Assembly: GCA_021817565.1 (NCBI GenBank)
Contig: JAKAUP010000006.1
Location: 1 to 49,637, forward strand
Length of the DNA stretch: 49,637 nucleotides
Reading direction: 5' to 3'
Source of the DNA: Microcaldota archaeon
GTDB taxonomy: Archaea; Micrarchaeota; Micrarchaeia; Micrarchaeales; Micrarchaeaceae
A program made the translations under genes and the position numbers. Shown piece after piece: positions 1-49,637 of this stretch; position 1 is the first letter of the stretch; every line of letters starts with the position of its first letter. The notes under the pieces are model-generated. The model did not search any database. It saw only the letters and a list, made by a program, of their open reading frames with translations, and was not told where the DNA came from.

Positions 1-121
1 ATCTCCCATAATTAAAAAAAGAACGCAATAGCGGCTCGAAAAGTCGCTTCCGTTCACGAATAGAGTGTCATTTAGATGCCTTTGGTCAAATTCCGCCGTA
101 CTAGATAAAAATGGTGCATAT

Positions 122-574
122 ATGCTGATTCCTATCTTTTCACTTATCCCGCTGCTAATATCATTCGGGATACTTGGGATTTACGATGTGCTTGGAAACA
201 AACGGATAAGTTTGAAAGTAATATTGGCGTTTGTGCTGATATTCCTGGTTATTGCACTTTACCAGTGGTTTTTTGCGCCAACTTTCTCAATTATAAAAGC
301 CCCACAATGGGAAGTCATAGCCACGGTTATATCAATGGCGGTGCTCTTAGCGATTCCGAGCCTAGGTTTTGGTGATAAGCTGTTTTTAATCGCTGCATTC
401 ATTGTTTATCCATTCTGGGTAATCTGGATAGTGATTATCGCTGCAGAGCTGCTTACTGGCCCTTTGTTCAAGTTGATATTCTTCTTTAAAAAGAACGGAA
501 AAGCGTCCGTTCCATTCTATCCATTCCTGTTTCTTGCAACTTTTACCCTATATCTAATAATCGCTTATCTTTAG
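122..574 (+). CDS. Hypothetical integral membrane protein
   Basis: I do not recognise a family. From the ATG at 122 the product is about 150 residues and almost wholly hydrophobic, with four or five predicted membrane segments: one at the very N-terminus (LIPIFSLIPLLISFG), one around FVLIFLVIALYQWFF, two in the middle and one at the C-terminus (FYPFLFLATFTLYLIIAYL). A short basic loop (FFFKKNGK) sits before the last segment. The frame opens with a GTG at 65, but the residues before 122 are polar and not membrane-like, so I chose the ATG. The next gene is convergent. Role unknown; the call as a real gene rests on the long hydrophobic frame. Confidence 0.5.
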   Translation: MLIPIFSLIPLLISFGILGIYDVLGNKRISLKVILAFVLIFLVIALYQWFFAPTFSIIKAPQWEVIATVISMAVLLAIPSLGFGDKLFLIAAFIVYPFWVIWIVIIAAELLTGPLFKLIFFFKKNGKASVPFYPFLFLATFTLYLIIAYL

Positions 575-601
575 CTTATTGAAACATTAACTTTACCAAA
601 A

Positions 602-1780
602 CTAATCTTTGAGTACTTCCACACCTTTCCTGTTACTTACTACCTTAAGTGTGCTAAGATTCTCCTTCTCAGACCAGAATTTCCTTAACTTATCCATACC
701 TTTATTCCCATTCTCAACCCTTATGAGCGAAGCTATTGAATCATACCCGCCTGCTCCTGGCAACTTTGTTGCAAATCCTCCATTTGCATTTGACTCTTCT
801 ATCAATTCTGTAGCATCATCAGGCTCTATCGGAACATTGCTTAATTTCCCAAGCCTTTTTGAGGCTACCCTTGCTTGGTCAAAAGCGCTTTTGAACTCAT
901 TAAAAGATTCTTCCTCACCGATTTTCTGTAGTAACCTGAGTTTTTCAATTGCGGTTCTGTTTCTATCGTCCATCTCCCTTATTATTTTATCATACTCCTG
1001 CCTGTTGGTTTCCTTGAACCCATTTACACTTCCCACCATCGAGGTTGTTATAGCGGCATTGCCTACAAAATTCGCTACCAGAAAATCAAATACATTCGGA
1101 AGCGGAAACCGCTCTATACTGTAATCCCATCTCATCTTTACTATCCTTGACACATCATTCATTGAGAAATCCTTCGGGAAATCTTTTATTAATTCAGGGC
1201 TATACCTAGAATATATAATGTCCCCGTATGAGGCAGCGGCTATATCAAACCCACTCCCTATTTTTCCGGTTCCTAAAGCGTGTGCAACCTGCGCTATCTT
1301 GTGCAGCGTATCATCCTTATAAAAATCAAGTCCGAACGCAGTGAGTACCGCTCCTACAGTTGCTGCCGTAACTGCAGCGCTGCTTCCAAGGCCAGATTTT
1401 GAGACCTTTCTTCCACCATCCCCTATCCTGTATGAGAATGCAGGGTCATTCTCGCTTCTAATATTGAACCCAGATATCCTGCAGCCTTCAGATACGGCAT
1501 ACATCAGAGCTGCCTCCGCAGCAATCTTCACAAGCAACATTTCTTTCTTCGGTTCAAATCCGAATTTTCCTGTTTTAAGGTCTACCTTACCTTCAGCGCG
1601 CACATCAAACTGTGGAACCTCTATCCTTATTATGTCTTCATCATTCAATGATAGATGTACGTGCACTCCAGCATCTACAGTTGTCACATAACCGATATTT
1701 CCCTTTTCTAGTATCGAATACCCACCAAGCCAGAGTATCTTTCCGTGCGCTTTGGTGTGCACCTTACTTATTTTTGCCAT
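602..1780 (-). CDS. Phosphomevalonate kinase (GHMP kinase family)
   Basis: Likely phosphorylates 5-phosphomevalonate to the 5-diphosphate in isoprenoid (archaeal lipid) synthesis. Seen: an N-terminal GHMP start (KILWLGGYSILEKGNIGYV), the glycine/serine ATP loop KSGLGSSAA at residues 128-136 and a C-terminal GAGGYDS loop at 342-348, in a 392-residue protein. These motifs, especially GAGGYD, are typical of the ERG8/Sulfolobus-type phosphomevalonate kinase rather than mevalonate kinase. The ATG at 1780 begins directly with the conserved beta strand, and a TATA-like AATTTAAATATT lies at about 1818-1828. An inverted repeat sits between that box and the start (separate entry). It is transcribed alone. 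Most archaea use other routes after phosphomevalonate, so this enzyme is notable. A diverged GHMP kinase of other specificity cannot be excluded. Confidence 0.8.
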   Translation of the reverse strand: MAKISKVHTKAHGKILWLGGYSILEKGNIGYVTTVDAGVHVHLSLNDEDIIRIEVPQFDVRAEGKVDLKTGKFGFEPKKEMLLVKIAAEAALMYAVSEGCRISGFNIRSENDPAFSYRIGDGGRKVSKSGLGSSAAVTAATVGAVLTAFGLDFYKDDTLHKIAQVAHALGTGKIGSGFDIAAASYGDIIYSRYSPELIKDFPKDFSMNDVSRIVKMRWDYSIERFPLPNVFDFLVANFVGNAAITTSMVGSVNGFKETNRQEYDKIIREMDDRNRTAIEKLRLLQKIGEEESFNEFKSAFDQARVASKRLGKLSNVPIEPDDATELIEESNANGGFATKLPGAGGYDSIASLIRVENGNKGMDKLRKFWSEKENLSTLKVVSNRKGVEVLKD

Positions 1781-1792
1781 AATATCCCAGAA

Positions 1793-1816
1793 TTAGATAT
1801 CCCTTCCCATATCTAA
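1793..1816 (-). promoter_or_regulatory. Operator-like inverted repeat before the phosphomevalonate kinase gene
   Basis: TTAGATAT and ATATCTAA form a perfect 8-base inverted repeat around an 8-base spacer (CCCTTCCC). It lies between the TATA-like box (about 1818-1828) and the ATG at 1780, where the transcription start is expected. This is the usual place for an archaeal repressor site. Sequence symmetry is seen; regulation is inferred. Confidence 0.35.
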
Positions 1817-1906
1817 TATTTAAATTTAGCTTTCTTTGTAAATCTGTGTATTGTCGTTTAAAAAGCCCCATCAAAAAGTAAAAAGCACTAATAATTTATT
1901 TACTTT

Positions 1907-2785
1907 TTAAAGTGTTGTTTTGTAGGGCTGACTCCCGCCGTTCTTTACCTTTACCGCCGCCTGTATAACATCCTTATCCAACCATTCCGGCAGCCCTTTT
2001 CTAGAAGCATAATCATATAATATCAACTTGAATATGTTGGAAATTACTGATGTTATTACCATACCAATTACTATCAGTATTAAGCCAACAAAGGCGCCTA
2101 AAATTGAAAGTACTCCTAAAACGCTGTAAGAAAGAAATGATAATACTAGAATTAAAAGACCTCCAAGCGTAAATCCCAATCCGTAAAGATCTGCATAAGA
2201 TATTCCTCCAACAGTTGATCCGAAATGCTTCACGAAAACGTTAACGCTTGACTTTATTGCGTTTATAGGTCCAACGTGCTGCTCATATATTATCGGAACT
2301 ACAAAGATTGTGGATACACCTATTGCCAGGCTTGCACTAGCCCCTATTAGAATTCCCCCTATCCCCCTAATCCTAGATCCTATAATCCTTATCAGCATTA
2401 TAACTACCGAATAGAACAGAGCCCACTCTAACACAAGCAATGTATATTCCTTTGTAAGGGCCAATGCCTTTCCAATGCTGATCTTTTTACCATCAGTATA
2501 GCTTTTGAATGCAATGAACAGAGCCATTATAATGTAAGTCGAAGTAAATTATGAAATGAGATAGAACATAAAAAGAGCAATTACAAACTCAGCTTGGAAG
2601 ATATACGTGGAGGTATTACCTATCTGGCTAAAATTTAGAATAAGGAACGAGCCTATTATCAGTATAGACTCAACTGCTATAACTATAATCGATAATAGTG
2701 GATAGAGCATCAACTGCCTGTCTTTGAAAACCTCCTTTCTTATCAATGAACCTATTTTCCATCCTGCTTCCAGGCGCTCAAACAT
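1907..2785 (-). pseudogene. DUF6159-like membrane protein interrupted by one in-frame TAA
   Basis: Two coding pieces lie in the same frame and are separated only by a TAA at 2549-2551: an N-terminal piece (MFERLEAGWKIGSLIRKEVF...FYLIS) and a C-terminal piece running to 1907. Read through the stop, they give one continuous membrane protein of about 292 residues, with seven sense codons (FTSTYII) between the stop and the downstream ATG at 2527. The layout resembles DUF6159: a short amphipathic N-terminus, 'PLLS' before the first membrane helix, a central ALFIAF segment, then 'PIIYEQHVGPINAIKSS'. I chose the ATG at 2785 because a TATA box (TTTTTATATATTTAA, about 2810-2824) lies 25-30 bases before it; the ATG at 2800 is too close. 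TAA is not a selenocysteine or pyrrolysine codon, so this is a nonsense mutation, a sequencing error, or reinitiation at 2527. Confidence 0.7.
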
Positions 2786-2910
2786 ATGAACCAAATTCAT
2801 TAAGCCTTAAATATATAAAAATGCTTCTAAACTCTAAATGCTTCTATGACCCTAAATTCAGGAAGTTGACATTTATACTCTTATCATCGTAATCCTTCCT
2901 TAATTGATCT

Positions 2911-2952
2911 AGATACAAACGCGGTTGAAGCTCAGCTTACGTTTTTGTATCT
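2911..2952 (-). terminator. Long stem-loop after the M13 peptidase gene
   Basis: AGATACAAACG pairs with CGTTTTTGTATCT (11 pairs with a two-base bulge). The enclosed stretch holds a nested small hairpin AAGC-TCA-GCTT. It begins 15 bases beyond the stop of the M13 gene on the minus strand, so a transcript end or 3' UTR structure is the simplest reading. No strong poly-U run follows. Confidence 0.35.
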
Positions 2953-2966
2953 ACCCTTTCATAGCT

Positions 2967-4955
2967 TTACCACAGGCTTATACCTCCATAAGCAACCTTA
3001 GGCTTTCTGAGCCTGCTTTTTCCTTCAAAAGCCTTAGGGAATGCTTCATGTGCCAGCACAGGTATTGAGCCGCGGAATTCTTCTGGAGAATGAACTCCAG
3101 AATTTAACAAAACCTTCTTAGTTTCCGGTCTGGTCTTGTTTCTCCAAATCTGCGCCCATGCGATGAAAAATCTTTGTTCTTCAGTAAAACCTCTAAATTT
3201 TTTTGATAGTCCATCAGAACCAACGCGCTTAAGGAGCGCATCATATGCTATCTGTATCCCTCCCAAGTCAGCTATGTTCTCCCCCAGGGTCAGCTTCCCG
3301 TTTACCTTAATTCCGGGTAATGCTTCCAATGAACTGTAAATCCTTTCCACAACTTCTCCTTTTTTCTCAAACCTTCTCCTATCCTCATTTGTCCACCAGC
3401 TCTTCAGGTTTCCATTTAGGTCGAATCTGCTTCCATCATCATCAAAACCATGAGTTAGTTCATGGCCGATAATTCCACCTATGCTCCCATAGTTTACTGC
3501 ATCGTCCATACTGGCATCAAAGAAAGGGGGCTGCAATATACCTGCAGGTATTACTATCTCATTCTTGGATGGGTCATAGTAAGCGTTCACTTCGTAGACA
3601 GCCATCTTCCATTTATTTTTCTCTACCTTTTTACCTACTTTTGACATTCTTCTTTTAATATAGAAATCGATTGCATGGCTGCAATTCTCAACTATGCTGT
3701 CACTTTCGATTACAAGTCCTTTATAATCCTTAAATCTCCTTGGTCTACCAACCTTAAATCCCATTGTCCCAAGTTTTTCAAGAGCCTTTCTTTTAGTCAG
3801 ATTACTCATCCAGTCTGCAGAAGCTAAACGCTTCATGAAAGCTGAGCGCATATCCTTAACCAAAGATACTGCTTCCCGAATTGATTCCGAATCGAAGGCC
3901 TCTTCCACATAAAGCTCTTCTAACGCATTACTGAGCAATGAGCTAACAATGGAAACACCGTGTTTCCAAAGCGGGGGCATTTTTTCATGCCCCATGAGTT
4001 TCTTTCCAAAAAAGTCGAAATTCGCCTTTACAAGCTCACTATGGAGAATAGAAGCATTCGATTCTATAACTATCCATTTGAGGTAGTCCTTTATCTTCTG
4101 AAAATCCTCTTCATATATTATCCTATCAAGTCCATTAAAGAATTCTGGCTGACCTATAACTACATAATCTAGGTTTTTAACATAAAGCCCTTCTGAAACA
4201 TTTCTGATATCAATGTTTCGGTACCTCTTTTCTAAATCCTTGATATAAAACTTATGGTAATTCTTGATGCTATCCCTAAGTTCTACAGGAGTTCTGCTAT
4301 AGAGCGCAAGTTTGTCCTCTACCGAAATCACTCTATCAGCAATTTCATAAGCTTCGGTATTACTGTGTCCATAAAGAAGGAAGGCAGTGCGCATGTAGTT
4401 AAGATATTCCTTACGTATTTGTGAAAATTTTTTTGAGGTATAATACTCCTTACTTGGAAGGTTTATCCCACCCTGCCATATGTGTAATGCGTATATACTG
4501 CTGTTTTTCTCATCCTCATACGAGGCAATTCCAAAGAATGGGTAACAACCACTTTTGTACATCTCCGTAACAAGCTCTGGTATGTCGCTCCTCCCATCAA
4601 TAGAATCAACACGTTTAAGTAAGTGTTCAATAGGCCTGAAAGCGGTTTGATCTCTCCTTCTCACGTCCATGAACGAAGTGTAGAGTCTTTTTATTAGTTT
4701 TCCGTTCTTGTACTTAGAGGGGTTTGTAACACACGACTCTATTATGCCACGCAATATCAGAAGGTTTGCTTCACTAAGCTGATAAAATGGACTTATACTA
4801 ACCTTATCTTTTGGTATCAAATTTCTGGATATCCAAGAGCCACAGGAATACCGATAAAAATCTTGAAAAGGGTCTTTTGAGAAGTCCATGTGCTTTAGCG
4901 AGAAACCAAGCTTTTTCTGCAACTTAAGTTTTACACCAGATTGTCTATTTTTCAT
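2967..4955 (-). CDS. M13 (neprilysin/PepO-type) zinc metallopeptidase
   Basis: A zinc endopeptidase expected to cleave small peptides. Seen in 662 residues: the N-terminal DPFQDFYRYSCGSWI block of M13 enzymes, the NAYYDPS substrate-binding motif, the zinc site HELTH (His498, Glu499, His502), and GENIADLGG with the third ligand Glu559 and Asp563. The length is normal for the family. There is no signal peptide or N-terminal membrane helix, so the enzyme is probably cytoplasmic, unlike secreted or membrane-anchored relatives. The start is uncertain: a TATA-like TTTATAAATACT lies only about 10 bases before the ATG at 4955, which would favour the internal ATG at 4889 (MDFSKDPFQDFY). Transcribed alone; a stem-loop follows the stop. 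Family assignment is secure, substrate unknown. Confidence 0.92.
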   Translation of the reverse strand: MKNRQSGVKLKLQKKLGFSLKHMDFSKDPFQDFYRYSCGSWISRNLIPKDKVSISPFYQLSEANLLILRGIIESCVTNPSKYKNGKLIKRLYTSFMDVRRRDQTAFRPIEHLLKRVDSIDGRSDIPELVTEMYKSGCYPFFGIASYEDEKNSSIYALHIWQGGINLPSKEYYTSKKFSQIRKEYLNYMRTAFLLYGHSNTEAYEIADRVISVEDKLALYSRTPVELRDSIKNYHKFYIKDLEKRYRNIDIRNVSEGLYVKNLDYVVIGQPEFFNGLDRIIYEEDFQKIKDYLKWIVIESNASILHSELVKANFDFFGKKLMGHEKMPPLWKHGVSIVSSLLSNALEELYVEEAFDSESIREAVSLVKDMRSAFMKRLASADWMSNLTKRKALEKLGTMGFKVGRPRRFKDYKGLVIESDSIVENCSHAIDFYIKRRMSKVGKKVEKNKWKMAVYEVNAYYDPSKNEIVIPAGILQPPFFDASMDDAVNYGSIGGIIGHELTHGFDDDGSRFDLNGNLKSWWTNEDRRRFEKKGEVVERIYSSLEALPGIKVNGKLTLGENIADLGGIQIAYDALLKRVGSDGLSKKFRGFTEEQRFFIAWAQIWRNKTRPETKKVLLNSGVHSPEEFRGSIPVLAHEAFPKAFEGKSRLRKPKVAYGGISLW

Positions 4956-5103
4956 ATAAGTATTTATAAAAAAACCTCTTTAAAGTTACCATAAAAAATT
5001 AAAATCTAAATATGTTATTAAGGCAACCGTTCAGCGAGCTTCTGATTTGCGTAATAAATCTTTGCCCTTCACTCATTCCCAATATAAAGTATAAGATAAT
5101 AAA

Positions 5104-5133
5104 AGAGCCGATTAAATTCTTAATTTAAGCTCT
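5104..5133. other. Hairpin in the 320-base gap 4956-5276
   Basis: The gap between the M13 gene and the NDP-kinase-like gene is very AT-rich and has no convincing small gene. It holds this stem: AGAGC, a three-base bulge CGA, then TTAAATT-CTT-AATTTAA, then GCTCT, i.e. two perfect helices with a three-base loop. TATA-like stretches lie on both sides (about 4962-4972 for the minus strand, and around 5240-5262 for the plus strand). Function unknown. Confidence 0.3.
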
Positions 5134-5276
5134 AAAGATCCGGGTTTGGACCTGATTTTAACGTATAAATACCAAAATTATAAATATTAAAAACCATAAA
5201 ATTTTGTGTAGGTTAAGATAAATCCTTATCAAAGGCAGATTATAATATAGTGTTAATATAATTAATCAAAACAGAG

Positions 5277-6017
5277 ATGCATATGGGAAAATTTAAATCA
5301 GAAAATCCAAATAGCGCGCAACCCAATTCAAAAGCGAATACAATAAATCACGAAAAGGATATCGCAACATTTACAATAAAACCCGAGCCGCTTGCAGATG
5401 GGAGGGGAGATAAGATAATGGGGTGGCTTAACCACTTTTGCAGCAGAAACAGCCTAAAGATAGTCTTTGACCGGTGCTTTACCTTTACTGAAGAGCATAT
5501 AAATAGCCATTATCTGAGCTATAAAAACAAGCTTGAAGAGGTCGGTAATAAGGTGCTTGCTTCCTATGCGCTATGTAAAGACGAGAAAAAAAGAAGGGAA
5601 TTTGAGGTTCGAGGTTTCACAAAAATGTCTCCAAAGGAGCTTGGCACTGAGATATACAAAACAGAGTTACATAACTACCCAGGAAAGAAGTTTAGATTCA
5701 TGGTAATCATAGGCAAAAATGCCGCAGAAAAGATAGCAAATGTAAGGGGTGCATCTGATCCAGTAGTTTCAGCAAAAGGTACACTGAGGCACGAATTTAT
5801 TACAGAAGAAAGGATGGGCATAATAGACATACTGCTAAAGGGAAAGCCTCTTGACAATATCGTGCACGTTTCGATTGGGTTAGAGGAGCTCGATAAGGAA
5901 TTACAACTGCATCTTGGTCTTACGCTAAAAGAGGCAGCATCAATCCTAAACAAAAACATGTCTCTATATCCTGGGTTTTACAGGATTGATAATAATATAA
6001 AAAATCTAAAGAGGTAA
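5277..6017 (+). CDS. Divergent nucleoside-diphosphate-kinase-like protein with insertion
   Basis: NDP kinases move the gamma-phosphate from one nucleoside triphosphate to another diphosphate through a phosphohistidine. Seen: FTIKPEPLADGRG (residues 32-44; families have IKPDGV), LKIVFDRCFTFTEEHINSHY at the place of the 'HY.EH' strand, GASDPVVSAKGTLRHEF (159-174; compare 'GxTdPxxAxPGTIRxDF') and NIVHVS (194-199), where His197 matches the catalytic histidine of 'NxxHGSD'. The order matches an NDK fold, but the protein is 246 residues rather than about 150: a polar leader of about 28 residues, an insertion of roughly 40 residues at 85-135, and a C-terminal extension. The GSD after the histidine is replaced by VSI. 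The pyrophosphatase gene starts 4 bases after the stop, so both are one transcript. Activity is uncertain; homology is likely. Confidence 0.65.
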   Translation: MHMGKFKSENPNSAQPNSKANTINHEKDIATFTIKPEPLADGRGDKIMGWLNHFCSRNSLKIVFDRCFTFTEEHINSHYLSYKNKLEEVGNKVLASYALCKDEKKRREFEVRGFTKMSPKELGTEIYKTELHNYPGKKFRFMVIIGKNAAEKIANVRGASDPVVSAKGTLRHEFITEERMGIIDILLKGKPLDNIVHVSIGLEELDKELQLHLGLTLKEAASILNKNMSLYPGFYRIDNNIKNLKR

Positions 6018-6021
6018 GTTC

Positions 6022-6495
6022 ATGGAGGAGTTTGAAGCTTATATAGAAATGATTGCACTTTCTGATATGAAGTATGTATTTGATGAAAATCAAGGGAAAC
6101 TGGTTTTTCATAGAAAGCTACCATGGATTCTTCCTGCACCATTCAATTACGGATTTATAAAAAATACAAGAAGCGGTGACGGAGATCCTTTGGATGTATT
6201 TGTGATCAGCAATTCTAAGATAACCCTAGGCTCTACGCTTAAAGTAAAGCCAATAGGTGTGCTCTATGTTGTTGATGAGGTTGGTATAGACAACAAGATT
6301 GTTGCGGTAAACCCAGAGGACGAATCGGTAAGGGGGATACAAGACATATCTGAGCTAGGCGAGAAAAAGCTTAATGAGCTTAAAAACATATTAGAGGGAA
6401 ATAAGAGGAATATTCCTGGGAAGTGGACAAGGGTAGAAGGCACTGCCGGAAAGGGAAAGGCCATGGAGGAGATAAAGAAGACATTCAATCATTAA
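6022..6495 (+). CDS. ppa: Inorganic pyrophosphatase, family I (soluble)
   Basis: Hydrolyses pyrophosphate to two phosphates in the cytoplasm, pulling synthesis of nucleic acids, aminoacyl-tRNAs and activated sugars. Seen: the signature DGDPLDVFV with metal ligands Asp53, Asp55 and Asp58; NYGF with Tyr43; a second acidic site D85-EVGI-D90 followed by Lys92; Lys17 and Arg31 in the N-terminal strand pair; GKW near the end. The 157-residue length is short but normal. By alignment from memory to E. coli PPase, two active-site residues differ: Glu31 is Val19 and Tyr141 is Asn127. The ATG has a good ribosome site (GAGGTAAGTT) and begins 4 bases after the NDK-like gene, which suggests a joint role in nucleotide and pyrophosphate balance. 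Confidence 0.88.
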   Translation: MEEFEAYIEMIALSDMKYVFDENQGKLVFHRKLPWILPAPFNYGFIKNTRSGDGDPLDVFVISNSKITLGSTLKVKPIGVLYVVDEVGIDNKIVAVNPEDESVRGIQDISELGEKKLNELKNILEGNKRNIPGKWTRVEGTAGKGKAMEEIKKTFNH

Positions 6496-6869
6496 CCTGG
6501 TTATTGCAAGCAAGGCGTTTAAGTGCAACAGCCCTAATTTAATAACCTAGAGTTATTCAGCAACCAAGAAAGCCGAAGTCAAAGAAGTAGAATTTATTCA
6601 ATTGTGGAAATGGCTTCCACAGCCCTAATCACCAAAACGCTAGCTTCTAAAGTCAAAATATCCGTGCCATTGGCTTTTCAATGCCTGTAAGATTTACTCT
6701 AAAAGAGAGAAAAAGTATCCTTCTGCAGTAGTTGGATTTTATATCTAAGAGAAGGTATTAAAAATCAACACCCTATCCGTATATAACAATAGTTATTATA
6801 AATTAGTCTACCACGTAATTAATTATAACGCAAATTGGAGTTCTTGCTAAATTGCTTTACGTGAATACA
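6496..6869 (+). other. Intergenic region with short hairpin and a repeated 11-mer
   Basis: No coding frame is convincing here. The sequence ACAGCCCTAAT occurs twice (about 6528 and 6619), and a perfect hairpin TGTGGAA-ATGGC-TTCCACA lies at 6603-6621, overlapping the second copy. A TATA-like TTATTATAAATTA at about 6791-6803 probably serves the next gene. A small RNA is possible but not shown. Confidence 0.3.
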
Positions 6870-7922
6870 ATGCCAAAAAGAGAAAAATTTGATAAAGCTC
6901 TACCTTTAAAAGCGGGAATTATAACTACAGTAGTTTTGGTATTCTTGTATATCTCTGTACTCCACTTAAACAAGCTAAATATCGAACCTTATGCTTTAGC
7001 GTCTTTTACATTTATTTCAAATCTTTTTATTATTTTTGTAATAACCCTAATTTACGATTATGTAACAGCGCGCAAAAAATTTTTAACCCAAGAACTTTAT
7101 GGAGCCGCATTTGCCTCATTAGCAATTGGAATTTATTTAGCATCACTAAAATTTGCAAGTCTAATTAGTTTTCTAGAAGCAGCCATACTTGTCTTCGTAG
7201 CTTTATATGCTGGTTACTGGATTGCAAATAGAAGGAAGATCCTTAAGATTGTCCAATTTTTTGGCGTATTATTTTTAATTATAATTGTCATTGAAGCTTT
7301 CAGATTTAATAATTCTGTTAGTAGTTTGGGATCTAATTTAAATAGTCCACACATTCTTAATAGTACAAACACTCAACTTACTTCTGCTTCTCAAGCATTA
7401 AGTACCTGTGAAGTAAATGTCCAGACTCAATTAAATATACTTAAAGAAAAATTGCCAAGTGGTTCAATAATACAAATAGTAAATAATACAATTTTCTATA
7501 GCACCGGAAACTATCCAATTACTAATGTTACAGTAAATTTAACATCTATTTCTGTAGGCGGAACATATTTAATGCCAAGAAATAATTTTTCAAATGAAAT
7601 AAATAATTGGATTCAAACATGGTCGGAGTTGCCATACGGCAGCGGAACACCTACGAGTGTTAATTGTTACTCTAGTAGTTATATATATTATGATGGTGGT
7701 GTTCCTTATATGTGTGCTGATCTTAAAACCCTTGCTTTAAAAGCGGCCAATACTAAGGGATTTGGTGTGGGTGCAATCGGTACAGCTGTAAGAGTTCAAG
7801 GAAATTATGGCGGCGCATCCGTAGCTATTTCTTATATAAATCCAATCCTATGTGATTCTAATGGTACTATTTTGCCTGATTCGCTTGCTTGGTTGAAGAA
7901 CATTCCAAGCAACTTCGAATAA
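6870..7922 (+). CDS. Hypothetical polytopic membrane protein with extracytoplasmic domain
   Basis: Not recognised. A basic start (MPKREKFDKALPLK) is followed by about five hydrophobic segments in the first 150 residues (IITTVVLVFLYISVL, FISNLFIIFVITLIYDYV, the alanine-rich LYGAAFASLAIGIYLA, LEAAILVFVALYAGYWIA, and VQFFGVLFLIIIVIEAF). The remaining 200 residues are rich in Asn, Ser and Thr with several N-glycosylation-like NxT/S sites and a few cysteines, as expected outside the membrane. A TTG at 6852 opens the frame, but I prefer the ATG at 6870 before the basic stretch. Strong use of A/T-ending codons sets it apart from genes beyond 10 kb. It is the first of four unknown genes in an AT-rich block; a horizontally acquired origin is possible. 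Confidence 0.65.
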   Translation: MPKREKFDKALPLKAGIITTVVLVFLYISVLHLNKLNIEPYALASFTFISNLFIIFVITLIYDYVTARKKFLTQELYGAAFASLAIGIYLASLKFASLISFLEAAILVFVALYAGYWIANRRKILKIVQFFGVLFLIIIVIEAFRFNNSVSSLGSNLNSPHILNSTNTQLTSASQALSTCEVNVQTQLNILKEKLPSGSIIQIVNNTIFYSTGNYPITNVTVNLTSISVGGTYLMPRNNFSNEINNWIQTWSELPYGSGTPTSVNCYSSSYIYYDGGVPYMCADLKTLALKAANTKGFGVGAIGTAVRVQGNYGGASVAISYINPILCDSNGTILPDSLAWLKNIPSNFE

Positions 7923-7954
7923 CTGGTTTTATACTTGTGTTCAAAATCTTTGAG

Positions 7955-7999
7955 TTATATATAATCCCCGTGCAGCCAAGCCCTGAGAGATTGCCTCTC
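7955..7999 (+). promoter_or_regulatory. TATA-like box and hairpin in the 7923-8181 gap
   Basis: TTATATATAA at 7955-7964 is followed, at the distance of a transcription start, by a hairpin GAGAG-ATTGC-CTCTC (7985-7999). No coding frame follows for about 180 bases. This could mark a small untranslated RNA or the leader of the next gene. Low confidence. Confidence 0.25.
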
Positions 8000-8181
8000 G
8001 TAAAGTAAAGAACCCGCTTTCGATAAAACTGCTTTTGTACATGAAAAATAAATTAATGTGTTAATAAATATTTAGGATTTATATAGAAAATGATAAAATA
8101 AGTAAAGCATATCTTATTCGAAAATAAAAGATTTATTTATTACTCTATAGAACATAATAAAATAGGTATCTATCAAAATAG

Positions 8182-9084
8182 ATGTTTGGTATGGACAGCC
8201 CTACATTAATAAAAATTGAAGCAAAGCGAAACTTGTTTTTGGTTTCAGCTATTGCATCCGCCTTCGGTTTTTTAATAATCCTCCTTTCGATAAGTGAAAT
8301 TAGTTTACCTCTGATTGAAATATACTACATCCTTGCTGTTATTGGTATTATTTTTATAGTTACAGTAAGTATAGCGGCTTATTTCGGTACTATTGTCAAT
8401 GGATACAACTATCTCCTAGGAAGAGGAAGCTATTCTGGAGACCACAATAAATTTTTAGATAATATACGCAGAGATAATGTAACAATACCACAAAGTTTTT
8501 TTGAGAAGGACAAGAATTTTCTGGAGATATATAAAGACGCATTTTATAGCTATCTGCATAACTACCCAAACGCATCTCTGCCTACAACTCTGAGATGTTT
8601 AGAAGTAGGTTTAAAATACAAGTACAGCGAAGTAAAAAATTTACAGAATGGTTCGCCTATCGATAATGAATTTGTTGGGAAAGTAGATGAACAGATAAAT
8701 AATATAAGTAAGAGAAAGAGTAAAAACACAGATATTAATGATGTTCCTCTTTTTGATTTTATAAATTGTGCCGAACCTTACTTTAGTAACAAAGCTGAAA
8801 CACTGCGCCATTTGAATTCTTTACGTAATTTTATTCACGGAAGTGAACTTATAAAACCTAATGATGCTCATTCTGCTTTGACAAAAGTAACTGACATATT
8901 AAATATATTGTTTCCATTAACAGATAAAATTAACGTAGATATAACTTGTAAAATTTGCGGAAATAAACATAAGTATAATATTGACAAAGAGTCATACTTG
9001 ATAGGCAAAAGGATTGCCCTTACTTGCACTAACCCTAATATACAATCAGAGGATAAAAACTACTTGGTTACTCTTATGCCATAA
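8182..9084 (+). CDS. Membrane-anchored protein with HEPN-like helical domain
   Basis: Not assigned to a named family. Residues 18-70 form two membrane helices (LFLVSAIASAFGFLIILL and YYILAVIGIIFIVTVSIAA). The rest is cytoplasmic-type, with TTLRCLEVGLKYKY near 136 and, at 211-245, LNSLRNFIHG followed by a helix NDAHSALTKVTDILNILFP. That arrangement resembles the end of HEPN-like domains (DUF4145-type), where an R-N..H motif precedes the last helix. Here the spacing is Arg215-Asn216-x2-His219, one residue shorter than the classical Rx4-6H, so nuclease activity is doubtful. The C-terminus has CKICGNKH and a later cysteine, possibly a partial zinc ribbon. AT-rich codon use like its neighbours. 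A defence or toxin role would be speculation. Confidence 0.55.
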   Translation: MFGMDSPTLIKIEAKRNLFLVSAIASAFGFLIILLSISEISLPLIEIYYILAVIGIIFIVTVSIAAYFGTIVNGYNYLLGRGSYSGDHNKFLDNIRRDNVTIPQSFFEKDKNFLEIYKDAFYSYLHNYPNASLPTTLRCLEVGLKYKYSEVKNLQNGSPIDNEFVGKVDEQINNISKRKSKNTDINDVPLFDFINCAEPYFSNKAETLRHLNSLRNFIHGSELIKPNDAHSALTKVTDILNILFPLTDKINVDITCKICGNKHKYNIDKESYLIGKRIALTCTNPNIQSEDKNYLVTLMP

Positions 9085-9146
9085 CTGTTAATTTTTGAAT
9101 GTTATGGTAGAAAAATTTAAATGTTGCTGTAGTTTATACATAGAAC

Positions 9147-9407
9147 GTGTCAAAACCTAAGCAAATCGCTGGTTCAATCTTCATAGTTATAGCTATTGCA
9201 CTATTTATCGCATCAGACGTAGTTTATACTAACTATTACCACAAAGCCATATCCAGCGTATCCAACTTTGGTTCGCTGTTTACGGGCATCTTTTGGTTCT
9301 TTATCGGTATAATAATAGGAGCGGTACTGTTTGCGATAGGATTAATATGGGTATATCCAAAAGGAGCTAAATGGTTAGCTGAAAGAGGTAAAGGGTTTAA
9401 CAAATAA
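9147..9407 (+). CDS. Small two-helix membrane protein
   Basis: Not recognised. 86 residues with a short basic start (MSKPKQ), a first membrane helix (IAGSIFIVIAIALFIASDVVY), an external loop and a second helix (IFWFFIGIIIGAVLFAIGLIWV), ending in a basic tail (KWLAERGKGFNK). The start is a GTG at 9147. A TATA box (AAAATTTAAATG, 9112-9123) lies about 27 bases before it, so the mRNA is probably leaderless. The next small membrane gene follows after about 20 bases and is probably cotranscribed. Confidence 0.55.
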   Translation: MSKPKQIAGSIFIVIAIALFIASDVVYTNYYHKAISSVSNFGSLFTGIFWFFIGIIIGAVLFAIGLIWVYPKGAKWLAERGKGFNK

Positions 9408-9426
9408 ATACTGATTGAGTGATTTA

Positions 9427-9675
9427 ATGAAAATCGATGGTGATAAATGGGACCAATTCATAAAAAGTTATTTTGTTGCAATACTTGGTGGAATCATTTC
9501 TGGGTTTATGGTTTTAGAAAGAGACTTACCTATTTACCTTTGGGCAATCTATATCATAGTTATTGCTATGTTCGGAGGAATTTTCGGTTATTTCATATAT
9601 TTGCATATAGGTAAAAAGCAAGAGCATAAAAACAAAGATCCTACTCCTCCACCTCCTCAATCAAACCCTGTATGA
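9427..9675 (+). CDS. Small two-helix membrane protein with proline-rich tail
   Basis: Not recognised. From the ATG at 9427 the product is 82 residues: a polar start (MKIDGDKWDQFIKSY), helix one (FVAILGGIISGFMVLE), helix two (YLWAIYIIVIAMFGGIFGYFIYL) and a hydrophilic tail ending PTPPPPQSNPV. The frame can also open with a TTG at 9415. It sits just after the previous small membrane gene on the same strand, and a U-rich stretch follows the stop, so the pair may be a two-gene operon. Both proteins could form a membrane complex, which is inference only. Confidence 0.5.
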   Translation: MKIDGDKWDQFIKSYFVAILGGIISGFMVLERDLPIYLWAIYIIVIAMFGGIFGYFIYLHIGKKQEHKNKDPTPPPPQSNPV

Positions 9676-9691
9676 AAGAATAAAGCAGGGG

Positions 9692-9701
9692 TTTCTTTTT
9701 T
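9692..9701 (+). terminator. U-rich terminator-like run after the small membrane genes
   Basis: The run TTTCTTTTTT follows the stop of the second small membrane gene by about 15 bases, as expected for archaeal oligo-U termination. It is convergent with the tRNA-Thr gene. A perfect palindrome CCTTAATTAAGG lies just beyond at 9746-9757, near the tRNA 3' end. Confidence 0.4.
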
Positions 9702-9762
9702 CAGGCCTTCATCGCCTTTATGTCTTAGTGTGATCTAAACGGGTTCCTTAATTAAGGTTAAA

Positions 9763-9854
9763 AGCCCTGAGAGGGAATTGAACCCTCGACCTTCTGCTTT
9801 ATGTTTATGCTGTCTTAATACCATGCAGACGCTCTACCACTGAGCTACCAGGGC
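9763..9854 (-). tRNA. tRNA-Thr(GGT) with a 20-nt anticodon-loop intron
   Basis: On the minus strand the acceptor stem GCCCTGG pairs with TCAGGGC, followed by discriminator U as in archaeal tRNA-Thr. The D-arm GCTC-AGTGGTAG-AGC, anticodon stem TCTGC/GCAGA and T-arm GAGGG-TTCAATT-CCCTC are complete. The anticodon loop has 27 bases instead of 7; placing an intron of 20 bases after position 37 leaves loop ATGGTA-A and anticodon GGT. The canonical archaeal splice position (37/38) fits; other splice positions would give a Tyr anticodon (GTA), but Tyr needs C1-G72, which is absent. CCA is not encoded. The TATA-like CTTATTTAAG at 9876-9885 lies about 26 bases before the 5' end. Confidence 0.85.
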
Positions 9855-9875
9855 GCACTCTGATATGTCAAGATA

Positions 9876-9885
9876 CTTATTTAAG
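9876..9885. promoter_or_regulatory. Shared TATA box between tRNA-Thr and RNase P RNA
   Basis: CTTATTTAAG (reverse CTTAAATAAG) is centred about 26 bases from the 5' end of tRNA-Thr on the minus strand and about 25 bases from the 5' end of RNase P RNA on the plus strand. The gap between the two RNAs is only 51 bases. One near-symmetric TATA box may serve both. A second box-like TTTTATAA at 9890-9897 is too close to either RNA. Confidence 0.55.
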
Positions 9886-9905
9886 TTTGTTTTATAATGT
9901 TTATC

Positions 9906-10139
9906 GTGTGGTAGATGGGCAGCTTACCGAAAGGAGGAAGCTCTCCCCATGCAGAGCATGCGATGGCCTAAGGCCAAATTCGGAACAGAAACGATACCTC
10001 GAATGCGCATAAAGCGATGACTTATACGAGCGCGCAATAGGGGATGAAACGGCCGATGCGCGTTGCAATGAGCATGCAAGGCAAAATGCCGCTCAGACGA
10101 ATGCTGCCGTAACAGAAGGGAGGCTACGTTCTACCACAC
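9906..10139 (+). ncRNA. rnpB: RNase P RNA, compact archaeal type
   Basis: The catalytic RNA that cuts 5' leaders from pre-tRNAs. Seen: closing helix P1, GTGTGGTAG (9906-9914) pairing perfectly with CTACCACAC (10131-10139); conserved region I as GGAGGAAGCTCTCCCC; the GGAACAGAAACGATACC core; and conserved region V as AGACGAATGCTGCCG...ACAGAAGGGAGGCTA. These blocks occur in the order and spacing of RNase P RNA. The length, about 234 bases, is short compared with most archaeal RNase P RNAs, so peripheral helices are probably reduced. It shares a promoter region with tRNA-Thr, a substrate. Not to be read as coding. Confidence 0.85.
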
Positions 10140-10148
10140 ATCCATAAT

Positions 10149-10649
10149 TCAGCTTCCCTGCACTATGAACTGACCTGTGAACGTCACATTTTTGTTTGCC
10201 GGGCACACCGTATTCGCTTCAAGGTACGGCGGCGGAGCGCAGTAATCTGCATATATGGCGTAGTAACCTGTGTATATGCTTCCGGTCTTTACTGTGATAG
10301 GTATATCAGCAATGCATTTTACCGTTTCTCCCTGCCCTGACCTTTGCGGTGCACAGCTTCCGGTGACGCTCTTCCTGTTGTCAACCGTTGCGCTAAACCC
10401 GCTCACGTTCACTATTCCTGGCTGCGTATTGCTCAAGAAAAGGAAAATCGATGAATTCGTGGTTGTGCTGTTCGGCGCGTAGAGTATGTCTCCGCACTTG
10501 AAACCTCCATACGAGTTGCATCCTGGTGGGTATATCGTGGTTGGGAGGTTTGAGAATATAAGCAATACCGCCAATATAACCGCTATTATAAGTAGTACAA
10601 AACCGTAGACTGAGATGAACTCCACTGCGCTCTGCGCCCTGTAATGCAT
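10149..10649 (-). CDS. Pilin-like protein with class III signal peptide
   Basis: A secreted or membrane-anchored protein with a type IV pilin-like leader: MHYRA then QSAVEFISVYGFVLL followed by a strongly hydrophobic helix (LIIAVILAVLLIF). Cleavage before Gln would place Glu at +5, as in archaeal pilins. The mature part has paired cysteines, several NxT/S sites and beta-rich sequence. I chose the ATG at 10649 rather than 10667 because the TATA-like CTTTTTATAG (minus strand, 10670-10679) is about 25 bases away, giving a leaderless mRNA. It is divergent from rsmA and ends 9 bases after RNase P RNA. Other proteins with related leaders lie at 45386 and 48605. It may be exported by the assembly operon at 21-27 kb, which is inference. 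Confidence 0.72.
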   Translation of the reverse strand: MHYRAQSAVEFISVYGFVLLIIAVILAVLLIFSNLPTTIYPPGCNSYGGFKCGDILYAPNSTTTNSSIFLFLSNTQPGIVNVSGFSATVDNRKSVTGSCAPQRSGQGETVKCIADIPITVKTGSIYTGYYAIYADYCAPPPYLEANTVCPANKNVTFTGQFIVQGS

Positions 10650-10669
10650 AACTAAATTTCTATGCATAT

Positions 10670-10679
10670 CTATAAAAAG
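10670..10679. promoter_or_regulatory. Shared TATA box between pilin-like gene and rsmA
   Basis: CTATAAAAAG (reverse CTTTTTATAG) is centred about 26 bases from the pilin-like ATG at 10649 on the minus strand and about 30 bases from the rsmA GTG at 10705 on the plus strand. The intergenic gap is 55 bases and no other convincing TATA box is seen there. Confidence 0.5.
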
Positions 10680-10704
10680 TTAGTCAAGTCTCACTTTTGT
10701 TTGG

Positions 10705-11490
10705 GTGTACGGGGTGCGCGTCGGTTTAAGAAGAAAAAGGGCTAAGTTCGGCCAGGTTTTCCTTACCGACCAGAACGTCGCAAGGAAAGAGGCCTCATTT
10801 GGGAAGCATATGAATGTGCTTGAATTTGGCACAGGCGGCGGAATACTAACAAGAGAGCTGTGCAAGGTAGCGGAGCACGTCACATCTATCGAACTTGACA
10901 AGGATCTGTTTATGAAGGCATCCTCCAGGCTCGACTTTCAAAACCTCAATCTCATCAACGCAGACTTTTTCAGCCCAGGTCATGAAGAGTATAAGGCAGA
11001 AATGCTTATATCTAACATTCCCTACTGCTTTTCCAGGGAGACCGTACTCTGGTTGTCAGAACACCGGATTCCTGCAGTGTTGTGCGTGCAGGAGGAATTT
11101 GCCCAAAAGATGGTTGCAAACCCCGCAACCAGAGATTACACACACATAAGCGTAATCTCCCAGCTTCTTTTTAAGATAAAGTTTGTAATGCGCGTGCCAA
11201 AAAACAGGTTCAGACCGACTCCGAAGGTGGATTCGGTCGTTGTATACATGGAACCAAAAGGAAACGGTTTGGACAAGTCGGTAGTGCGTGCGATATCTGC
11301 GATAATGGAACACAAGAAGAACAAGCTAAAGAAGGCTGTCGTTTATGCGGCCAAGGAACTGCGTATTCCAAAAGAGGATGTAGGCCGATTGGATGTAAGG
11401 TTGGCCGATAGAAGGGTATCCGAATTGAAACCCGAAGAGATCTTGTGTGCCGTAATCGAAGTTCTAAACAATCCGAATAAAATCCAGTAA
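10705..11490 (+). CDS. rsmA: 16S rRNA adenine dimethyltransferase RsmA (KsgA/Dim1)
   Basis: Dimethylates two adjacent adenines near the 3' end of 16S rRNA during small-subunit assembly, using S-adenosylmethionine. Seen in 261 residues: FGQVFLTDQN (residues 15-24; 'GQNFL.D' in the family), the SAM loop LEFGTGGGILT (39-49), acidic Glu63 that binds the ribose, NADFF, the catalytic NIPY motif (104-107; NLPY elsewhere), and FRPTPKVDSVVV in the C-terminal half. The start is GTG at 10705; another GTG lies at 10714. A TATA-like box about 30 bases upstream suggests a short or absent leader. The giant surface-protein gene follows after 40 bases with its own TATA-like box. Assignment is secure. Confidence 0.93.
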   Translation: MYGVRVGLRRKRAKFGQVFLTDQNVARKEASFGKHMNVLEFGTGGGILTRELCKVAEHVTSIELDKDLFMKASSRLDFQNLNLINADFFSPGHEEYKAEMLISNIPYCFSRETVLWLSEHRIPAVLCVQEEFAQKMVANPATRDYTHISVISQLLFKIKFVMRVPKNRFRPTPKVDSVVVYMEPKGNGLDKSVVRAISAIMEHKKNKLKKAVVYAAKELRIPKEDVGRLDVRLADRRVSELKPEEILCAVIEVLNNPNKIQ

Positions 11491-11530
11491 GAAATAAATA
11501 TGTATAGAACGTCAAGTATAAGGGATAAAG

Positions 11531-14500
11531 TTGAACAAAACGCTTTTTAGGGCCGCCTTGACCATAACTTCTGTTTTACTTAGCATAGGTATACTCTCTG
11601 GGCTTACCTTTGCAACCTCATTGCCATCAAACACCATTACTTCGAACGTATATCAGTCCCAGGTATCCGCCCCTGCCGTGTGCATTAACGCCTACTACAT
11701 ATTCCAGCCACTTGGCGGGTGTATCGATGGCGCTTTTGAGATAGTTATGACAACATATACCAACGTCGGAAACGGGAAAGTGCAAGGCGTAGGTTCATCC
11801 CCACTCCCAAATATAAACTTTATTCCCTTCTCATATATCCCCCTTACGAACAGCATAGGCCAATACAACTTGGTAAACACACCGAACCTGTTGACCTGTC
11901 CGAACGCTCCGAACTCCGGCGACCCAATGGAATACTTAACCACTGGGAATTACATAGATGGGAACAGGTGCATAGCCAATAGCCTCCCGCTTATTACAGT
12001 AATAGGATACAAAACCGTCTCAACTTGGAATATTGCCAAAGTTGTAAGTACTAAAATTTCTACCTATCTGAAGAACCCTGTCGATGCTTACATAGGTAAC
12101 TTGGGATTCACAAACGAACTAAACAACTCCGGCAATCTATACATATCTGCAAACCAGAACACCAATTCTTATGGGTACCAACTCCCGCAAGCATCGAACC
12201 AGAGCGCAATATGGGACTGGTATGCCAAATACGCAAACCTTGATTCCTCAAGCCAGTTAAGCCTGAAATATCAGGGCACAGCCAACCTCCTACGGCCCGC
12301 AGCCGGTATAGGGGTATGCATTTACTCATATTCATACCAGGTATCAACTAGTGTCACATTCAGAAACGGAGCGATACCGTTTCCGACAAGCATTAGTTCA
12401 TCAGACGTACCATCGAACTATCAATTAATTTCTCTGCTTCCAGAGATATACTACACAGCCAATATACCTGTGCTATCATCAAGTATAGACCCAGGATCGG
12501 AATACCTGTCGCTAAACTACAGCATATATAATCCGGTAAACATCAACACCCCGAATTCACTCGAACCGTTCAACCTCAGTACTGGCACGACGTTGCTCGT
12601 AAATATGAGTAAAACGCACTCTCCATGGCTGTGTCCCGGGACCATCTGTAATTACAATACTTATACCTTAGCGAGAGTTCCTTCAAATGTGTTATCCTTT
12701 ACATCACCCGCTCCGCTCGGCGGTTTCAACAACACTTTTGATATCGCCCCAAGCGATATTAATACATTCGGTAACGGCAAGTCGCAAATAGCAATCCAAA
12801 CCCCGACCTTTATTTCGGTGAGCCCCAACAACAAGGTATACATACTCAACTATACAACCCATTGCGGGTTCACAACCGCATGTTTTTTCTCTTCCGCCAA
12901 ATATAATACGCTATTGTTTAACGTGAGCGCGATAAACAGCGGGGACTACAATCTTTCTCCTAACACATTCCCTACAAATTTCGGCACGCCCAGCGCATCC
13001 CAATACACTCTCCTCTGGAAAAGTTACTGGTCCAAATATCTTCCATCATTCGCCTCAAACTTTTATGTAACCGGAATCTGCGATCTTAGTGCCGCCCCTT
13101 CCCCATGCTACGGAAACAGCGTACCAACATCTCCGGGTAACGGCCCGCAAATTATGCAAGGCATAGAACCAACCGGTATAGCTACCGATTACCAAGGCGA
13201 TGTGTTCATCGTAGGGGTTAAATCCACTTCAGGCATAACAGACGTTACCTGCTGGCTTGAAAACCTTGTAACAACTGCATGCCAAAATGGATTCGAGGTG
13301 GGGGCCTTATACTCAAACCACAGAGATAAGTTTGCAAATGTAAACGTACAGATTACTCCGCGGGACGTTGCAGTCTCGCCAAACGGGCAGTACATATATG
13401 TCTCAGCACCGAACAGTGGGAACATAGTCGTCGTCAATGGAAACACACTACAGCAGATTGGGGATATAAACCTCGCATACCCTTCGCTCAATATCGCAGC
13501 ATACCTCTCACAGGATGGCGGGCCGTTCAACAGCAGTCAGATAAGAAGCTATTATGCCGGGTCTCCGGCAGTCCAGGACATTGCAAGCAACCACCACCCC
13601 ATGGCCATATCAGAATACGACGGTCTCCTTTACGTGGTAGACAACTGGACATTCACGGTTAAAGGGACTCAATCCAGCATACTCATGCTCAGGGCATTCT
13701 CATACAACGGCGTGGAGGTGCCGATAGACTCAAGGGACATACCAGACTTATCAAGCGGCACACTCTCATTAAATCAGTTTACGAGCGGAGCGGTAAATTA
13801 CCAGTACCCTCCATATGGATGGCCGTTATCCGCAAACTTTAGCCTACAAAGTACAGGTAGCGGCACCCAGCCATACCCAATCCTCAAAACCGCCAATAAC
13901 AAGGTTGACAATTACCAGATTCTATGTAATTCATGTATATCTCCAACTGCTCCATCTTCCACAACTACCATCCCTTCCAATGCACCAGCTCCGACCAGCA
14001 TCCCCATAACCCCACAATCCGGGAGCAGCACTCCAAGTAGCATTTCCTACTGCGCATACGAGTGCACATATAGCCCAGCGCAGATGAGTCCATCAAACAC
14101 TTTCGGTTATCTTCCGATCGGTCCTTTAATAGAAGCGATTGGAAATCCAACATCCAAAAGCACCCTGGAAGGTTTTGGCTTTACTACAGACTACAATGAC
14201 ACCAGCTACTTAATCGCGCATACAGGAAGCAGTGAATACACATTGCTGCTGGAGATCCGACCAGACATACAGAACTACACAAAGGTCTCTTTCGCCCAGA
14301 ACGCATCATACATGTGTATAATAAGTGCAAGTGCCCCAGAAAGCACATGCGCAACTAATCCAAAAGTTAGTTCACTATACCCACCGCTCGTACTTGTCCC
14401 AAGCGCATTCGATTTCGCAGAGAACCAGGGTTCCCCAAAGAGATTCCTCTCACTCCCAAACTCGTTTTCTGCTGCATTCCCGCTCGGAATAAATAATGGG

Positions 14501-16312
14501 ATATTCTCTAATCCATCCAACAACATAAAGAATAACGGCATAAGCAATACAGTAAACTACAACAGCGTAGTGACTGCAGAAAATGGCGCTATCAGCAGCA
14601 ACGGAATATCTAATGTAATCAACACTTACATCGAAAGCAAGATTGTCGGGGTCTTCTCTTTCCCTTACACAGCCCAGATCAAAAAAAGCACCACATTCCA
14701 ACAGGAAAGCGCGACGTTCTATGGTATTCTTGGATTCTGTCTCCCTTTTACAGTCTGGGCGCAACCATCATCGAGTAACAATAATTACTATTTAATATCC
14801 AAGGTAACTGCTGACAGCTCGACATCAAACATCCCGATAGAAGGTGGTCTCTCCTACCTAATATTTAATGCCACCAAAAACATATTCCAGCCGAACATGT
14901 CTGATGTTGGCCTAATAATAAATCCATACATTGGCACCTATCTCCTTACGAATAGGAACATAGGGGAGTTCTTCGCCAACATAAGCGTGGAGAAGGCATT
15001 CAACCTTCCCAGCCCACTAACAATAAACGCTACCCACTTCTTTTCATATGTCACACAAGGCTTCACTCAGATCGATGCATTTGGTGTACAGCCTGCTTTT
15101 GTGCAGGAAAGAGAATCAGGCGTTGGATCAGAAACAAGTAACGCAGCATGCTCTTTCTGTTTTCTTCCAAACTACTACTACAACGCAGGGGTGAGCAAAC
15201 TTTTTGTCGGTAACAATGTACTTACCTCCCAAGAAGGGATAAACACATACAATATTAGTGTGTTCCAGCTCTACAAGAAGCTTTCATACTACAACGCGGA
15301 GAACCTAGATCTCAAAAATAACAGCTACATTTTGGGATATGACAGGATCATATTCAATTACGCCGATGCGTTCAACAATATAATCTCCTTCCCGCTCGAC
15401 GTCGACCTCGCCAACATAACAACAATAAGCATAAATGCGTCACCTACCGTAAACGCGAACAATCCAAACCAGACAAAAGTCACAGTCTCAGGTACTGCTG
15501 GATACTACAGCAGCTTGTTGGGCGGATATATACCAGTTCCGTCAGGTAGCCAGATATTCTTATACTATGGCCAAAACATCAATTACTTTAACAGTTCAAA
15601 TACCCCAACCTCCAACCCCTCAGGCTATTTTGAACATGCAGAGCAGTGCGCTTTCTCATCCTCTCAGCCATCAGCAATATGTCAGCTTGCAAATCCGTTG
15701 TCAAGCGTATCGCAGGGCGGCTCCTATCTCGAAGAGGCAACATATCCCGATTACTCGCCAAACTTAGACTCAACAGGCAATTGCAAAAAGCTCACCGCAT
15801 CCCTACTTACACCACTCCCAAATCCCAACTGCAACATTTACGGGAAATTCGGATTACCAGCTACAGGCTACGCGCTCAACGGAAAGACAGAAGTGTGCGG
15901 AGCTTTATCCTCTACCGGCAATGGCATATTAACGACGCAGGTAGGACTGATCGGTATTGTAACAACCAATTCGCAAGGTCAGTTCAGTGACTCATTCGAG
16001 GCATGCGGCGTAGGCTCGCAGAAAATCTTAGCTGTATTCTATGGATTCCCGCCGCCAGAGCCGATTAGCGTCAACGAACCAACGCTATCAACATCAGTAA
16101 ACTTTGTTGGTACCACACCAAACACGGTATCGACCTACCAGTACAATTACTACTATGCTCCAAACTCCACCGATACCTCTGTTTACATAGGCAGTTACCT
16201 GCTCAGCTTCGGCCAGATAAGTGTAATAATACTGGTTGTTGTTGGCGTTGCAGTATCTGGAATATTTGCCTCACGGTACTTCATGAGGGATAAAAAGGCA
16301 AGGATAAGATGA
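11531..16312 (+). CDS. Giant surface protein (1593 aa) with propeller-like repeats and C-terminal anchor
   Basis: Not assignable to one family. Seen: a Sec-type signal peptide (KTLFRAALTITSVLLSIGILSG), a very long extracytoplasmic part rich in Asn, Ser, Thr, Tyr and Pro with many NxT/S sites and scattered cysteine pairs, and one C-terminal membrane helix (ISVIILVVVGVAVSGIFA) followed by a basic tail (RYFMRDKKARIR). Around residues 545-690, GIATDYQGDVFIVGV, DVAVSPNGQYIYVSAPNSG and NIVVVNGNTLQQIGDI are typical of NHL/YVTN beta-propeller blades. A Ser/Thr/Pro stretch at about 800-835 may be a linker. The start is TTG at 11531 after GGGATAAAG, with a TATA-like box about 26 bases upstream of the expected start of transcription. 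The stop overlaps the next ATG by ATGA, so the two products are made together. S-layer, adhesin or symbiosis factor are all possible. Confidence 0.8.
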   Translation: MNKTLFRAALTITSVLLSIGILSGLTFATSLPSNTITSNVYQSQVSAPAVCINAYYIFQPLGGCIDGAFEIVMTTYTNVGNGKVQGVGSSPLPNINFIPFSYIPLTNSIGQYNLVNTPNLLTCPNAPNSGDPMEYLTTGNYIDGNRCIANSLPLITVIGYKTVSTWNIAKVVSTKISTYLKNPVDAYIGNLGFTNELNNSGNLYISANQNTNSYGYQLPQASNQSAIWDWYAKYANLDSSSQLSLKYQGTANLLRPAAGIGVCIYSYSYQVSTSVTFRNGAIPFPTSISSSDVPSNYQLISLLPEIYYTANIPVLSSSIDPGSEYLSLNYSIYNPVNINTPNSLEPFNLSTGTTLLVNMSKTHSPWLCPGTICNYNTYTLARVPSNVLSFTSPAPLGGFNNTFDIAPSDINTFGNGKSQIAIQTPTFISVSPNNKVYILNYTTHCGFTTACFFSSAKYNTLLFNVSAINSGDYNLSPNTFPTNFGTPSASQYTLLWKSYWSKYLPSFASNFYVTGICDLSAAPSPCYGNSVPTSPGNGPQIMQGIEPTGIATDYQGDVFIVGVKSTSGITDVTCWLENLVTTACQNGFEVGALYSNHRDKFANVNVQITPRDVAVSPNGQYIYVSAPNSGNIVVVNGNTLQQIGDINLAYPSLNIAAYLSQDGGPFNSSQIRSYYAGSPAVQDIASNHHPMAISEYDGLLYVVDNWTFTVKGTQSSILMLRAFSYNGVEVPIDSRDIPDLSSGTLSLNQFTSGAVNYQYPPYGWPLSANFSLQSTGSGTQPYPILKTANNKVDNYQILCNSCISPTAPSSTTTIPSNAPAPTSIPITPQSGSSTPSSISYCAYECTYSPAQMSPSNTFGYLPIGPLIEAIGNPTSKSTLEGFGFTTDYNDTSYLIAHTGSSEYTLLLEIRPDIQNYTKVSFAQNASYMCIISASAPESTCATNPKVSSLYPPLVLVPSAFDFAENQGSPKRFLSLPNSFSAAFPLGINNGIFSNPSNNIKNNGISNTVNYNSVVTAENGAISSNGISNVINTYIESKIVGVFSFPYTAQIKKSTTFQQESATFYGILGFCLPFTVWAQPSSSNNNYYLISKVTADSSTSNIPIEGGLSYLIFNATKNIFQPNMSDVGLIINPYIGTYLLTNRNIGEFFANISVEKAFNLPSPLTINATHFFSYVTQGFTQIDAFGVQPAFVQERESGVGSETSNAACSFCFLPNYYYNAGVSKLFVGNNVLTSQEGINTYNISVFQLYKKLSYYNAENLDLKNNSYILGYDRIIFNYADAFNNIISFPLDVDLANITTISINASPTVNANNPNQTKVTVSGTAGYYSSLLGGYIPVPSGSQIFLYYGQNINYFNSSNTPTSNPSGYFEHAEQCAFSSSQPSAICQLANPLSSVSQGGSYLEEATYPDYSPNLDSTGNCKKLTASLLTPLPNPNCNIYGKFGLPATGYALNGKTEVCGALSSTGNGILTTQVGLIGIVTTNSQGQFSDSFEACGVGSQKILAVFYGFPPPEPISVNEPTLSTSVNFVGTTPNTVSTYQYNYYYAPNSTDTSVYIGSYLLSFGQISVIILVVVGVAVSGIFASRYFMRDKKARIR

Positions 16313-17757
16313 CAATCTGGTTCATATTCAGTTTCAACGCCATTTCGGCCCTGATACCTGTAATGCTGATTGGCGCACTAATACTGGCGGCAGCAGGACT
16401 TACTAGGGGAAAAAGCCTATTTACCCTATTCTCTGTAGGCGAGATATTCGGCATACCGAAAGGAATGGGAAAAGGCGGCGTAGGCAAAGGTATGATGAAA
16501 CGCAAGCCCCAAAAAATAAAGCCTTCAGCCCGTGCTAGAAAACTGGCCGAAAAAGGAGGATTGTTGAGAGGCGGGTTCAAGGAGGTAAAGAAATCAATCA
16601 AATCATATAAGGAAGTTAAAAAAAGGTACCTTAAGGAACCACCGGCCCCAGACACAAAAAGATCTGCACCTCTTGCTTATTACGGCTCCAAATCTGCCGG
16701 CCAAAAGGGAGCATCAAAGCCTAGAGTCGTATCTGGAACAACACAAGCGGCACGCAAAGGCCTTGCGGCTGTTATAGGTGCTGGGATGGCCATAACAAAT
16801 CCAAAAGGCGGAAAAGGTAGTGGAAGTGGCAGAGGCACAGGCGGCACATTACAAGGTAAAGGCGTAGGGGAACCGGGTTATAAAGATTCAACGGGCGGCG
16901 CAACGGCAAGCGGCGAAGCGGACTCCGAGATAAGGTTTAGATCCCTTCTCTTTTCAAGAAGGAACGTAATAAACTCAAACAAGCTCATATACCAAAAGCT
17001 ATCGCATACTAATGGGGGTCTCAAATCCTTAAGGGAGCATATAAAAAAGGTAGAAAAAGGAAACAAAAAACTCCCAAAAGGCTTACAAGACGGGGACTTG
17101 GTAGAAACCGGTATCGACACTTGGCTTACCAGTAAAAAGGCAAGGGGTATAAAGTTTACCGAATTTCAGAAAACGAAGCTCAAGCATATTCTTGTCTCAT
17201 CTGATATAAAAAACAACCAGGAACTCAAATCTAGGATAGTGGCATTAGAAACAAGTCTGCCTAAGCTTAACAAAAACCTTTCAGAAATCAGGAACATCAA
17301 TCAGATACCGCACACAAGGAAGGTCAAAAGCATTAATAGCACCGTATCGGCATTAAGGGATGTTGCTGCAACCGGCCTACTCAAGCAGAAAGACGTGAAT
17401 GAGATTAAGAATTATATCATTACTCAGTCTCTCTCTGTAGAAAACCCAATCGTAATGCGTGCTGTATACAACCGCGCACAATATGATATCGGAAAAGCGA
17501 GAAACTTGTCAAAAGATGATGATAAATACGAGAAGGAAGAGCAGAAACGAAAACTGAAAGACCAAAAGATGGAAGAGGAGGAAAAACATAGACAGCAAAA
17601 TAAGGAAGAAGAAGAAAAACGTAACGAGGAACAGCGTAATGAGAAAGAGAAGCAGAAAAATGAAGAAAAACAGAACGAGGAACAGCGTAATGAGACAGAG
17701 AAGCAGAAAAACGAAGAAAAACAGAAACAGGAACCAGAAAAGCCAAATGAAACATAA
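16309..17757 (+). CDS. Membrane-anchored partner with long charged, repetitive tail
   Basis: Not recognised. The ATG overlaps the stop of the giant surface protein (ATGA), a sign of translational coupling. One N-terminal membrane helix (ALIPVMLIGALILAAAGLTRG) leads into a basic, glycine-rich region (residues 45-200; GMGKGGVGKG and similar), a helical middle part, and a C-terminal tail of about 80 residues made almost only of Glu, Lys, Gln, Asn and Arg. The tail includes a 17-residue unit repeated twice (51-base DNA repeat). With its positive inner flank the protein probably lies mostly in the cytoplasm, so it could link the surface protein to internal structures or nucleic acid. That role is inference. 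Confidence 0.7.
   Translation: MTIWFIFSFNAISALIPVMLIGALILAAAGLTRGKSLFTLFSVGEIFGIPKGMGKGGVGKGMMKRKPQKIKPSARARKLAEKGGLLRGGFKEVKKSIKSYKEVKKRYLKEPPAPDTKRSAPLAYYGSKSAGQKGASKPRVVSGTTQAARKGLAAVIGAGMAITNPKGGKGSGSGRGTGGTLQGKGVGEPGYKDSTGGATASGEADSEIRFRSLLFSRRNVINSNKLIYQKLSHTNGGLKSLREHIKKVEKGNKKLPKGLQDGDLVETGIDTWLTSKKARGIKFTEFQKTKLKHILVSSDIKNNQELKSRIVALETSLPKLNKNLSEIRNINQIPHTRKVKSINSTVSALRDVAATGLLKQKDVNEIKNYIITQSLSVENPIVMRAVYNRAQYDIGKARNLSKDDDKYEKEEQKRKLKDQKMEEEEKHRQQNKEEEEKRNEEQRNEKEKQKNEEKQNEEQRNETEKQKNEEKQKQEPEKPNET
17623..17724 (+). repeat. Two tandem 51-base repeats in the charged tail
   Basis: Units 17623-17673 and 17674-17724 differ at only two bases (AAA/ACA and AAT/AAC). Each encodes the same charged 17 residues apart from one Lys/Thr change, beginning NEEQRNE. 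Near identity points to a recent duplication within the gene. Confidence 0.85.
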
Positions 17758-17869
17758 CAAAAACAAGAACTTTGGGAGAACTGCTAATGGGAACGTACCA
17801 TACTGCACGATTAAAATGGTCAATGCGCCGTGCAAAGCCTAGTTAATGAAATTGACAATACTAACTGGT

Positions 17870-18586
17870 CTATACGATCTTCTTTACCAATTCCTCCGCT
17901 ATCTGCTTGCCCGCTGCATCCTCCGGAGAAACCGTCTTATACACGCCCACCATTTCCATATGCCCTGTATTCGACTGATCCCCGAGCCTGGAAATTAGAT
18001 GGATCTTCTTGTTGGCCGACTTCGCCGCTATGCTTATCATGATGTTCTGAAAATCGCTATCCGAGCACACCACAACGCTCTTCGCATTGTTTATGCCCGC
18101 GTCATAGAACGTGTCTACCGAGTCCGGCTCCTTCACGATTGCAAGCAAACCTTCGCGGATGAGCTGTTCAGCGATCTTTTCCTTCTCAGTCACTACGACG
18201 AACCCAATTTTCTTCTCCCTTAACTCTCTTATCACTTCCATCGCGAACGCGTTGTACGGATCGACTATGACATGCCCATGCAATTTCTTTATCTTATCCG
18301 CGACAATCTTCCCCTTTAGGTCTATGTCCTTGACAAACCCGAAAACGAACCCGGCAAGCCATACTGCCGTCAGCACAAAGACAAACACATCCAGCACGCT
18401 TGCGGCAAATATCATAGCGTTTGATGCGTAAGATACTGGGAGCGTGTAGTATATGACGTCCAGCGAGGAAAGTACATTCCAAATTATTGCACTTTGCAGG
18501 GGTATGCCTGCATAGACCGTAAGTGCTAGGGCAAAAGCAAAAAATATCACGGAGAGTGTTATTATCGGATAAAATCTATTTTGCAT
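17870..18586 (-). CDS. RCK/TrkA-type protein with channel-like membrane domain (divergent)
   Basis: Third gene of a minus-strand RCK cluster. From ATG 18586 the protein has two membrane helices (PIITLSVIFFAFALALTVYAG and MIFAASVLDVFVFVLTAVWLAGFVFGF) around a loop where K+ channels carry TVGYGD; here the loop reads SSLDVIYYTLPVSYASN, with no filter. The cytoplasmic half follows RCK order (HVIVDPYNAFAMEVIREL, FVVVTEKEKIAEQL, VKEPDSVDTFYDAGINNAKSVVVCSDSDFQNIMISIAA) but the nucleotide loop GxGxxG is lost. The frame opens with a TTG at 18601; the ATG at 18586, four bases after the previous stop, is more likely. Probably a regulatory or non-conducting subunit partnering the gene upstream; this is inferred. 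Confidence 0.7.
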   Translation of the reverse strand: MQNRFYPIITLSVIFFAFALALTVYAGIPLQSAIIWNVLSSLDVIYYTLPVSYASNAMIFAASVLDVFVFVLTAVWLAGFVFGFVKDIDLKGKIVADKIKKLHGHVIVDPYNAFAMEVIRELREKKIGFVVVTEKEKIAEQLIREGLLAIVKEPDSVDTFYDAGINNAKSVVVCSDSDFQNIMISIAAKSANKKIHLISRLGDQSNTGHMEMVGVYKTVSPEDAAGKQIAEELVKKIV

Positions 18587-18590
18587 AAAC

Positions 18591-19391
18591 TCACAGCCCA
18601 ATCAAAATCTTCCCTATGTTTTCGCCTGTTGTGACCTCAGGTATAACGCAGAAGTCGGCCCCGACATACAGCATATTGTTCCTGGCATGTTCACTTTCCC
18701 CCCTAGATATTACCGTTATGTCTTTGTTCAGGTCTCTTACCGCCATGATCCCAAGCGTGTTCTTGAAATCCTCGCCGTTTGTGAATATTATGCTGCCTGC
18801 GTTAATGCATCCGGCTTCCTCCAGCGCCTTCTTATCGGTAAAATCACCAAAGATATAATCGTACCCCTTTGCCATGAATATTTCGCGTTTGTTCGTATCG
18901 TTATCCAATATCACAAAGTCTCGCTTTTTTGCCGCAAGCTCGTCGCATATCTTTTCCCCAAGCCCGCTGTACCCGCATACAATCGTAATCTTCCTAGAAT
19001 GCCTTATCTTGAATTTTATTATCTTTTCCCTTATGTTTATGGTAGATATAAATTCGACAACCCCTGCCAGGGCAAAACCTATCACCACCATCTTTATTAT
19101 GCCGTCAGCAACAAGGATCGGGAGCAGCACGTCAAATCTAAACCCGGAAGTGAGCGCGTATGAATATATAATCCTAGATATGTCTATGCCAACAACATCA
19201 AACAGCACTGTTATGACAAAATACGAAGCTACGCTGTAGCTTATCTGGGAAATCAGCGCCTTTACGAGTATAACCGAAACAGCAAACGTGAACAGTACAA
19301 GCAAGAGGAGCAAGACCACATAGTTTAGCTTTATATCTCCAACGATATCGTGTTCAGCCGCTTTCAAGCATTCACCTTGCCGCAAGCTCAT
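18591..19391 (-). CDS. RCK/TrkA-N protein with channel-like membrane domain
   Basis: Likely part of an ion-channel-like complex sensing nucleotide or potassium. Seen: three hydrophobic segments (VVLLLLVLFTFAVSVILV, SVASYFVITVLFDVVGI, ILVADGIIKMVVIGFALAGVVEF), then an RCK N-domain with ITIVCGYSGLGEKICDEL (a near-canonical dinucleotide loop), acidic FVILDNDT, GDFTDKKALEEAG and SIIFTNGEDFKNTL. The pore-loop position lacks TVGYGD. The ATG at 19391 overlaps the upstream RCK gene by 20 bases and has no clear ribosome site. A TTG at 19367, just after AAGGTGA, which includes the upstream stop, is an attractive alternative start. The next gene begins four bases after this stop, so all three genes are one operon. 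Confidence 0.75.
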   Translation of the reverse strand: MSLRQGECLKAAEHDIVGDIKLNYVVLLLLLVLFTFAVSVILVKALISQISYSVASYFVITVLFDVVGIDISRIIYSYALTSGFRFDVLLPILVADGIIKMVVIGFALAGVVEFISTINIREKIIKFKIRHSRKITIVCGYSGLGEKICDELAAKKRDFVILDNDTNKREIFMAKGYDYIFGDFTDKKALEEAGCINAGSIIFTNGEDFKNTLGIMAVRDLNKDITVISRGESEHARNNMLYVGADFCVIPEVTTGENIGKILIGL

Positions 19392-19779
19392 TCAGTATCT
19401 CGTCAGTGGCGCTCTTCAGCGCATTTACGATGTAGTTTGCGCCCGCCTCCCTGAATTTGTCTATTACTATATCATCTCTTGTTCTAGTGCTTATAAACAG
19501 GTCGGTGTTCAACTTTCTGGCAGTTATCACCACAAAAAGATTCTTGGCATCGTTGTCCATCGCGGCTACCAGCCCTTTCGCCTTTGAGATATCGGCTGAA
19601 AGTAACATCTTCTCGGCAGTAGCGTCTCCAGTCATAAGCTTATACCCGAGTTCTTCAATCAACCCCTTTATCTCAGGGTTGCTGTCTATGACTACAAACT
19701 GAATTCCGTGCTCTTTAAGGATTGCAGCTACCCTTCTCCCGACTCTCCCAAACCCGCATATTATTATGTGGTTTTCCAT
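19372..19779 (-). CDS. Stand-alone RCK N-domain protein (TrkA-N/KtrA-like)
   Basis: A cytoplasmic nucleotide-binding subunit that gates potassium channels or transporters. The 135 residues consist of one RCK_N fold: HIIICGFGRVGRRVAAIL (intact GxGxxG), FVVIDSNPEI with the acidic residue binding the ribose, MTGDATAEKMLLSADISKAKGLVAA, and the later strands to NALKSATDEIL. There is no RCK_C domain and no membrane part, so it must act with partners, most simply the two membrane-bound RCK proteins encoded just downstream. It is the first gene of this minus-strand operon. Family assignment is secure; the transported ion is inferred. Confidence 0.85.
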   Translation of the reverse strand: MENHIIICGFGRVGRRVAAILKEHGIQFVVIDSNPEIKGLIEELGYKLMTGDATAEKMLLSADISKAKGLVAAMDNDAKNLFVVITARKLNTDLFISTRTRDDIVIDKFREAGANYIVNALKSATDEILNELAAR

Positions 19780-19828
19780 CCCCGCACCGGTTTACCATTA
19801 GATGCTAAGGTTTAAAACTGCCAGCCCG

Positions 19829-20344
19829 CTATGTGCGCAAATGCTTCTTTAAGTTTCTCCCAACCTTCCCTAGCACATAATACTCATCACCAAAGCTCAT
19901 CGCATCAGCGACTCTTACGGTTCCTTTATTGCCGCGTATAAGCCAGTCTCCTTCCTTCCCATTGATCATGGATCCATCTTTCAGCACCACGCACGTATCC
20001 TCCCCAAGCTTTATCGCAAGTCCTTTCTCCCCCCTTCTGGCATACATGAAAGGCTTGCCCGCAACTGTGTGACACCTCCTAAGATAACCCGGAGGAAGCG
20101 GGATATAATCATCGGTGTCGGTTCTCATCAGAGGATCACCCTTAGCATACTTGAATATTCCATCTTTTGTCACTACGCACCCATCTGAATTGGCTGGCTC
20201 TACAATGAAAGCTGGTGTCTTCCTCTCTACAATTAGCGCGTTATGGTAGCTTTCGAGTTTTAACTTTTCAATGCTTATGAAAATCGGCATATGTTGTCCA
20301 AATGGCACTTCCTCCCTAAAGAGATCGCGCGTATGGTTTCGCAT
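19829..20344 (-). CDS. Conserved-looking hypothetical cytoplasmic protein
   Basis: Not assigned. From ATG 20344 (MRNHTRDLFREEV) it is 171 residues with no membrane segment. The frame extends upstream, but that extension overlaps tRNA-Gln. A TATA box (AGTATTTATATCG on the minus strand, 20363-20375) lies 25 bases before 20344, so the start is probably leaderless. The sequence is beta-rich and shows an internal two-fold pattern: 'CVVTKDGIFKYAKGDPLMRTDTDDYIPLP' resembles 'CVVLKDGSMINGKEGDWLIRGNKGTVRVA', each with a VVxKDG strand followed by xGDxLxR. The end (EEGDWL..., then a Phe and Tyr) recalls small barrel folds. Function unknown. Confidence 0.65.
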   Translation of the reverse strand: MRNHTRDLFREEVPFGQHMPIFISIEKLKLESYHNALIVERKTPAFIVEPANSDGCVVTKDGIFKYAKGDPLMRTDTDDYIPLPPGYLRRCHTVAGKPFMYARRGEKGLAIKLGEDTCVVLKDGSMINGKEGDWLIRGNKGTVRVADAMSFGDEYYVLGKVGRNLKKHLRT

Positions 20345-20415
20345 AGAACTGTTTTGGTCTAACGATATAAATACTTTTTGAGCTGCTGCGACAATCCATG
20401 AAAGAGCATAAGAAA

Positions 20416-20509
20416 TAGCTCCAGCCAGATTCGAACTGGCGTTTACGGCTCCAGAGGCCGCCGTCCTTTTTTGGTTGCTTTGCAGCAATGACCACTAGAC
20501 GATGGAGCT
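20416..20509 (-). tRNA. tRNA-Gln(CTG) with an intron-like insertion in the D-loop
   Basis: Acceptor stem AGCTCCA pairs with TGGAGCT, with A1-U72 as in archaeal tRNA-Gln, and discriminator A. Anticodon arm GCGGC-CTCTGGA-GCCGT gives anticodon CTG. T-arm GCCAG-TTCGAAT-CTGGC is complete. The D-stem GTC/GAC is split by about 20 extra bases (about 20469-20489) containing a hairpin TTGCT-GCAA-AGCAA with a GNRA loop. TGG/CCA can pair next to it, with three-base bulges (TCA and AAA) on opposite sides, which is the bulge-helix-bulge geometry cut by the archaeal splicing endonuclease. Removing it leaves a normal tRNA of about 74 bases. CCA is not encoded. Confidence 0.82.
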
Positions 20510-20532
20510 ATTAAATCTCCTTTCTGCATTAC

Positions 20533-20542
20533 CTTTTATAAG
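20533..20542. promoter_or_regulatory. Shared TATA box between tRNA-Gln and the M50 protease gene
   Basis: CTTTTATAAG is centred about 28 bases from the tRNA-Gln 5' end on the minus strand and about 26 bases from the ATG at 20564 on the plus strand. The same 10-mer occurs at 45357-45366, 25 bases before another start codon. The gap between the two genes is about 50 bases. Confidence 0.55.
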
Positions 20543-20563
20543 CGTTTCTTCACAACTATGGGT

Positions 20564-21253
20564 ATGTACGTGCGTCCGAATCTTTCCTCCAAGAGGGAGC
20601 TAAGAGACATAATAATCGCAGACCTTATACTTACCATAGCCATAGCGTTTACACTGAGCGGCGGGATTGAAAGTCTTTCTGGCAAGGATGCAATTTACAG
20701 TTTCATGTTGCTCATACCAATATCCTTCATTGGCGTTACCCTGAGCTTTGTGTTGCATGAGATGATGCACAAGTTCGCTGCGCAGAAATTCGGGGCAATC
20801 GCAGCATTCCAGAGCAGCACGAACGGCCTTGTAATAACGCTGCTTACCGGATTCTTCGGATTTCTGATTGGAATTCCAGGGGCTACAGTCATATACACAA
20901 ACAGGTTTACAAAGAGGGAGAACGGGATTGTATCGCTCGTAGGTCCACTGACCAACTTCGCCGTCTTTGGTGTTTTCGTAGCAATACTTTACATCTTCAA
21001 TCCAACCGGATACCTATCGAACCTGGTAAGCGTTGTGATATTCATAAGTATAATACTCGCGTTCTTCAACATGCTTCCAATTTTCCCGCTGGATGGGAGC
21101 AAAGTGCTTGCCTGGAATCCAGTCATATACGTCATAACTATGGGCACTATATTCCTGCTTACAATAACCTTTACCGGGATTTCGCTTATCGAAATACTCA
21201 TAATATTCATCATCGCGCTCTTCTTCTCTATGTTTTACAGAAGCATATTATGA
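20564..21253 (+). CDS. M50 (site-2 protease family) membrane metallopeptidase
   Basis: Expected to cleave substrates within or near the membrane. Seen: membrane helix one (IIADLILTIAIAFTL), a helix with the zinc motif HEMMH, a middle part with several helices (VITLLTGFFGFLIGIPGATVIY; SLVGPLTNFAVFGVF), and NMLPIFPLDGSKVL with the third zinc ligand Asp in the FPLDG motif, then a last hydrophobic region. This is the compact archaeal M50 layout without PDZ or CBS domains. I chose ATG 20564 (MYVRPNLSSKREL) because the TATA box is 26 bases away; ATG 20558 is the alternative. The neighbouring downstream operon is for pilus-type assembly; whether the protease processes its products is unknown. Confidence 0.85.
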   Translation: MYVRPNLSSKRELRDIIIADLILTIAIAFTLSGGIESLSGKDAIYSFMLLIPISFIGVTLSFVLHEMMHKFAAQKFGAIAAFQSSTNGLVITLLTGFFGFLIGIPGATVIYTNRFTKRENGIVSLVGPLTNFAVFGVFVAILYIFNPTGYLSNLVSVVIFISIILAFFNMLPIFPLDGSKVLAWNPVIYVITMGTIFLLTITFTGISLIEILIIFIIALFFSMFYRSIL

Positions 21254-21305
21254 CGCAGCCTCTTCAGTAGAAAGATATATAAAAATGGTTAAAGATATAC
21301 TCTAG

Positions 21306-21395
21306 ATGGACAAGATTTTGGCGACTGGAATCGAGAATTATACATCAACCAGCTCACGCAATGCTGCTTCCAGCAATATCCCCTGGAGAGGTTGA
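21306..21395 (+). CDS. Possible 29-residue leader peptide before the pilus-type operon
   Basis: An ATG at 21306 opens a short frame (MDKILATGIENYTSTSSRN...) ending at a TGA three bases before the ATG of the wHTH/coiled-coil gene. A TATA-like GATATATAAAAAT at about 21271-21283 places the transcription start just before this ATG. The tight coupling and the promoter position support translation or a leader function, but the peptide is unlike anything I recognise and may be only the operon's 5' leader. Confidence 0.3.
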   Translation: MDKILATGIENYTSTSSRNAASSNIPWRG

Positions 21396-21398
21396 GTT

Positions 21399-22670
21399 AT
21401 GTCGGAAGAGATACCTGGCAAGACAACCATAGACTCAATGCTTGAATACGTCAACGCTAACGGAAAGAGCGATGTTAATACGATAGCGAGCGTGCTCGGC
21501 ACGTACCCTGGGATAATAGAGGACTGGGCAAAGATACTTGAATCAGGGGGGCTTGTAAAGATAACCAACGAACTCGGGAAGATGTTTGTAGCCCCAGCAG
21601 GGTCCATCCCATCTCAGAATGTGGCTGAATCAGAACTTCTTACAATTCAAAAGGCAAAGATATCGCAGAGCACTGAATACCAGAGGCTACGCGAAGAGCA
21701 GCTCAAGGCAAAGATAAGCGAACTTTACAAGGAGGCGCAGGTGCTTGACAAGGAATTCATGCGCAAGTTTCCAGATCTTCACAAGGCAGTATCCGAGCTA
21801 GACTCATTATTTTCCAAAGCGGAAAAAATGGAAAAGCAGCTCAAGGCGATACAGAAGAAGTCAGAATCGGAGAAAAGCGCAGCAATAACCAAATTCGATT
21901 ACGAATACAAGCGGCTTGAAGAGATATCAGCAAAATCTGTCGATATTGAAAAGATAACGCAGTTGGCAGAGGACGCGAAAAGGTTCGAGAACGTCATACA
22001 GGACCTTCAGGTGAACAAGAAGAAGGAGCTTGCGGCGGTGCGCAAGGACATAGACGATCAGGTGGTGATGCTTAAGAAGACGCTTGACAGCGCAGAGCGC
22101 GAGATTGACGCGGAGATAGGGAGGATGTCAAACAACATACGCGTAGAGCTGCAGAACCTGAACGAATGGAACGCGATAGCGAAGAGCGCAAGCAAGGATC
22201 TTCCGAAAACCATAGCAGAGTCGAGGGCCGCAATGAAAAGACTCTCGGACATGAAGGTAAAAGTTGACTCAGAATACACCTCGATAAACAAGTCGCTTGA
22301 TCAGCTCAACGCAGAATACATAAAGAAGGCACAGCCGCTTTTCGACCAGATAGAGCAGATGAACCAGAAGATATCAGCAAACCAGAGTCTCTCAAGAACC
22401 ATCATATCGGCCAACGCCGAGCTAAAGGGGGCAAGCGAGGAAATAGCAAAGATACAGAAGGAAATAAGCTCAGTTGAAAACGAGCTGAAGAGGGTAAACA
22501 CATCCACGGCAAAAACCGCGAAGAACAGCAAATTCACCTCACTTAGCAAGGTCGAGACAAAGAGCAATGATATAAAAGAGAGGCTTGACAAGCTAAAGGA
22601 TAAGGTTGAGGATGTTACCAAATCGCTTTCATCTTCAAATCTGATAAACGAGGTCAAGAAGGGAGAGTAA
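21399..22670 (+). CDS. Winged-helix plus long coiled-coil protein of the pilus-type operon
   Basis: Not a named family to me. Residues 10-70 (TIDSMLEYVNANGKSDVNTI...GGLVKITNELGKMFVAP) look like a winged helix-turn-helix. From about 85 to the end almost everything is Lys/Glu/Ala/Ser/Leu-rich with heptad spacing, i.e. several coiled coils, with no membrane segment and no cysteine. It is the first large gene of a five-gene plus-strand operon, and the secretion ATPase gene begins one base after its stop. The position suggests a cytoplasmic scaffold or regulator of the assembly machine, or a sensor linking it to transcription; both are inferences. The ATG follows GGAGAGGTTGAG, a good ribosome site. 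Confidence 0.75.
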   Translation: MSEEIPGKTTIDSMLEYVNANGKSDVNTIASVLGTYPGIIEDWAKILESGGLVKITNELGKMFVAPAGSIPSQNVAESELLTIQKAKISQSTEYQRLREEQLKAKISELYKEAQVLDKEFMRKFPDLHKAVSELDSLFSKAEKMEKQLKAIQKKSESEKSAAITKFDYEYKRLEEISAKSVDIEKITQLAEDAKRFENVIQDLQVNKKKELAAVRKDIDDQVVMLKKTLDSAEREIDAEIGRMSNNIRVELQNLNEWNAIAKSASKDLPKTIAESRAAMKRLSDMKVKVDSEYTSINKSLDQLNAEYIKKAQPLFDQIEQMNQKISANQSLSRTIISANAELKGASEEIAKIQKEISSVENELKRVNTSTAKTAKNSKFTSLSKVETKSNDIKERLDKLKDKVEDVTKSLSSSNLINEVKKGE

Positions 22671-22671
22671 T

Positions 22672-24168
22672 ATGCCGGATCAAGAAAAGGTTTTCAATGA
22701 GTATGTGCTGGATGTCAACGGGATGAACGCAAACATAAAGATCTACTTCAAAAGGGACGCGTTCGTTCCCATATACGAGGTGAAGTTCGAGGGCGTGACC
22801 GACCCGACCAGATTGCTGCTTATGTCTTTCAGGGTCAACTTGGTATCGATGGTGCCTATCGATCCATCAAGGGTAGACGACAGGGAGTATGTGCAGGAAC
22901 TGAACAGGAGGTACGTGCAGGCGAGCGAACTGCTTATTGACAAGAACTTGCCAAGCACCGAGCCACGCATAAAGAAATTCCTGATAGCTTACATAGTAAA
23001 CATGATGCTTGGGCTCGGTGAGCTGGAGGTGCTCATAGCAGATCAGGACCTTGAAGAGATAACAGTCAATGGTTCAAAATCGGAAGTTTGGGTATTCCAC
23101 AAGAAGGTCGGTTGGGCTAAAACCACAATACAGCCGCAGAGCGAGACGTTTATATACGATCAGGCGCAGCAGATCGGAAGGAAGGTGGGCAGGGAGCTGA
23201 ACAACCTCTCCCCTCTCATGGACGCGGAGCTGACGGACGGCTCCAGGGTAAATGCAACTCTCTTCCCAATATCGCAAAGCGGGAACACGATAACCATCAG
23301 GAAATTCGAGAAGAATCCATGGACAATGCCCGCACTCATCAAGGCCAAGTCGCTGAACTCGGATGTCGCATCATTGATCTGGATGTGCATAGAGAACGAG
23401 ATAAGCCTTCTTGTATCCGGAGGAACAGCCAGTGGAAAGACGAGCTTCCTTAACGCGATAAGCATATTCTTCCCTCCAAGCAGGAGGATCATATCCATAG
23501 AGGAAACCAGGGAGCTTACGCTTCCGAAGTTCTATCAGTGGGTTCCTATGCTCACAAGGCAGCCTAACCCAGAGGGAAAAGGAGCGATAAACCTATATCA
23601 GCTAATGATAAACGCGCTGAGACAGAGGCCTGACATAGTGATGGTCGGAGAGGTAAGGACAAAGGAAGACGCAGAAACGCTGTTCGAGGCGATACATACT
23701 GGGCACTCGGTATATGCAACCCTCCACGCAGACAGCGTAAAAGATACGATAGTCAGGATGACAAATCCACCAATCAGCTCTCCAAAGATCATGATGAACG
23801 CGCTCGGGTGTATCGTTTCACTGATAAGGCACAGGACAAAAAACATAAGAAGGGTCTTGGAATTTGGAGAGATACTCGATTCAGGAGATGCGAACGTTCT
23901 GTACAAGTGGGACTACTTGAACGACACCACTGCAAAGGCTAACGAGATGACAAAACTCGCGGAAACGCTTATGCTTTATGCGGGCGTGACAAAGGAGGAG
24001 ATATACAAGATCATAGAGGAGCACAAGATAGTGCTTGACTGGATGACTGATAAGAACATAATCGATGTGGATGATGCCGGATTTGTTATAGCGCAGTACT
24101 ACAGGGATAAAACCAGGGTGTTGGAGCTTGCAAGGACAAAGGCTGATTTCGATTACAAAAGTTTCTAG
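22672..24168 (+). CDS. Type II/IV secretion ATPase (ArlI/GspE/TadA-like)
   Basis: The cytoplasmic hexameric motor that drives assembly of type IV pilus-like filaments. Seen in 498 residues: an N-terminal domain of about 115 residues, ELEVLIADQDLEEITVNG (residues 117-134, the usual entry to the CpaF/ArlI core), RVNATLFP, ITIRKF, Walker A GGTASGKT (250-257), an Asp/Glu box IEETRELTLP, Walker B DIVMVGEVR (321-329), and the His box AIHTGHSVYATLHAD (340-354). The C-terminus adds about 130 residues. It lies between the coiled-coil protein and two TadC/ArlJ-type membrane proteins, the usual core of an archaeal pilus system. No pilin gene is inside the operon, so substrates are likely encoded elsewhere, for instance at 10.1, 45.4 and 48.6 kb. 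Confidence 0.9.
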   Translation: MPDQEKVFNEYVLDVNGMNANIKIYFKRDAFVPIYEVKFEGVTDPTRLLLMSFRVNLVSMVPIDPSRVDDREYVQELNRRYVQASELLIDKNLPSTEPRIKKFLIAYIVNMMLGLGELEVLIADQDLEEITVNGSKSEVWVFHKKVGWAKTTIQPQSETFIYDQAQQIGRKVGRELNNLSPLMDAELTDGSRVNATLFPISQSGNTITIRKFEKNPWTMPALIKAKSLNSDVASLIWMCIENEISLLVSGGTASGKTSFLNAISIFFPPSRRIISIEETRELTLPKFYQWVPMLTRQPNPEGKGAINLYQLMINALRQRPDIVMVGEVRTKEDAETLFEAIHTGHSVYATLHADSVKDTIVRMTNPPISSPKIMMNALGCIVSLIRHRTKNIRRVLEFGEILDSGDANVLYKWDYLNDTTAKANEMTKLAETLMLYAGVTKEEIYKIIEEHKIVLDWMTDKNIIDVDDAGFVIAQYYRDKTRVLELARTKADFDYKSF

Positions 24169-24177
24169 GTAAACGTG

Positions 24178-24681
24178 ATGGATAGAGATGTATCTGGAGG
24201 CGGTGCAAAACCAAGCAGTTATTCGGAGCTTGCAGCGTCGATAAAGCAGATGGAAAAGGAGATACCACAAAAGGAATATGAAGACGAGATCGACATATCC
24301 GACCTCATTGAGTCAGAGATGAACGAGGAGAGACATACGGAATACAAGCAGATGCTCGACTTTCTGGTGAGAGAGGGCGCGGCACATCCAAAACAGCAGT
24401 TTAAACCTGCGGCTCAAAAGCAGCAGGTCGAAGTGAGGGATATAGAGGAGTTGATACTCCCAAAGCTCTCGTTTACTGACCAAGTCGCAGAGCTTGAAAG
24501 GATAAGCGAAGCGGTAGCGCAGGGAGTGCTTGACCAGAGACATATGACGGTTGTTGTGCAAGAAGTTTACGGGCTTAAGTCCGCAATAGCCCTGCAGAAA
24601 AACGATAATGAGGATCCTGCGCTGGTAAGTTTTAGGGACAGCATACTGGACGATATAATAAAGAGAATAGGGGGCAGCTGA
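24178..24681 (+). CDS. Small acidic hypothetical protein of the pilus-type operon
   Basis: Not recognised. About 167 residues, soluble, acidic at the N-terminus (KEYEDEIDISDLIESEMNEE), with a Pro/Gln-rich spacer and a helical C-terminal half (LSFTDQVAELERISEAVAQGVL...). The frame opens with a GTG at 24175; the ATG three bases later is the more likely start. It sits 9 bases after the ATPase stop, and its TGA overlaps the ATG of the next gene (TGATG). This tight packing implies that the product works with the ATPase and membrane platform, perhaps as an adaptor; there is no motif to prove it. Confidence 0.7.
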   Translation: MDRDVSGGGAKPSSYSELAASIKQMEKEIPQKEYEDEIDISDLIESEMNEERHTEYKQMLDFLVREGAAHPKQQFKPAAQKQQVEVRDIEELILPKLSFTDQVAELERISEAVAQGVLDQRHMTVVVQEVYGLKSAIALQKNDNEDPALVSFRDSILDDIIKRIGGS

Positions 24682-26048
24682 TGTTCGAAAAGAAAAAGAA
24701 GGTTGTGAATGTTGACGGGAAGGAAGTGGTGCTCGAGCCGAAGCCGCGCTTCTCGCTTTTCAAGAAAAAGGGCGTTCAGCAGAAACCTACAACCAATTCC
24801 CCAACTCTTCAGCCGCAGGCCAGACCTCAAACCACAGCCACACCTCCGGCGCCTCAGCCCCAACTAGGTAAAATGCCGCAACCTCAAACCCCTCAATTCA
24901 AACCAGCGTCTCAACCTCAAACCATTCAACAACCCCAATCCAAGCCTGCAGCCCAACCTCCGAACGCCCCAAAACCAAGCACAGGTGCATCCACTACTCA
25001 AACCCAACCTCAAACCCCTCTGTCGCGCCCTGTGCCACCACCCAATATCGCATCACAGCCTTCAAGTCAGGCACCCTCAAGAGCAGTTCCCACCCAGAAT
25101 CCATCACAGACAATCTCAAACAGGGTTGCAGCTCAGGCAGCGCAGCAGCGAAGCGCTGTCCAGCCCACTGGGCGTCCATCATACCAAAAGATAGGAAAGC
25201 CAGGGTACAAGAGCGGATTCGTATCAAAATACGTCGGTAAGACGCTCTCAAAGCACAAGGATCTTCCGGCCATACTTAAATCAGAGAATGTCGCAGGTAC
25301 GCCGGAGGACTTCATAAAGCGAATGCTCTTCTCATCAATCATTGTAGCCATTATGATTGCAGTGGCCGCAGTAATACTATTCTTGAGATTGGGACAGACA
25401 TTCATTCTGTCAGCGTTATTCGGCATTGTGCTCGGCTTCGTGTTTTTCAGGATGGCATTCAGCACGTTCGTAAACTATCCGAAAAGCAAGAGGAACAAGA
25501 GCGAAAAGGGGGTTGAGAAGGACATACTGTTCGCGGCGCGCGACCTGATCATATCTCTCAGGTCAGGCATGCCCCTATACAACGCGATGGCATCAGTGAG
25601 TACGGGTTACGGGGACGCCAGCATCCAGTTCAGGAAGATTATAGAGCTCGTGCAACTCGGCTCACCGCTCGAGGATGCTATCGACAAGCAGATAGCTGAG
25701 ACAAAAAGCCCGTCGTTCCGAAGGCTCATGATACAGGCATCAGTCAGCGTAAGGGCAGGAGCCGACGTGGTCGCTTCATTGCAGACAGTGCTTGACGACC
25801 TGCAGCAAGAAAGGATGATAGAGCTGAGGAGGTACGGGCAGAAGCTGAACGCAATCGCAATGTTCTACATGCTCTTCGGGGTAATACTCCCCAGCATGGG
25901 TTTGGCAGTGGGCACAATACTTACCACGTTCATCTCCCTGTTCCAGATAACGCCGCAGATACTGTTCGGCGCGCTCATAGGTATAGGATTCCTGCAGGTT
26001 GTATTCTTGAAGCTGATAACCAGCTCCAGGCCAGTGTTTAGCATGTGA
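24681..26048 (+). CDS. TadC/ArlJ-type pilus assembly membrane protein with Pro/Gln-rich N-terminus
   Basis: The membrane platform of a type IV pilus-like machine (T2SSF fold). Residues 1-28 are basic (MFEKKKKVVNVDGKEVVLEP), residues about 30-160 are a low-complexity Pro/Gln/Thr/Ser stretch, and from about 180 the protein is folded: MLFSSIIVAIMIAVAAVILFL and FGIVLGFVFFRMAF as first membrane pair, ARDLIISLRSGMPLYNAM (typical T2SSF entry), RLMIQASVSVRAGADVVASLQTVLDDL, and a second pair of helices (AMFYMLFGVILPSMGLAVG and LFGALIGIGFLQVVFLKL). The long disordered N-terminal tail is unusual for this family and may tether the ATPase. Start and stop overlap its neighbours (TGATG on both sides), so translation is coupled. 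Confidence 0.85.
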   Translation: MFEKKKKVVNVDGKEVVLEPKPRFSLFKKKGVQQKPTTNSPTLQPQARPQTTATPPAPQPQLGKMPQPQTPQFKPASQPQTIQQPQSKPAAQPPNAPKPSTGASTTQTQPQTPLSRPVPPPNIASQPSSQAPSRAVPTQNPSQTISNRVAAQAAQQRSAVQPTGRPSYQKIGKPGYKSGFVSKYVGKTLSKHKDLPAILKSENVAGTPEDFIKRMLFSSIIVAIMIAVAAVILFLRLGQTFILSALFGIVLGFVFFRMAFSTFVNYPKSKRNKSEKGVEKDILFAARDLIISLRSGMPLYNAMASVSTGYGDASIQFRKIIELVQLGSPLEDAIDKQIAETKSPSFRRLMIQASVSVRAGADVVASLQTVLDDLQQERMIELRRYGQKLNAIAMFYMLFGVILPSMGLAVGTILTTFISLFQITPQILFGALIGIGFLQVVFLKLITSSRPVFSM

Positions 26049-27046
26049 TGTTTATGGCGATAAATTTCGAAAGGCTCGTGTCAAGAAGGGTCGGAAAGAT
26101 GCTCCAGGATACGCTGAATCTCTCTGGCTCCCAAATGCTGTTGAATACCCTTCTGGAATACATGATCATCGGCTTCTTCGCGATAGTTATAGTGGGTTTG
26201 GGAGTAATGTCGCTCATCCTTAAACTCAAGGTGATCGAGGCCTTCCCAATAAGCGTGATATCTGGGCTGGTATATATAGTACTGATATATGGAGTATTGA
26301 ACTACAGATTGGACAAGCGCGCGACCACGATGGAAAGCATACTTCCTGAATATTTCCAGCTTGTAGCGGCAAACCTGCGCAGCGGAATGTCCATAGACAG
26401 GTCTATGCTCATAGCGGCAAGGCCAGAGTTTACCCCGTTTGCGGAAGATGTGCAGAAGATGAACAACAGGCTTTTCAGCGGTGAGAGCTTCGATGTTGCC
26501 CTACACAAGCTTGCCGCAAGCTATAGGTCAAACACGCTAACGCGTTCAGTAAGGCTGATATCGGAATCGTACAGGTTCGGGGGAAGGATGGCCGACCTGA
26601 TGGAGCAGATATCTAAGGACATAAGGAGTCAGCAGATAGTGCAGAAGGAGATAGCCGGACAGCTCTTCATGTACAGCATATTCATAGCCTTCGCAGGCCT
26701 TGTTGCTGCGCCCGTGCTCTACGGTCTTACTGGGGAGATGATAAAGATAACTGATACAGTATGGACAGGCATACTCGCAAGCAACCCAGGCGGATTGCCA
26801 TCAACCGGTTCCTCCTTCCTCAAGCCTCAACCGCCAGTGATAACAGTCGCACAGTACCACCTCTTCTCCTACATGGCAATTATTATAATAACAGGGTTCG
26901 CAGCGCTGATAATGGCTGCGATAAACTCCGGAAAGCCTGTGCGCGGAATCCGCCTCATACCTGTATTCATACTCATAGGTTTAGGTGTATTCCTGGTGGT
27001 TGGATCTGTGGTCGCAGGCCTCTTTGGGAGCATAGGCGCAGCCTAG
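26048..27046 (+). CDS. Second TadC/ArlJ-type pilus assembly membrane protein
   Basis: A paralogue of the preceding platform protein without the disordered tail. Seen: a short amphipathic start (INFERLVSRRVGKMLQDTL), helices LEYMIIGFFAIVIVGLGVMS and VISGLVYIVLIYGVL, the T2SSF core EYFQLVAANLRSGMSIDRSMLIAARPEF and SVRLISESYRFGGRMADLMEQIS, then LFMYSIFIAFAGLVAAPVLYGL and two further helices (MAIIIITGFAALIMAAI and FILIGLGVFLVVGSVVAGLFG). The ATG at 26048 overlaps the previous stop (TGATG); the frame can also open at GTG 26045 or ATG 26054. Two unlike platform proteins side by side suggest a heteromeric membrane base, as in Tad-type systems. It is the last gene of the operon; a new promoter precedes the next gene. 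Confidence 0.85.
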   Translation: MFMAINFERLVSRRVGKMLQDTLNLSGSQMLLNTLLEYMIIGFFAIVIVGLGVMSLILKLKVIEAFPISVISGLVYIVLIYGVLNYRLDKRATTMESILPEYFQLVAANLRSGMSIDRSMLIAARPEFTPFAEDVQKMNNRLFSGESFDVALHKLAASYRSNTLTRSVRLISESYRFGGRMADLMEQISKDIRSQQIVQKEIAGQLFMYSIFIAFAGLVAAPVLYGLTGEMIKITDTVWTGILASNPGGLPSTGSSFLKPQPPVITVAQYHLFSYMAIIIITGFAALIMAAINSGKPVRGIRLIPVFILIGLGVFLVVGSVVAGLFGSIGAA

Positions 27047-27108
27047 CCCCATCCTCCTCCTCAAAGCCCTGCAATTTGAGAATTTTTGTAAATTTTTGCA
27101 CCGTAACC

Positions 27109-27121
27109 CTTTAAATATCTT
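27109..27121 (+). promoter_or_regulatory. TATA box of the tetraether lipid synthase gene
   Basis: CTTTAAATATCTT lies about 40 bases before the ATG at 27154. The expected transcription start is near 27140 and leaves a short leader containing AGGTGT as ribosome site. It separates the lipid gene from the pilus-type operon. Confidence 0.5.
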
Positions 27122-27153
27122 ATATTTTGTACCATTATTGTTAGGTGTAATGA

Positions 27154-29013
27154 ATGAGCGATGAGAAGATAAGCACAGCCAAAATAAGTTCACAGCTAAG
27201 CAAGAGCCTTGAGGTCGAGGAGGTCATTGACATACATAGTGAGAGCAACAGGAAGGCGCTCAATAACATCATGCCGGACCAGAAGGAGAGCGAAGAGCTT
27301 ACCATAGACCCTGTCATCGCGCCTTATCATCGTACGGTTGAGGAGATAGAGGCGATGCCTGTCATAGAGCGCACTAAGACCGTGTGCCCCGAGTGCAAGC
27401 TCATAGTTGACGGAGCCATCTACAAGGACGGGGATAACGTGATGATAAGGAAGCACTGCCCAGAGCATGGCTGGACCATAGAAAAGTACTGGGAAGACTA
27501 TGACATGTACATGAAGATGAGGAGGTTTAACTACTTCGGAAGGGGTTTTGACAATCCGAATTATATAACTGAGACAAAGGGCGCAAACTGCCCATTCGAC
27601 TGCGGTATGTGCGAGAGGCACAAGTCCCACACAGGATTGGCCAATGTTGTGGTAACAAACAGGTGCCACCTGAGCTGCTGGTACTGCTTCTTCTACGCGA
27701 AGGAGGGAGAATCCATATACGAGCCTACGCTTGCTGAGCTTGACAAGATCTTCTACAACCTCAGGAGCCAGAAGCCGATTCCGGCCAACGCTATACAGAT
27801 AACTGGCGGAGAACCAATGATGCATCCTCACATAATAGAAATAATAGAGCATGCGAAGAAGGCAGGATTCGACCAGATACAGCTCAACACAACCGGCATA
27901 ATAATAGGCAATAATCCAATGCTTGCAAAGCAGGTAAAGTATGCGGGCGCTAGCGTGCTTTATATGAGCTGCGACGGAGTAAGCAAGCGCGCAAACCCGA
28001 AGAACCACTGGGAAGTGCCGCTCGCATTTGAGGCTGCACGCCAGGCACATCTTGGAATAGTGCTGGTACCAACAGTGATAAGAGGGGTAAACGATCATGA
28101 GATGGGTGCACTAATCAATCTCGCGCTCAATAACACTGACGTGGTAAGGGCGGTGAACTTCCAGCCTGTATCGCTTGTGGGACGTATGCCATCAAGGTTA
28201 AGGGAGAAGCAGAGGATAACGATACCTGGCGCAATCAAGCTGATAGAAGAGCAGACGAACGGAGTGGTCTCAAAGGAGGATTGGTTCTCAGTGCCGTACA
28301 TCGGCGGAATAAACAAGTTCATAGAGGCGCTCAGCGGCGAGTACAAGTACGACATGTCGATACACTTCGCATGCGGAGCCGGCTCATACATATTCGTGGA
28401 TTCCGACAAGAAAATCATACCGATAACCAGGTTCGTTGATGCGGAAGGACTCGTAGAGCACTTACAGAGCGCAATATACGAGATGGAAGGGAAGGGGAGA
28501 ATAGCGAGAAAGGCGATAGCACTTAAGACACTTGTAGGTCTTAGGAGATACGTAGACAAGAAGAACCAGCCCAAGTCGATAAACTTCACAAAGATGCTTA
28601 CAAGCCTCGTAGTAAAGCACGACTTCTCATCCATGGGGTCATTCCAGCTCAAGACGCTCTTCCTGGGGATGATGCACTTCCAGGATGAATACATATATGA
28701 CATACACAGGGTCGAGAAATGCGACATACACTACGCTATGCCTGACGGCGAAGTGCTTCCGTTCTGTACCTTCAACGTATTCCCGGAGGTGTACAGGGAC
28801 AAGGTGCAGAGGCAGTACAGCATACCGGCAAAGGAATGGAAATCGACGCACGCCGAATGGAGCTACCCAACAGACAAGTACATAAGGAATGTGAAGGAGC
28901 TTGAGGCAAGGCCCGAGTACATAAAGACATACAAGAACATGGTTGACTATCTGTCCCTGCCAGTAAACGGCGGGAAGCCGATGCCGAACTTCGAGAGGGT
29001 ACTAAACAGCTGA
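27154..29013 (+). CDS. tes: Tetraether lipid synthase (Tes-like radical SAM enzyme)
   Basis: Expected to join the phytanyl chain ends of two diether lipids to give tetraether (GDGT-type) membrane lipids. Seen in 619 residues: a rubredoxin-like iron site CPEC (Cys78, Cys81) with HCPEHG (Cys102); an auxiliary cluster motif NCPFDCGMCERHKSHT (Cys146, Cys150, Cys153); the radical SAM motif CHLSCWYC (Cys171, Cys175, Cys178) with TNR before it and FFYA after; ITGGEPMMHP; and further cysteines in FACGAG and the later KCDIHY...FCTFN region. This multi-cluster arrangement matches MJ0619/Tes as I know it and not generic MoaA-type proteins. The ATG follows AGGTGTAATGA. The unknown 229-residue gene starts 5 bases after the stop. 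Catalysis is inferred from motifs. Confidence 0.82.
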   Translation: MSDEKISTAKISSQLSKSLEVEEVIDIHSESNRKALNNIMPDQKESEELTIDPVIAPYHRTVEEIEAMPVIERTKTVCPECKLIVDGAIYKDGDNVMIRKHCPEHGWTIEKYWEDYDMYMKMRRFNYFGRGFDNPNYITETKGANCPFDCGMCERHKSHTGLANVVVTNRCHLSCWYCFFYAKEGESIYEPTLAELDKIFYNLRSQKPIPANAIQITGGEPMMHPHIIEIIEHAKKAGFDQIQLNTTGIIIGNNPMLAKQVKYAGASVLYMSCDGVSKRANPKNHWEVPLAFEAARQAHLGIVLVPTVIRGVNDHEMGALINLALNNTDVVRAVNFQPVSLVGRMPSRLREKQRITIPGAIKLIEEQTNGVVSKEDWFSVPYIGGINKFIEALSGEYKYDMSIHFACGAGSYIFVDSDKKIIPITRFVDAEGLVEHLQSAIYEMEGKGRIARKAIALKTLVGLRRYVDKKNQPKSINFTKMLTSLVVKHDFSSMGSFQLKTLFLGMMHFQDEYIYDIHRVEKCDIHYAMPDGEVLPFCTFNVFPEVYRDKVQRQYSIPAKEWKSTHAEWSYPTDKYIRNVKELEARPEYIKTYKNMVDYLSLPVNGGKPMPNFERVLNS

Positions 29014-29018
29014 TAACG

Positions 29019-29708
29019 ATGGACAAGAGCAGCAAGGGCGCTCCGCAGAAGAGTGCTTATCAGGAGGATCTTCAGGCAACCGCAAACCTAACAGACGAGC
29101 AGATAAAGGCCCAGTTTGTGATGGAGGACGGGAATCCGATACGCGTGCCCTATAAGATGGTAAGGCAGGTTGTCTTCGAGAATGTGAAGCATACTGGGGA
29201 GTTCATGGACGCGGAGCATGCAGCGCGCCTCCAATACAGGCTTATGCTCAAGGATGCTGTGCTCAAGGCGCGTGTGCATTACATACGCAACAAGATACTC
29301 GTCATATACAACCCGTTGGATGCGGACAACCTCAAGGAGAAGACGAGCCTGGAGGAGATAAAAGCGTTCCTGAAGGTGGAAAGCAACGTTGAGATAGACG
29401 AAAACGCGATTAGGGACGAGCCATACGATTACTACACAAACTTCTACAAGTATGCGTTCAGTCCGCCAGCAATAAGGGAGCATCCGCCATACGGATACGA
29501 ACTCAAGGAATGGAAGAAGATGAAGCCTCAGTGGGACAGGAAGGTTGAAGAATACTCGAAGAAAAAGAAGATCAAGCAGGAAGAGTTTAAGAGGGCGTAT
29601 CTTGCAGACCACCCAGACCTCGCAAAATCAATGGGCATAGAGATAAAGCCGGAAGAGAAAAACAAGAAGCGCAAATCAGAAAAGGGCTTCTGGTTCCATG
29701 GAGTCTAA
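29019..29708 (+). CDS. Hypothetical protein cotranscribed with tetraether lipid synthase
   Basis: Not recognised. 229 residues, soluble, highly charged, without cysteines or membrane helices. The middle part (VPYKMVRQVVFENVKHTG, HAARLQYRLMLKDAVLKARVHYIRNKILVIYNP) looks folded, followed by an aromatic-rich stretch (EPYDYYTNFYKYAFSPPA, HPPYGYELKEW) and a basic C-terminus ending GFWFHGV. The ATG is 5 bases after the Tes stop, so the two are one transcript; the convergent pheT ends 5 bases after this gene. Because of that link I suggest an accessory role in lipid synthesis, for example substrate delivery or an electron-donor adaptor, but nothing in the sequence proves it. Confidence 0.72.
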   Translation: MDKSSKGAPQKSAYQEDLQATANLTDEQIKAQFVMEDGNPIRVPYKMVRQVVFENVKHTGEFMDAEHAARLQYRLMLKDAVLKARVHYIRNKILVIYNPLDADNLKEKTSLEEIKAFLKVESNVEIDENAIRDEPYDYYTNFYKYAFSPPAIREHPPYGYELKEWKKMKPQWDRKVEEYSKKKKIKQEEFKRAYLADHPDLAKSMGIEIKPEEKNKKRKSEKGFWFHGV

Positions 29709-29713
29709 CTGCA

Positions 29714-31306
29714 TTAACGTATCAGTATCTCACAGCAGACAACCGGTTCCTCTATCTTGAAATTCCTCAACACTTTCGGATGCACCTCGCCGAAAATTCC
29801 CACCATTTTTGACATGTGTATCAGAGATCCGCACCTGCCTTTTATGAATAACGGATCTTCCGTCCTGTCTATAGATACGTTCCCATAGATCATCCCAATC
29901 ACCTGATCTATCAATCCTTTTATCTCTGATACGTTCGCTTTCGGGTGGGAGATAGCGATGCACAGCGCATCCCTCTCAACGACCCGCCCATTCTCCAAGC
30001 GGAATACCTTTCCGCACTCGAAAAGCCTGTGCGGCATCGTGTCGTTTGCCGAGCCGCCAAGATTGGAAAGCAGAAGGGGGGAAAGGCTCGTTCTAAGTAT
30101 CTGGAAGTTGCTGTTCTTCGAGTATTCAAGCCGCACTGCCCCGTCATTCTTCCTCCCAGTCCTATCGAACTGGTGCTCGTCACTTGTCAGGTAATGGTTG
30201 ATAACCTCATCAAAACCGCCCCCAATCAGTCTCTTAGAAATCCTTTCATAAATGCCGTAAAAGCTGTCTGCGTTGCCGTAGGGGCTGTTCTCGATTCTCG
30301 AAGGGATTATCTTATCATAGCCGTAAGCTATGGCAACATCCTCTATCAGGTCGCTCATATCGAATATATCGCTCCTGTAAGGAGGAACAGCAATGTCTAT
30401 CTTCCCGCCACTCCCGGAAGCAATGTAGCCCATCCTGGAGAGCAGTTTCGGAAGAGAGCTTATGCGAATGCCGATCGTCTCTGATACCATCCCGGAATCA
30501 AGCCGCACCTTTCTCCATGATCCGGAAGGCGTAGAGATGCGGTTGTTTCCCTTAACCTCAACCCGTCCAATCTTTCCCCCCATCTCCGAGAGCACGCAGC
30601 CAAACAGTTCAGCAGCATACCTCACCGCGCTCTCATCCGTGCCTGTAAGGTCGATGAATAGGTTTGTCGTAGAATTCTCTACCATCGTAGCCTTTGAGTT
30701 TGTTATCGGTATAAACGAGAGTATCTTCTCCGAATCGCGCAGTACGGGGTAATCACTGCCGACTGCGTGCGAATACTCCACACCCTTCTGGTGCTTTTTT
30801 ATTATCTCCTCGAAGCTCATCGCCTTGTCATGGCCGAGCGGCACAAAGCTTTCCTCTTTCCCAGAATAATAAATAAGGTCACCGCTTATCTTGTCGAGGT
30901 CGTGTATGCCTATCGCCATCTTTCTCCTCTTCCTACCGAATGTGTCCGAAAGCTTCTCTGCAAAGTCTAGCAGGTACTTGAGCTCGTTCCCCTCGAGATC
31001 TACGCCTTCGGCACAAACCCCGTTGATGAAAGGCCTGCTTTTCGGCGCGCCTCTCGCATCGATTTCAAGCAGCGTTTTTTTCCCGTACGCATAATCCCTG
31101 ATTGAAGGTTTTATAACCCCATTGTACATCCCGATAATCTTGTCAAGCATCCTAAAGCTCAGGAGCTCTGGACGGTCGGCAGTGACATCCACCTTCACGT
31201 TTTTGCCTGATATCTCAGCTTCCAGGCCTAAAGCTGTTATATCCTTTTCCAATGTGGAAGGGTTTGCATGCCTCAAATCCCCAATCTTAAACTCTATATA
31301 CGCCAT
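29714..31306 (-). CDS. pheT: Phenylalanine--tRNA ligase beta subunit
   Basis: With PheS forms the (alpha-beta)2 enzyme charging tRNA-Phe. The 530-residue protein has the short archaeal/eukaryotic layout: no N-terminal EMAP/tRNA-binding domain, an N-terminal part (IEFKIGDLRHANPSTLEKDI...VKVDVTADRPELLS), a B3/4 domain with SAVRYAAELFG and FIPITNSKATMVENSTTN, a B5 domain (AVPPYRSDIFDMSDLIEDVAIAYGYDKI) and the catalytic-like fold (LRTSLSPLLLSNLGG, RLFECGKVF). It starts two bases after the pheS stop, so both subunits are made from one mRNA. It is convergent with the Tes partner gene. Assignment is secure. Confidence 0.95.
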   Translation of the reverse strand: MAYIEFKIGDLRHANPSTLEKDITALGLEAEISGKNVKVDVTADRPELLSFRMLDKIIGMYNGVIKPSIRDYAYGKKTLLEIDARGAPKSRPFINGVCAEGVDLEGNELKYLLDFAEKLSDTFGRKRRKMAIGIHDLDKISGDLIYYSGKEESFVPLGHDKAMSFEEIIKKHQKGVEYSHAVGSDYPVLRDSEKILSFIPITNSKATMVENSTTNLFIDLTGTDESAVRYAAELFGCVLSEMGGKIGRVEVKGNNRISTPSGSWRKVRLDSGMVSETIGIRISSLPKLLSRMGYIASGSGGKIDIAVPPYRSDIFDMSDLIEDVAIAYGYDKIIPSRIENSPYGNADSFYGIYERISKRLIGGGFDEVINHYLTSDEHQFDRTGRKNDGAVRLEYSKNSNFQILRTSLSPLLLSNLGGSANDTMPHRLFECGKVFRLENGRVVERDALCIAISHPKANVSEIKGLIDQVIGMIYGNVSIDRTEDPLFIKGRCGSLIHMSKMVGIFGEVHPKVLRNFKIEEPVVCCEILIR

Positions 31307-31308
31307 TC

Positions 31309-32769
31309 TCAGACCTCCTTCCTATCCCTCAGCCATGCAATCCTGTTCAGATAGAGCTCGTTTATGTCATCCAGTTCAAGCACGTCGAGCAGCAATCTAT
31401 CCAATCCTAGCCCCCATGCGAGCACAACCTTTTCAGTGCCCAACGCCTTGCATACCTCCCTCCTTATTATACCGGCCCCTCCAAGCTCCACAAAGTCATT
31501 ATGCCTTTTGTTGAAGTAGAATACCTCCAGGCTGGGTTCGGTGAATGGGAAATACGACGGCCTGAACCTTATCTGCTTTGCATCCTTCCCCAAAACCCTC
31601 CCGAAGAACTCTTTAAGTTCGTAAAAGAGGTTGGAAAGGTTGAGGTTGTCGCCTACAACAATCCCCTCGGATTGGTAGAACTCCGCAAGGTGCTTGTAAT
31701 CCGGACTCTCGTTCCTGAATACCCTCCCAACAAAGAATCTCTTTACTGGATACTGCTCATTTGGGAGCCCGCCAAGCTCCATTATATGCCTTGCGCTCAA
31801 CACAGTGTTATGCGTCCTCAATACCATTCTCTTTGATTTCTGATAATCCCATTTACCTCTCCAGTTGGTTTCGTGCATCCTTCTTACTCTGTCCACAAAG
31901 CGCTTGTCCTCAATCTCGATCTCGGACGGATCAGATAGAAAGAAGGTGTCATGCGCATCCCTTGCAGGGTGGTCCTGCGGGGTAAAAAGCACATCGAAAT
32001 TCCAGAAGGCGGGGTTGACAACAGGCCCGTCAGATTCTGTGAAACCCATGGAGAGCCAAGCGTCCCTGACCCTTCCTATGAACTCGTGAATTGGGTGTTC
32101 CCTCCCCAGCAGGACCTTCTCTCCAGAAACCTTTACATCATATTCCTCGAAAGTTCTCTCTTTCCATGACTGGCTTGATATAATCTCACGCGTTACCTCC
32201 CCTATTCTGTCTTTTAGGTTCGTATCAATAGAGCGGCCGTGTTCTGTTATAGATACGCTATCAATGTAGCTCCTTTCTTTTATATCAACCAAGCCCCTTC
32301 TCTTCAGAGCCCCAACCGCCTTTTCATCAATGCCTTTACTATCCGCAATGTGCATGAGCGCCTCCCTAAGGCCATACACCGAGCGTAATGCCTCTCTTCC
32401 ATCATTCGTAATAACGAGATTTCCATCATGGACCAATACCCATCCATTCTTCTTCGCCCATATGAAGCCTATCCTCTGTTCCTCCTTTATATCGGCAGCC
32501 TTTATCCGCATCCCTTTCTTTTCAGCCTCCGCCACCATATCGGCAAACCTCTCTTCGGGGAATCTCTCCTTGTAAGCATTCCCCTCATCAGTGAGGCAGA
32601 GCTGTGTATCGGTTTTTTTAGTGTACGTTACCGCGCCAATCCCTTTCAGTTCCTCGAGAGAGTGCAGCAACTGGTCAATGTTCAATCCAGTCTCTCTTAC
32701 TATCTGCTCTACGTCAGCCTTCGACTTTTTCTTAAGATAAGCAAGTATAATTGCAGAATGCTTGTGCAT
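31309..32769 (-). CDS. pheS: Phenylalanine--tRNA ligase alpha subunit
   Basis: Catalytic subunit of phenylalanyl-tRNA synthetase. Seen in 486 residues: N-terminal winged-helix domains (ILAYLKKKSKADVEQIVRETG, YIDSVSITEHG) that contact tRNA; class II motif 1 around HPIHEFIGRVRDAWLSMGF; VNPAFWNFDVLFTPQDHPARD; motif 2 VGRVFRNESPDYKHLAEFYQSEG; FRPSYFPFTEPSLEV; and motif 3 VVLAWGLGLDRLLL. GGAGIIRREV is typical of the Phe pocket. The ATG follows TTGAGGTAAGTTC, a good ribosome site. The upstream membrane-protein gene ends 9 bases before, and pheT follows immediately. Confidence 0.96.
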   Translation of the reverse strand: MHKHSAIILAYLKKKSKADVEQIVRETGLNIDQLLHSLEELKGIGAVTYTKKTDTQLCLTDEGNAYKERFPEERFADMVAEAEKKGMRIKAADIKEEQRIGFIWAKKNGWVLVHDGNLVITNDGREALRSVYGLREALMHIADSKGIDEKAVGALKRRGLVDIKERSYIDSVSITEHGRSIDTNLKDRIGEVTREIISSQSWKERTFEEYDVKVSGEKVLLGREHPIHEFIGRVRDAWLSMGFTESDGPVVNPAFWNFDVLFTPQDHPARDAHDTFFLSDPSEIEIEDKRFVDRVRRMHETNWRGKWDYQKSKRMVLRTHNTVLSARHIMELGGLPNEQYPVKRFFVGRVFRNESPDYKHLAEFYQSEGIVVGDNLNLSNLFYELKEFFGRVLGKDAKQIRFRPSYFPFTEPSLEVFYFNKRHNDFVELGGAGIIRREVCKALGTEKVVLAWGLGLDRLLLDVLELDDINELYLNRIAWLRDRKEV

Positions 32770-32778
32770 GAACTTACC

Positions 32779-33549
32779 TCAATGCGAAGCCCTCAAGTAT
32801 GTGTATATGAGGAATAGAACTATTACAAGTATCCCGATAATGTATGTTAATATGCCGAGCTTTTTGTATATGCCAACGAAGAAGCTTCCGACCTCATTCT
32901 GGAGACTCTGCTTTGTAACGTATGTTAGCTTGAAGTTGTCCAGCGGCTCTCCGTCGTACCACGATACCTTTGTCACGTTTGTATTGTTGTCAAGCACCAG
33001 CGATGCCGGGGAATCGGGGTTCGGGTATACTGATTCTATCACTGCGCCTTTAGGTAGCGTGATGGTGAATGTGGTATCGTTTGGAAGCACTTCTCCGCTT
33101 GCCGCATGCTCAAAGTTGAGCACAGCGGAATTAAAGGTATAAAGAAATAACCTTGGGGCGACATTCTTCACGGAGGTCACGTTCTTTACATAGTAGGACA
33201 TGAGCAGGCTGGCTGTGTAATTATTTGCGCCCCTTACCAAAGGTCCCGGGAAGAACTTAAATCCATACAGTCCGTATTCCGGATTGTCTATGTATTGTGT
33301 AAGGGAAGGACCTATAATCGACTGCCAATCGCTCAGCGTAAGGTTCAGCGCAATCCTGTCTTTGTTGTACTGGACATAGGAGCTGTTACTTACGTAAACA
33401 TTGATTATCTCGCTTACCTGGGCAGTGGTGTTATTGCCGTTCAGCGCTATCGTTGTATTTATATTCTGGATCCTGTATGATGCTCCAACGCTCTGTACAA
33501 GCAAGACCGCAGCCAACGCCAGAAAAGCGAGCGCAATAATCCTCCGCAT
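32779..33549 (-). CDS. Secreted, C-terminally anchored membrane protein upstream of pheS
   Basis: Not assigned. From ATG 33549 it has a clear signal peptide (MRRIIALAFLALAAVLLVQSVGA), about 200 extracytoplasmic residues rich in Asn and Thr/Ser glycosylation-like sites and beta structure (YRIQNINTTIALNGNNTTAQVSE start), and one C-terminal helix (ILTYIIGILVIVLFLIYTYL) with a short tail. The frame extends to 33687, but those extra residues precede the signal peptide and are unlikely to be translated. The beginning recalls DUF2207-like proteins ('Y.I.n....i..ng...V.E.i'), which I would not insist on. It ends 9 bases before pheS and is probably cotranscribed with pheST, an unexpected pairing. Confidence 0.75.
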   Translation of the reverse strand: MRRIIALAFLALAAVLLVQSVGASYRIQNINTTIALNGNNTTAQVSEIINVYVSNSSYVQYNKDRIALNLTLSDWQSIIGPSLTQYIDNPEYGLYGFKFFPGPLVRGANNYTASLLMSYYVKNVTSVKNVAPRLFLYTFNSAVLNFEHAASGEVLPNDTTFTITLPKGAVIESVYPNPDSPASLVLDNNTNVTKVSWYDGEPLDNFKLTYVTKQSLQNEVGSFFVGIYKKLGILTYIIGILVIVLFLIYTYLRASH

Positions 33550-33648
33550 AAGAGCATATCCCTGTATAAGAATAAATAGCTTTTGTTGCGCCATAGTCGT
33601 CATAGTACGCATATCCAACGCAAAATTTGCCTGACCCAGAAATAGAAG

Positions 33649-33699
33649 TATATTTAAATCTGTAGAATCAAAATAAAGTGCGCACACATTACTGTGCGC
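33649..33699 (+). promoter_or_regulatory. TATA box and 5' hairpin of the TRAM gene
   Basis: TATATTTAAA at about 33649-33658 is followed 22 bases later by a perfect hairpin GCGCACA-CATTAC-TGTGCGC (33680-33699). Its first base is at the expected transcription start, and the hairpin ends 13 bases before the ATG at 33713. The mRNA would therefore begin with a stable stem-loop. Control of an RNA-chaperone-type gene by its own leader is a reasonable idea; not proven. Confidence 0.5.
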
Positions 33700-33712
33700 G
33701 AGAAAGATAAGA

Positions 33713-34006
33713 ATGGACGAAGAAGAAAGAAGAGAAGAAAGAAGAGAAAATCAAAGATACAGAGACCAGGGAGAAGGTCGCGAGAGGAGAGGAGGCCACA
33801 TGAAGGCGGCGTACTTCAATCCAAAGCCTGTGAAAGTGGGCGATGAGATAGAGGTAACCATCGAAGGGGCTGCATCTGGAGGTGACGGTGTCGCGAGAGT
33901 CAACGGATTCGTCATATTTGTAAAGGGTGCAAAGCCGGGAGACAGCCTTAAGATAAGGGTAACAGAAGTAAGAGCTAGATTTGCCATAGGCGAACCAGTC
34001 TCCTGA
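33713..34006 (+). CDS. TRAM-domain RNA-binding protein
   Basis: Small archaeal TRAM proteins bind RNA and act like cold-shock RNA chaperones. Seen: a charged N-terminal tail of about 29 residues made of Glu and Arg (MDEEERREERRENQRYRD...), then a complete TRAM beta-barrel: VKVGDEIEVTIEGAASGGDGVARVNGFVIFVKGAKPGDSLKIRVTEVRARFAIGEP. The order VGDxxxVxIExxxxxGDGxAxxxGFxxFVxGxxxGD is the family signature. The basic-acidic tail may contact RNA or mediate phase behaviour. An internal ATG at 33800 would give the bare barrel. A strong TATA box and a leader hairpin precede the gene; a T-rich stretch follows. Likely monocistronic. Confidence 0.9.
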   Translation: MDEEERREERRENQRYRDQGEGRERRGGHMKAAYFNPKPVKVGDEIEVTIEGAASGGDGVARVNGFVIFVKGAKPGDSLKIRVTEVRARFAIGEPVS

Positions 34007-34079
34007 ATCCCTTTTCTTTTTATTTTTTTTGGTTATTTTTATATTTAATGCGTTTGTGTTCTAAGAGAACGGTCTGTTC

Positions 34080-36527
34080 ATGTACGATCCAAAATCAGAA
34101 GAGAGGTGGAATGCCTACTGGAGGGAAACCAATCTGTTTAGGTTCGATAGGGAGAACACATCAAAGCCGGTCTTTACGATTGACTCGCCTCCCCCAAACA
34201 CAACCGGGGGCATGCATATGGGCCAGACATTCTGGGTATCATACATAGACAGCATAGCGAGGTACAAGCGTCTGAAGGGCTTCAATGTGCTTTACCCTCA
34301 GGGGTGGGATACGCAAGGCTTCCCGGTAGAACTGGAAGTGGAGAAGAGGTATGGGAAGAATATGCCGCGCGAAGAATTCTATAAGAGGTGCGTGGATTAT
34401 GCGAAAGAGACGATAATACTGATGAAGTCGCAGATGCTTAGGATGGGCGCAAGCTTCGATGAGTCGCTTGAGTACGTAACCATGTCTGATGACTACAGAA
34501 GAAAGGTGCAGCTTTCTCTGCTTGAGATGTATGATAAGGGATATGTTTACAGGGCATCCCATCCAGTGGAATGGTGCCCAAGCTGCAAGAGCTCCATAGC
34601 GAGAGAGGAGATAAACGAGACGGAGAAGGACACGTACTTCAATTATATAAGGTTTGGGCTGAAAGGCAGGAAAGGCGCAAAGGAGCACTATATAGAGATA
34701 GCCACAACAAGGCCTGAGCTGCTCCATGCATGCGTTGCGCTTGCAGTGAACCCGGACGATCCGAGATACTCGAAGGAGATAGGAAAGACGGCGATAACGC
34801 CGGTATACGGAAAGGAGGTGCAGATAATATCGGATCCAGGGATAGACAAGGAGCTGGGCACAGGCGCAGAGATGGTATGCACCTTCGGAGACAAGAACGA
34901 CATAAGCATGCATTACAGGCACAAGCTCCCGCTTATCGAGGCGATAGACGAGTCCGGCACACTGAAGAACGCAGGCAAATTCAGCGGGATGGACATACTG
35001 GAAGCGAGAAGCGCAATAATAAAAGAGATTGAGTCGGAGGGCAGCTTGGTAAAAAGGGAGCAGATGAAGCACAATGTGAAAGTGCATGACAGATGCTCCA
35101 CACCAATTGAACTGTTATCATACACGCAATGGTTCCTAAAGACAAAGGATTCATCAGAGAAGATAAAAGGTAACGCACTCTCCATAAACTGGATACCGGA
35201 GAGCGCAAAGCAGCGCCTCCTCGACTGGGCGGATTTCATCGAATGGGATTGGAACATATCAAGAAACAGGATCTTTGGGACGCCCATACCATTCTGGTAC
35301 TGCGAGGCCTGCGGAGAGATACTTCCCCCTAAAAGGGAGGAGCTACCTGTGAATCCAACTGTCGACGATCCGAAAGAAAAAGTATGCAGGAAGTGCGGTT
35401 CAACAAAGATAAAGGGAGAGAAGGATGTGTGCGATGTCTGGGTGGATTCGTCAATAACGCCGCTTGTGATAGCTGGCTGGCCAGACAACAAGGAGCTGAT
35501 GCAGCGTGCATTCCCATCCTCAGTAAGGATACAAGGAACTGACATAGTCAGGACATGGGCATTCTATACTGCATTCAGAATAGGCGCAATTACCGGAGAG
35601 AAGCCGTTCGAGAACCTGATAGTGCACAACATGATACTCAATGAAGAGGGAAAGGAGATGCACAAGAGCCTGGGCACTGGCATATCTCCGGAGAGCCTGA
35701 TTGACCGCTACTCCATAGATACGGTAAGGCTATGGGTTGCCGGTAGCGGAGGTATAGGTAAGGACAAACCTTTCTCGTATGGCGAGATGGAATACGCGAA
35801 GAGCTTCATATCGAAGCTGTACAACTCCGCCATATTCGTTAAAAACGCAATGGGTGAGACGCGTCTCCCGAAGGAAGAACCCCACAAGAGCTTCGGCGTC
35901 TTCGACTTCTGGATAATGAACAGGCTTAACGATGTGGTGGCAGATGTCGAGAAGGCATACGACTCATTCAACCTGTACGAGGCGACAAACAAGCTTATCG
36001 ATTTCTTTTGGCACGAGTTCTGTGATTACTATATAGAGAATGTCAAGTACAGGATAAGGGATGATACAAAGGTTCCGGCGAATAGCAAGAAGGCGGCCGT
36101 ATATACGCTTCACCATGTACTCAACAAGGTGCTTGTCATGCTTTCTCCTATAATACCCCATGCGGCAGAAGAGATAAATTCGATGTTCTCGAAAGAGAGC
36201 ATATTCATGAACAGCTTCCCTGAGCATGCGGAGAGGGAATCAAAGGCGGATTACATAATAAACGGTCTTGTATTCAAGAGCGCGATAGTGGATTTCGACT
36301 ACAACGATGCCGGAGCACTGCTCAACCGAATAATAGGCGAGGTAAGGAAGGAGAAAAGCAAGTCGAGGGCCGCGCTGAACAAGGAGGCAAAACGAATAAA
36401 TATAAATGTTCCTGAGGCATATTATACCGTGGTTTTTTCGTCAAGGCAGGAACTTCAGAACATCTGCAAAGCCTCTGAGATAAGCGTAACGAAGGGCGAT
36501 GAACTGCAAGTAAGCGTAGAATTATAA
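34080..36527 (+). CDS. valS: Valine--tRNA ligase, archaeal type, with altered KMSKS loop
   Basis: Charges tRNA-Val and edits mis-charged Thr. Seen in 815 residues: PPPNTTGGMHMGQTF with HMGQ in the place of HIGH; QGWDTQGFPVELEVEK; HPVEWCPSCKSSIAREEI (zinc-like knuckle); the CP1 editing domain with IATTRPELLHACVALAVNP and GTGAEMVCTFGDKND; DWNISRNRIFGTPIPFW; a CxxC zinc pair in CEACGE and CRKCGS; DVWVDSSITPL; GTDIVRTWAFYTAFR. The KMSKS loop reads GKEMHKSLGTG: Lys and Ser at the end are kept, but the first Lys is Glu and the Ser is His. The anticodon-binding domain follows (SFISKLYNSAIFV...). A TATA-like TTTTTATATTTAA lies about 40-50 bases upstream. uS15 and eS1 follow on the same strand. Confidence 0.93.
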   Translation: MYDPKSEERWNAYWRETNLFRFDRENTSKPVFTIDSPPPNTTGGMHMGQTFWVSYIDSIARYKRLKGFNVLYPQGWDTQGFPVELEVEKRYGKNMPREEFYKRCVDYAKETIILMKSQMLRMGASFDESLEYVTMSDDYRRKVQLSLLEMYDKGYVYRASHPVEWCPSCKSSIAREEINETEKDTYFNYIRFGLKGRKGAKEHYIEIATTRPELLHACVALAVNPDDPRYSKEIGKTAITPVYGKEVQIISDPGIDKELGTGAEMVCTFGDKNDISMHYRHKLPLIEAIDESGTLKNAGKFSGMDILEARSAIIKEIESEGSLVKREQMKHNVKVHDRCSTPIELLSYTQWFLKTKDSSEKIKGNALSINWIPESAKQRLLDWADFIEWDWNISRNRIFGTPIPFWYCEACGEILPPKREELPVNPTVDDPKEKVCRKCGSTKIKGEKDVCDVWVDSSITPLVIAGWPDNKELMQRAFPSSVRIQGTDIVRTWAFYTAFRIGAITGEKPFENLIVHNMILNEEGKEMHKSLGTGISPESLIDRYSIDTVRLWVAGSGGIGKDKPFSYGEMEYAKSFISKLYNSAIFVKNAMGETRLPKEEPHKSFGVFDFWIMNRLNDVVADVEKAYDSFNLYEATNKLIDFFWHEFCDYYIENVKYRIRDDTKVPANSKKAAVYTLHHVLNKVLVMLSPIIPHAAEEINSMFSKESIFMNSFPEHAERESKADYIINGLVFKSAIVDFDYNDAGALLNRIIGEVRKEKSKSRAALNKEAKRININVPEAYYTVVFSSRQELQNICKASEISVTKGDELQVSVEL

Positions 36528-36557
36528 TAAATTAATTACAATTATCGAGTGATCCCA

Positions 36558-37025
36558 ATGGCAAGAATGCATACCAAGAAGAAGGGAAAATCAAAATCAA
36601 GAAAGCCTATGCTGGACGGGAGCGTAGAGATAAAATCAGGATTGGGCAAGGAGGAGACGGAAAGGATAATAGTGCAGTACAGCAAGCAGGGCATGGGACC
36701 TACTGCGATAGGAGAGAAGCTCAAGAGGGAGCACAACGTGATGTATCCGAGCAGCACAATAGGCAAGAAGATAAACAAGTTCCTGAAGGAGAAGAAGGAG
36801 GCGAATGCGCTGCCGGACGACCTTCTTACCCTGATGGCGAAGGCGGTTAACCTGAACAAGCACATAGAGAAGAACAGGCAGGACAAGTCGAACACGCTGA
36901 ATATGAAGCGCACAGAAGCGAAGATATGGAGGCTTACAAAGTATTACATAAAGAAAGGAGTGCTTCCGGGCAACTGGAGGTATGATCCAAAGCAAGCAGA
37001 ACTTTTGATAAGAGGGAGGTCTTGA
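36558..37025 (+). CDS. rps15: Small ribosomal subunit protein uS15
   Basis: Binds the central domain of 16S rRNA in the small subunit. From ATG 36558 the protein (155 residues) begins MARMHTKKKGKSKS, the typical archaeal/eukaryotic S15 N-terminal extension, and continues with VEIKSGLGKEETERIIVQYSKQGMGPTAIG, the KREHNV segment, LMAKAVNLNKHIEKN, and RTEAKIWRLTKYYIKKGVLPGNWRYDP, which is the S15 core. A GTG at 36549 would add three residues; GAGTGATC before the ATG fits the anti-SD better. It lies 30 bases after valS and 4 bases before eS1. Confidence 0.96.
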   Translation: MARMHTKKKGKSKSRKPMLDGSVEIKSGLGKEETERIIVQYSKQGMGPTAIGEKLKREHNVMYPSSTIGKKINKFLKEKKEANALPDDLLTLMAKAVNLNKHIEKNRQDKSNTLNMKRTEAKIWRLTKYYIKKGVLPGNWRYDPKQAELLIRGRS

Positions 37026-37029
37026 TTAG

Positions 37030-37602
37030 ATGGCTGTTGGCAAGGTAGACAAATGGAAACTCAAGAAGTGGTATGACGTTAGCGCCCCGAAGCTATTCAA
37101 GGAAATGAATATAGGGGAAGTTCCTGCCAACTCCGATGCTGCGATGCAGAACAGGAACCTCGTGATCGACCTTTTCTCTATAACGAGCAACCCCGCGCAT
37201 ATGTACACAAACGTGCACCTTAAGGTATACGACGCGAGCGGCACAGCCGCAAAGACAAAGCTGATGGCTGTAGAGCAGCTTTACAGCTACATAAGATCGC
37301 TGTCAAGGAGGCACAAGACGCTCTCGGAGCTTGTGACGGAGGTTACCAGCAAGGACAACATCAAGATGGTTGTGAAGCTGATAGTTGTTGCCAATGGGAG
37401 GATAACCAGCTCAAGGAAGGACGGTATAAGGGATGAGGCAAGGAAGGTAATACACAATTATTTCAAAGAGAACAACGCAGAAGAGATAATAAATAACATC
37501 ATAGAGAAGAAGCTGCAAGGGGAAATCACAGCAAAGCTAAGTCACATAACCCAGATAAGCAAGGTGGAGATAAAGAAGCTGGAGATTCCGCAGGGAGTCT
37601 AA
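37030..37602 (+). CDS. rps3ae: Small ribosomal subunit protein eS1 (S3Ae)
   Basis: Archaeal/eukaryotic ribosomal protein near the mRNA exit of the small subunit. The 190 residues begin VDKWKLKKWYDVSAPKLF (the family's KDKWKxKxWYxVxAPxxF), and carry NIGEVPANSD, NRNLVIDLFSIT, KVYDASGTAAKTK and the SYIRSLSRRHKTL segment, with the expected C-terminal helix (RDEARKVIHNYFKENN). The ATG is 4 bases after the uS15 stop, so the two are cotranscribed. It is convergent with rad50, whose stop lies about 40 bases away. Confidence 0.96.
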   Translation: MAVGKVDKWKLKKWYDVSAPKLFKEMNIGEVPANSDAAMQNRNLVIDLFSITSNPAHMYTNVHLKVYDASGTAAKTKLMAVEQLYSYIRSLSRRHKTLSELVTEVTSKDNIKMVVKLIVVANGRITSSRKDGIRDEARKVIHNYFKENNAEEIINNIIEKKLQGEITAKLSHITQISKVEIKKLEIPQGV

Positions 37603-37643
37603 AAAAGAGGAAGATGCAGAAGTCAGATCAGATAAACAAATAA

Positions 37644-39944
37644 TCACAGCGCGCTTACTGTTGTATAAGATCCCTTTTCCTTATCGCGTTCAAGAAGGTA
37701 AACTTTCGCATTGCTTATCTGCTTGAGCTTCTCATCGTGCGTTATTATAAACACCTGCTCAAGTATCCTGGGAAGCGACTCACCGAATACGCTCACCAAT
37801 CTATATATCCCATTTGAGTCTATGTTGTGGGTCGGCTCGTCAAGTATGGTCCATCTAAGATTAGGCACAATCACCATCCCCATCGTTATTCGCATAGCCA
37901 AGCAGGCGACGCTCTTTTCACCACCGCTCGCGACGCTGCCTATCGGCATCCAGCTTTCATCCTCATCCCTCACAACGCACGCCTCAAGCGAATAGTCCTC
38001 ATTTTCGGCATTTATCCTGATCGATTTGTAGTCTCCATACGGGTAAAGCTCATCCCAGAGCCGTGCCATCGTCTCGTTTATCGAGAAGATCAGGCTGCTT
38101 CTCAGGCTGCTGCTTGTTGACCCAAGCGCCTTCTTGAACTTTGAGAGGTTTTCGAGGTAGGACGAGCGTCTATTTATCCTTTCCTTTATAGCGGAGAGCT
38201 TCCCTATCTCAACCTCCCTGTTTTTCACGTCTTCGGAAAGCTTTGATATGAGCGATGCGGCGTTATCCATCTTTGTGCGTATTATCCCAACATCGCCGTC
38301 CAATTTTGCGTATCTTTCCTGATGGAAGTTCAGCGCCTCCATATCCGCCTTCTCGCCGAGCGCCTCATGCTTCAATGTATCAAGCGATGCAGACGTGTTT
38401 CCGAGTTCGGCTGCTAACCTTTTTCTCCGATTAGCCCTGTCCTCGATGAACCTGAGTTGCTGCGCTCTTTCCCCTGCAGCTTTCATCTCCTCCTCTGCCG
38501 ACCGTTTGGATTTGCCGAGCTGATCAAGCCCGGCCTCCAACTCCGGCAGTTTTGCTTTCAGCGTTTCGACCTGCCGCTCCACATCGCCATAGCTGGACAG
38601 TCGCTTCCTCAGTGAAATCGCTCCAGCATAAGCATCAGACTTCTTCGAGCGTTCTACCCTCAATTTCTTTATATCGGAGCTTATCTGTTCTATCCTTGCT
38701 GCCGTCTCAGATACGAGCGCGTCCTTCCCCTTTAGGAGAGCTTCCTTCAATTGCGCGTCTATCTCGCGCTCGCAGACAGGACACACGCTTATGTGCTTCT
38801 TTAGCTCCCTGACCCATTCCATGGTCTCCTTCAGCTTCCTTTCCATTACTGCATTCTCTTTTGCCAGCTCCTCCATTCTCTTCTCAAGCGTATCGCATTC
38901 CGCCTTAAGTCTATCCTCGTCCAAACGTCCAAGCTCCTCGCCTATCTTCCTCTTCTCTTCAGCCGATTTTTGTGCGTGCTCAATCTCAGACCTGCACGAT
39001 GCAATCGTGCGTATCAGTTCCCTCTCTGCAGAGAGAGCCTTCTCGTATGCGGTCTTGGCCTTCAGCTCCGTTCTTGCTGCCTCCACAATAAGCGATTCAA
39101 CCCCATCCTCCTCCACAGACTGCTTCCCAAGCTTATCCATCTCCTTCTCTATGGTTTCCTTCCTTGCCTTTGCCTTCTCAATCTCAGAGAGCACCTTCAT
39201 CCTCCTATTGTATGCCTCTCTTACCTTTTCCAAATCAGCTTTAGCAGAGTCCATCTCCTTTGTTTTTTCTTCCAGCTCAGTGCGTATGCTTCTGAAACTT
39301 TCTCTTTCCCGCTGCAGCGCATCGTTCGAGCTTTGGAGCAGTTTACGCATAGACTCAACGTCCATGTTTGCTACTATCTGCTCCTCATCCTCCAGCATGG
39401 ACCTTATGCTGTTTATTACTGTTGTTATTCTCTCTTCGGCCTTCGCGAAGTTATCAAGCCCAAGCATCCCGTCTATCTGCCTCTTTCTCTCCCCCTTTGT
39501 TATATCGAGGAAGTACAGGAGACCGTTCTGTTCTGAGTATATCGCTCTTGAAAAAACATCATAATCAACTTTGAGTATCCTTGATATCTCTTCGTTAACG
39601 CGTTCCGGCTGGGTCTGGAAAACACTGCCGTTCCTTGTCAGCGTAGCCGTGCTTCCCTTTTTCTGTATGGTGCGTGTAACCTGGTAATGTTCGCCATCGA
39701 TCTCAAGCGAAAGAGAGATCTCGCTCTGCGATTCCTGGCTAGGTCTGTCCATTATAAGCGAGTCTATCTTGAAAGCCCCCCTCTTAAGCGCAGGAAAGGT
39801 GCCAAAAAGCGCGAAGGATATCGCATCCATCACGGAACTCTTTCCCGAACCCATAACCCCGACAAGAAGGTTTATCCCGTTCCCAAACTCGAGGCGCGTG
39901 TCCTTATGCGTTCTCCAATTCTTTAGCCTTATAGAGGAGATCAT
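37644..39944 (-). CDS. rad50: Rad50 DNA double-strand break repair ATPase
   Basis: SMC-like ATPase that with Mre11 tethers and processes DNA ends. From ATG 39944 (MISSIRLKNWRTHKD) it has 766 residues: Walker A GVMGSGKS at 29-36, Q-loop region, a long coiled coil, the zinc hook CPVC (Cys388, Cys391) in ISVCPVCEREID, a return coiled coil, signature SGGEKS and Walker B TILDEPTHNID with D-loop. The frame opens with TTG 39959, but AGGTGT seven bases before 39944 decides the start. The protein is somewhat shorter than many Rad50s (about 850-900). mre11, herA and nurA are not in the window. It follows aEF1-beta on the same strand. Confidence 0.95.
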   Translation of the reverse strand: MISSIRLKNWRTHKDTRLEFGNGINLLVGVMGSGKSSVMDAISFALFGTFPALKRGAFKIDSLIMDRPSQESQSEISLSLEIDGEHYQVTRTIQKKGSTATLTRNGSVFQTQPERVNEEISRILKVDYDVFSRAIYSEQNGLLYFLDITKGERKRQIDGMLGLDNFAKAEERITTVINSIRSMLEDEEQIVANMDVESMRKLLQSSNDALQRERESFRSIRTELEEKTKEMDSAKADLEKVREAYNRRMKVLSEIEKAKARKETIEKEMDKLGKQSVEEDGVESLIVEAARTELKAKTAYEKALSAERELIRTIASCRSEIEHAQKSAEEKRKIGEELGRLDEDRLKAECDTLEKRMEELAKENAVMERKLKETMEWVRELKKHISVCPVCEREIDAQLKEALLKGKDALVSETAARIEQISSDIKKLRVERSKKSDAYAGAISLRKRLSSYGDVERQVETLKAKLPELEAGLDQLGKSKRSAEEEMKAAGERAQQLRFIEDRANRRKRLAAELGNTSASLDTLKHEALGEKADMEALNFHQERYAKLDGDVGIIRTKMDNAASLISKLSEDVKNREVEIGKLSAIKERINRRSSYLENLSKFKKALGSTSSSLRSSLIFSINETMARLWDELYPYGDYKSIRINAENEDYSLEACVVRDEDESWMPIGSVASGGEKSVACLAMRITMGMVIVPNLRWTILDEPTHNIDSNGIYRLVSVFGESLPRILEQVFIITHDEKLKQISNAKVYLLERDKEKGSYTTVSAL

Positions 39945-39992
39945 GGGCACACCTGCCAATATTTGCGCAAGGAGGGTTTAAGTATTTGGGGT

Positions 39993-40238
39993 TCAGAGCA
40001 GGCTTTCCTGCTCTACTTCGACTTCCTCGACGGAGCTCAGCGCCCTTAAGCCATCCTCTATCTGTGAAGAGCTTTTCTCCGCGTTGTCGTAAGTGAATAG
40101 CACCTTTATCGCCTTTATTCCGAATCCGATCTCTTCCTCGCGTATGTCCTTCGGGGAGAGTGTTCTTATCTCGTCAAGCGCCTTCTGGAGCTCTCCCTCC
40201 TTTGCGTAAACCTTGAATATTATCATTACTCCAGACAT
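39993..40238 (-). CDS. Translation elongation factor aEF1-beta
   Basis: Nucleotide-exchange factor that recycles aEF1-alpha from GDP to GTP form. 81 residues with the family's ferredoxin-like fold: MIIFKVYAKEGELQKALDEI, then IREEEIGFGIKAIKVLFTYDNAE (compare 'EPIAFGLKAL...' in archaeal homologues) and a C-terminal SSVEEVEVEQESLL typical of the '.V..vEv.....' ending. The ATG at 40238 overlaps the stop of the zinc-ribbon gene (TGATG); the GTG at 40241 is less likely. Adjacent zinc ribbon and aEF1-beta genes are a known archaeal arrangement. rad50 follows. Confidence 0.92.
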   Translation of the reverse strand: MSGVMIIFKVYAKEGELQKALDEIRTLSPKDIREEEIGFGIKAIKVLFTYDNAEKSSSQIEDGLRALSSVEEVEVEQESLL

Positions 40239-40396
40239 CACGGTCCCTCAAAGTTGCATTCCTTGCACTTGTATGTGTTTGACCTTCTCCTGCAATGCTC
40301 GCACCTTATTATCTTATCGTTCCCGCACTTGGGGCATAAGAACTCCGTGTAATTGTGGGAAAGCCTGCCGCACGATGAACAGACCTTTCCAGGCAA
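40238..40396 (-). CDS. Zinc-ribbon RNA-binding protein (COG2888-like)
   Basis: A small gene easily missed because it starts with TTG. The 52 residues contain four zinc knuckles: CSSC, CPKC, CEHC and CKEC, in the order V-CSSCGRLSHNYTEFL, CPKCGNDKIIRCEHCRRR, SNTYKCKECNFEGP. This is the conserved archaeal zinc-ribbon protein that accompanies aEF1-beta and is thought to act in translation. No ATG or GTG occurs in frame before the first cysteine; TTG at 40396 gives MPGKVCSSCG. An AGGTGATG lies about 14 bases upstream, a little far for a ribosome site. The TGA overlaps the aEF1-beta ATG. Function in detail is unknown. Confidence 0.85.
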   Translation of the reverse strand: MPGKVCSSCGRLSHNYTEFLCPKCGNDKIIRCEHCRRRSNTYKCKECNFEGP

Positions 40397-40431
40397 AATT
40401 TTCTCTATAACATCACCTAAAGCATCTACCT

Positions 40432-42255
40432 TTACCTTCTTGCCCTATTTATTCTTTTCGGTCGTGGTCTGCCTCTTGATAAAACCAGCGAGCCAAGCGA
40501 TATGACAATGCTTATAATTGAGAGGGCTATGGCAAAGACCGCTATGAGCAATACCTTCGCATAGTATTGTGCGCCGGTATAAGCGCTGCTCTGCGGTATT
40601 GTCGTGCTGCTTGTTGTAGGATTTAGCCCATTTCCTATATTCATAGTGTCATTGCTTATCTGGTTCGCTATAAGAGCAGTTTGGTAGGCGGAGTATGCGT
40701 AATAATAGGAAGCGGTCGAATTATCCGCCTTTGTTAAAGATTCATTTACATAGAAGAGCGCATCATTTGCGAACTCTGTTCCCCATATCCCGTATGTGGA
40801 GTTGTCTGCTGTCGATACTGCCATGCTCCTGAGCGCTGCGGGTGTAGCGTTCTGCTCCAGTGCGGCAGTGCCATCTGCGTAAGCGTAATCCGCAGCGTAT
40901 ATCGCAGCCCCGTAATCGCCACTATCATAAAGCTGCTTTGCAGAGTTAAGATAGAATCCAGGGAATGCTGAAGCCCGGGTTATCCTGGAATAGGCAAGCG
41001 ATTTTACGCTGCTTGAATATGACACAGGAATTCCGCCAATGCTCTGCGCAGCATTGTACATAAACGAGGAGGCCTTGCACCATGCATACGATTCGCCTAT
41101 GTTGCCCGCCATCCTGAGCAGCGTGTCTGTGTCTATCTGCGAGAGGTTTGAAGGTACTGTTGTATTTAGGGTTAGGTTTGCCCAACTCTGCCTCAGTTCC
41201 CCGCCTATCACATAAGCGTAGTTTGTGCTTGTAAGTTCAGGCGGAAAGAGTGCCGAGCAGTACGCACCAGTGGAGTTCAGTGCAGCGAATGTCGCCGGTA
41301 TGGTGGTTGAGTGCGAGAGGAATGTATAAGTCTCTACGTAGTCCAGGAACTCCATGTCGGCAGACGTGTACAGGTAACCCTTGCTTGCGACTACATTCGC
41401 CTCATTGTTGAGCGAGTACAGTTGTGCGGCAGTGCCTCCGAAGCCTTTCTGGCTTGAAAGGTTGCCTATTGCTGCATTGCTGAAGTTTAAGGTAAGGTTC
41501 TGGATGTTTTGGAAGCCAGGCAGGTAGCAAGGTCCGGAACATTTTAGGGTTGCATTCGGAACCGAATCAACGCTGTAGTTAACATAGAAGTCGTATGATG
41601 TCTGGTGTCCAGCAGGCTTTTCATATCCGAAGGCAAATTCAGCCGCCTGTGATATATTCGATACCTGCACCAACGGAATCCCGAAATTCTCCTCAGTTAT
41701 GAGGTATATGATATCCTCTGTAGAGCCTGCAGGTACTGAAGGCACCAGCACAAAGCCAAGCTTGTGCAGGAATGCTGCGGAAGCCTTGTCATACACTCCC
41801 CCAATCTCGCCTATGCTGCCATTCGGCATTATGGTTCCAGTCATGGTAAAGTTGTGCAGCAGCGGCTTTCCCGATAGCGCAGATACCGCAAGCATCGTCA
41901 TGGCTGCGCCAGCGCTCGGTCCTGATACATTTGCATTGCTGTCCATTATTCTGTAATTAAAGTCGTAATGGGACTCATTCATATGGAGGTAAGCAGACGC
42001 ATAATTCGCAGCCCCATAAGCGGACTGTATGGTGCTGTTCCCGACATGCGCAGGTCCGGTTATGGCTACGGTCCCGTTCCCGCTGCTTACTGTCAGGTTT
42101 ATTACCGTAAGGGTGCCCGTGTTGTTGTTGAGAAGCACAGCAGGCGCATAGATGTAAGCGCTCCCTACATATGAAGCAGAAGTGGAAGCAGAAGCAACAG
42201 AAGCGATTGAACCGATCGAAGTCAAAAAGACCAGCGCTATCCAAAGGAGTTTCAT
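40432..42255 (-). CDS. Secreted/membrane Lon-type (S16) serine protease
   Basis: Seen: signal peptide (KLLWIALVFLTSIGSIASVASA), then a Lon-type proteolytic domain with catalytic Ser114 in GPSAGAAMTM and Lys157 in IGGVYDKASAA, separated by GTIMPNGSIGEIGG as in Lon. There is no AAA+ ATPase domain. A long helical/Asn-rich extracytoplasmic region follows, and the C-terminus has one membrane helix (VLLIAVFAIALSIISIVISLG) and a basic tail (RGRPRPKRINRARR). This layout matches the archaeal COG1750-type putative secreted Lon-like proteases. The active site would face outside the cell. It heads a minus-strand gene run (zinc ribbon, aEF1-beta, rad50), with 35 bases to the next gene. Substrate unknown. 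Confidence 0.85.
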   Translation of the reverse strand: MKLLWIALVFLTSIGSIASVASASTSASYVGSAYIYAPAVLLNNNTGTLTVINLTVSSGNGTVAITGPAHVGNSTIQSAYGAANYASAYLHMNESHYDFNYRIMDSNANVSGPSAGAAMTMLAVSALSGKPLLHNFTMTGTIMPNGSIGEIGGVYDKASAAFLHKLGFVLVPSVPAGSTEDIIYLITEENFGIPLVQVSNISQAAEFAFGYEKPAGHQTSYDFYVNYSVDSVPNATLKCSGPCYLPGFQNIQNLTLNFSNAAIGNLSSQKGFGGTAAQLYSLNNEANVVASKGYLYTSADMEFLDYVETYTFLSHSTTIPATFAALNSTGAYCSALFPPELTSTNYAYVIGGELRQSWANLTLNTTVPSNLSQIDTDTLLRMAGNIGESYAWCKASSFMYNAAQSIGGIPVSYSSSVKSLAYSRITRASAFPGFYLNSAKQLYDSGDYGAAIYAADYAYADGTAALEQNATPAALRSMAVSTADNSTYGIWGTEFANDALFYVNESLTKADNSTASYYYAYSAYQTALIANQISNDTMNIGNGLNPTTSSTTIPQSSAYTGAQYYAKVLLIAVFAIALSIISIVISLGSLVLSRGRPRPKRINRARR

Positions 42256-42303
42256 AATACCATTTGAGGGGAAATTCTTTTAAAACCTACATAAAAAAAC
42301 TGT

Positions 42304-42909
42304 ATGATGGGTAAAAAAGAGAATGGGATAAGGGAGCTCAAGAGCGCGCTGAAGCTGTTGAAAAGGGAGAACCTTCAACTAAAGAGAAAGCTGGAGAAGG
42401 CGGAGATGGACAAACTTACCGGCATGCTTACTAGGCAAGCAGGAGAGGCAAGGCTGTATGCAGAGCTAGACCGTTTCTCAAGAGAGCGGAGGTTTCCAAT
42501 AAGTATGGTCTTTGTCGATGGGGACAACGTAAAGGCGATAAACGACAGATACGGCCACAAAAGAGGGGATCTTACCATTCGCGCAATATCCGACGCGATA
42601 ATGAAGGCAAAGAGGCTATACGATATAGCATTCAGGTATGGGGGAGATGAATTTGTGGTTGTGCTGCCGGATACCGGGAAAAACGGGGCGAAAGATTTTT
42701 CTGGAAGACTTGAAAGGATTCTAACTGAATTTGGTCATATATCACGTAGCGATCAGACCGCCCTGAGCGCATCGATAGGCGCAGCCACATTAGGCGTAAA
42801 TCAAATAGGCGGCATAAGGAGCATGGCCAAGATGCTATTGGACATAGCGGACAAGGACATGTATAAGAAAAAAAGAGCAAAAAAGGAAACAAGGATGGCG
42901 CCAACTTAA
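42304..42909 (+). CDS. GGDEF-domain protein, probable diguanylate cyclase
   Basis: Diguanylate cyclases condense two GTP to cyclic di-GMP. This 201-residue soluble protein has a short coiled-coil N-terminus (ELKSALKLLKRENLQLKRKLEKAEM) leading straight into a full GGDEF domain: DKLTGMLTRQAG (36-47), metal-binding VDGDNVKAINDRYGHKRGD (71-89; Asp72 and neighbours), RYGGDEF (111-117) with active-site motif intact, and IADKDMYKKK (181-190). The inhibitory I-site RxxD is present as RLYD (104-107), exactly five residues before GGDEF. So active site, metal site and feedback site all look functional. No sensor or membrane domain is fused. The gene is divergent from the Lon-like protease and convergent with the histone-like gene. 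GGDEF proteins are rare in archaea. Activity is inferred from motifs. Confidence 0.88.
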   Translation: MMGKKENGIRELKSALKLLKRENLQLKRKLEKAEMDKLTGMLTRQAGEARLYAELDRFSRERRFPISMVFVDGDNVKAINDRYGHKRGDLTIRAISDAIMKAKRLYDIAFRYGGDEFVVVLPDTGKNGAKDFSGRLERILTEFGHISRSDQTALSASIGAATLGVNQIGGIRSMAKMLLDIADKDMYKKKRAKKETRMAPT

Positions 42910-42915
42910 GGCGCC
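42897..42915 (+). terminator. Hairpin at the end of the GGDEF gene
   Basis: GGCGCC-AACTTAA-GGCGCC: two identical self-complementary hexamers around the stop codon can form a stable 6-pair stem, followed by TTTCCCC. It lies between convergent genes and may end both transcripts. Confidence 0.45.
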
Positions 42916-42930
42916 TTTCCCCTACTTTCC

Positions 42931-43212
42931 CTACCATCTTCCCTTGTGTGTTGATATCAGTACTGCCGCCGCCCCAATCTTTTTGAGTCCTCTCTTTTTA
43001 GTGAACCTGATTGCTTCCGAGGCGTACTCAGCAGCCTTCTCTGCGAGCAAGCTTTTCAGTGCGGCAGAGGCGGTCTCGTCTACTTCCAGCGAGCACTCGT
43101 TCTCAAATAGTTCGCTAAAGTCCTTTTCTTTCAATAGTTCGGTTGCCCTGCCTTTTGCTTGCCCATCCCCCCTAGGCTTTCTCAGACCAGACACTATCCC
43201 TATTCTTTCCAT
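42931..43212 (-). CDS. Histone-fold-like small protein
   Basis: From ATG 43212 (MERIGIVSGLRKPRG), preceded by GGTGGAT as ribosome site, the product has 93 residues. The C-terminal half reads LEVDETASAALKSLLAEKAAEYASEAIRFTKKRGLKKIGAAAVLIS, which can be aligned with archaeal histone helices 2 and 3 ('VS..A...L...LE......A.EAI..A.HAGRKTIKAEDIELA'): matching are the V-x3-A start, the EAI motif, the (R)G-K-K-I loop and the following helix. The first part is basic, and helix 1 is not clear. The resemblance is moderate, so another helical DNA-binding or unrelated fold is possible. A TATA-like TTTATATATC lies at about 43249-43258. Probably monocistronic. Confidence 0.5.
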   Translation of the reverse strand: MERIGIVSGLRKPRGDGQAKGRATELLKEKDFSELFENECSLEVDETASAALKSLLAEKAAEYASEAIRFTKKRGLKKIGAAAVLISTHKGRW

Positions 43213-43474
43213 CCCAATCCACCTTCCCAATATGATTACTCTTTTCAGATATATAAAGGATACTAAAAAGAGCCAATTGCGGAACTTTCTAACAATTATC
43301 TAGAATCGAATTGCAGTTATATTTTATTCTCGTCAAAAACGCCTAAGGCAAAGCATATTAAATTGGAATAGGGAAGTAGGGAAAATAAGCGCATAATCAA
43401 TAGAGCTATAAGTAAACAATAAACACTAAAGCATAAAAATTTGTAGTGGCATATGTCATCAAAGGGTAGGAAAC

Positions 43475-44557
43475 TTGAAAGCAAAAATCAAAATCATAAT
43501 TATAATCGGAATTCTGTTGGCATTGGCGCTTGTTTATGCGAGTTTCCTCCAATCAATAATACCCTCACATTGTACGTTATCATACGGCTTTGAATGCAAC
43601 GCTGTGGTATTCGGAACCAACACGACAACGCACAACATAACGATTGCGATGGCTATAACGAACAACATGTCAATGCCATTAGAGAATACCAACCTAACAA
43701 CCACATACCAAGGTGTAAACTACACCGGCCCATGTTCGCCAACATACATAAAGGAAGGCGCTTCATCTATATGCGTATTCAACATACCGGAAAAAGTGAA
43801 TCTGGGGCAGTATGTAGCTTCCCCCATATACATCACCGGGGAACAATGTGTGCCTTTTGGGGGCAACCAATGCTTTTCAAAGCAAAAAGAGATTTATGAA
43901 GGAAGCATGAAGGTTCATGCAACAAGTTATGTCTCGCTAAGCACAAAATTAAACTTATATGCAAACACCTCCACCCAGCAAGAGGGACAGAAAGTGCTGA
44001 TAAGTGCATATCTCACGCTGTTGGGCTATCCTGTAAGCGGAGGCAATGTTACCTTTGCGGTGAACAATCCCAACTTTACAATAACGCCCTCCCAGGAACT
44101 TACCTCATCGTCAGGCTATGCTTATGCTGTGTTATATGGTGGAACAACCGGAGCCATAACAATTACTGCAACATACGCATCAATACAAAAGAATATCACA
44201 TTAAGATTCTACCAGCTACCGCAGCAGCCATCGTCATATTCGACCGTAGCTTCGAGTACAACAAAACCGACATCATCAACAACAATATCGTTCACTACAA
44301 CAATATTCCCAATAGGGCTCACCACTTCGACATCAACAAAAACCACAACGACCACAACCATCCCATCTCAATACTCATCGTCCTCATCTTCTTCCAGTTC
44401 TTCATCATCGTCCTCATCTTCTTCCAGTTCTTCATCATCATCTTCATCCAGTTCCTCATCATCGTCCTCATCCTCCTCAAGTTCCTCCTCAAGCTCATCG
44501 TCCTCCTCCACGTCTTCAAAAATAACTAGCACATGTAAATCTTGTCAGAACCCATAA
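43475..44557 (+). CDS. Surface protein, pilin-like paralogue with 45-serine tail
   Basis: 360 residues. N-terminal membrane helix (KIKIIIIIGILLALALVYASF), then a domain closely related to the one at 45386 (HCTLSYGFECNAVVFGTN onward; GVNYTGPCSPTY; SGGNVTFAVNNPNFTITP; LTSSSGYAYAVLYGG), i.e. Ig/beta-type repeats with cysteines. A Thr/Ser linker is followed by 45 consecutive serines and a short end with two cysteines (CKSCQNP). The leader lacks the QxA(V/M)E pilin cleavage motif present in the paralogue, so it may stay in the membrane. The start is TTG at 43475, five bases after GGGTAGG; an ATG at 43453 is in another frame. Possibly a stalk-like cell-surface protein. Confidence 0.75.
   Translation: MKAKIKIIIIIGILLALALVYASFLQSIIPSHCTLSYGFECNAVVFGTNTTTHNITIAMAITNNMSMPLENTNLTTTYQGVNYTGPCSPTYIKEGASSICVFNIPEKVNLGQYVASPIYITGEQCVPFGGNQCFSKQKEIYEGSMKVHATSYVSLSTKLNLYANTSTQQEGQKVLISAYLTLLGYPVSGGNVTFAVNNPNFTITPSQELTSSSGYAYAVLYGGTTGAITITATYASIQKNITLRFYQLPQQPSSYSTVASSTTKPTSSTTISFTTTIFPIGLTTSTSTKTTTTTTIPSQYSSSSSSSSSSSSSSSSSSSSSSSSSSSSSSSSSSSSSSSSSSSSSTSSKITSTCKSCQNP
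44375..44509 (+). repeat. Serine-codon tract (45 codons)
   Basis: All 45 codons encode Ser, using both TCN and AGY codons, with internal near-repeats of about 33 bases (TCATCGTCCTCATCTTCTTC followed by CAGT and a return to TCATC). Mixed codon classes mean the poly-Ser product, not only the DNA repeat, is likely maintained. The tract is prone to slippage. Confidence 0.9.
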
Positions 44558-44759
44558 AATAAGAATTAGGCACATTTTATGGGCGCAAACCCTAAAAATA
44601 AGGCGAAACGAGAGTAGCTGTAGTTATCTATATTCGGCATCAGAAACTTCCATAATAATACAAAAAGACACTCCCATGTCCAACCAAACTTGCTGAACAA
44701 AATTGCTTAAACTGTAAATATACTCACCAATTTTCTATCCGCACACAAGAGACACATCA

Positions 44760-44772
44760 ATATATAAAAATG
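44760..44772 (+). promoter_or_regulatory. TATA box of tRNA-Met
   Basis: ATATATAAAAATG at about 44760-44772 precedes the tRNA 5' end (44804) by about 38 bases, so a short 5' leader is expected. The 17 bases ATATATAAAAATGGTTA also occur before the pilus-type operon at about 21272. Confidence 0.5.
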
Positions 44773-44803
44773 GTTAGGGCAATACTTTATTCAAGCCAAG
44801 CAA

Positions 44804-44922
44804 GGCGAGGTAGCTCAGCTGGTTAGAGCGCTAGACTCATATGCAAAGCATCATGAGTGACGAGCATTTATATGCTGTGACGAGAAATCTAGAGGCCGCG
44901 GGTTCGAGTCCCGCCCCCGCCA
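44804..44922 (+). tRNA. tRNA-Met(CAT) with a 45-nt intron
   Basis: Acceptor stem GGCGAGG pairs with CCCCGCC except one A5-C68 mismatch, discriminator A. D-arm GCTC-AGCTGGTTAG-AGC, anticodon stem CTAGA/TCTAG, T-arm GCGGG-TTCGAGT-CCCGC are complete. The anticodon loop spans 52 bases; splicing after position 37 leaves CTCATA-A, anticodon CAT. Next to the loop CTC/GAG can pair with a three-base AAA bulge on the 3' side, as in a bulge-helix-bulge. CAT could mark elongator Met or an agmatidine-modified tRNA-Ile; not initiator Met. Inside the intron AGCAT/ATGCT can pair, and GTGACGAG occurs twice (44857 and 44877). CCA is not clearly encoded. Confidence 0.82.
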
Positions 44923-44950
44923 ACCAATCCAACAGTACTGCAGTGGATAA

Positions 44951-45097
44951 AAGACGAAGCAAAAATGGTATACCCACATTGAAGAACTATACAATTTTCT
45001 GGAAGTGTATGAGACGAATAGAGATATTTATCCCACTCTGATAGAATTCTATCCAGAAATTATCAAAAAATTAGAAAGCCTGCTACTTAGCAAATAA
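44951..45097 (+). pseudogene. Coding remnant after tRNA-Met; rest of 44923-45385 holds no gene
   Basis: One frame without a start codon encodes a protein-like helical peptide of 48 residues, with IEELYNFLEVYETNRDIY and later EIIKKLESLLLSK before TAA. It opens just after an in-frame stop and begins about 30 bases beyond the tRNA gene. It looks like the C-terminal end of a lost gene, perhaps from an element inserted at the tRNA, but I cannot name the family. The rest of this 463-base gap contains only the hairpin at 45281 and a TATA box at 45357. Confidence 0.3.
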
Positions 45098-45280
45098 TCT
45101 ATTCGCCAAAGCACATCTTTTCACTGCGTATGGCAGAGCAGCGGACAGTAAACCTATAAGCGGGAGAGTCGCATATACCTCTAATAAAACGCGAGATGCA
45201 ATCATCATAATCTGAACCTGCGCACGTGCCCTTGCAGCAAATTCCCACAAAGCTAGCAATTAATTACATAAATAATATTA

Positions 45281-45302
45281 AGGAGCGACGAACTACGCTC
45301 CT
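45281..45302 (+). other. Stem-loop AGGAGCG/CGCTCCT
   Basis: A perfect 7-pair stem (AGGAGCG-ACGAACTA-CGCTCCT) lies between the tRNA-Met remnant and the propeller-pilin gene, followed by CTT. It may be a terminator or a small structured RNA. It sits about 55 bases before the TATA box of the next gene. Confidence 0.35.
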
Positions 45303-45356
45303 CTTCAGAATGCTGGGCAGAAACCATTAATAATCAGAAAGAGGCAGGGAAACAAA

Positions 45357-45366
45357 CTTTTATAAG
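45357..45366 (+). promoter_or_regulatory. TATA box giving a leaderless start at 45386
   Basis: CTTTTATAAG is centred 25 bases before the ATG at 45386, so transcription should begin at or next to the start codon. The same 10-mer lies between tRNA-Gln and the M50 gene (20533-20542). Confidence 0.6.
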
Positions 45367-45385
45367 ACTTGTTTGGGTAAATATC

Positions 45386-47311
45386 ATGGTGAAACTGTTG
45401 GCAAAGACCAAGAGAATGGCTGCCAGAAGTAAAAGGATTGCAAAGGCGGCAGTCAAAAAGAAGGAGAGGGAACAGGCAGCAGTAGAGTACCTCTCAATAT
45501 ACGGCTGGGCGCTTCTTATCATAGCAGCAGTGTTTGCATTCGTTCTTATCTATGTGAGTCTGCCTCAGTCGATAGTGCCATCACATTGCACCATATCCCT
45601 GGGGTTCCAGTGCAACGCTGTGGTATTCGGAACCAACACTACAACGCACAACATAACGATCGCAATGGCGGTAAGCAACAGACTATCTGAAACCTTGGAG
45701 AGTCCGAACCTCACAATCACATACGACGGCGTAAACTACACCGGTCCATGTTCGCCAACGTATGTGCCTCCGGGCGCATCGTCCATATGTGTATTCAACA
45801 TACCTAAAAAGGCGAATCTGGGCCAGTATGTATCATCGCCGATATACATCACGGCAAAGGACTGCGGTCTGTCGGTCAACAACTCGTGCGCATCAGCGCC
45901 AAAGGAGGTGTACGCGGGGAACATACAGGCGCACGCGACAACGTATGTTGCGCCAAACGCTTCACTGACATTGTCAGCAAACTCTTCCTCGCCATTTGAA
46001 GGACACAAGGTTCTAATAACAGCATACCTGACGCTCTTCGGATATCCGATAAGCGGAGGCAACGTAAACTTCACTGTGAACAATCCAAACTTCACAGTAA
46101 CGCCGCAGCAGGAGCTCACATCCTCATCGGGTTACGCATACTCAGTACTATATGGAGGGACAACGGGAACCGTAACAATCACTGCAACATACGCTTCAAT
46201 CCAAAAGAGCATCACATTCACATTTGAACCTACAACGTCAACCACCACAACCACCATATCTACATCAACCACCACAACCTCATCTTCAACAACAACCTCA
46301 ACTTCATCCACATCAACCGACATAACCTCCTCTTCAACAACCACAACAGGCACATCAACAACAACCGTAAACTACGCTTATGTGGTAGTAAGCGCATCTG
46401 GCGGTCCTGCAATACAGATAATACAGAATGGTGCATCATTGGGGTATATCTACCCGAGCGGTACTGGTTTCCCAAATGCTTATCACGTCGCATTTGATCC
46501 GAACGGAAAGTACGCGTGGGTCACAGATTTCGGAAATGACGGCCCTATATATGTAATAAATACAACATCTGCAACTGAGGTGAATACAATTCCAAATACC
46601 TGTTATAGCACTGGGATAGCGTTTGCACCAAACGGTACTCTCGCATACGTTACTTGTGGGCAGTTGCAGAGCCAATCCTCCGATGACATAGAGGTATTCA
46701 ATGCTTTGGATAATGGGAAATCTGGCAGCATAAAGACCAACTACTATTCCGGAGCCTTCAACCAGACTGCAATAGCAGTCGCGTCAAACGGAATAATAGC
46801 ATATGTAACGCAGAACACAACCGGAGGGAACCAGAACGTATCAGCCATAAAACTCACAGGAACAATGGTAAACCTTAGCAAGATATCCCCATACGGCCTC
46901 AACATCAATTCATTCCCCAATCCGAGCGGGGTGTCATTCAACCCAAACGGAGATTATGCATATGTTACATCAAAGGGAAATGACGGTCCTATAAGTGTCA
47001 TACAGACATCGACAAGTAGCAAGGTTGCCACAATATCATCCGGCTATTACAGCTGCGACATCGCAGTGCTGAACAGCGGAACGAGCGCTTATGTTGCAGA
47101 TTGCGCGAACTCAAACGGCGCAACGCCAGAACTCGGAATAATAAGTTTGACCAACAATGGGGAAACAGGTAGCGTTAATAGCTATATAACTCTCGGCGGT
47201 GCACCTGCCGGGGTCGCCGTTGCGCCTTCCAACTTCCTGAGTACAACATCACTTCCACCAACAACAATTAAGGGTGGCGGTTCAACGTGCAACTCTTGCA
47301 AGTTGCAGTAA
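45386..47311 (+). CDS. Pilin-like leader fused to Ig-type domains and a beta-propeller
   Basis: 641-residue surface protein. A very basic start (MVKLLAKTKRMAARSKRIAK) precedes a type IV pilin-like leader QAAVEYLSIYGWALLIIAAV; cleavage before Gln places Glu at +5. Residues about 65-275 are the same Cys-containing beta domains as in the paralogue at 43475 (HCTISLGFQCNAVVFGTN; SGGNVNFTVNNPNFTVTP). A Thr/Ser-only linker (about 280-330) leads to a YVTN/NHL-type propeller with repeated blades: ASGGPAIQIIQNG, HVAFDPNGKYAWVTDFGNDGPIYVIN, GIAFAPNGTLAYVTCG, GVSFNPNGDYAYVTSKGNDGPISVI, DIAVLNSGTSAYVADC. It ends CNSCKLQ. A pilin tip carrying a propeller would be a plausible adhesin. ATG 45386 is leaderless. 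GalE-like gene is convergent. Confidence 0.8.
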   Translation: MVKLLAKTKRMAARSKRIAKAAVKKKEREQAAVEYLSIYGWALLIIAAVFAFVLIYVSLPQSIVPSHCTISLGFQCNAVVFGTNTTTHNITIAMAVSNRLSETLESPNLTITYDGVNYTGPCSPTYVPPGASSICVFNIPKKANLGQYVSSPIYITAKDCGLSVNNSCASAPKEVYAGNIQAHATTYVAPNASLTLSANSSSPFEGHKVLITAYLTLFGYPISGGNVNFTVNNPNFTVTPQQELTSSSGYAYSVLYGGTTGTVTITATYASIQKSITFTFEPTTSTTTTTISTSTTTTSSSTTTSTSSTSTDITSSSTTTTGTSTTTVNYAYVVVSASGGPAIQIIQNGASLGYIYPSGTGFPNAYHVAFDPNGKYAWVTDFGNDGPIYVINTTSATEVNTIPNTCYSTGIAFAPNGTLAYVTCGQLQSQSSDDIEVFNALDNGKSGSIKTNYYSGAFNQTAIAVASNGIIAYVTQNTTGGNQNVSAIKLTGTMVNLSKISPYGLNINSFPNPSGVSFNPNGDYAYVTSKGNDGPISVIQTSTSSKVATISSGYYSCDIAVLNSGTSAYVADCANSNGATPELGIISLTNNGETGSVNSYITLGGAPAGVAVAPSNFLSTTSLPPTTIKGGGSTCNSCKLQ

Positions 47312-47316
47312 TAAAA

Positions 47317-48279
47317 CTACAACTTAAATCTCTCGACCAAATGGTCGATAGTTATATCTACTGCTTGATGTGATTCATGCTTGTAGCTAAAGCCAGTGTT
47401 TTTTAACTTTTGATTGCTTATGTACGTTTCGACCACATCCCCCAATAGCGGCGACGTGTCCATGGTATATCTTATAACACAGTTCTCCGATACTTTGTCA
47501 GTAATCCTTCTTACAATCTGATCTACGCTAAGCAATTCGTCAGTAGAAACATTAAACACCTCATCTCTCAGACCTTTGTCATACGTGTGCAGTATTGCGT
47601 CTATCAGGTCATCAACCAACATATAAGCGCGCTTCTGCATCCCACGACCAATAACTTCCAAACTTTCCTTGCTTTTTGAGAGTTTATCAACCATCTGTAT
47701 GAGTATACCATGGCTGTAATTATTCCCAACAACATTTGCGAACCTATATATAAGATACCCAAGGCCGGCTCTTTCAGAATAACTTCTTATAAGGTTCTCT
47801 GCGGCCAGTTTGCTCGCAGCATAGCTGGAAACGGGGAGTGCTTTTCCTCTATCTGTATAATCCTCACTGGTGGGCAATTCAGAAGCATTCCCGTATACTG
47901 CGCTTGTGGATGAGAATATTATGTTTTTGACGCCATGCTTCTCCATCACATCCAATATATTTAAAGTGCCTATTATCCCTATATTTATGTCCAACCATGG
48001 TGATTTCATCCCCTTCACTATATCTGCATTTGCAGCCAAATGTATGACAAGGTCAAATTTGACATCAGAAAAAAGCTCCTCTAAAAGCTGTTTGTTCAGT
48101 ATATCTCCTTCTACAAACCTAAAATTTTGATATCTGAATGCGTTTTTAATGAACGCTTTATTTCCAGAACTTAGGTTATCGTAGGCCACAACGCTATTTC
48201 CAAGATCCAGTAACCGCTGAATCATATTGCTGCCTATGAACCCAGCCCCCCCAGTAACTAGGATTTTTTTGCTCTCCAT
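47317..48279 (-). CDS. NAD-dependent NDP-sugar epimerase (GalE family)
   Basis: Short-chain dehydrogenase of the extended type acting on UDP-glucose/galactose or a related sugar nucleotide. Seen in 320 residues: the NAD loop GGAGFIGSNMI (10-20), acidic YDNLS, HLAANADIV, SST at 124-126 with Ser125, catalytic Tyr153 and Lys157 in SYAASKLAAEN, YRFANVVG and GRGMQKRAYMLVDDLIDAI. The YxxxK and the 'R.Y..V.D' element are typical of GalE-like epimerases and not of SDR reductases in general. A product sugar for glycosylation of the many NxT/S surface proteins nearby is a reasonable inference. It stands alone on the minus strand and is convergent with the propeller-pilin gene. Confidence 0.85.
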   Translation of the reverse strand: MESKKILVTGGAGFIGSNMIQRLLDLGNSVVAYDNLSSGNKAFIKNAFRYQNFRFVEGDILNKQLLEELFSDVKFDLVIHLAANADIVKGMKSPWLDINIGIIGTLNILDVMEKHGVKNIIFSSTSAVYGNASELPTSEDYTDRGKALPVSSYAASKLAAENLIRSYSERAGLGYLIYRFANVVGNNYSHGILIQMVDKLSKSKESLEVIGRGMQKRAYMLVDDLIDAILHTYDKGLRDEVFNVSTDELLSVDQIVRRITDKVSENCVIRYTMDTSPLLGDVVETYISNQKLKNTGFSYKHESHQAVDITIDHLVERFKL

Positions 48280-48351
48280 TATAAATCAGCTATGATGCAT
48301 ATGTTTAGAAAGTTTTATAATTCCTTAGCGCACAAATAATATGGTGTTAAT

Positions 48352-48573
48352 ATGGCAGAGAGAATTTCCGAAGAGAGAATTACAAGGGAAGAAGGATACC
48401 TATACTACTTAGGCAAAGATGGTTTTGTATGGCAAAACCCTACGAGGTCAAATAAATCTGGATCAAAACGAAAGGTAGGGAATGAATGCGTTAACAGAGA
48501 AAAAGGTTATATATACTTTGTTGACAGCGATGGATATGTATCAAGGGCAAAGCAGGGAAGGAAGAAAGAATAG
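48352..48573 (+). CDS. Small protein with two GYxYxxxxDGxV repeats
   Basis: 73 residues made of a charged leader and two similar units: REEGYLYYLGKDGFVWQNPTR and REKGYIYFVDSDGYVSRAKQG. Each has Arg-Glu before a GYxYxx(D/K)xDGxV beta hairpin and a basic end. I have seen such small repeat proteins in other archaea but know no function. The ATG follows GGTGTTAAT, and a TATA box (GTTTTATAATT) at about 48312-48322 precedes it. Highly basic, so nucleic acid binding is conceivable. The pilin-like gene at 48605 follows closely with its own TATA box. Confidence 0.65.
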   Translation: MAERISEERITREEGYLYYLGKDGFVWQNPTRSNKSGSKRKVGNECVNREKGYIYFVDSDGYVSRAKQGRKKE

Positions 48574-48604
48574 GTATTTAAGTCTAACCGTCTATTAGTA
48601 TTTA

Positions 48605-49060
48605 ATGTCAGGTGAAAAAATGGTAAACAAGGTAACGAAAGGCCAATCGGCTATGGAATACCTAATGACATATGGGTGGGCGATACTCATAATTGCGATA
48701 GTTCTGGTAGCATTCTTCGGATTGCACTTGTTCAGCAGCCCTGTAGGAGTTTCTTGCAGAGCAGAATCAGGATTTGTGTGCAGCAACCCGATATACAGCG
48801 GTAATGTGTTAACTGTGCAGATAGGTCAGGGAACTGGTAACCAGTGGAACACCGTATCATACGTAATGAATGGAACTGGTATAACAGGTACTATTACTGG
48901 CACTATAACATCTGGAGGCACAACGCTAGCAAGTGGAAGCTTGGATACCGTAACATTCCAGATACCGGCAACCGACTCTTCCCCAGGAAACATATACGCA
49001 GAATACACATTCGACACAAACACATACAACTCTCTGATAGGAATAGCAACATTCCCATAA
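48605..49060 (+). CDS. Pilin-like protein (QSAMEYLMTYGWAIL leader)
   Basis: 151 residues. Short basic leader (MVNKVTKG) then QSAMEYLMTYGWAILIIAIV with Glu at +5 after the predicted cleavage, the classic archaeal pilin-like N-terminus found often in DPANN genomes. The mature part has cysteines (VSCRAESGFVCSNPI) and Gly/Thr-rich beta sequence (TGTITGTITSGGTTLASG). The TATA box (GTATTTAAG, 48574-48582) is 26 bases before ATG 48605, so leaderless; alternatively ATG 48620 is preceded by AGGTGA, in which case the first ATG is only leader. A second, mosaic copy of its Cys-rich segment lies at 49132. Probably a substrate of a pilus assembly system like that at 21-27 kb. Confidence 0.75.
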   Translation: MSGEKMVNKVTKGQSAMEYLMTYGWAILIIAIVLVAFFGLHLFSSPVGVSCRAESGFVCSNPIYSGNVLTVQIGQGTGNQWNTVSYVMNGTGITGTITGTITSGGTTLASGSLDTVTFQIPATDSSPGNIYAEYTFDTNTYNSLIGIATFP

Positions 49061-49131
49061 AGGATGTTGCTCTTTCTTTTTTCTTTTTTGACTACTTCTG
49101 ATTGTTAATCTTAAATATACTCTGTGACAAA

Positions 49132-49467
49132 ATGACAGATACTGTTTTGGGCGGATCTGATGTTCAACCAGCGCCTTCTGATGATGCTACTGCGTCTTCG
49201 CCTCAACCAAGCTTGAGTTCTGAAGCGAATCCTCAAAAACCCAAATTGAGCAAAGGCATAAAGATAATCATTGCACTGCTGGTTATTTTCTTAGTTATCG
49301 GCGTACTTGATGTAGTAACTGTCTACATACTTGCCCGCACGAACCTGCTCAGCAGCCCGGTAGGGGTTTCTTGCAGAGCAGAATCAGGGTTCGTGTGCAT
49401 GAACCCAATATTCAACAATAGCATGAACTCAATATACAACGGTGATAAGCGTAAAGTCAACTTCTAA
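49132..49467 (+). CDS. Mosaic membrane protein sharing the pilin Cys-rich segment
   Basis: From ATG 49132 (leaderless, TATA at about 49105-49115) the protein has 111 residues: a Ser/Pro/Ala-rich polar leader (about 50 residues), one membrane helix (IKIIIALLVIFLVIGVLDVVTVYI), then SSPVGVSCRAESGFVCMNPI, nearly identical to the pilin-like gene at 48605 in protein and DNA (about 60 bases). After that it ends quickly (NNSMNSIYNGDKRKVNF). The pilin leader QSAMEY is missing and the rest of the pilin domain is absent. It looks like a fusion of an unrelated leader to a copied piece of its neighbour; whether it is functional or a decaying copy is open. Confidence 0.55.
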   Translation: MTDTVLGGSDVQPAPSDDATASSPQPSLSSEANPQKPKLSKGIKIIIALLVIFLVIGVLDVVTVYILARTNLLSSPVGVSCRAESGFVCMNPIFNNSMNSIYNGDKRKVNF

Positions 49468-49637
49468 TGCTTTTAGAGACAAACAGAAGGATAGGAAAAC
49501 GCATCGTTTTAAATCACCACATTATGAATGGGATGTTGGTTGGTCTTCTGCAAAAGAAGCTAAAAAGCTCAAGAAAAAGTTGATTTTTATTTTTGTTGAC
49601 TTTAGAAAATTTGAAAAGAAACCCAGATTTTTTATAG
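49442..49637 (+). CDS. Open frame running off the window edge
   Basis: A GTG at 49442, overlapping the previous gene's end, opens a frame without stops to the window end (65 codons): basic and aromatic, e.g. RKTHRFKSPHYEWDVGWSSA and KKLKKKLIFIFVDF. No family is recognised and the start is uncertain. A short real gene, a frameshifted continuation of the previous one, or a chance frame are all possible. Confidence 0.3.
   Translation, partial: MISVKSTSNAFRDKQKDRKTHRFKSPHYEWDVGWSSAKEAKKLKKKLIFIFVDFRKFEKKPRFFI

Follow-up and report, generated by a model that had tools for sequence, protein, structure and literature searches.

The window (the whole stretch of DNA analysed, 49,637 nt) of a Micrarchaeota genome contains a tRNA-Gln(CTG) gene whose D-loop is interrupted by a 21-nt insert. 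The insert is very probably a tRNA intron of the archaeal, protein-spliced type that occupies a non-canonical site in tRNA-Gln(CUG), between positions 20a and 20b, since the form of the gene without it occurs uninterrupted in four relatives. Comparison of the sequences points to a bulge-helix-bulge (BHB) motif with predicted cleavage at UC^A and AA^A.

Structure and detection of the tRNA-Gln(CTG) gene

The gene is located on the minus strand from 20509 to 20416 and comprises 94 nt, which parse as AGCTCCA-TC-GTCT-AGTGGTC[ATTGCTGCAAAGCAACCAAAA]AA-GGAC-G-GCGGC-CTCTGGA-GCCGT-AAAC-GCCAGTTCGAATCTGGC-TGGAGCT-A. All parts of the cloverleaf are present, including a 7-bp acceptor stem, the D-stem GTCT/GGAC, the T-arm and A73, and the anticodon loop CTCTGGA gives the anticodon CTG (Gln). 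The D-loop with its insert reads AGTGG-TCA-TTGCT-GCAA-AGCAA-CCAA-AAA-A. Under conventional tRNA numbering, which is taken to apply here, C20a ends exon 1 and GTGG contains G18G19. These two residues are needed for the tRNA elbow. The coordinates of the features are listed in Table 1.

Table 1. Features of the interrupted tRNA-Gln(CTG) gene and its surroundings (positions in the window)
Feature	Position	Strand	Details and basis
tRNA-Gln(CTG) gene	20416..20509	-	94 nt with intron, 73 nt without; sequence, parse, Rfam 24.9 bits
Exon 1: acceptor 5' strand, D-stem 5' strand, D-loop to C20a	20490..20509	-	
Exon 2: D-loop A20b-A21, D-stem 3' strand, anticodon arm (CTG), variable loop, T-arm, acceptor 3' strand, A73	20416..20468	-	
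D-loop intron (very probable), 21 nt, ATTGCTGCAAAGCAACCAAAA	20469..20489	-	Comparison with uninterrupted genes and BHB cut rule
BHB central helix, 5' strand GTGG, in exon	20492..20495	-	Parse and pairing count
BHB bulge 1, TC^A, predicted 5' splice site	20489..20491	-	Parse, pairing, uninterrupted relatives
Intron hairpin TTGCT-GCAA-AGCAA	20475..20488	-	Folding and insert comparison
BHB central helix, 3' strand CCAA, in intron	20471..20474	-	3 pairs and a G.A mismatch
BHB bulge 2, AA^A, predicted 3' splice site	20468..20470	-	Parse, pairing, uninterrupted relatives
TATA-like promoter element CTTATAAA	20535..20542	-	Starts 33 nt upstream of the tRNA; 8/8 positions
M50-family peptidase gene, divergent neighbour	20558..21253	+	Pfam PF02163; synteny by tblastn

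Standard finders do not report the gene. The Rfam tRNA model gives it a score under the 29-bit cut-off, and ARAGORN detected only a tRNA-Thr in the window and missed the tRNA-Gln gene. Because the two finders run miss the gene, CAG-decoding tRNAs may be reported as missing or misnamed in such genomes. Failure in ARAGORN and at the Rfam cut-off would also fit a pseudogene or an assembly error, as would the presence of a second glutamine tRNA gene in the genome, tRNA-Gln(TTG) (L026), which could read CAG by wobble. This explanation is extremely improbable. Every exon part of the interrupted gene pairs, a TATA-like element lies upstream, and the gene is the sole match to a tRNA-Gln(CTG) query in its genome. 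An insert is also found at the same site elsewhere: a gene pattern that allowed an insert of 12-42 nt had hits in 33 of the 301 genomes searched within the phylum and misses at least G015, G053 and G037, in which loops or lengths differ, whereas a reversed control pattern matched 0. The matches include the complete chromosome of strain A_DKE, whose interrupted tRNA-Gln gene is labelled tRNA-Gly by ARAGORN.

The TATA-like element was found with at least 7 of 8 positions in 71 of 77 tRNA-Gln loci, a count made without a shuffled control; the intron-free loci L050 and L097 have only 6.

Filled and empty sites in relatives

tRNA-Gln(CTG) genes were sought by tRNA-gene similarity in the window's genome and 98 relatives (99 genomes in all), and matches were obtained in 91. 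After the anticodon and arms were read, 84 of the 99 genomes could be scored and 15 were left unscored. Ten genes with a T-loop lacking TTC were read by eye, a fragmentary copy (L066) was dropped, and as a rule a single gene was read for each genome. An insert is present at the D-loop site in 28 of the 84 genomes with a readable gene, the window's included, and absent from the other 56. By family, 25 of 53 genomes of the window's family and 3 of 31 of the sister family have the insert. In the closest relatives, GTCT-AGTGGTCAA-GGAC stands at the empty site, and the D-loop of the uninterrupted relatives read is 9 nt long and ends in AA.

When the insert is removed, the remaining 73 nt of the window's gene are identical, letter for letter, to the uninterrupted genes L047, L050, L052 and L053 of four genomes. 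The Rfam model scores L047 at 62.9 bits, and ARAGORN detects L047, L050 and the intron-free L097. The sequence-only reading had described a tRNA-Gln with a D-loop intron of about 20 bases whose removal restores a normal tRNA. Its identification of the gene and intron is borne out by the parse, by the empty site in most scored genomes and by the identical uninterrupted genes, which also agree with the claim of a normal tRNA after removal; the insert is real and its exact length is 21 nt.

An exact uninterrupted partner exists for 10 of 37 distinct intron-bearing genes, and the other 27 have none among the loci compared. The ten partnered genes yield two spliced forms: nine share the form of the window's gene, and the tenth, L153, without its insert equals L088 and L098 exactly. 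The L153 insert also occurs in G212 and G213, which belong to the genus of L088 and L098 in the sister family, where L088 and L098 lack it.

The M50-family peptidase gene adjoins the tRNA gene in 26 of 30 loci for which flanking sequence of up to about 3 kb was compared by tblastn. The insert is present in 20 of these loci, one of which (L057) is from the sister family, and absent from six (L047, L050, L052, L053, L056 and L058). Because the M50 gene flanks both states, filled and empty sites represent the same orthologous locus. Such a filled and an empty site at one locus in close relatives provide a natural series for the study of tRNA intron gain and loss, and the series bears on whether the type of endonuclease limits where introns are placed.

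The fragmentary copy L066 (G019:C21:31203-31457) is a tRNA-Gln(CTG) that lacks most of the D-arm as well as the acceptor 5' strand, located about 4 kb from the intact copy L069 (G019:C21:26971-27225). It is possibly the scar of an element integrated in a tRNA gene.

Insert borders and BHB geometry

Sequence comparison leaves the insert borders ambiguous by one base, as 20468-20488 fits the sequence equally well; the BHB cut rule favours 20469-20489. By this rule, given in PMC4307357, cleavage takes place between the second and third bulge residues. The window's gene has a relaxed BHB in which exon GUGG faces CCAA of the insert, with 3-nt bulges UCA and AAA and a G.A mismatch as the fourth pair. 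Judged from the empty sites, the cuts (TC^A and AA^A) would fall between the second and third residues of each bulge, matching the rule. The BHB-like arrangement with TCA and AAA bulges noted in the sequence-only reading is thus present, and its GUGG pairing exceeds that of shuffled inserts.

When anchored, the inserts begin after GTGG-(T/A)C and stop before AAGGAY; these ends are partly preset by the pattern used in the genome search, but not by the tRNA similarity search. The side facing GTGG in the window's family is CCAA in 8 of 25 inserts, CCAT in 11 of 25, and CTAT, CCGC, CTGC, CCGT or CTAC in the remainder. Every one of these variants keeps four central pairs (G.U counted) except CCAA, which has three. 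ACAT or ACAC occurs in four inserts outside the family, with the loss of one central pair. Over the 37 distinct inserts, at least three of the four central pairs (G.U counted) are formed in 35 and all four in 23. In 2000 rounds of shuffling the insert letters, at least three pairs were formed in a mean of 11.2 inserts (maximum 22) and four pairs in a mean of 2.2 (maximum 9). These pairing counts, and those of the inner helix below, are not probabilities, because the inserts come from related sequences. In the inserts of G117 and L161 the helix is another one, read by eye as GGTC with GACT, and these two may have been gained separately.

The inner helix of the insert was compared with sets in which the 3' arms had been swapped. 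For the 12 distinct arm pairs of the window's family with five pairs (hairpins too short for five were dropped), 56 of 60 cells are paired; the swapped sets had a mean of 47.3, and 0 of 5000 were as good. Over four pairs, the family has 16 of 16 cells paired, but 426 of 5000 swaps equalled this, with only four distinct arm pairs. Outside the family, 23 of 28 cells (8 of 5000 swaps as good) and 24 of 30 cells (53 of 5000) are paired. The long G037 insert was excluded from this comparison. A GNRA tetraloop caps 3 of the 37 distinct inserts, those of the window's genome (GCAA), its one congener (GAGA) and one sister-family genome (GCAA). The GNRA cap described earlier therefore exists here, and as a general feature of the inserts it is rejected.

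The stretch 20419-20513, which is without the last three bases of the gene and forms five acceptor pairs, folds as a cloverleaf plus insert hairpin at -32.8 kcal/mol (z = -2.77), with 2 of 200 shuffles as good. For the D-arm alone the case is weaker, and its folds do not stand out: z is -1.77 in the window's species and 13 of 200 shuffles fold as well; the corresponding numbers are 22 of 200 for G027, 24 of 200 for L135 and 177 of 200 for L140. Overall, the insert exceeds chance because other genomes share the site, others cleanly lack the insert, and the GUGG pairing beats that of shuffled inserts.

Since the minimum-energy fold places the insert as a D-arm hairpin, it might be retained in the mature tRNA as an enlargement of that arm. 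Retention is nevertheless very unlikely. The insert pairs with the exon segment GUGG, which bears the elbow-essential G18G19, and within the family CCAU, CCGU, CCGC, CUGC, CUAU and CUAC all preserve this pairing, which exceeds that of shuffled inserts. The inserts, all at one fixed D-loop site, are 13-49 nt long, 56 of the 84 scored genomes do without an insert, and the genome encodes a splicing endonuclease of the broad-specificity type.

Removal as an intron could also take place in a shifted register. The lowest-energy fold of the window's species has the helix displaced by one base, with UGGU pairing with ACCA and a bulge CAU, and cutting at CA^U and AA^A would leave a D-loop two bases longer. 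This register is highly improbable, as the resulting D-loop would be longer than the 9-nt loop ending in AA of any uninterrupted relative read. Moreover, the shifted pair is impossible in species with A after GTGG (e.g., G010 and G018), yet the ends of the insert are the same there.

Splicing endonuclease and proposed mechanism

The window's genome contains one EndA reading frame of 386 aa, in which PF01974 and PF02778 each match in two stretches; a further PF01974 match elsewhere in the genome is far below the cut-off. Residues 10-386 match the ARMAN-2 endonuclease (4FZ2/9W2K) with 535 bits, and the protein is, on the evidence of this alignment, assigned as an ARMAN-2-type three-unit (epsilon2) endonuclease. 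The search for a three-unit endonuclease as known from ARMAN, suggested along with the original reading, thus had a positive outcome in the same genome. Tyr160, Lys161, Tyr236, His251 (250 here) and Lys282 (281 here) occur in 85 of 85 aligned EndA sequences, the window's included. Catalytic Tyr, His and Lys and an ARMAN-specific loop with Tyr160/Lys161 are described for the ARMAN-2 enzyme in PMC12397907 and PMC6379350.

The proposed mechanism involves three steps. In the precursor, the 3' part of the intron (CCAA) would pair with exon GUGG, which leaves two 3-nt bulges, UCA on one strand and AAA on the other. The three-unit EndA would then cleave each bulge after its second base. The 21-nt intron would be released, and a ligase would join the exons of 20 nt and 53 nt. 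While in place, the intron would cover G18G19, and to judge from general tRNA structure the normal contact between D-loop and T-loop would form only upon its removal; the elbow would be blocked in the precursor because the intron pairs with the GUGG that holds these residues.

EndA was found in 96 of the 99 genomes, the window's included. Because the enzyme is so widely present, it does not explain which genomes hold the intron, and endonuclease presence was rejected as an explanation, the intron being absent from 56 of 84 genomes.

PF01974 was also searched in eight genomes, namely those of the seven Woesearchaeota, Aenigmarchaeota and other archaeal matches to the insert pattern (described below) and that of L159, and matches were obtained in six. 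The genomes with L137, L145, L158 and L165 (G302, G304, G305 and G306) contain, above the cut-off, only frames of 191-222 aa, which are classed as one-unit from their length. An additional match in G302 is far below the cut-off (12.7 bits). G307 (Aenigmarchaeota, L161) has a one-unit frame of 204 aa and a longer frame, of 399 aa, in which PF01974 matches in two stretches, and G308, which holds L159 and belongs to another family of Micrarchaeota, has a PF01974 frame of 297 aa. No PF01974 match was found in G301 and G303, both genomes of unstated completeness. The four one-unit-only genomes outside the phylum have the site interrupted, so that the need of a D-loop intron for a three-unit enzyme is not demonstrated. 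The earlier claim that a broad-specificity endonuclease is needed is consequently upheld as to the presence of this type in the genome, and a requirement for the three-unit form is not upheld.

Wider distribution and evolution

The insert pattern matched 37 stretches in a named genome collection. Titles of 27 stretches name Micrarchaeota, Micrarchaeum or Mancarchaeum, and these include the A_DKE chromosome. Strain A_DKE is Ca. Micrarchaeum harzensis, which is cultured and has an intron at the same tRNA-Gln site; as RNA reads of its co-culture have been deposited (BioSamples SAMN15702898 and SAMN15702859, PMC8975820), the splicing prediction is testable soon. Two stretches titled Marsarchaeota, L136 and L144, seem to belong to Micrarchaeota, as their inserts are like those of the Micrarchaeota genomes G040 and G269, respectively. 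Seven others are from two Woesearchaeota, four Aenigmarchaeota and one other archaeon. The match in L150 (Poseidoniaceae) was rejected, as by eye it is not a tRNA.

Further apparent interruptions accompany some of these sites. The Woesearchaeota loci L135 and L137 have a D-loop insert of 14-15 nt and an apparent second insert next to the anticodon, and L165 also has an apparent interruption next to the anticodon. The Aenigmarchaeota locus L161 has a 30-nt D-loop insert in another register and an apparent T-arm insert.

The presence of the intron was mapped on an EndA tree, a one-gene tree of 84 rows built by a quick method. The alignment comprises 85 of the 96 EndA matches; G025 was left off the tree for its long branch, G023 is absent because its EndA is split between contigs, and G062 and G067 are unlabelled for intron state as their anticodons were unparsed. 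The mapping requires 13 changes, at least four of which are forced by starred branches. Shuffled labels gave a mean of 22.5-22.6 changes, with 0 of 500 as low as 13, and the trait is therefore clustered but changeable. The change counts do not separate gain from loss. G042 and G020, fully supported sisters of one genus, have opposite states. A single origin of the intron within the order without later change is unsupported on this one-gene tree. This repeated gain or loss speaks against an essential function of the intron.

It seems from the sequences that the D-loop site is interrupted in several DPANN phyla under different enzyme types. A broader interpretation is tentative and rather doubtful: the D-loop of tRNA-Gln(CUG) might be a recurrent intron site of DPANN archaea (Micrarchaeota, Woesearchaeota and Aenigmarchaeota), holding introns of 13-49 nt that mostly have an exon-pairing end like CCAU and are processed by a three-unit or one-unit enzyme. 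The site could then represent either an old intron repeatedly lost or kept or a place that attracts insertions, and masking of G18G19 could prevent the precursor from adopting its final fold before it is spliced.

Relation to known systems

That archaeal tRNAs can carry introns in the D-arm is already established (PMC12397907, PMC6379350), in agreement with the earlier remark that D-loop introns are known in some archaea. The tRNA-Gln intron is very probably another instance of this known kind. No mention of a D-loop intron in a DPANN tRNA-Gln was found in the literature searched, which consisted of partial texts and excluded the 2011 ARMAN study. tRNAscan-SE 2.0 reported 673 non-canonical introns in 217 archaeal genomes (PMC8450103).

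The D-arm introns of tRNA-Glu(UUC) and tRNA-Glu(CUC) of Sulfolobus tokodaii are cut in vitro by the EndA of that organism (PMC4307357). They resemble the present intron in their D-arm site and BHB-like structure, and border redundancy (there CAAG..aaagt) likewise leaves the borders ambiguous from sequence alone. The tRNA and the phylum are different, and the enzyme is crenarchaeal there, whereas it is of the three-unit type here. In ARMAN-2 (Ca. Micrarchaeum acidiphilum), the epsilon2 endonuclease removes non-canonical tRNA introns (PMC12397907, PMC6379350). The two cases share the phylum, the non-canonical introns and the endonuclease type with its ARMAN-specific loop, whereas the EndA substrates named in the part of PMC12397907 available are pre-tRNA-Ile(UAU) and pre-tRNA-Cys(GCA) rather than tRNA-Gln. 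Canonical archaeal introns at 37/38 with a strict BHB have a 4-bp helix and 3-nt bulges (PMC4090602), a plan that the present intron follows in relaxed form; it differs in its D-loop site and in the one mismatched central pair of the window's species.

Other RNA genes and gene clusters

Six other tRNAs of the window's genome, encoded on other contigs (L126, L128, L129, L130, L131 and L132), contain T-loop inserts of 11-28 nt, and their T-stems and acceptor stems are intact. From their sequences, these inserts are taken as putative further non-canonical introns. The Rfam matches of the six tRNAs are weak or partial because of the inserts. Given these six, the D-loop intron is not the only non-canonical one of the genome, which provides supporting context for the mechanism proposed above.

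An archaeal RNase P RNA is located at 9907-10138 of the window, 52 bases from a divergent tRNA-Thr gene (9763-9854), which has an insert in its anticodon loop. The region 22672-27046 encodes a secretion-type ATPase (PF00437) followed by two T2SSF-family membrane proteins (PF00482), and is assigned, on the basis of these domains, as a putative archaeal pilus or archaellum-like cluster.

Follow-up and report, generated by a model that had tools for sequence, protein, structure and literature searches.

The window (the whole stretch of 49,637 nucleotides analysed here) is contig 6 of a 775-kb, 97% complete archaeal genome (G000), and it holds the gene of a GGDEF protein, listed with its motifs and surroundings in Table 1. 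The encoded protein matches PF00990 over the full domain (positions 1-160 of 161; E=7.8e-31; 107.5 bits against a cut-off of 23.8) and TIGR00254 (E=3e-32; 111.6 bits against 37.4), and none of the 11,744 ORFs of 20 dinucleotide-shuffled windows matched the GGDEF family profile even at E<=10. It is the single strong GGDEF domain of the genome. The complete set of motifs announced by the original prediction was confirmed by both family matches and by residue positions, including the location of the I-site five residues before GGDEF, with R104 and D107 in place and IAFRY in between. N80 and D89 line up with the guanine-binding Asn and Asp of WspR, the remaining cyclase hallmarks are represented by D36 (in DxLT) and the C-terminal lysine K190, and the metal Asp, the base Asn, GGDE and the Arg and Asp of the I-site are kept in 20/20 aligned proteins. 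As judged from its sequence, the protein is a complete and probably active diguanylate cyclase with an I-site; PADLOC gave no defence-system match for it.

Table 1. Features of the GGDEF locus, in window positions
Feature	Position	Strand	Basis or remark
Conserved archaeal block: class I tRNA synthetase, uS15- and eS1-like ORFs, Rad50-like, aEF-1B	34080..40241
Lon-type (S16) protease domain without ATPase domain	40432..42255	-	Divergent neighbour of GGDEF
TATA-box-like TTTTAAAA	42278..42285		19-26 nt upstream of start codon
GGDEF protein (predicted diguanylate cyclase), 201 aa	42304..42909	+	ORF, Pfam, TIGR00254, structure model
N-terminal leucine-zipper-like helix, residues 2-34	42307..42405	+	AlphaFold2 model, heptad pattern
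VDGDNVKAIND, residues 71-81; metal ligand D72, guanine-binding N80	42514..42546	+	Alignment
GHKRGD; guanine-binding D89	42553..42570	+	Alignment
RLYD, residues 104-107; primary I-site (RxxD)	42613..42624	+	Alignment
RYGGDEF active-site loop; GGDEF = residues 113-117	42634..42654	+	Alignment
99-aa protein, weakly similar to archaeal histone HMfA (E=0.035)	42931..43230	-	Convergent neighbour

Gene neighbourhood and synteny

The GGDEF gene is chromosomal. Its divergent neighbour encodes a Lon-type protein, probably exported, which has a C-terminal membrane helix and in which the Ser and Lys of the dyad seem, by eye, to be present. This head-to-head pair is kept in G202, the only further species of the genus in which the search met the GGDEF gene, with 67% identity between the Lon-type proteins. 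The element ATTCTTTTAAAACCTAC, inside the 34-48 bases that separate both genes in the two species, is identical in G202, and its position would suit an archaeal TATA box and a leaderless transcript. On the other side, the likeness of the convergent ORF to histone HMfA is tentative, and an ORF on the + strand overlapping it shows 57% identity in G202. The conservation extends further, as the order class I tRNA synthetase, uS15-like, eS1-like, Rad50-like, aEF-1B, Lon-type and GGDEF in G202 is that of the window (the uS15 and eS1 labels of the two small ORFs were read from the sequence). Between the two species, identity is 61-81% for the core genes (synthetase to aEF-1B) and 53% for the GGDEF protein, which evolves faster than these neighbours; such divergence between two species indicates long residence. 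Together with the archaeal markers of the contig (RNase P RNA, aEF-1B and further archaeal genes), this synteny upholds the view that the gene lies in a genuine archaeal genome, between archaeal flanks.

Predicted structure and the zipper helix

The AlphaFold2 model, built with 54 sequences (pLDDT 94.7), consists of a single helix leading into a full GGDEF fold. Neither the model nor a Pfam search disclosed a sensor domain, and the N-terminal helix is all that precedes the GGDEF domain, as had been anticipated. The best Foldseek match was 3i5c, a GCN4 zipper fused to the GGDEF domain of WspR (E=3e-15), followed by WspR, GcbC, SiaD and the coiled coil plus GGDEF of Caulobacter DgcB (7e6g and 6ttr for the last two), the top matches being cyclases exclusively. 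The resemblance to the GGDEF domain of WspR from Pseudomonas, which is also among the top two PDB sequence matches, lies in a zipper helix running straight into a GGDEF domain with an RxxD I-site. However, WspR, which acts in a kinase pathway, has a receiver domain that the archaeal protein lacks, and the register of the zipper relative to DxLT differs. SiaD of P. aeruginosa and Caulobacter DgcB share with our protein the architecture of coiled coil plus GGDEF and the fold. SiaD is among its best NCBIfam equivalogs, but the score against equivalog NF038266 (97.8 bits) is far below the cut-off of 290, so that the archaeal protein is no SiaD equivalog; the case further differs from SiaD and DgcB in that the host is an archaeon without PilZ, EAL or HD-GYP.

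The a and d positions of the helix are occupied by I9, L12, L16, L19, N23, L26, L30 and A33, and the G202 protein has identical heptad spacing, with Asn at the same place; the heptad score of the window helix is modestly above that of shuffled versions (p about 0.03). A clear 3-4 periodicity was also found in the stand-alone GGDEF proteins of the phylum (46, see below), with hydrophobic peaks of the zipper profile at -7, -10, -14, -17, -21, -24 and -28 from DxLT and Leu being commonest at -7, -14, -21 and -28. This profile is close to the coiled-coil spacing reported for diguanylate cyclases with N-terminal coiled coils (PMC8041772). In contrast, the zippers of the window protein and its G202 counterpart have their second contact row at -6/-13/-20 instead of -7/-14/-21, out of phase with both the phylum pattern and GCN4-WspR, and the register of an active dimer is therefore not assured in this pair.

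GGDEF proteins across the phylum

GGDEF enzymes had been presented as rare in archaea, which does not apply to this phylum: PF00990 scored above the cut-off in 112/301 genomes, a few of these being the degenerate regulator described below. The distribution is patchy in the window's family, with a strong match in 10/85 genomes. Weak PF00990 matches (E about 1e-4) were checked and belong to a different protein. Nor could the presence of the domain in DPANN archaea be regarded as new. In the open-licence literature on GGDEF in such archaea, only three reports touch on the matter: a groundwater study counting cyclase genes in ultra-small cells (PMC9938205), a 2018 census that deals with a GGDEF of Methanocella, gives one archaeal GGDEF as known and considers an inactive one as possible contamination (PMC5847659), and a 2021 work that mentions many BLAST hits in Asgard and DPANN archaea and states that two model archaea gave no detectable c-di-GMP (PMC8646023). 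The proteins treated in the last two are like ours in the GGDEF domain, and the available sections of both give no analysis of motifs, architecture or partners of the DPANN proteins.

We examined 69 GGDEF proteins of the phylum in detail, 46 of them stand-alone. The metal Asp and the catalytic Glu are present in all 69, whereas the metal Asp, both base-binding residues and GG(D/E)E are jointly intact in 55, of which 43 also have RxxD (39 and 37, respectively, among the 46 stand-alone proteins). With one possible exception, the proteins of the window's order are short, sensor-less and devoid of transmembrane helices; in other orders the domain is often preceded by 170-276 residues, for the most part without Pfam match. 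In L021, L025, L136, L144, L141 and similar loci of these other orders, an N-terminal region of 210-276 aa, again mostly lacking a Pfam match and a transmembrane helix, is a possible undescribed sensor domain. With respect to the product, the original prediction left room for a cGAMP-like molecule. Hypr-type enzymes, which would make cGAMP or another cyclic dinucleotide, do have the same fold and GGDEF motif, and no known c-di-GMP receptor was found, but the Hypr enzyme GacA has a Ser (S347) instead of the guanine-binding Asp (PMC6456294). That marker Ser is absent from the window protein, where D89 is present along with N80, and the Asp is found in 62/69 phylum proteins, which makes such a product very unlikely.

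Phylogenetic placement, also suggested at the outset, was done with the GGDEF domains of the phylum and 80 bacterial domains taken among the matches listed. The archaeal domains are scattered among the bacterial ones, with 14 label changes, at least two of them forced by well-supported branches, in a poorly resolved tree in which most forks are weak. This scattering points to several exchanges with bacteria. The interleaving, with the nearest bacterial relatives at 39-40% identity among the matches listed, could also accommodate bacterial contamination or a very recent acquisition without a role in the archaeon, yet the same gene, gene order and promoter element occur in the independently assembled G202, archaeal core genes are present on the window contig, and the GGDEF proteins of the two species have diverged as described above. 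We regard this option as improbable in the extreme, contamination as such being ruled out by the G202 synteny and the conserved promoter element. A phage origin was also rejected, phage GGDEFs being only distant (identity of at most 37.5% among the matches listed). In the annotated loci, no neighbour gene is common to GGDEF across the phylum, and the Lon-type gene lies beside it in the window's own genus only. A K+-channel/TrkA_N gene adjoins GGDEF in L036-L039 (four genomes of one genus) and in L044, from another family.

Partners and possible roles of the cyclase

The genome search for partners that had been proposed gave a uniform result for the window's own genome, where EAL, PilZ, HD-GYP and MshEN are all absent; positive controls were matched in each case. 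PilZ was found in 0/301 genomes of the phylum, HD-GYP (HD_5) and MshEN in 0/59 relatives, and the only protein over the EAL cut-off in the 301 genomes is a GGDEF-EAL protein. The own genome therefore has no complete c-di-GMP circuit of known type. The GGDEF-EAL protein (L002/L031), located on a 6.4-kb contig (G063:C42), is possibly contamination or a recent transfer. The c-di-GMP riboswitches RF01051 and RF01786 gave 0/59, but control genomes gave no match either; a search that lacked a positive control match found no SiaC partner, and the c-di-AMP synthase (DAC) is absent from the own genome and present in 5/59 relatives. Three DHH-family proteins are encoded in the own genome, and one of them, a 327-aa DHH-DHHA1 protein of NrnA-like architecture (G000:C2), is a possible candidate hydrolase of pGpG or c-di-GMP.

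These data bear on the proposal that c-di-GMP made by the GGDEF protein controls the genes for pili and surface proteins in the window, which does contain pilus-type T2SSE and T2SSF genes (22672-27046) and pilin-like or Big_1 surface proteins (43475-49060). Such control now appears highly improbable: besides the lack of PilZ throughout the phylum genomes, MshEN is absent from the pilus ATPase, the pilus genes are at least 15 kb away from GGDEF, and no pilus gene is present among the annotated GGDEF neighbours in other genomes.

A second GGDEF-like domain of the own genome belongs to a wHTH-REC-inactive-GGDEF response regulator (L177:5650-6861, the same as G000:C3:254664-255884, - strand), and it is degenerate, with an NSDEF motif and no I-site. 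This regulator is present in 158/301 genomes (76/85 in the window's family and 68/79 in the sister family) and is a core gene of the order. A WspR-like, REC-inactivated GGDEF regulator has been described in Ca. Micrarchaeum acidiphilum (PMC5847659), apparently of the same archaeal group, and from the wide occurrence of such a regulator in the two families the phylum of the window is very probably Micrarchaeota; regulators of this type share the GGDEF fold with the window cyclase but differ from it in being encoded by a separate gene, with NSDEF and no I-site, and in not being catalytic. The presence of the regulator in 158 genomes argues against the doubt about contamination expressed in that census. 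Behind the gene there often come three conserved genes that lack a Pfam match, and in several genomes a GAF/PAS histidine kinase lies near it. Its conserved neighbours in L177:3527-5675 (-) and L180:4553-5533 (-), of 191, 276, 226 and about 330 aa and without Pfam match, are candidates for its pathway.

A GGDEF protein need not act through c-di-GMP, as reported for staphylococcal GdpS, whose role is independent of this molecule. Had the window protein been retained for contacts with other proteins or for nucleotide binding, this would account for the lack of hydrolases and receptors, of which none of a recognised type was found, and the clearly inactive GGDEF of the core regulator indicates that the fold is used non-catalytically in the order. 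Nevertheless, even very divergent copies have preserved the catalytic residues jointly with those of base binding and of the I-site, something that a purely structural role would not require, and the appearance of such loss can be seen in the inactive paralogue. We thus consider a role without c-di-GMP unlikely.

The explanation we favour, and hold to be probable, is that of a stand-alone cytosolic zipper-GGDEF c-di-GMP synthase, dimeric, sensor-less, product-inhibited and of bacterial ancestry. Its fold, motifs, zipper pattern and synteny, as well as the absence of the tested partners, were computed; we infer the catalytic activity, the product, the feedback, the constitutive dimer and the degradation route. 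The leucine-zipper helix would pair two GGDEF domains with no need of a sensor domain, and the dimer would condense two GTP molecules into c-di-GMP across its interface. Binding of the product to the RxxD I-site, together with gene expression, would probably restrain the output in place of a fused sensor. The gene would be an old chromosomal one, of bacterial descent and kept in the genus, and zipper-GGDEF proteins of a similar kind occur throughout the phylum; the receptor would lie outside the recognised bacterial kinds tested, and the DHH-DHHA1 protein could degrade the product.

c-di-GMP is regarded as a bacterial messenger. While the protein itself joins a known kind, the unusual point is a phylum with GGDEF in over a third of its genomes, mostly intact among those examined, in which recognised receptors are lacking and hydrolases nearly so. 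Either these archaea have c-di-GMP signalling with undiscovered receptors, or intact-looking cyclases serve otherwise. Only tentatively would we propose a phylum-wide c-di-GMP signalling in which zipper cyclases without sensor make the signal, while the proteins that bind and hydrolyse it differ from all those known in bacteria and may include the DHH-DHHA1 protein or the core HTH-REC-inactive-GGDEF regulator.

Other observations in the window concern an Rfam tRNA match (60 bits, 119 nt) at 44804-44922 (+), not reported by ARAGORN, which probably carries an intron, a surface protein at 43475-44557 (+) that ends in a long run of more than 40 serines, and the G+C content of positions 1-10000, which is 33-41% versus 44-50% in the remaining window.
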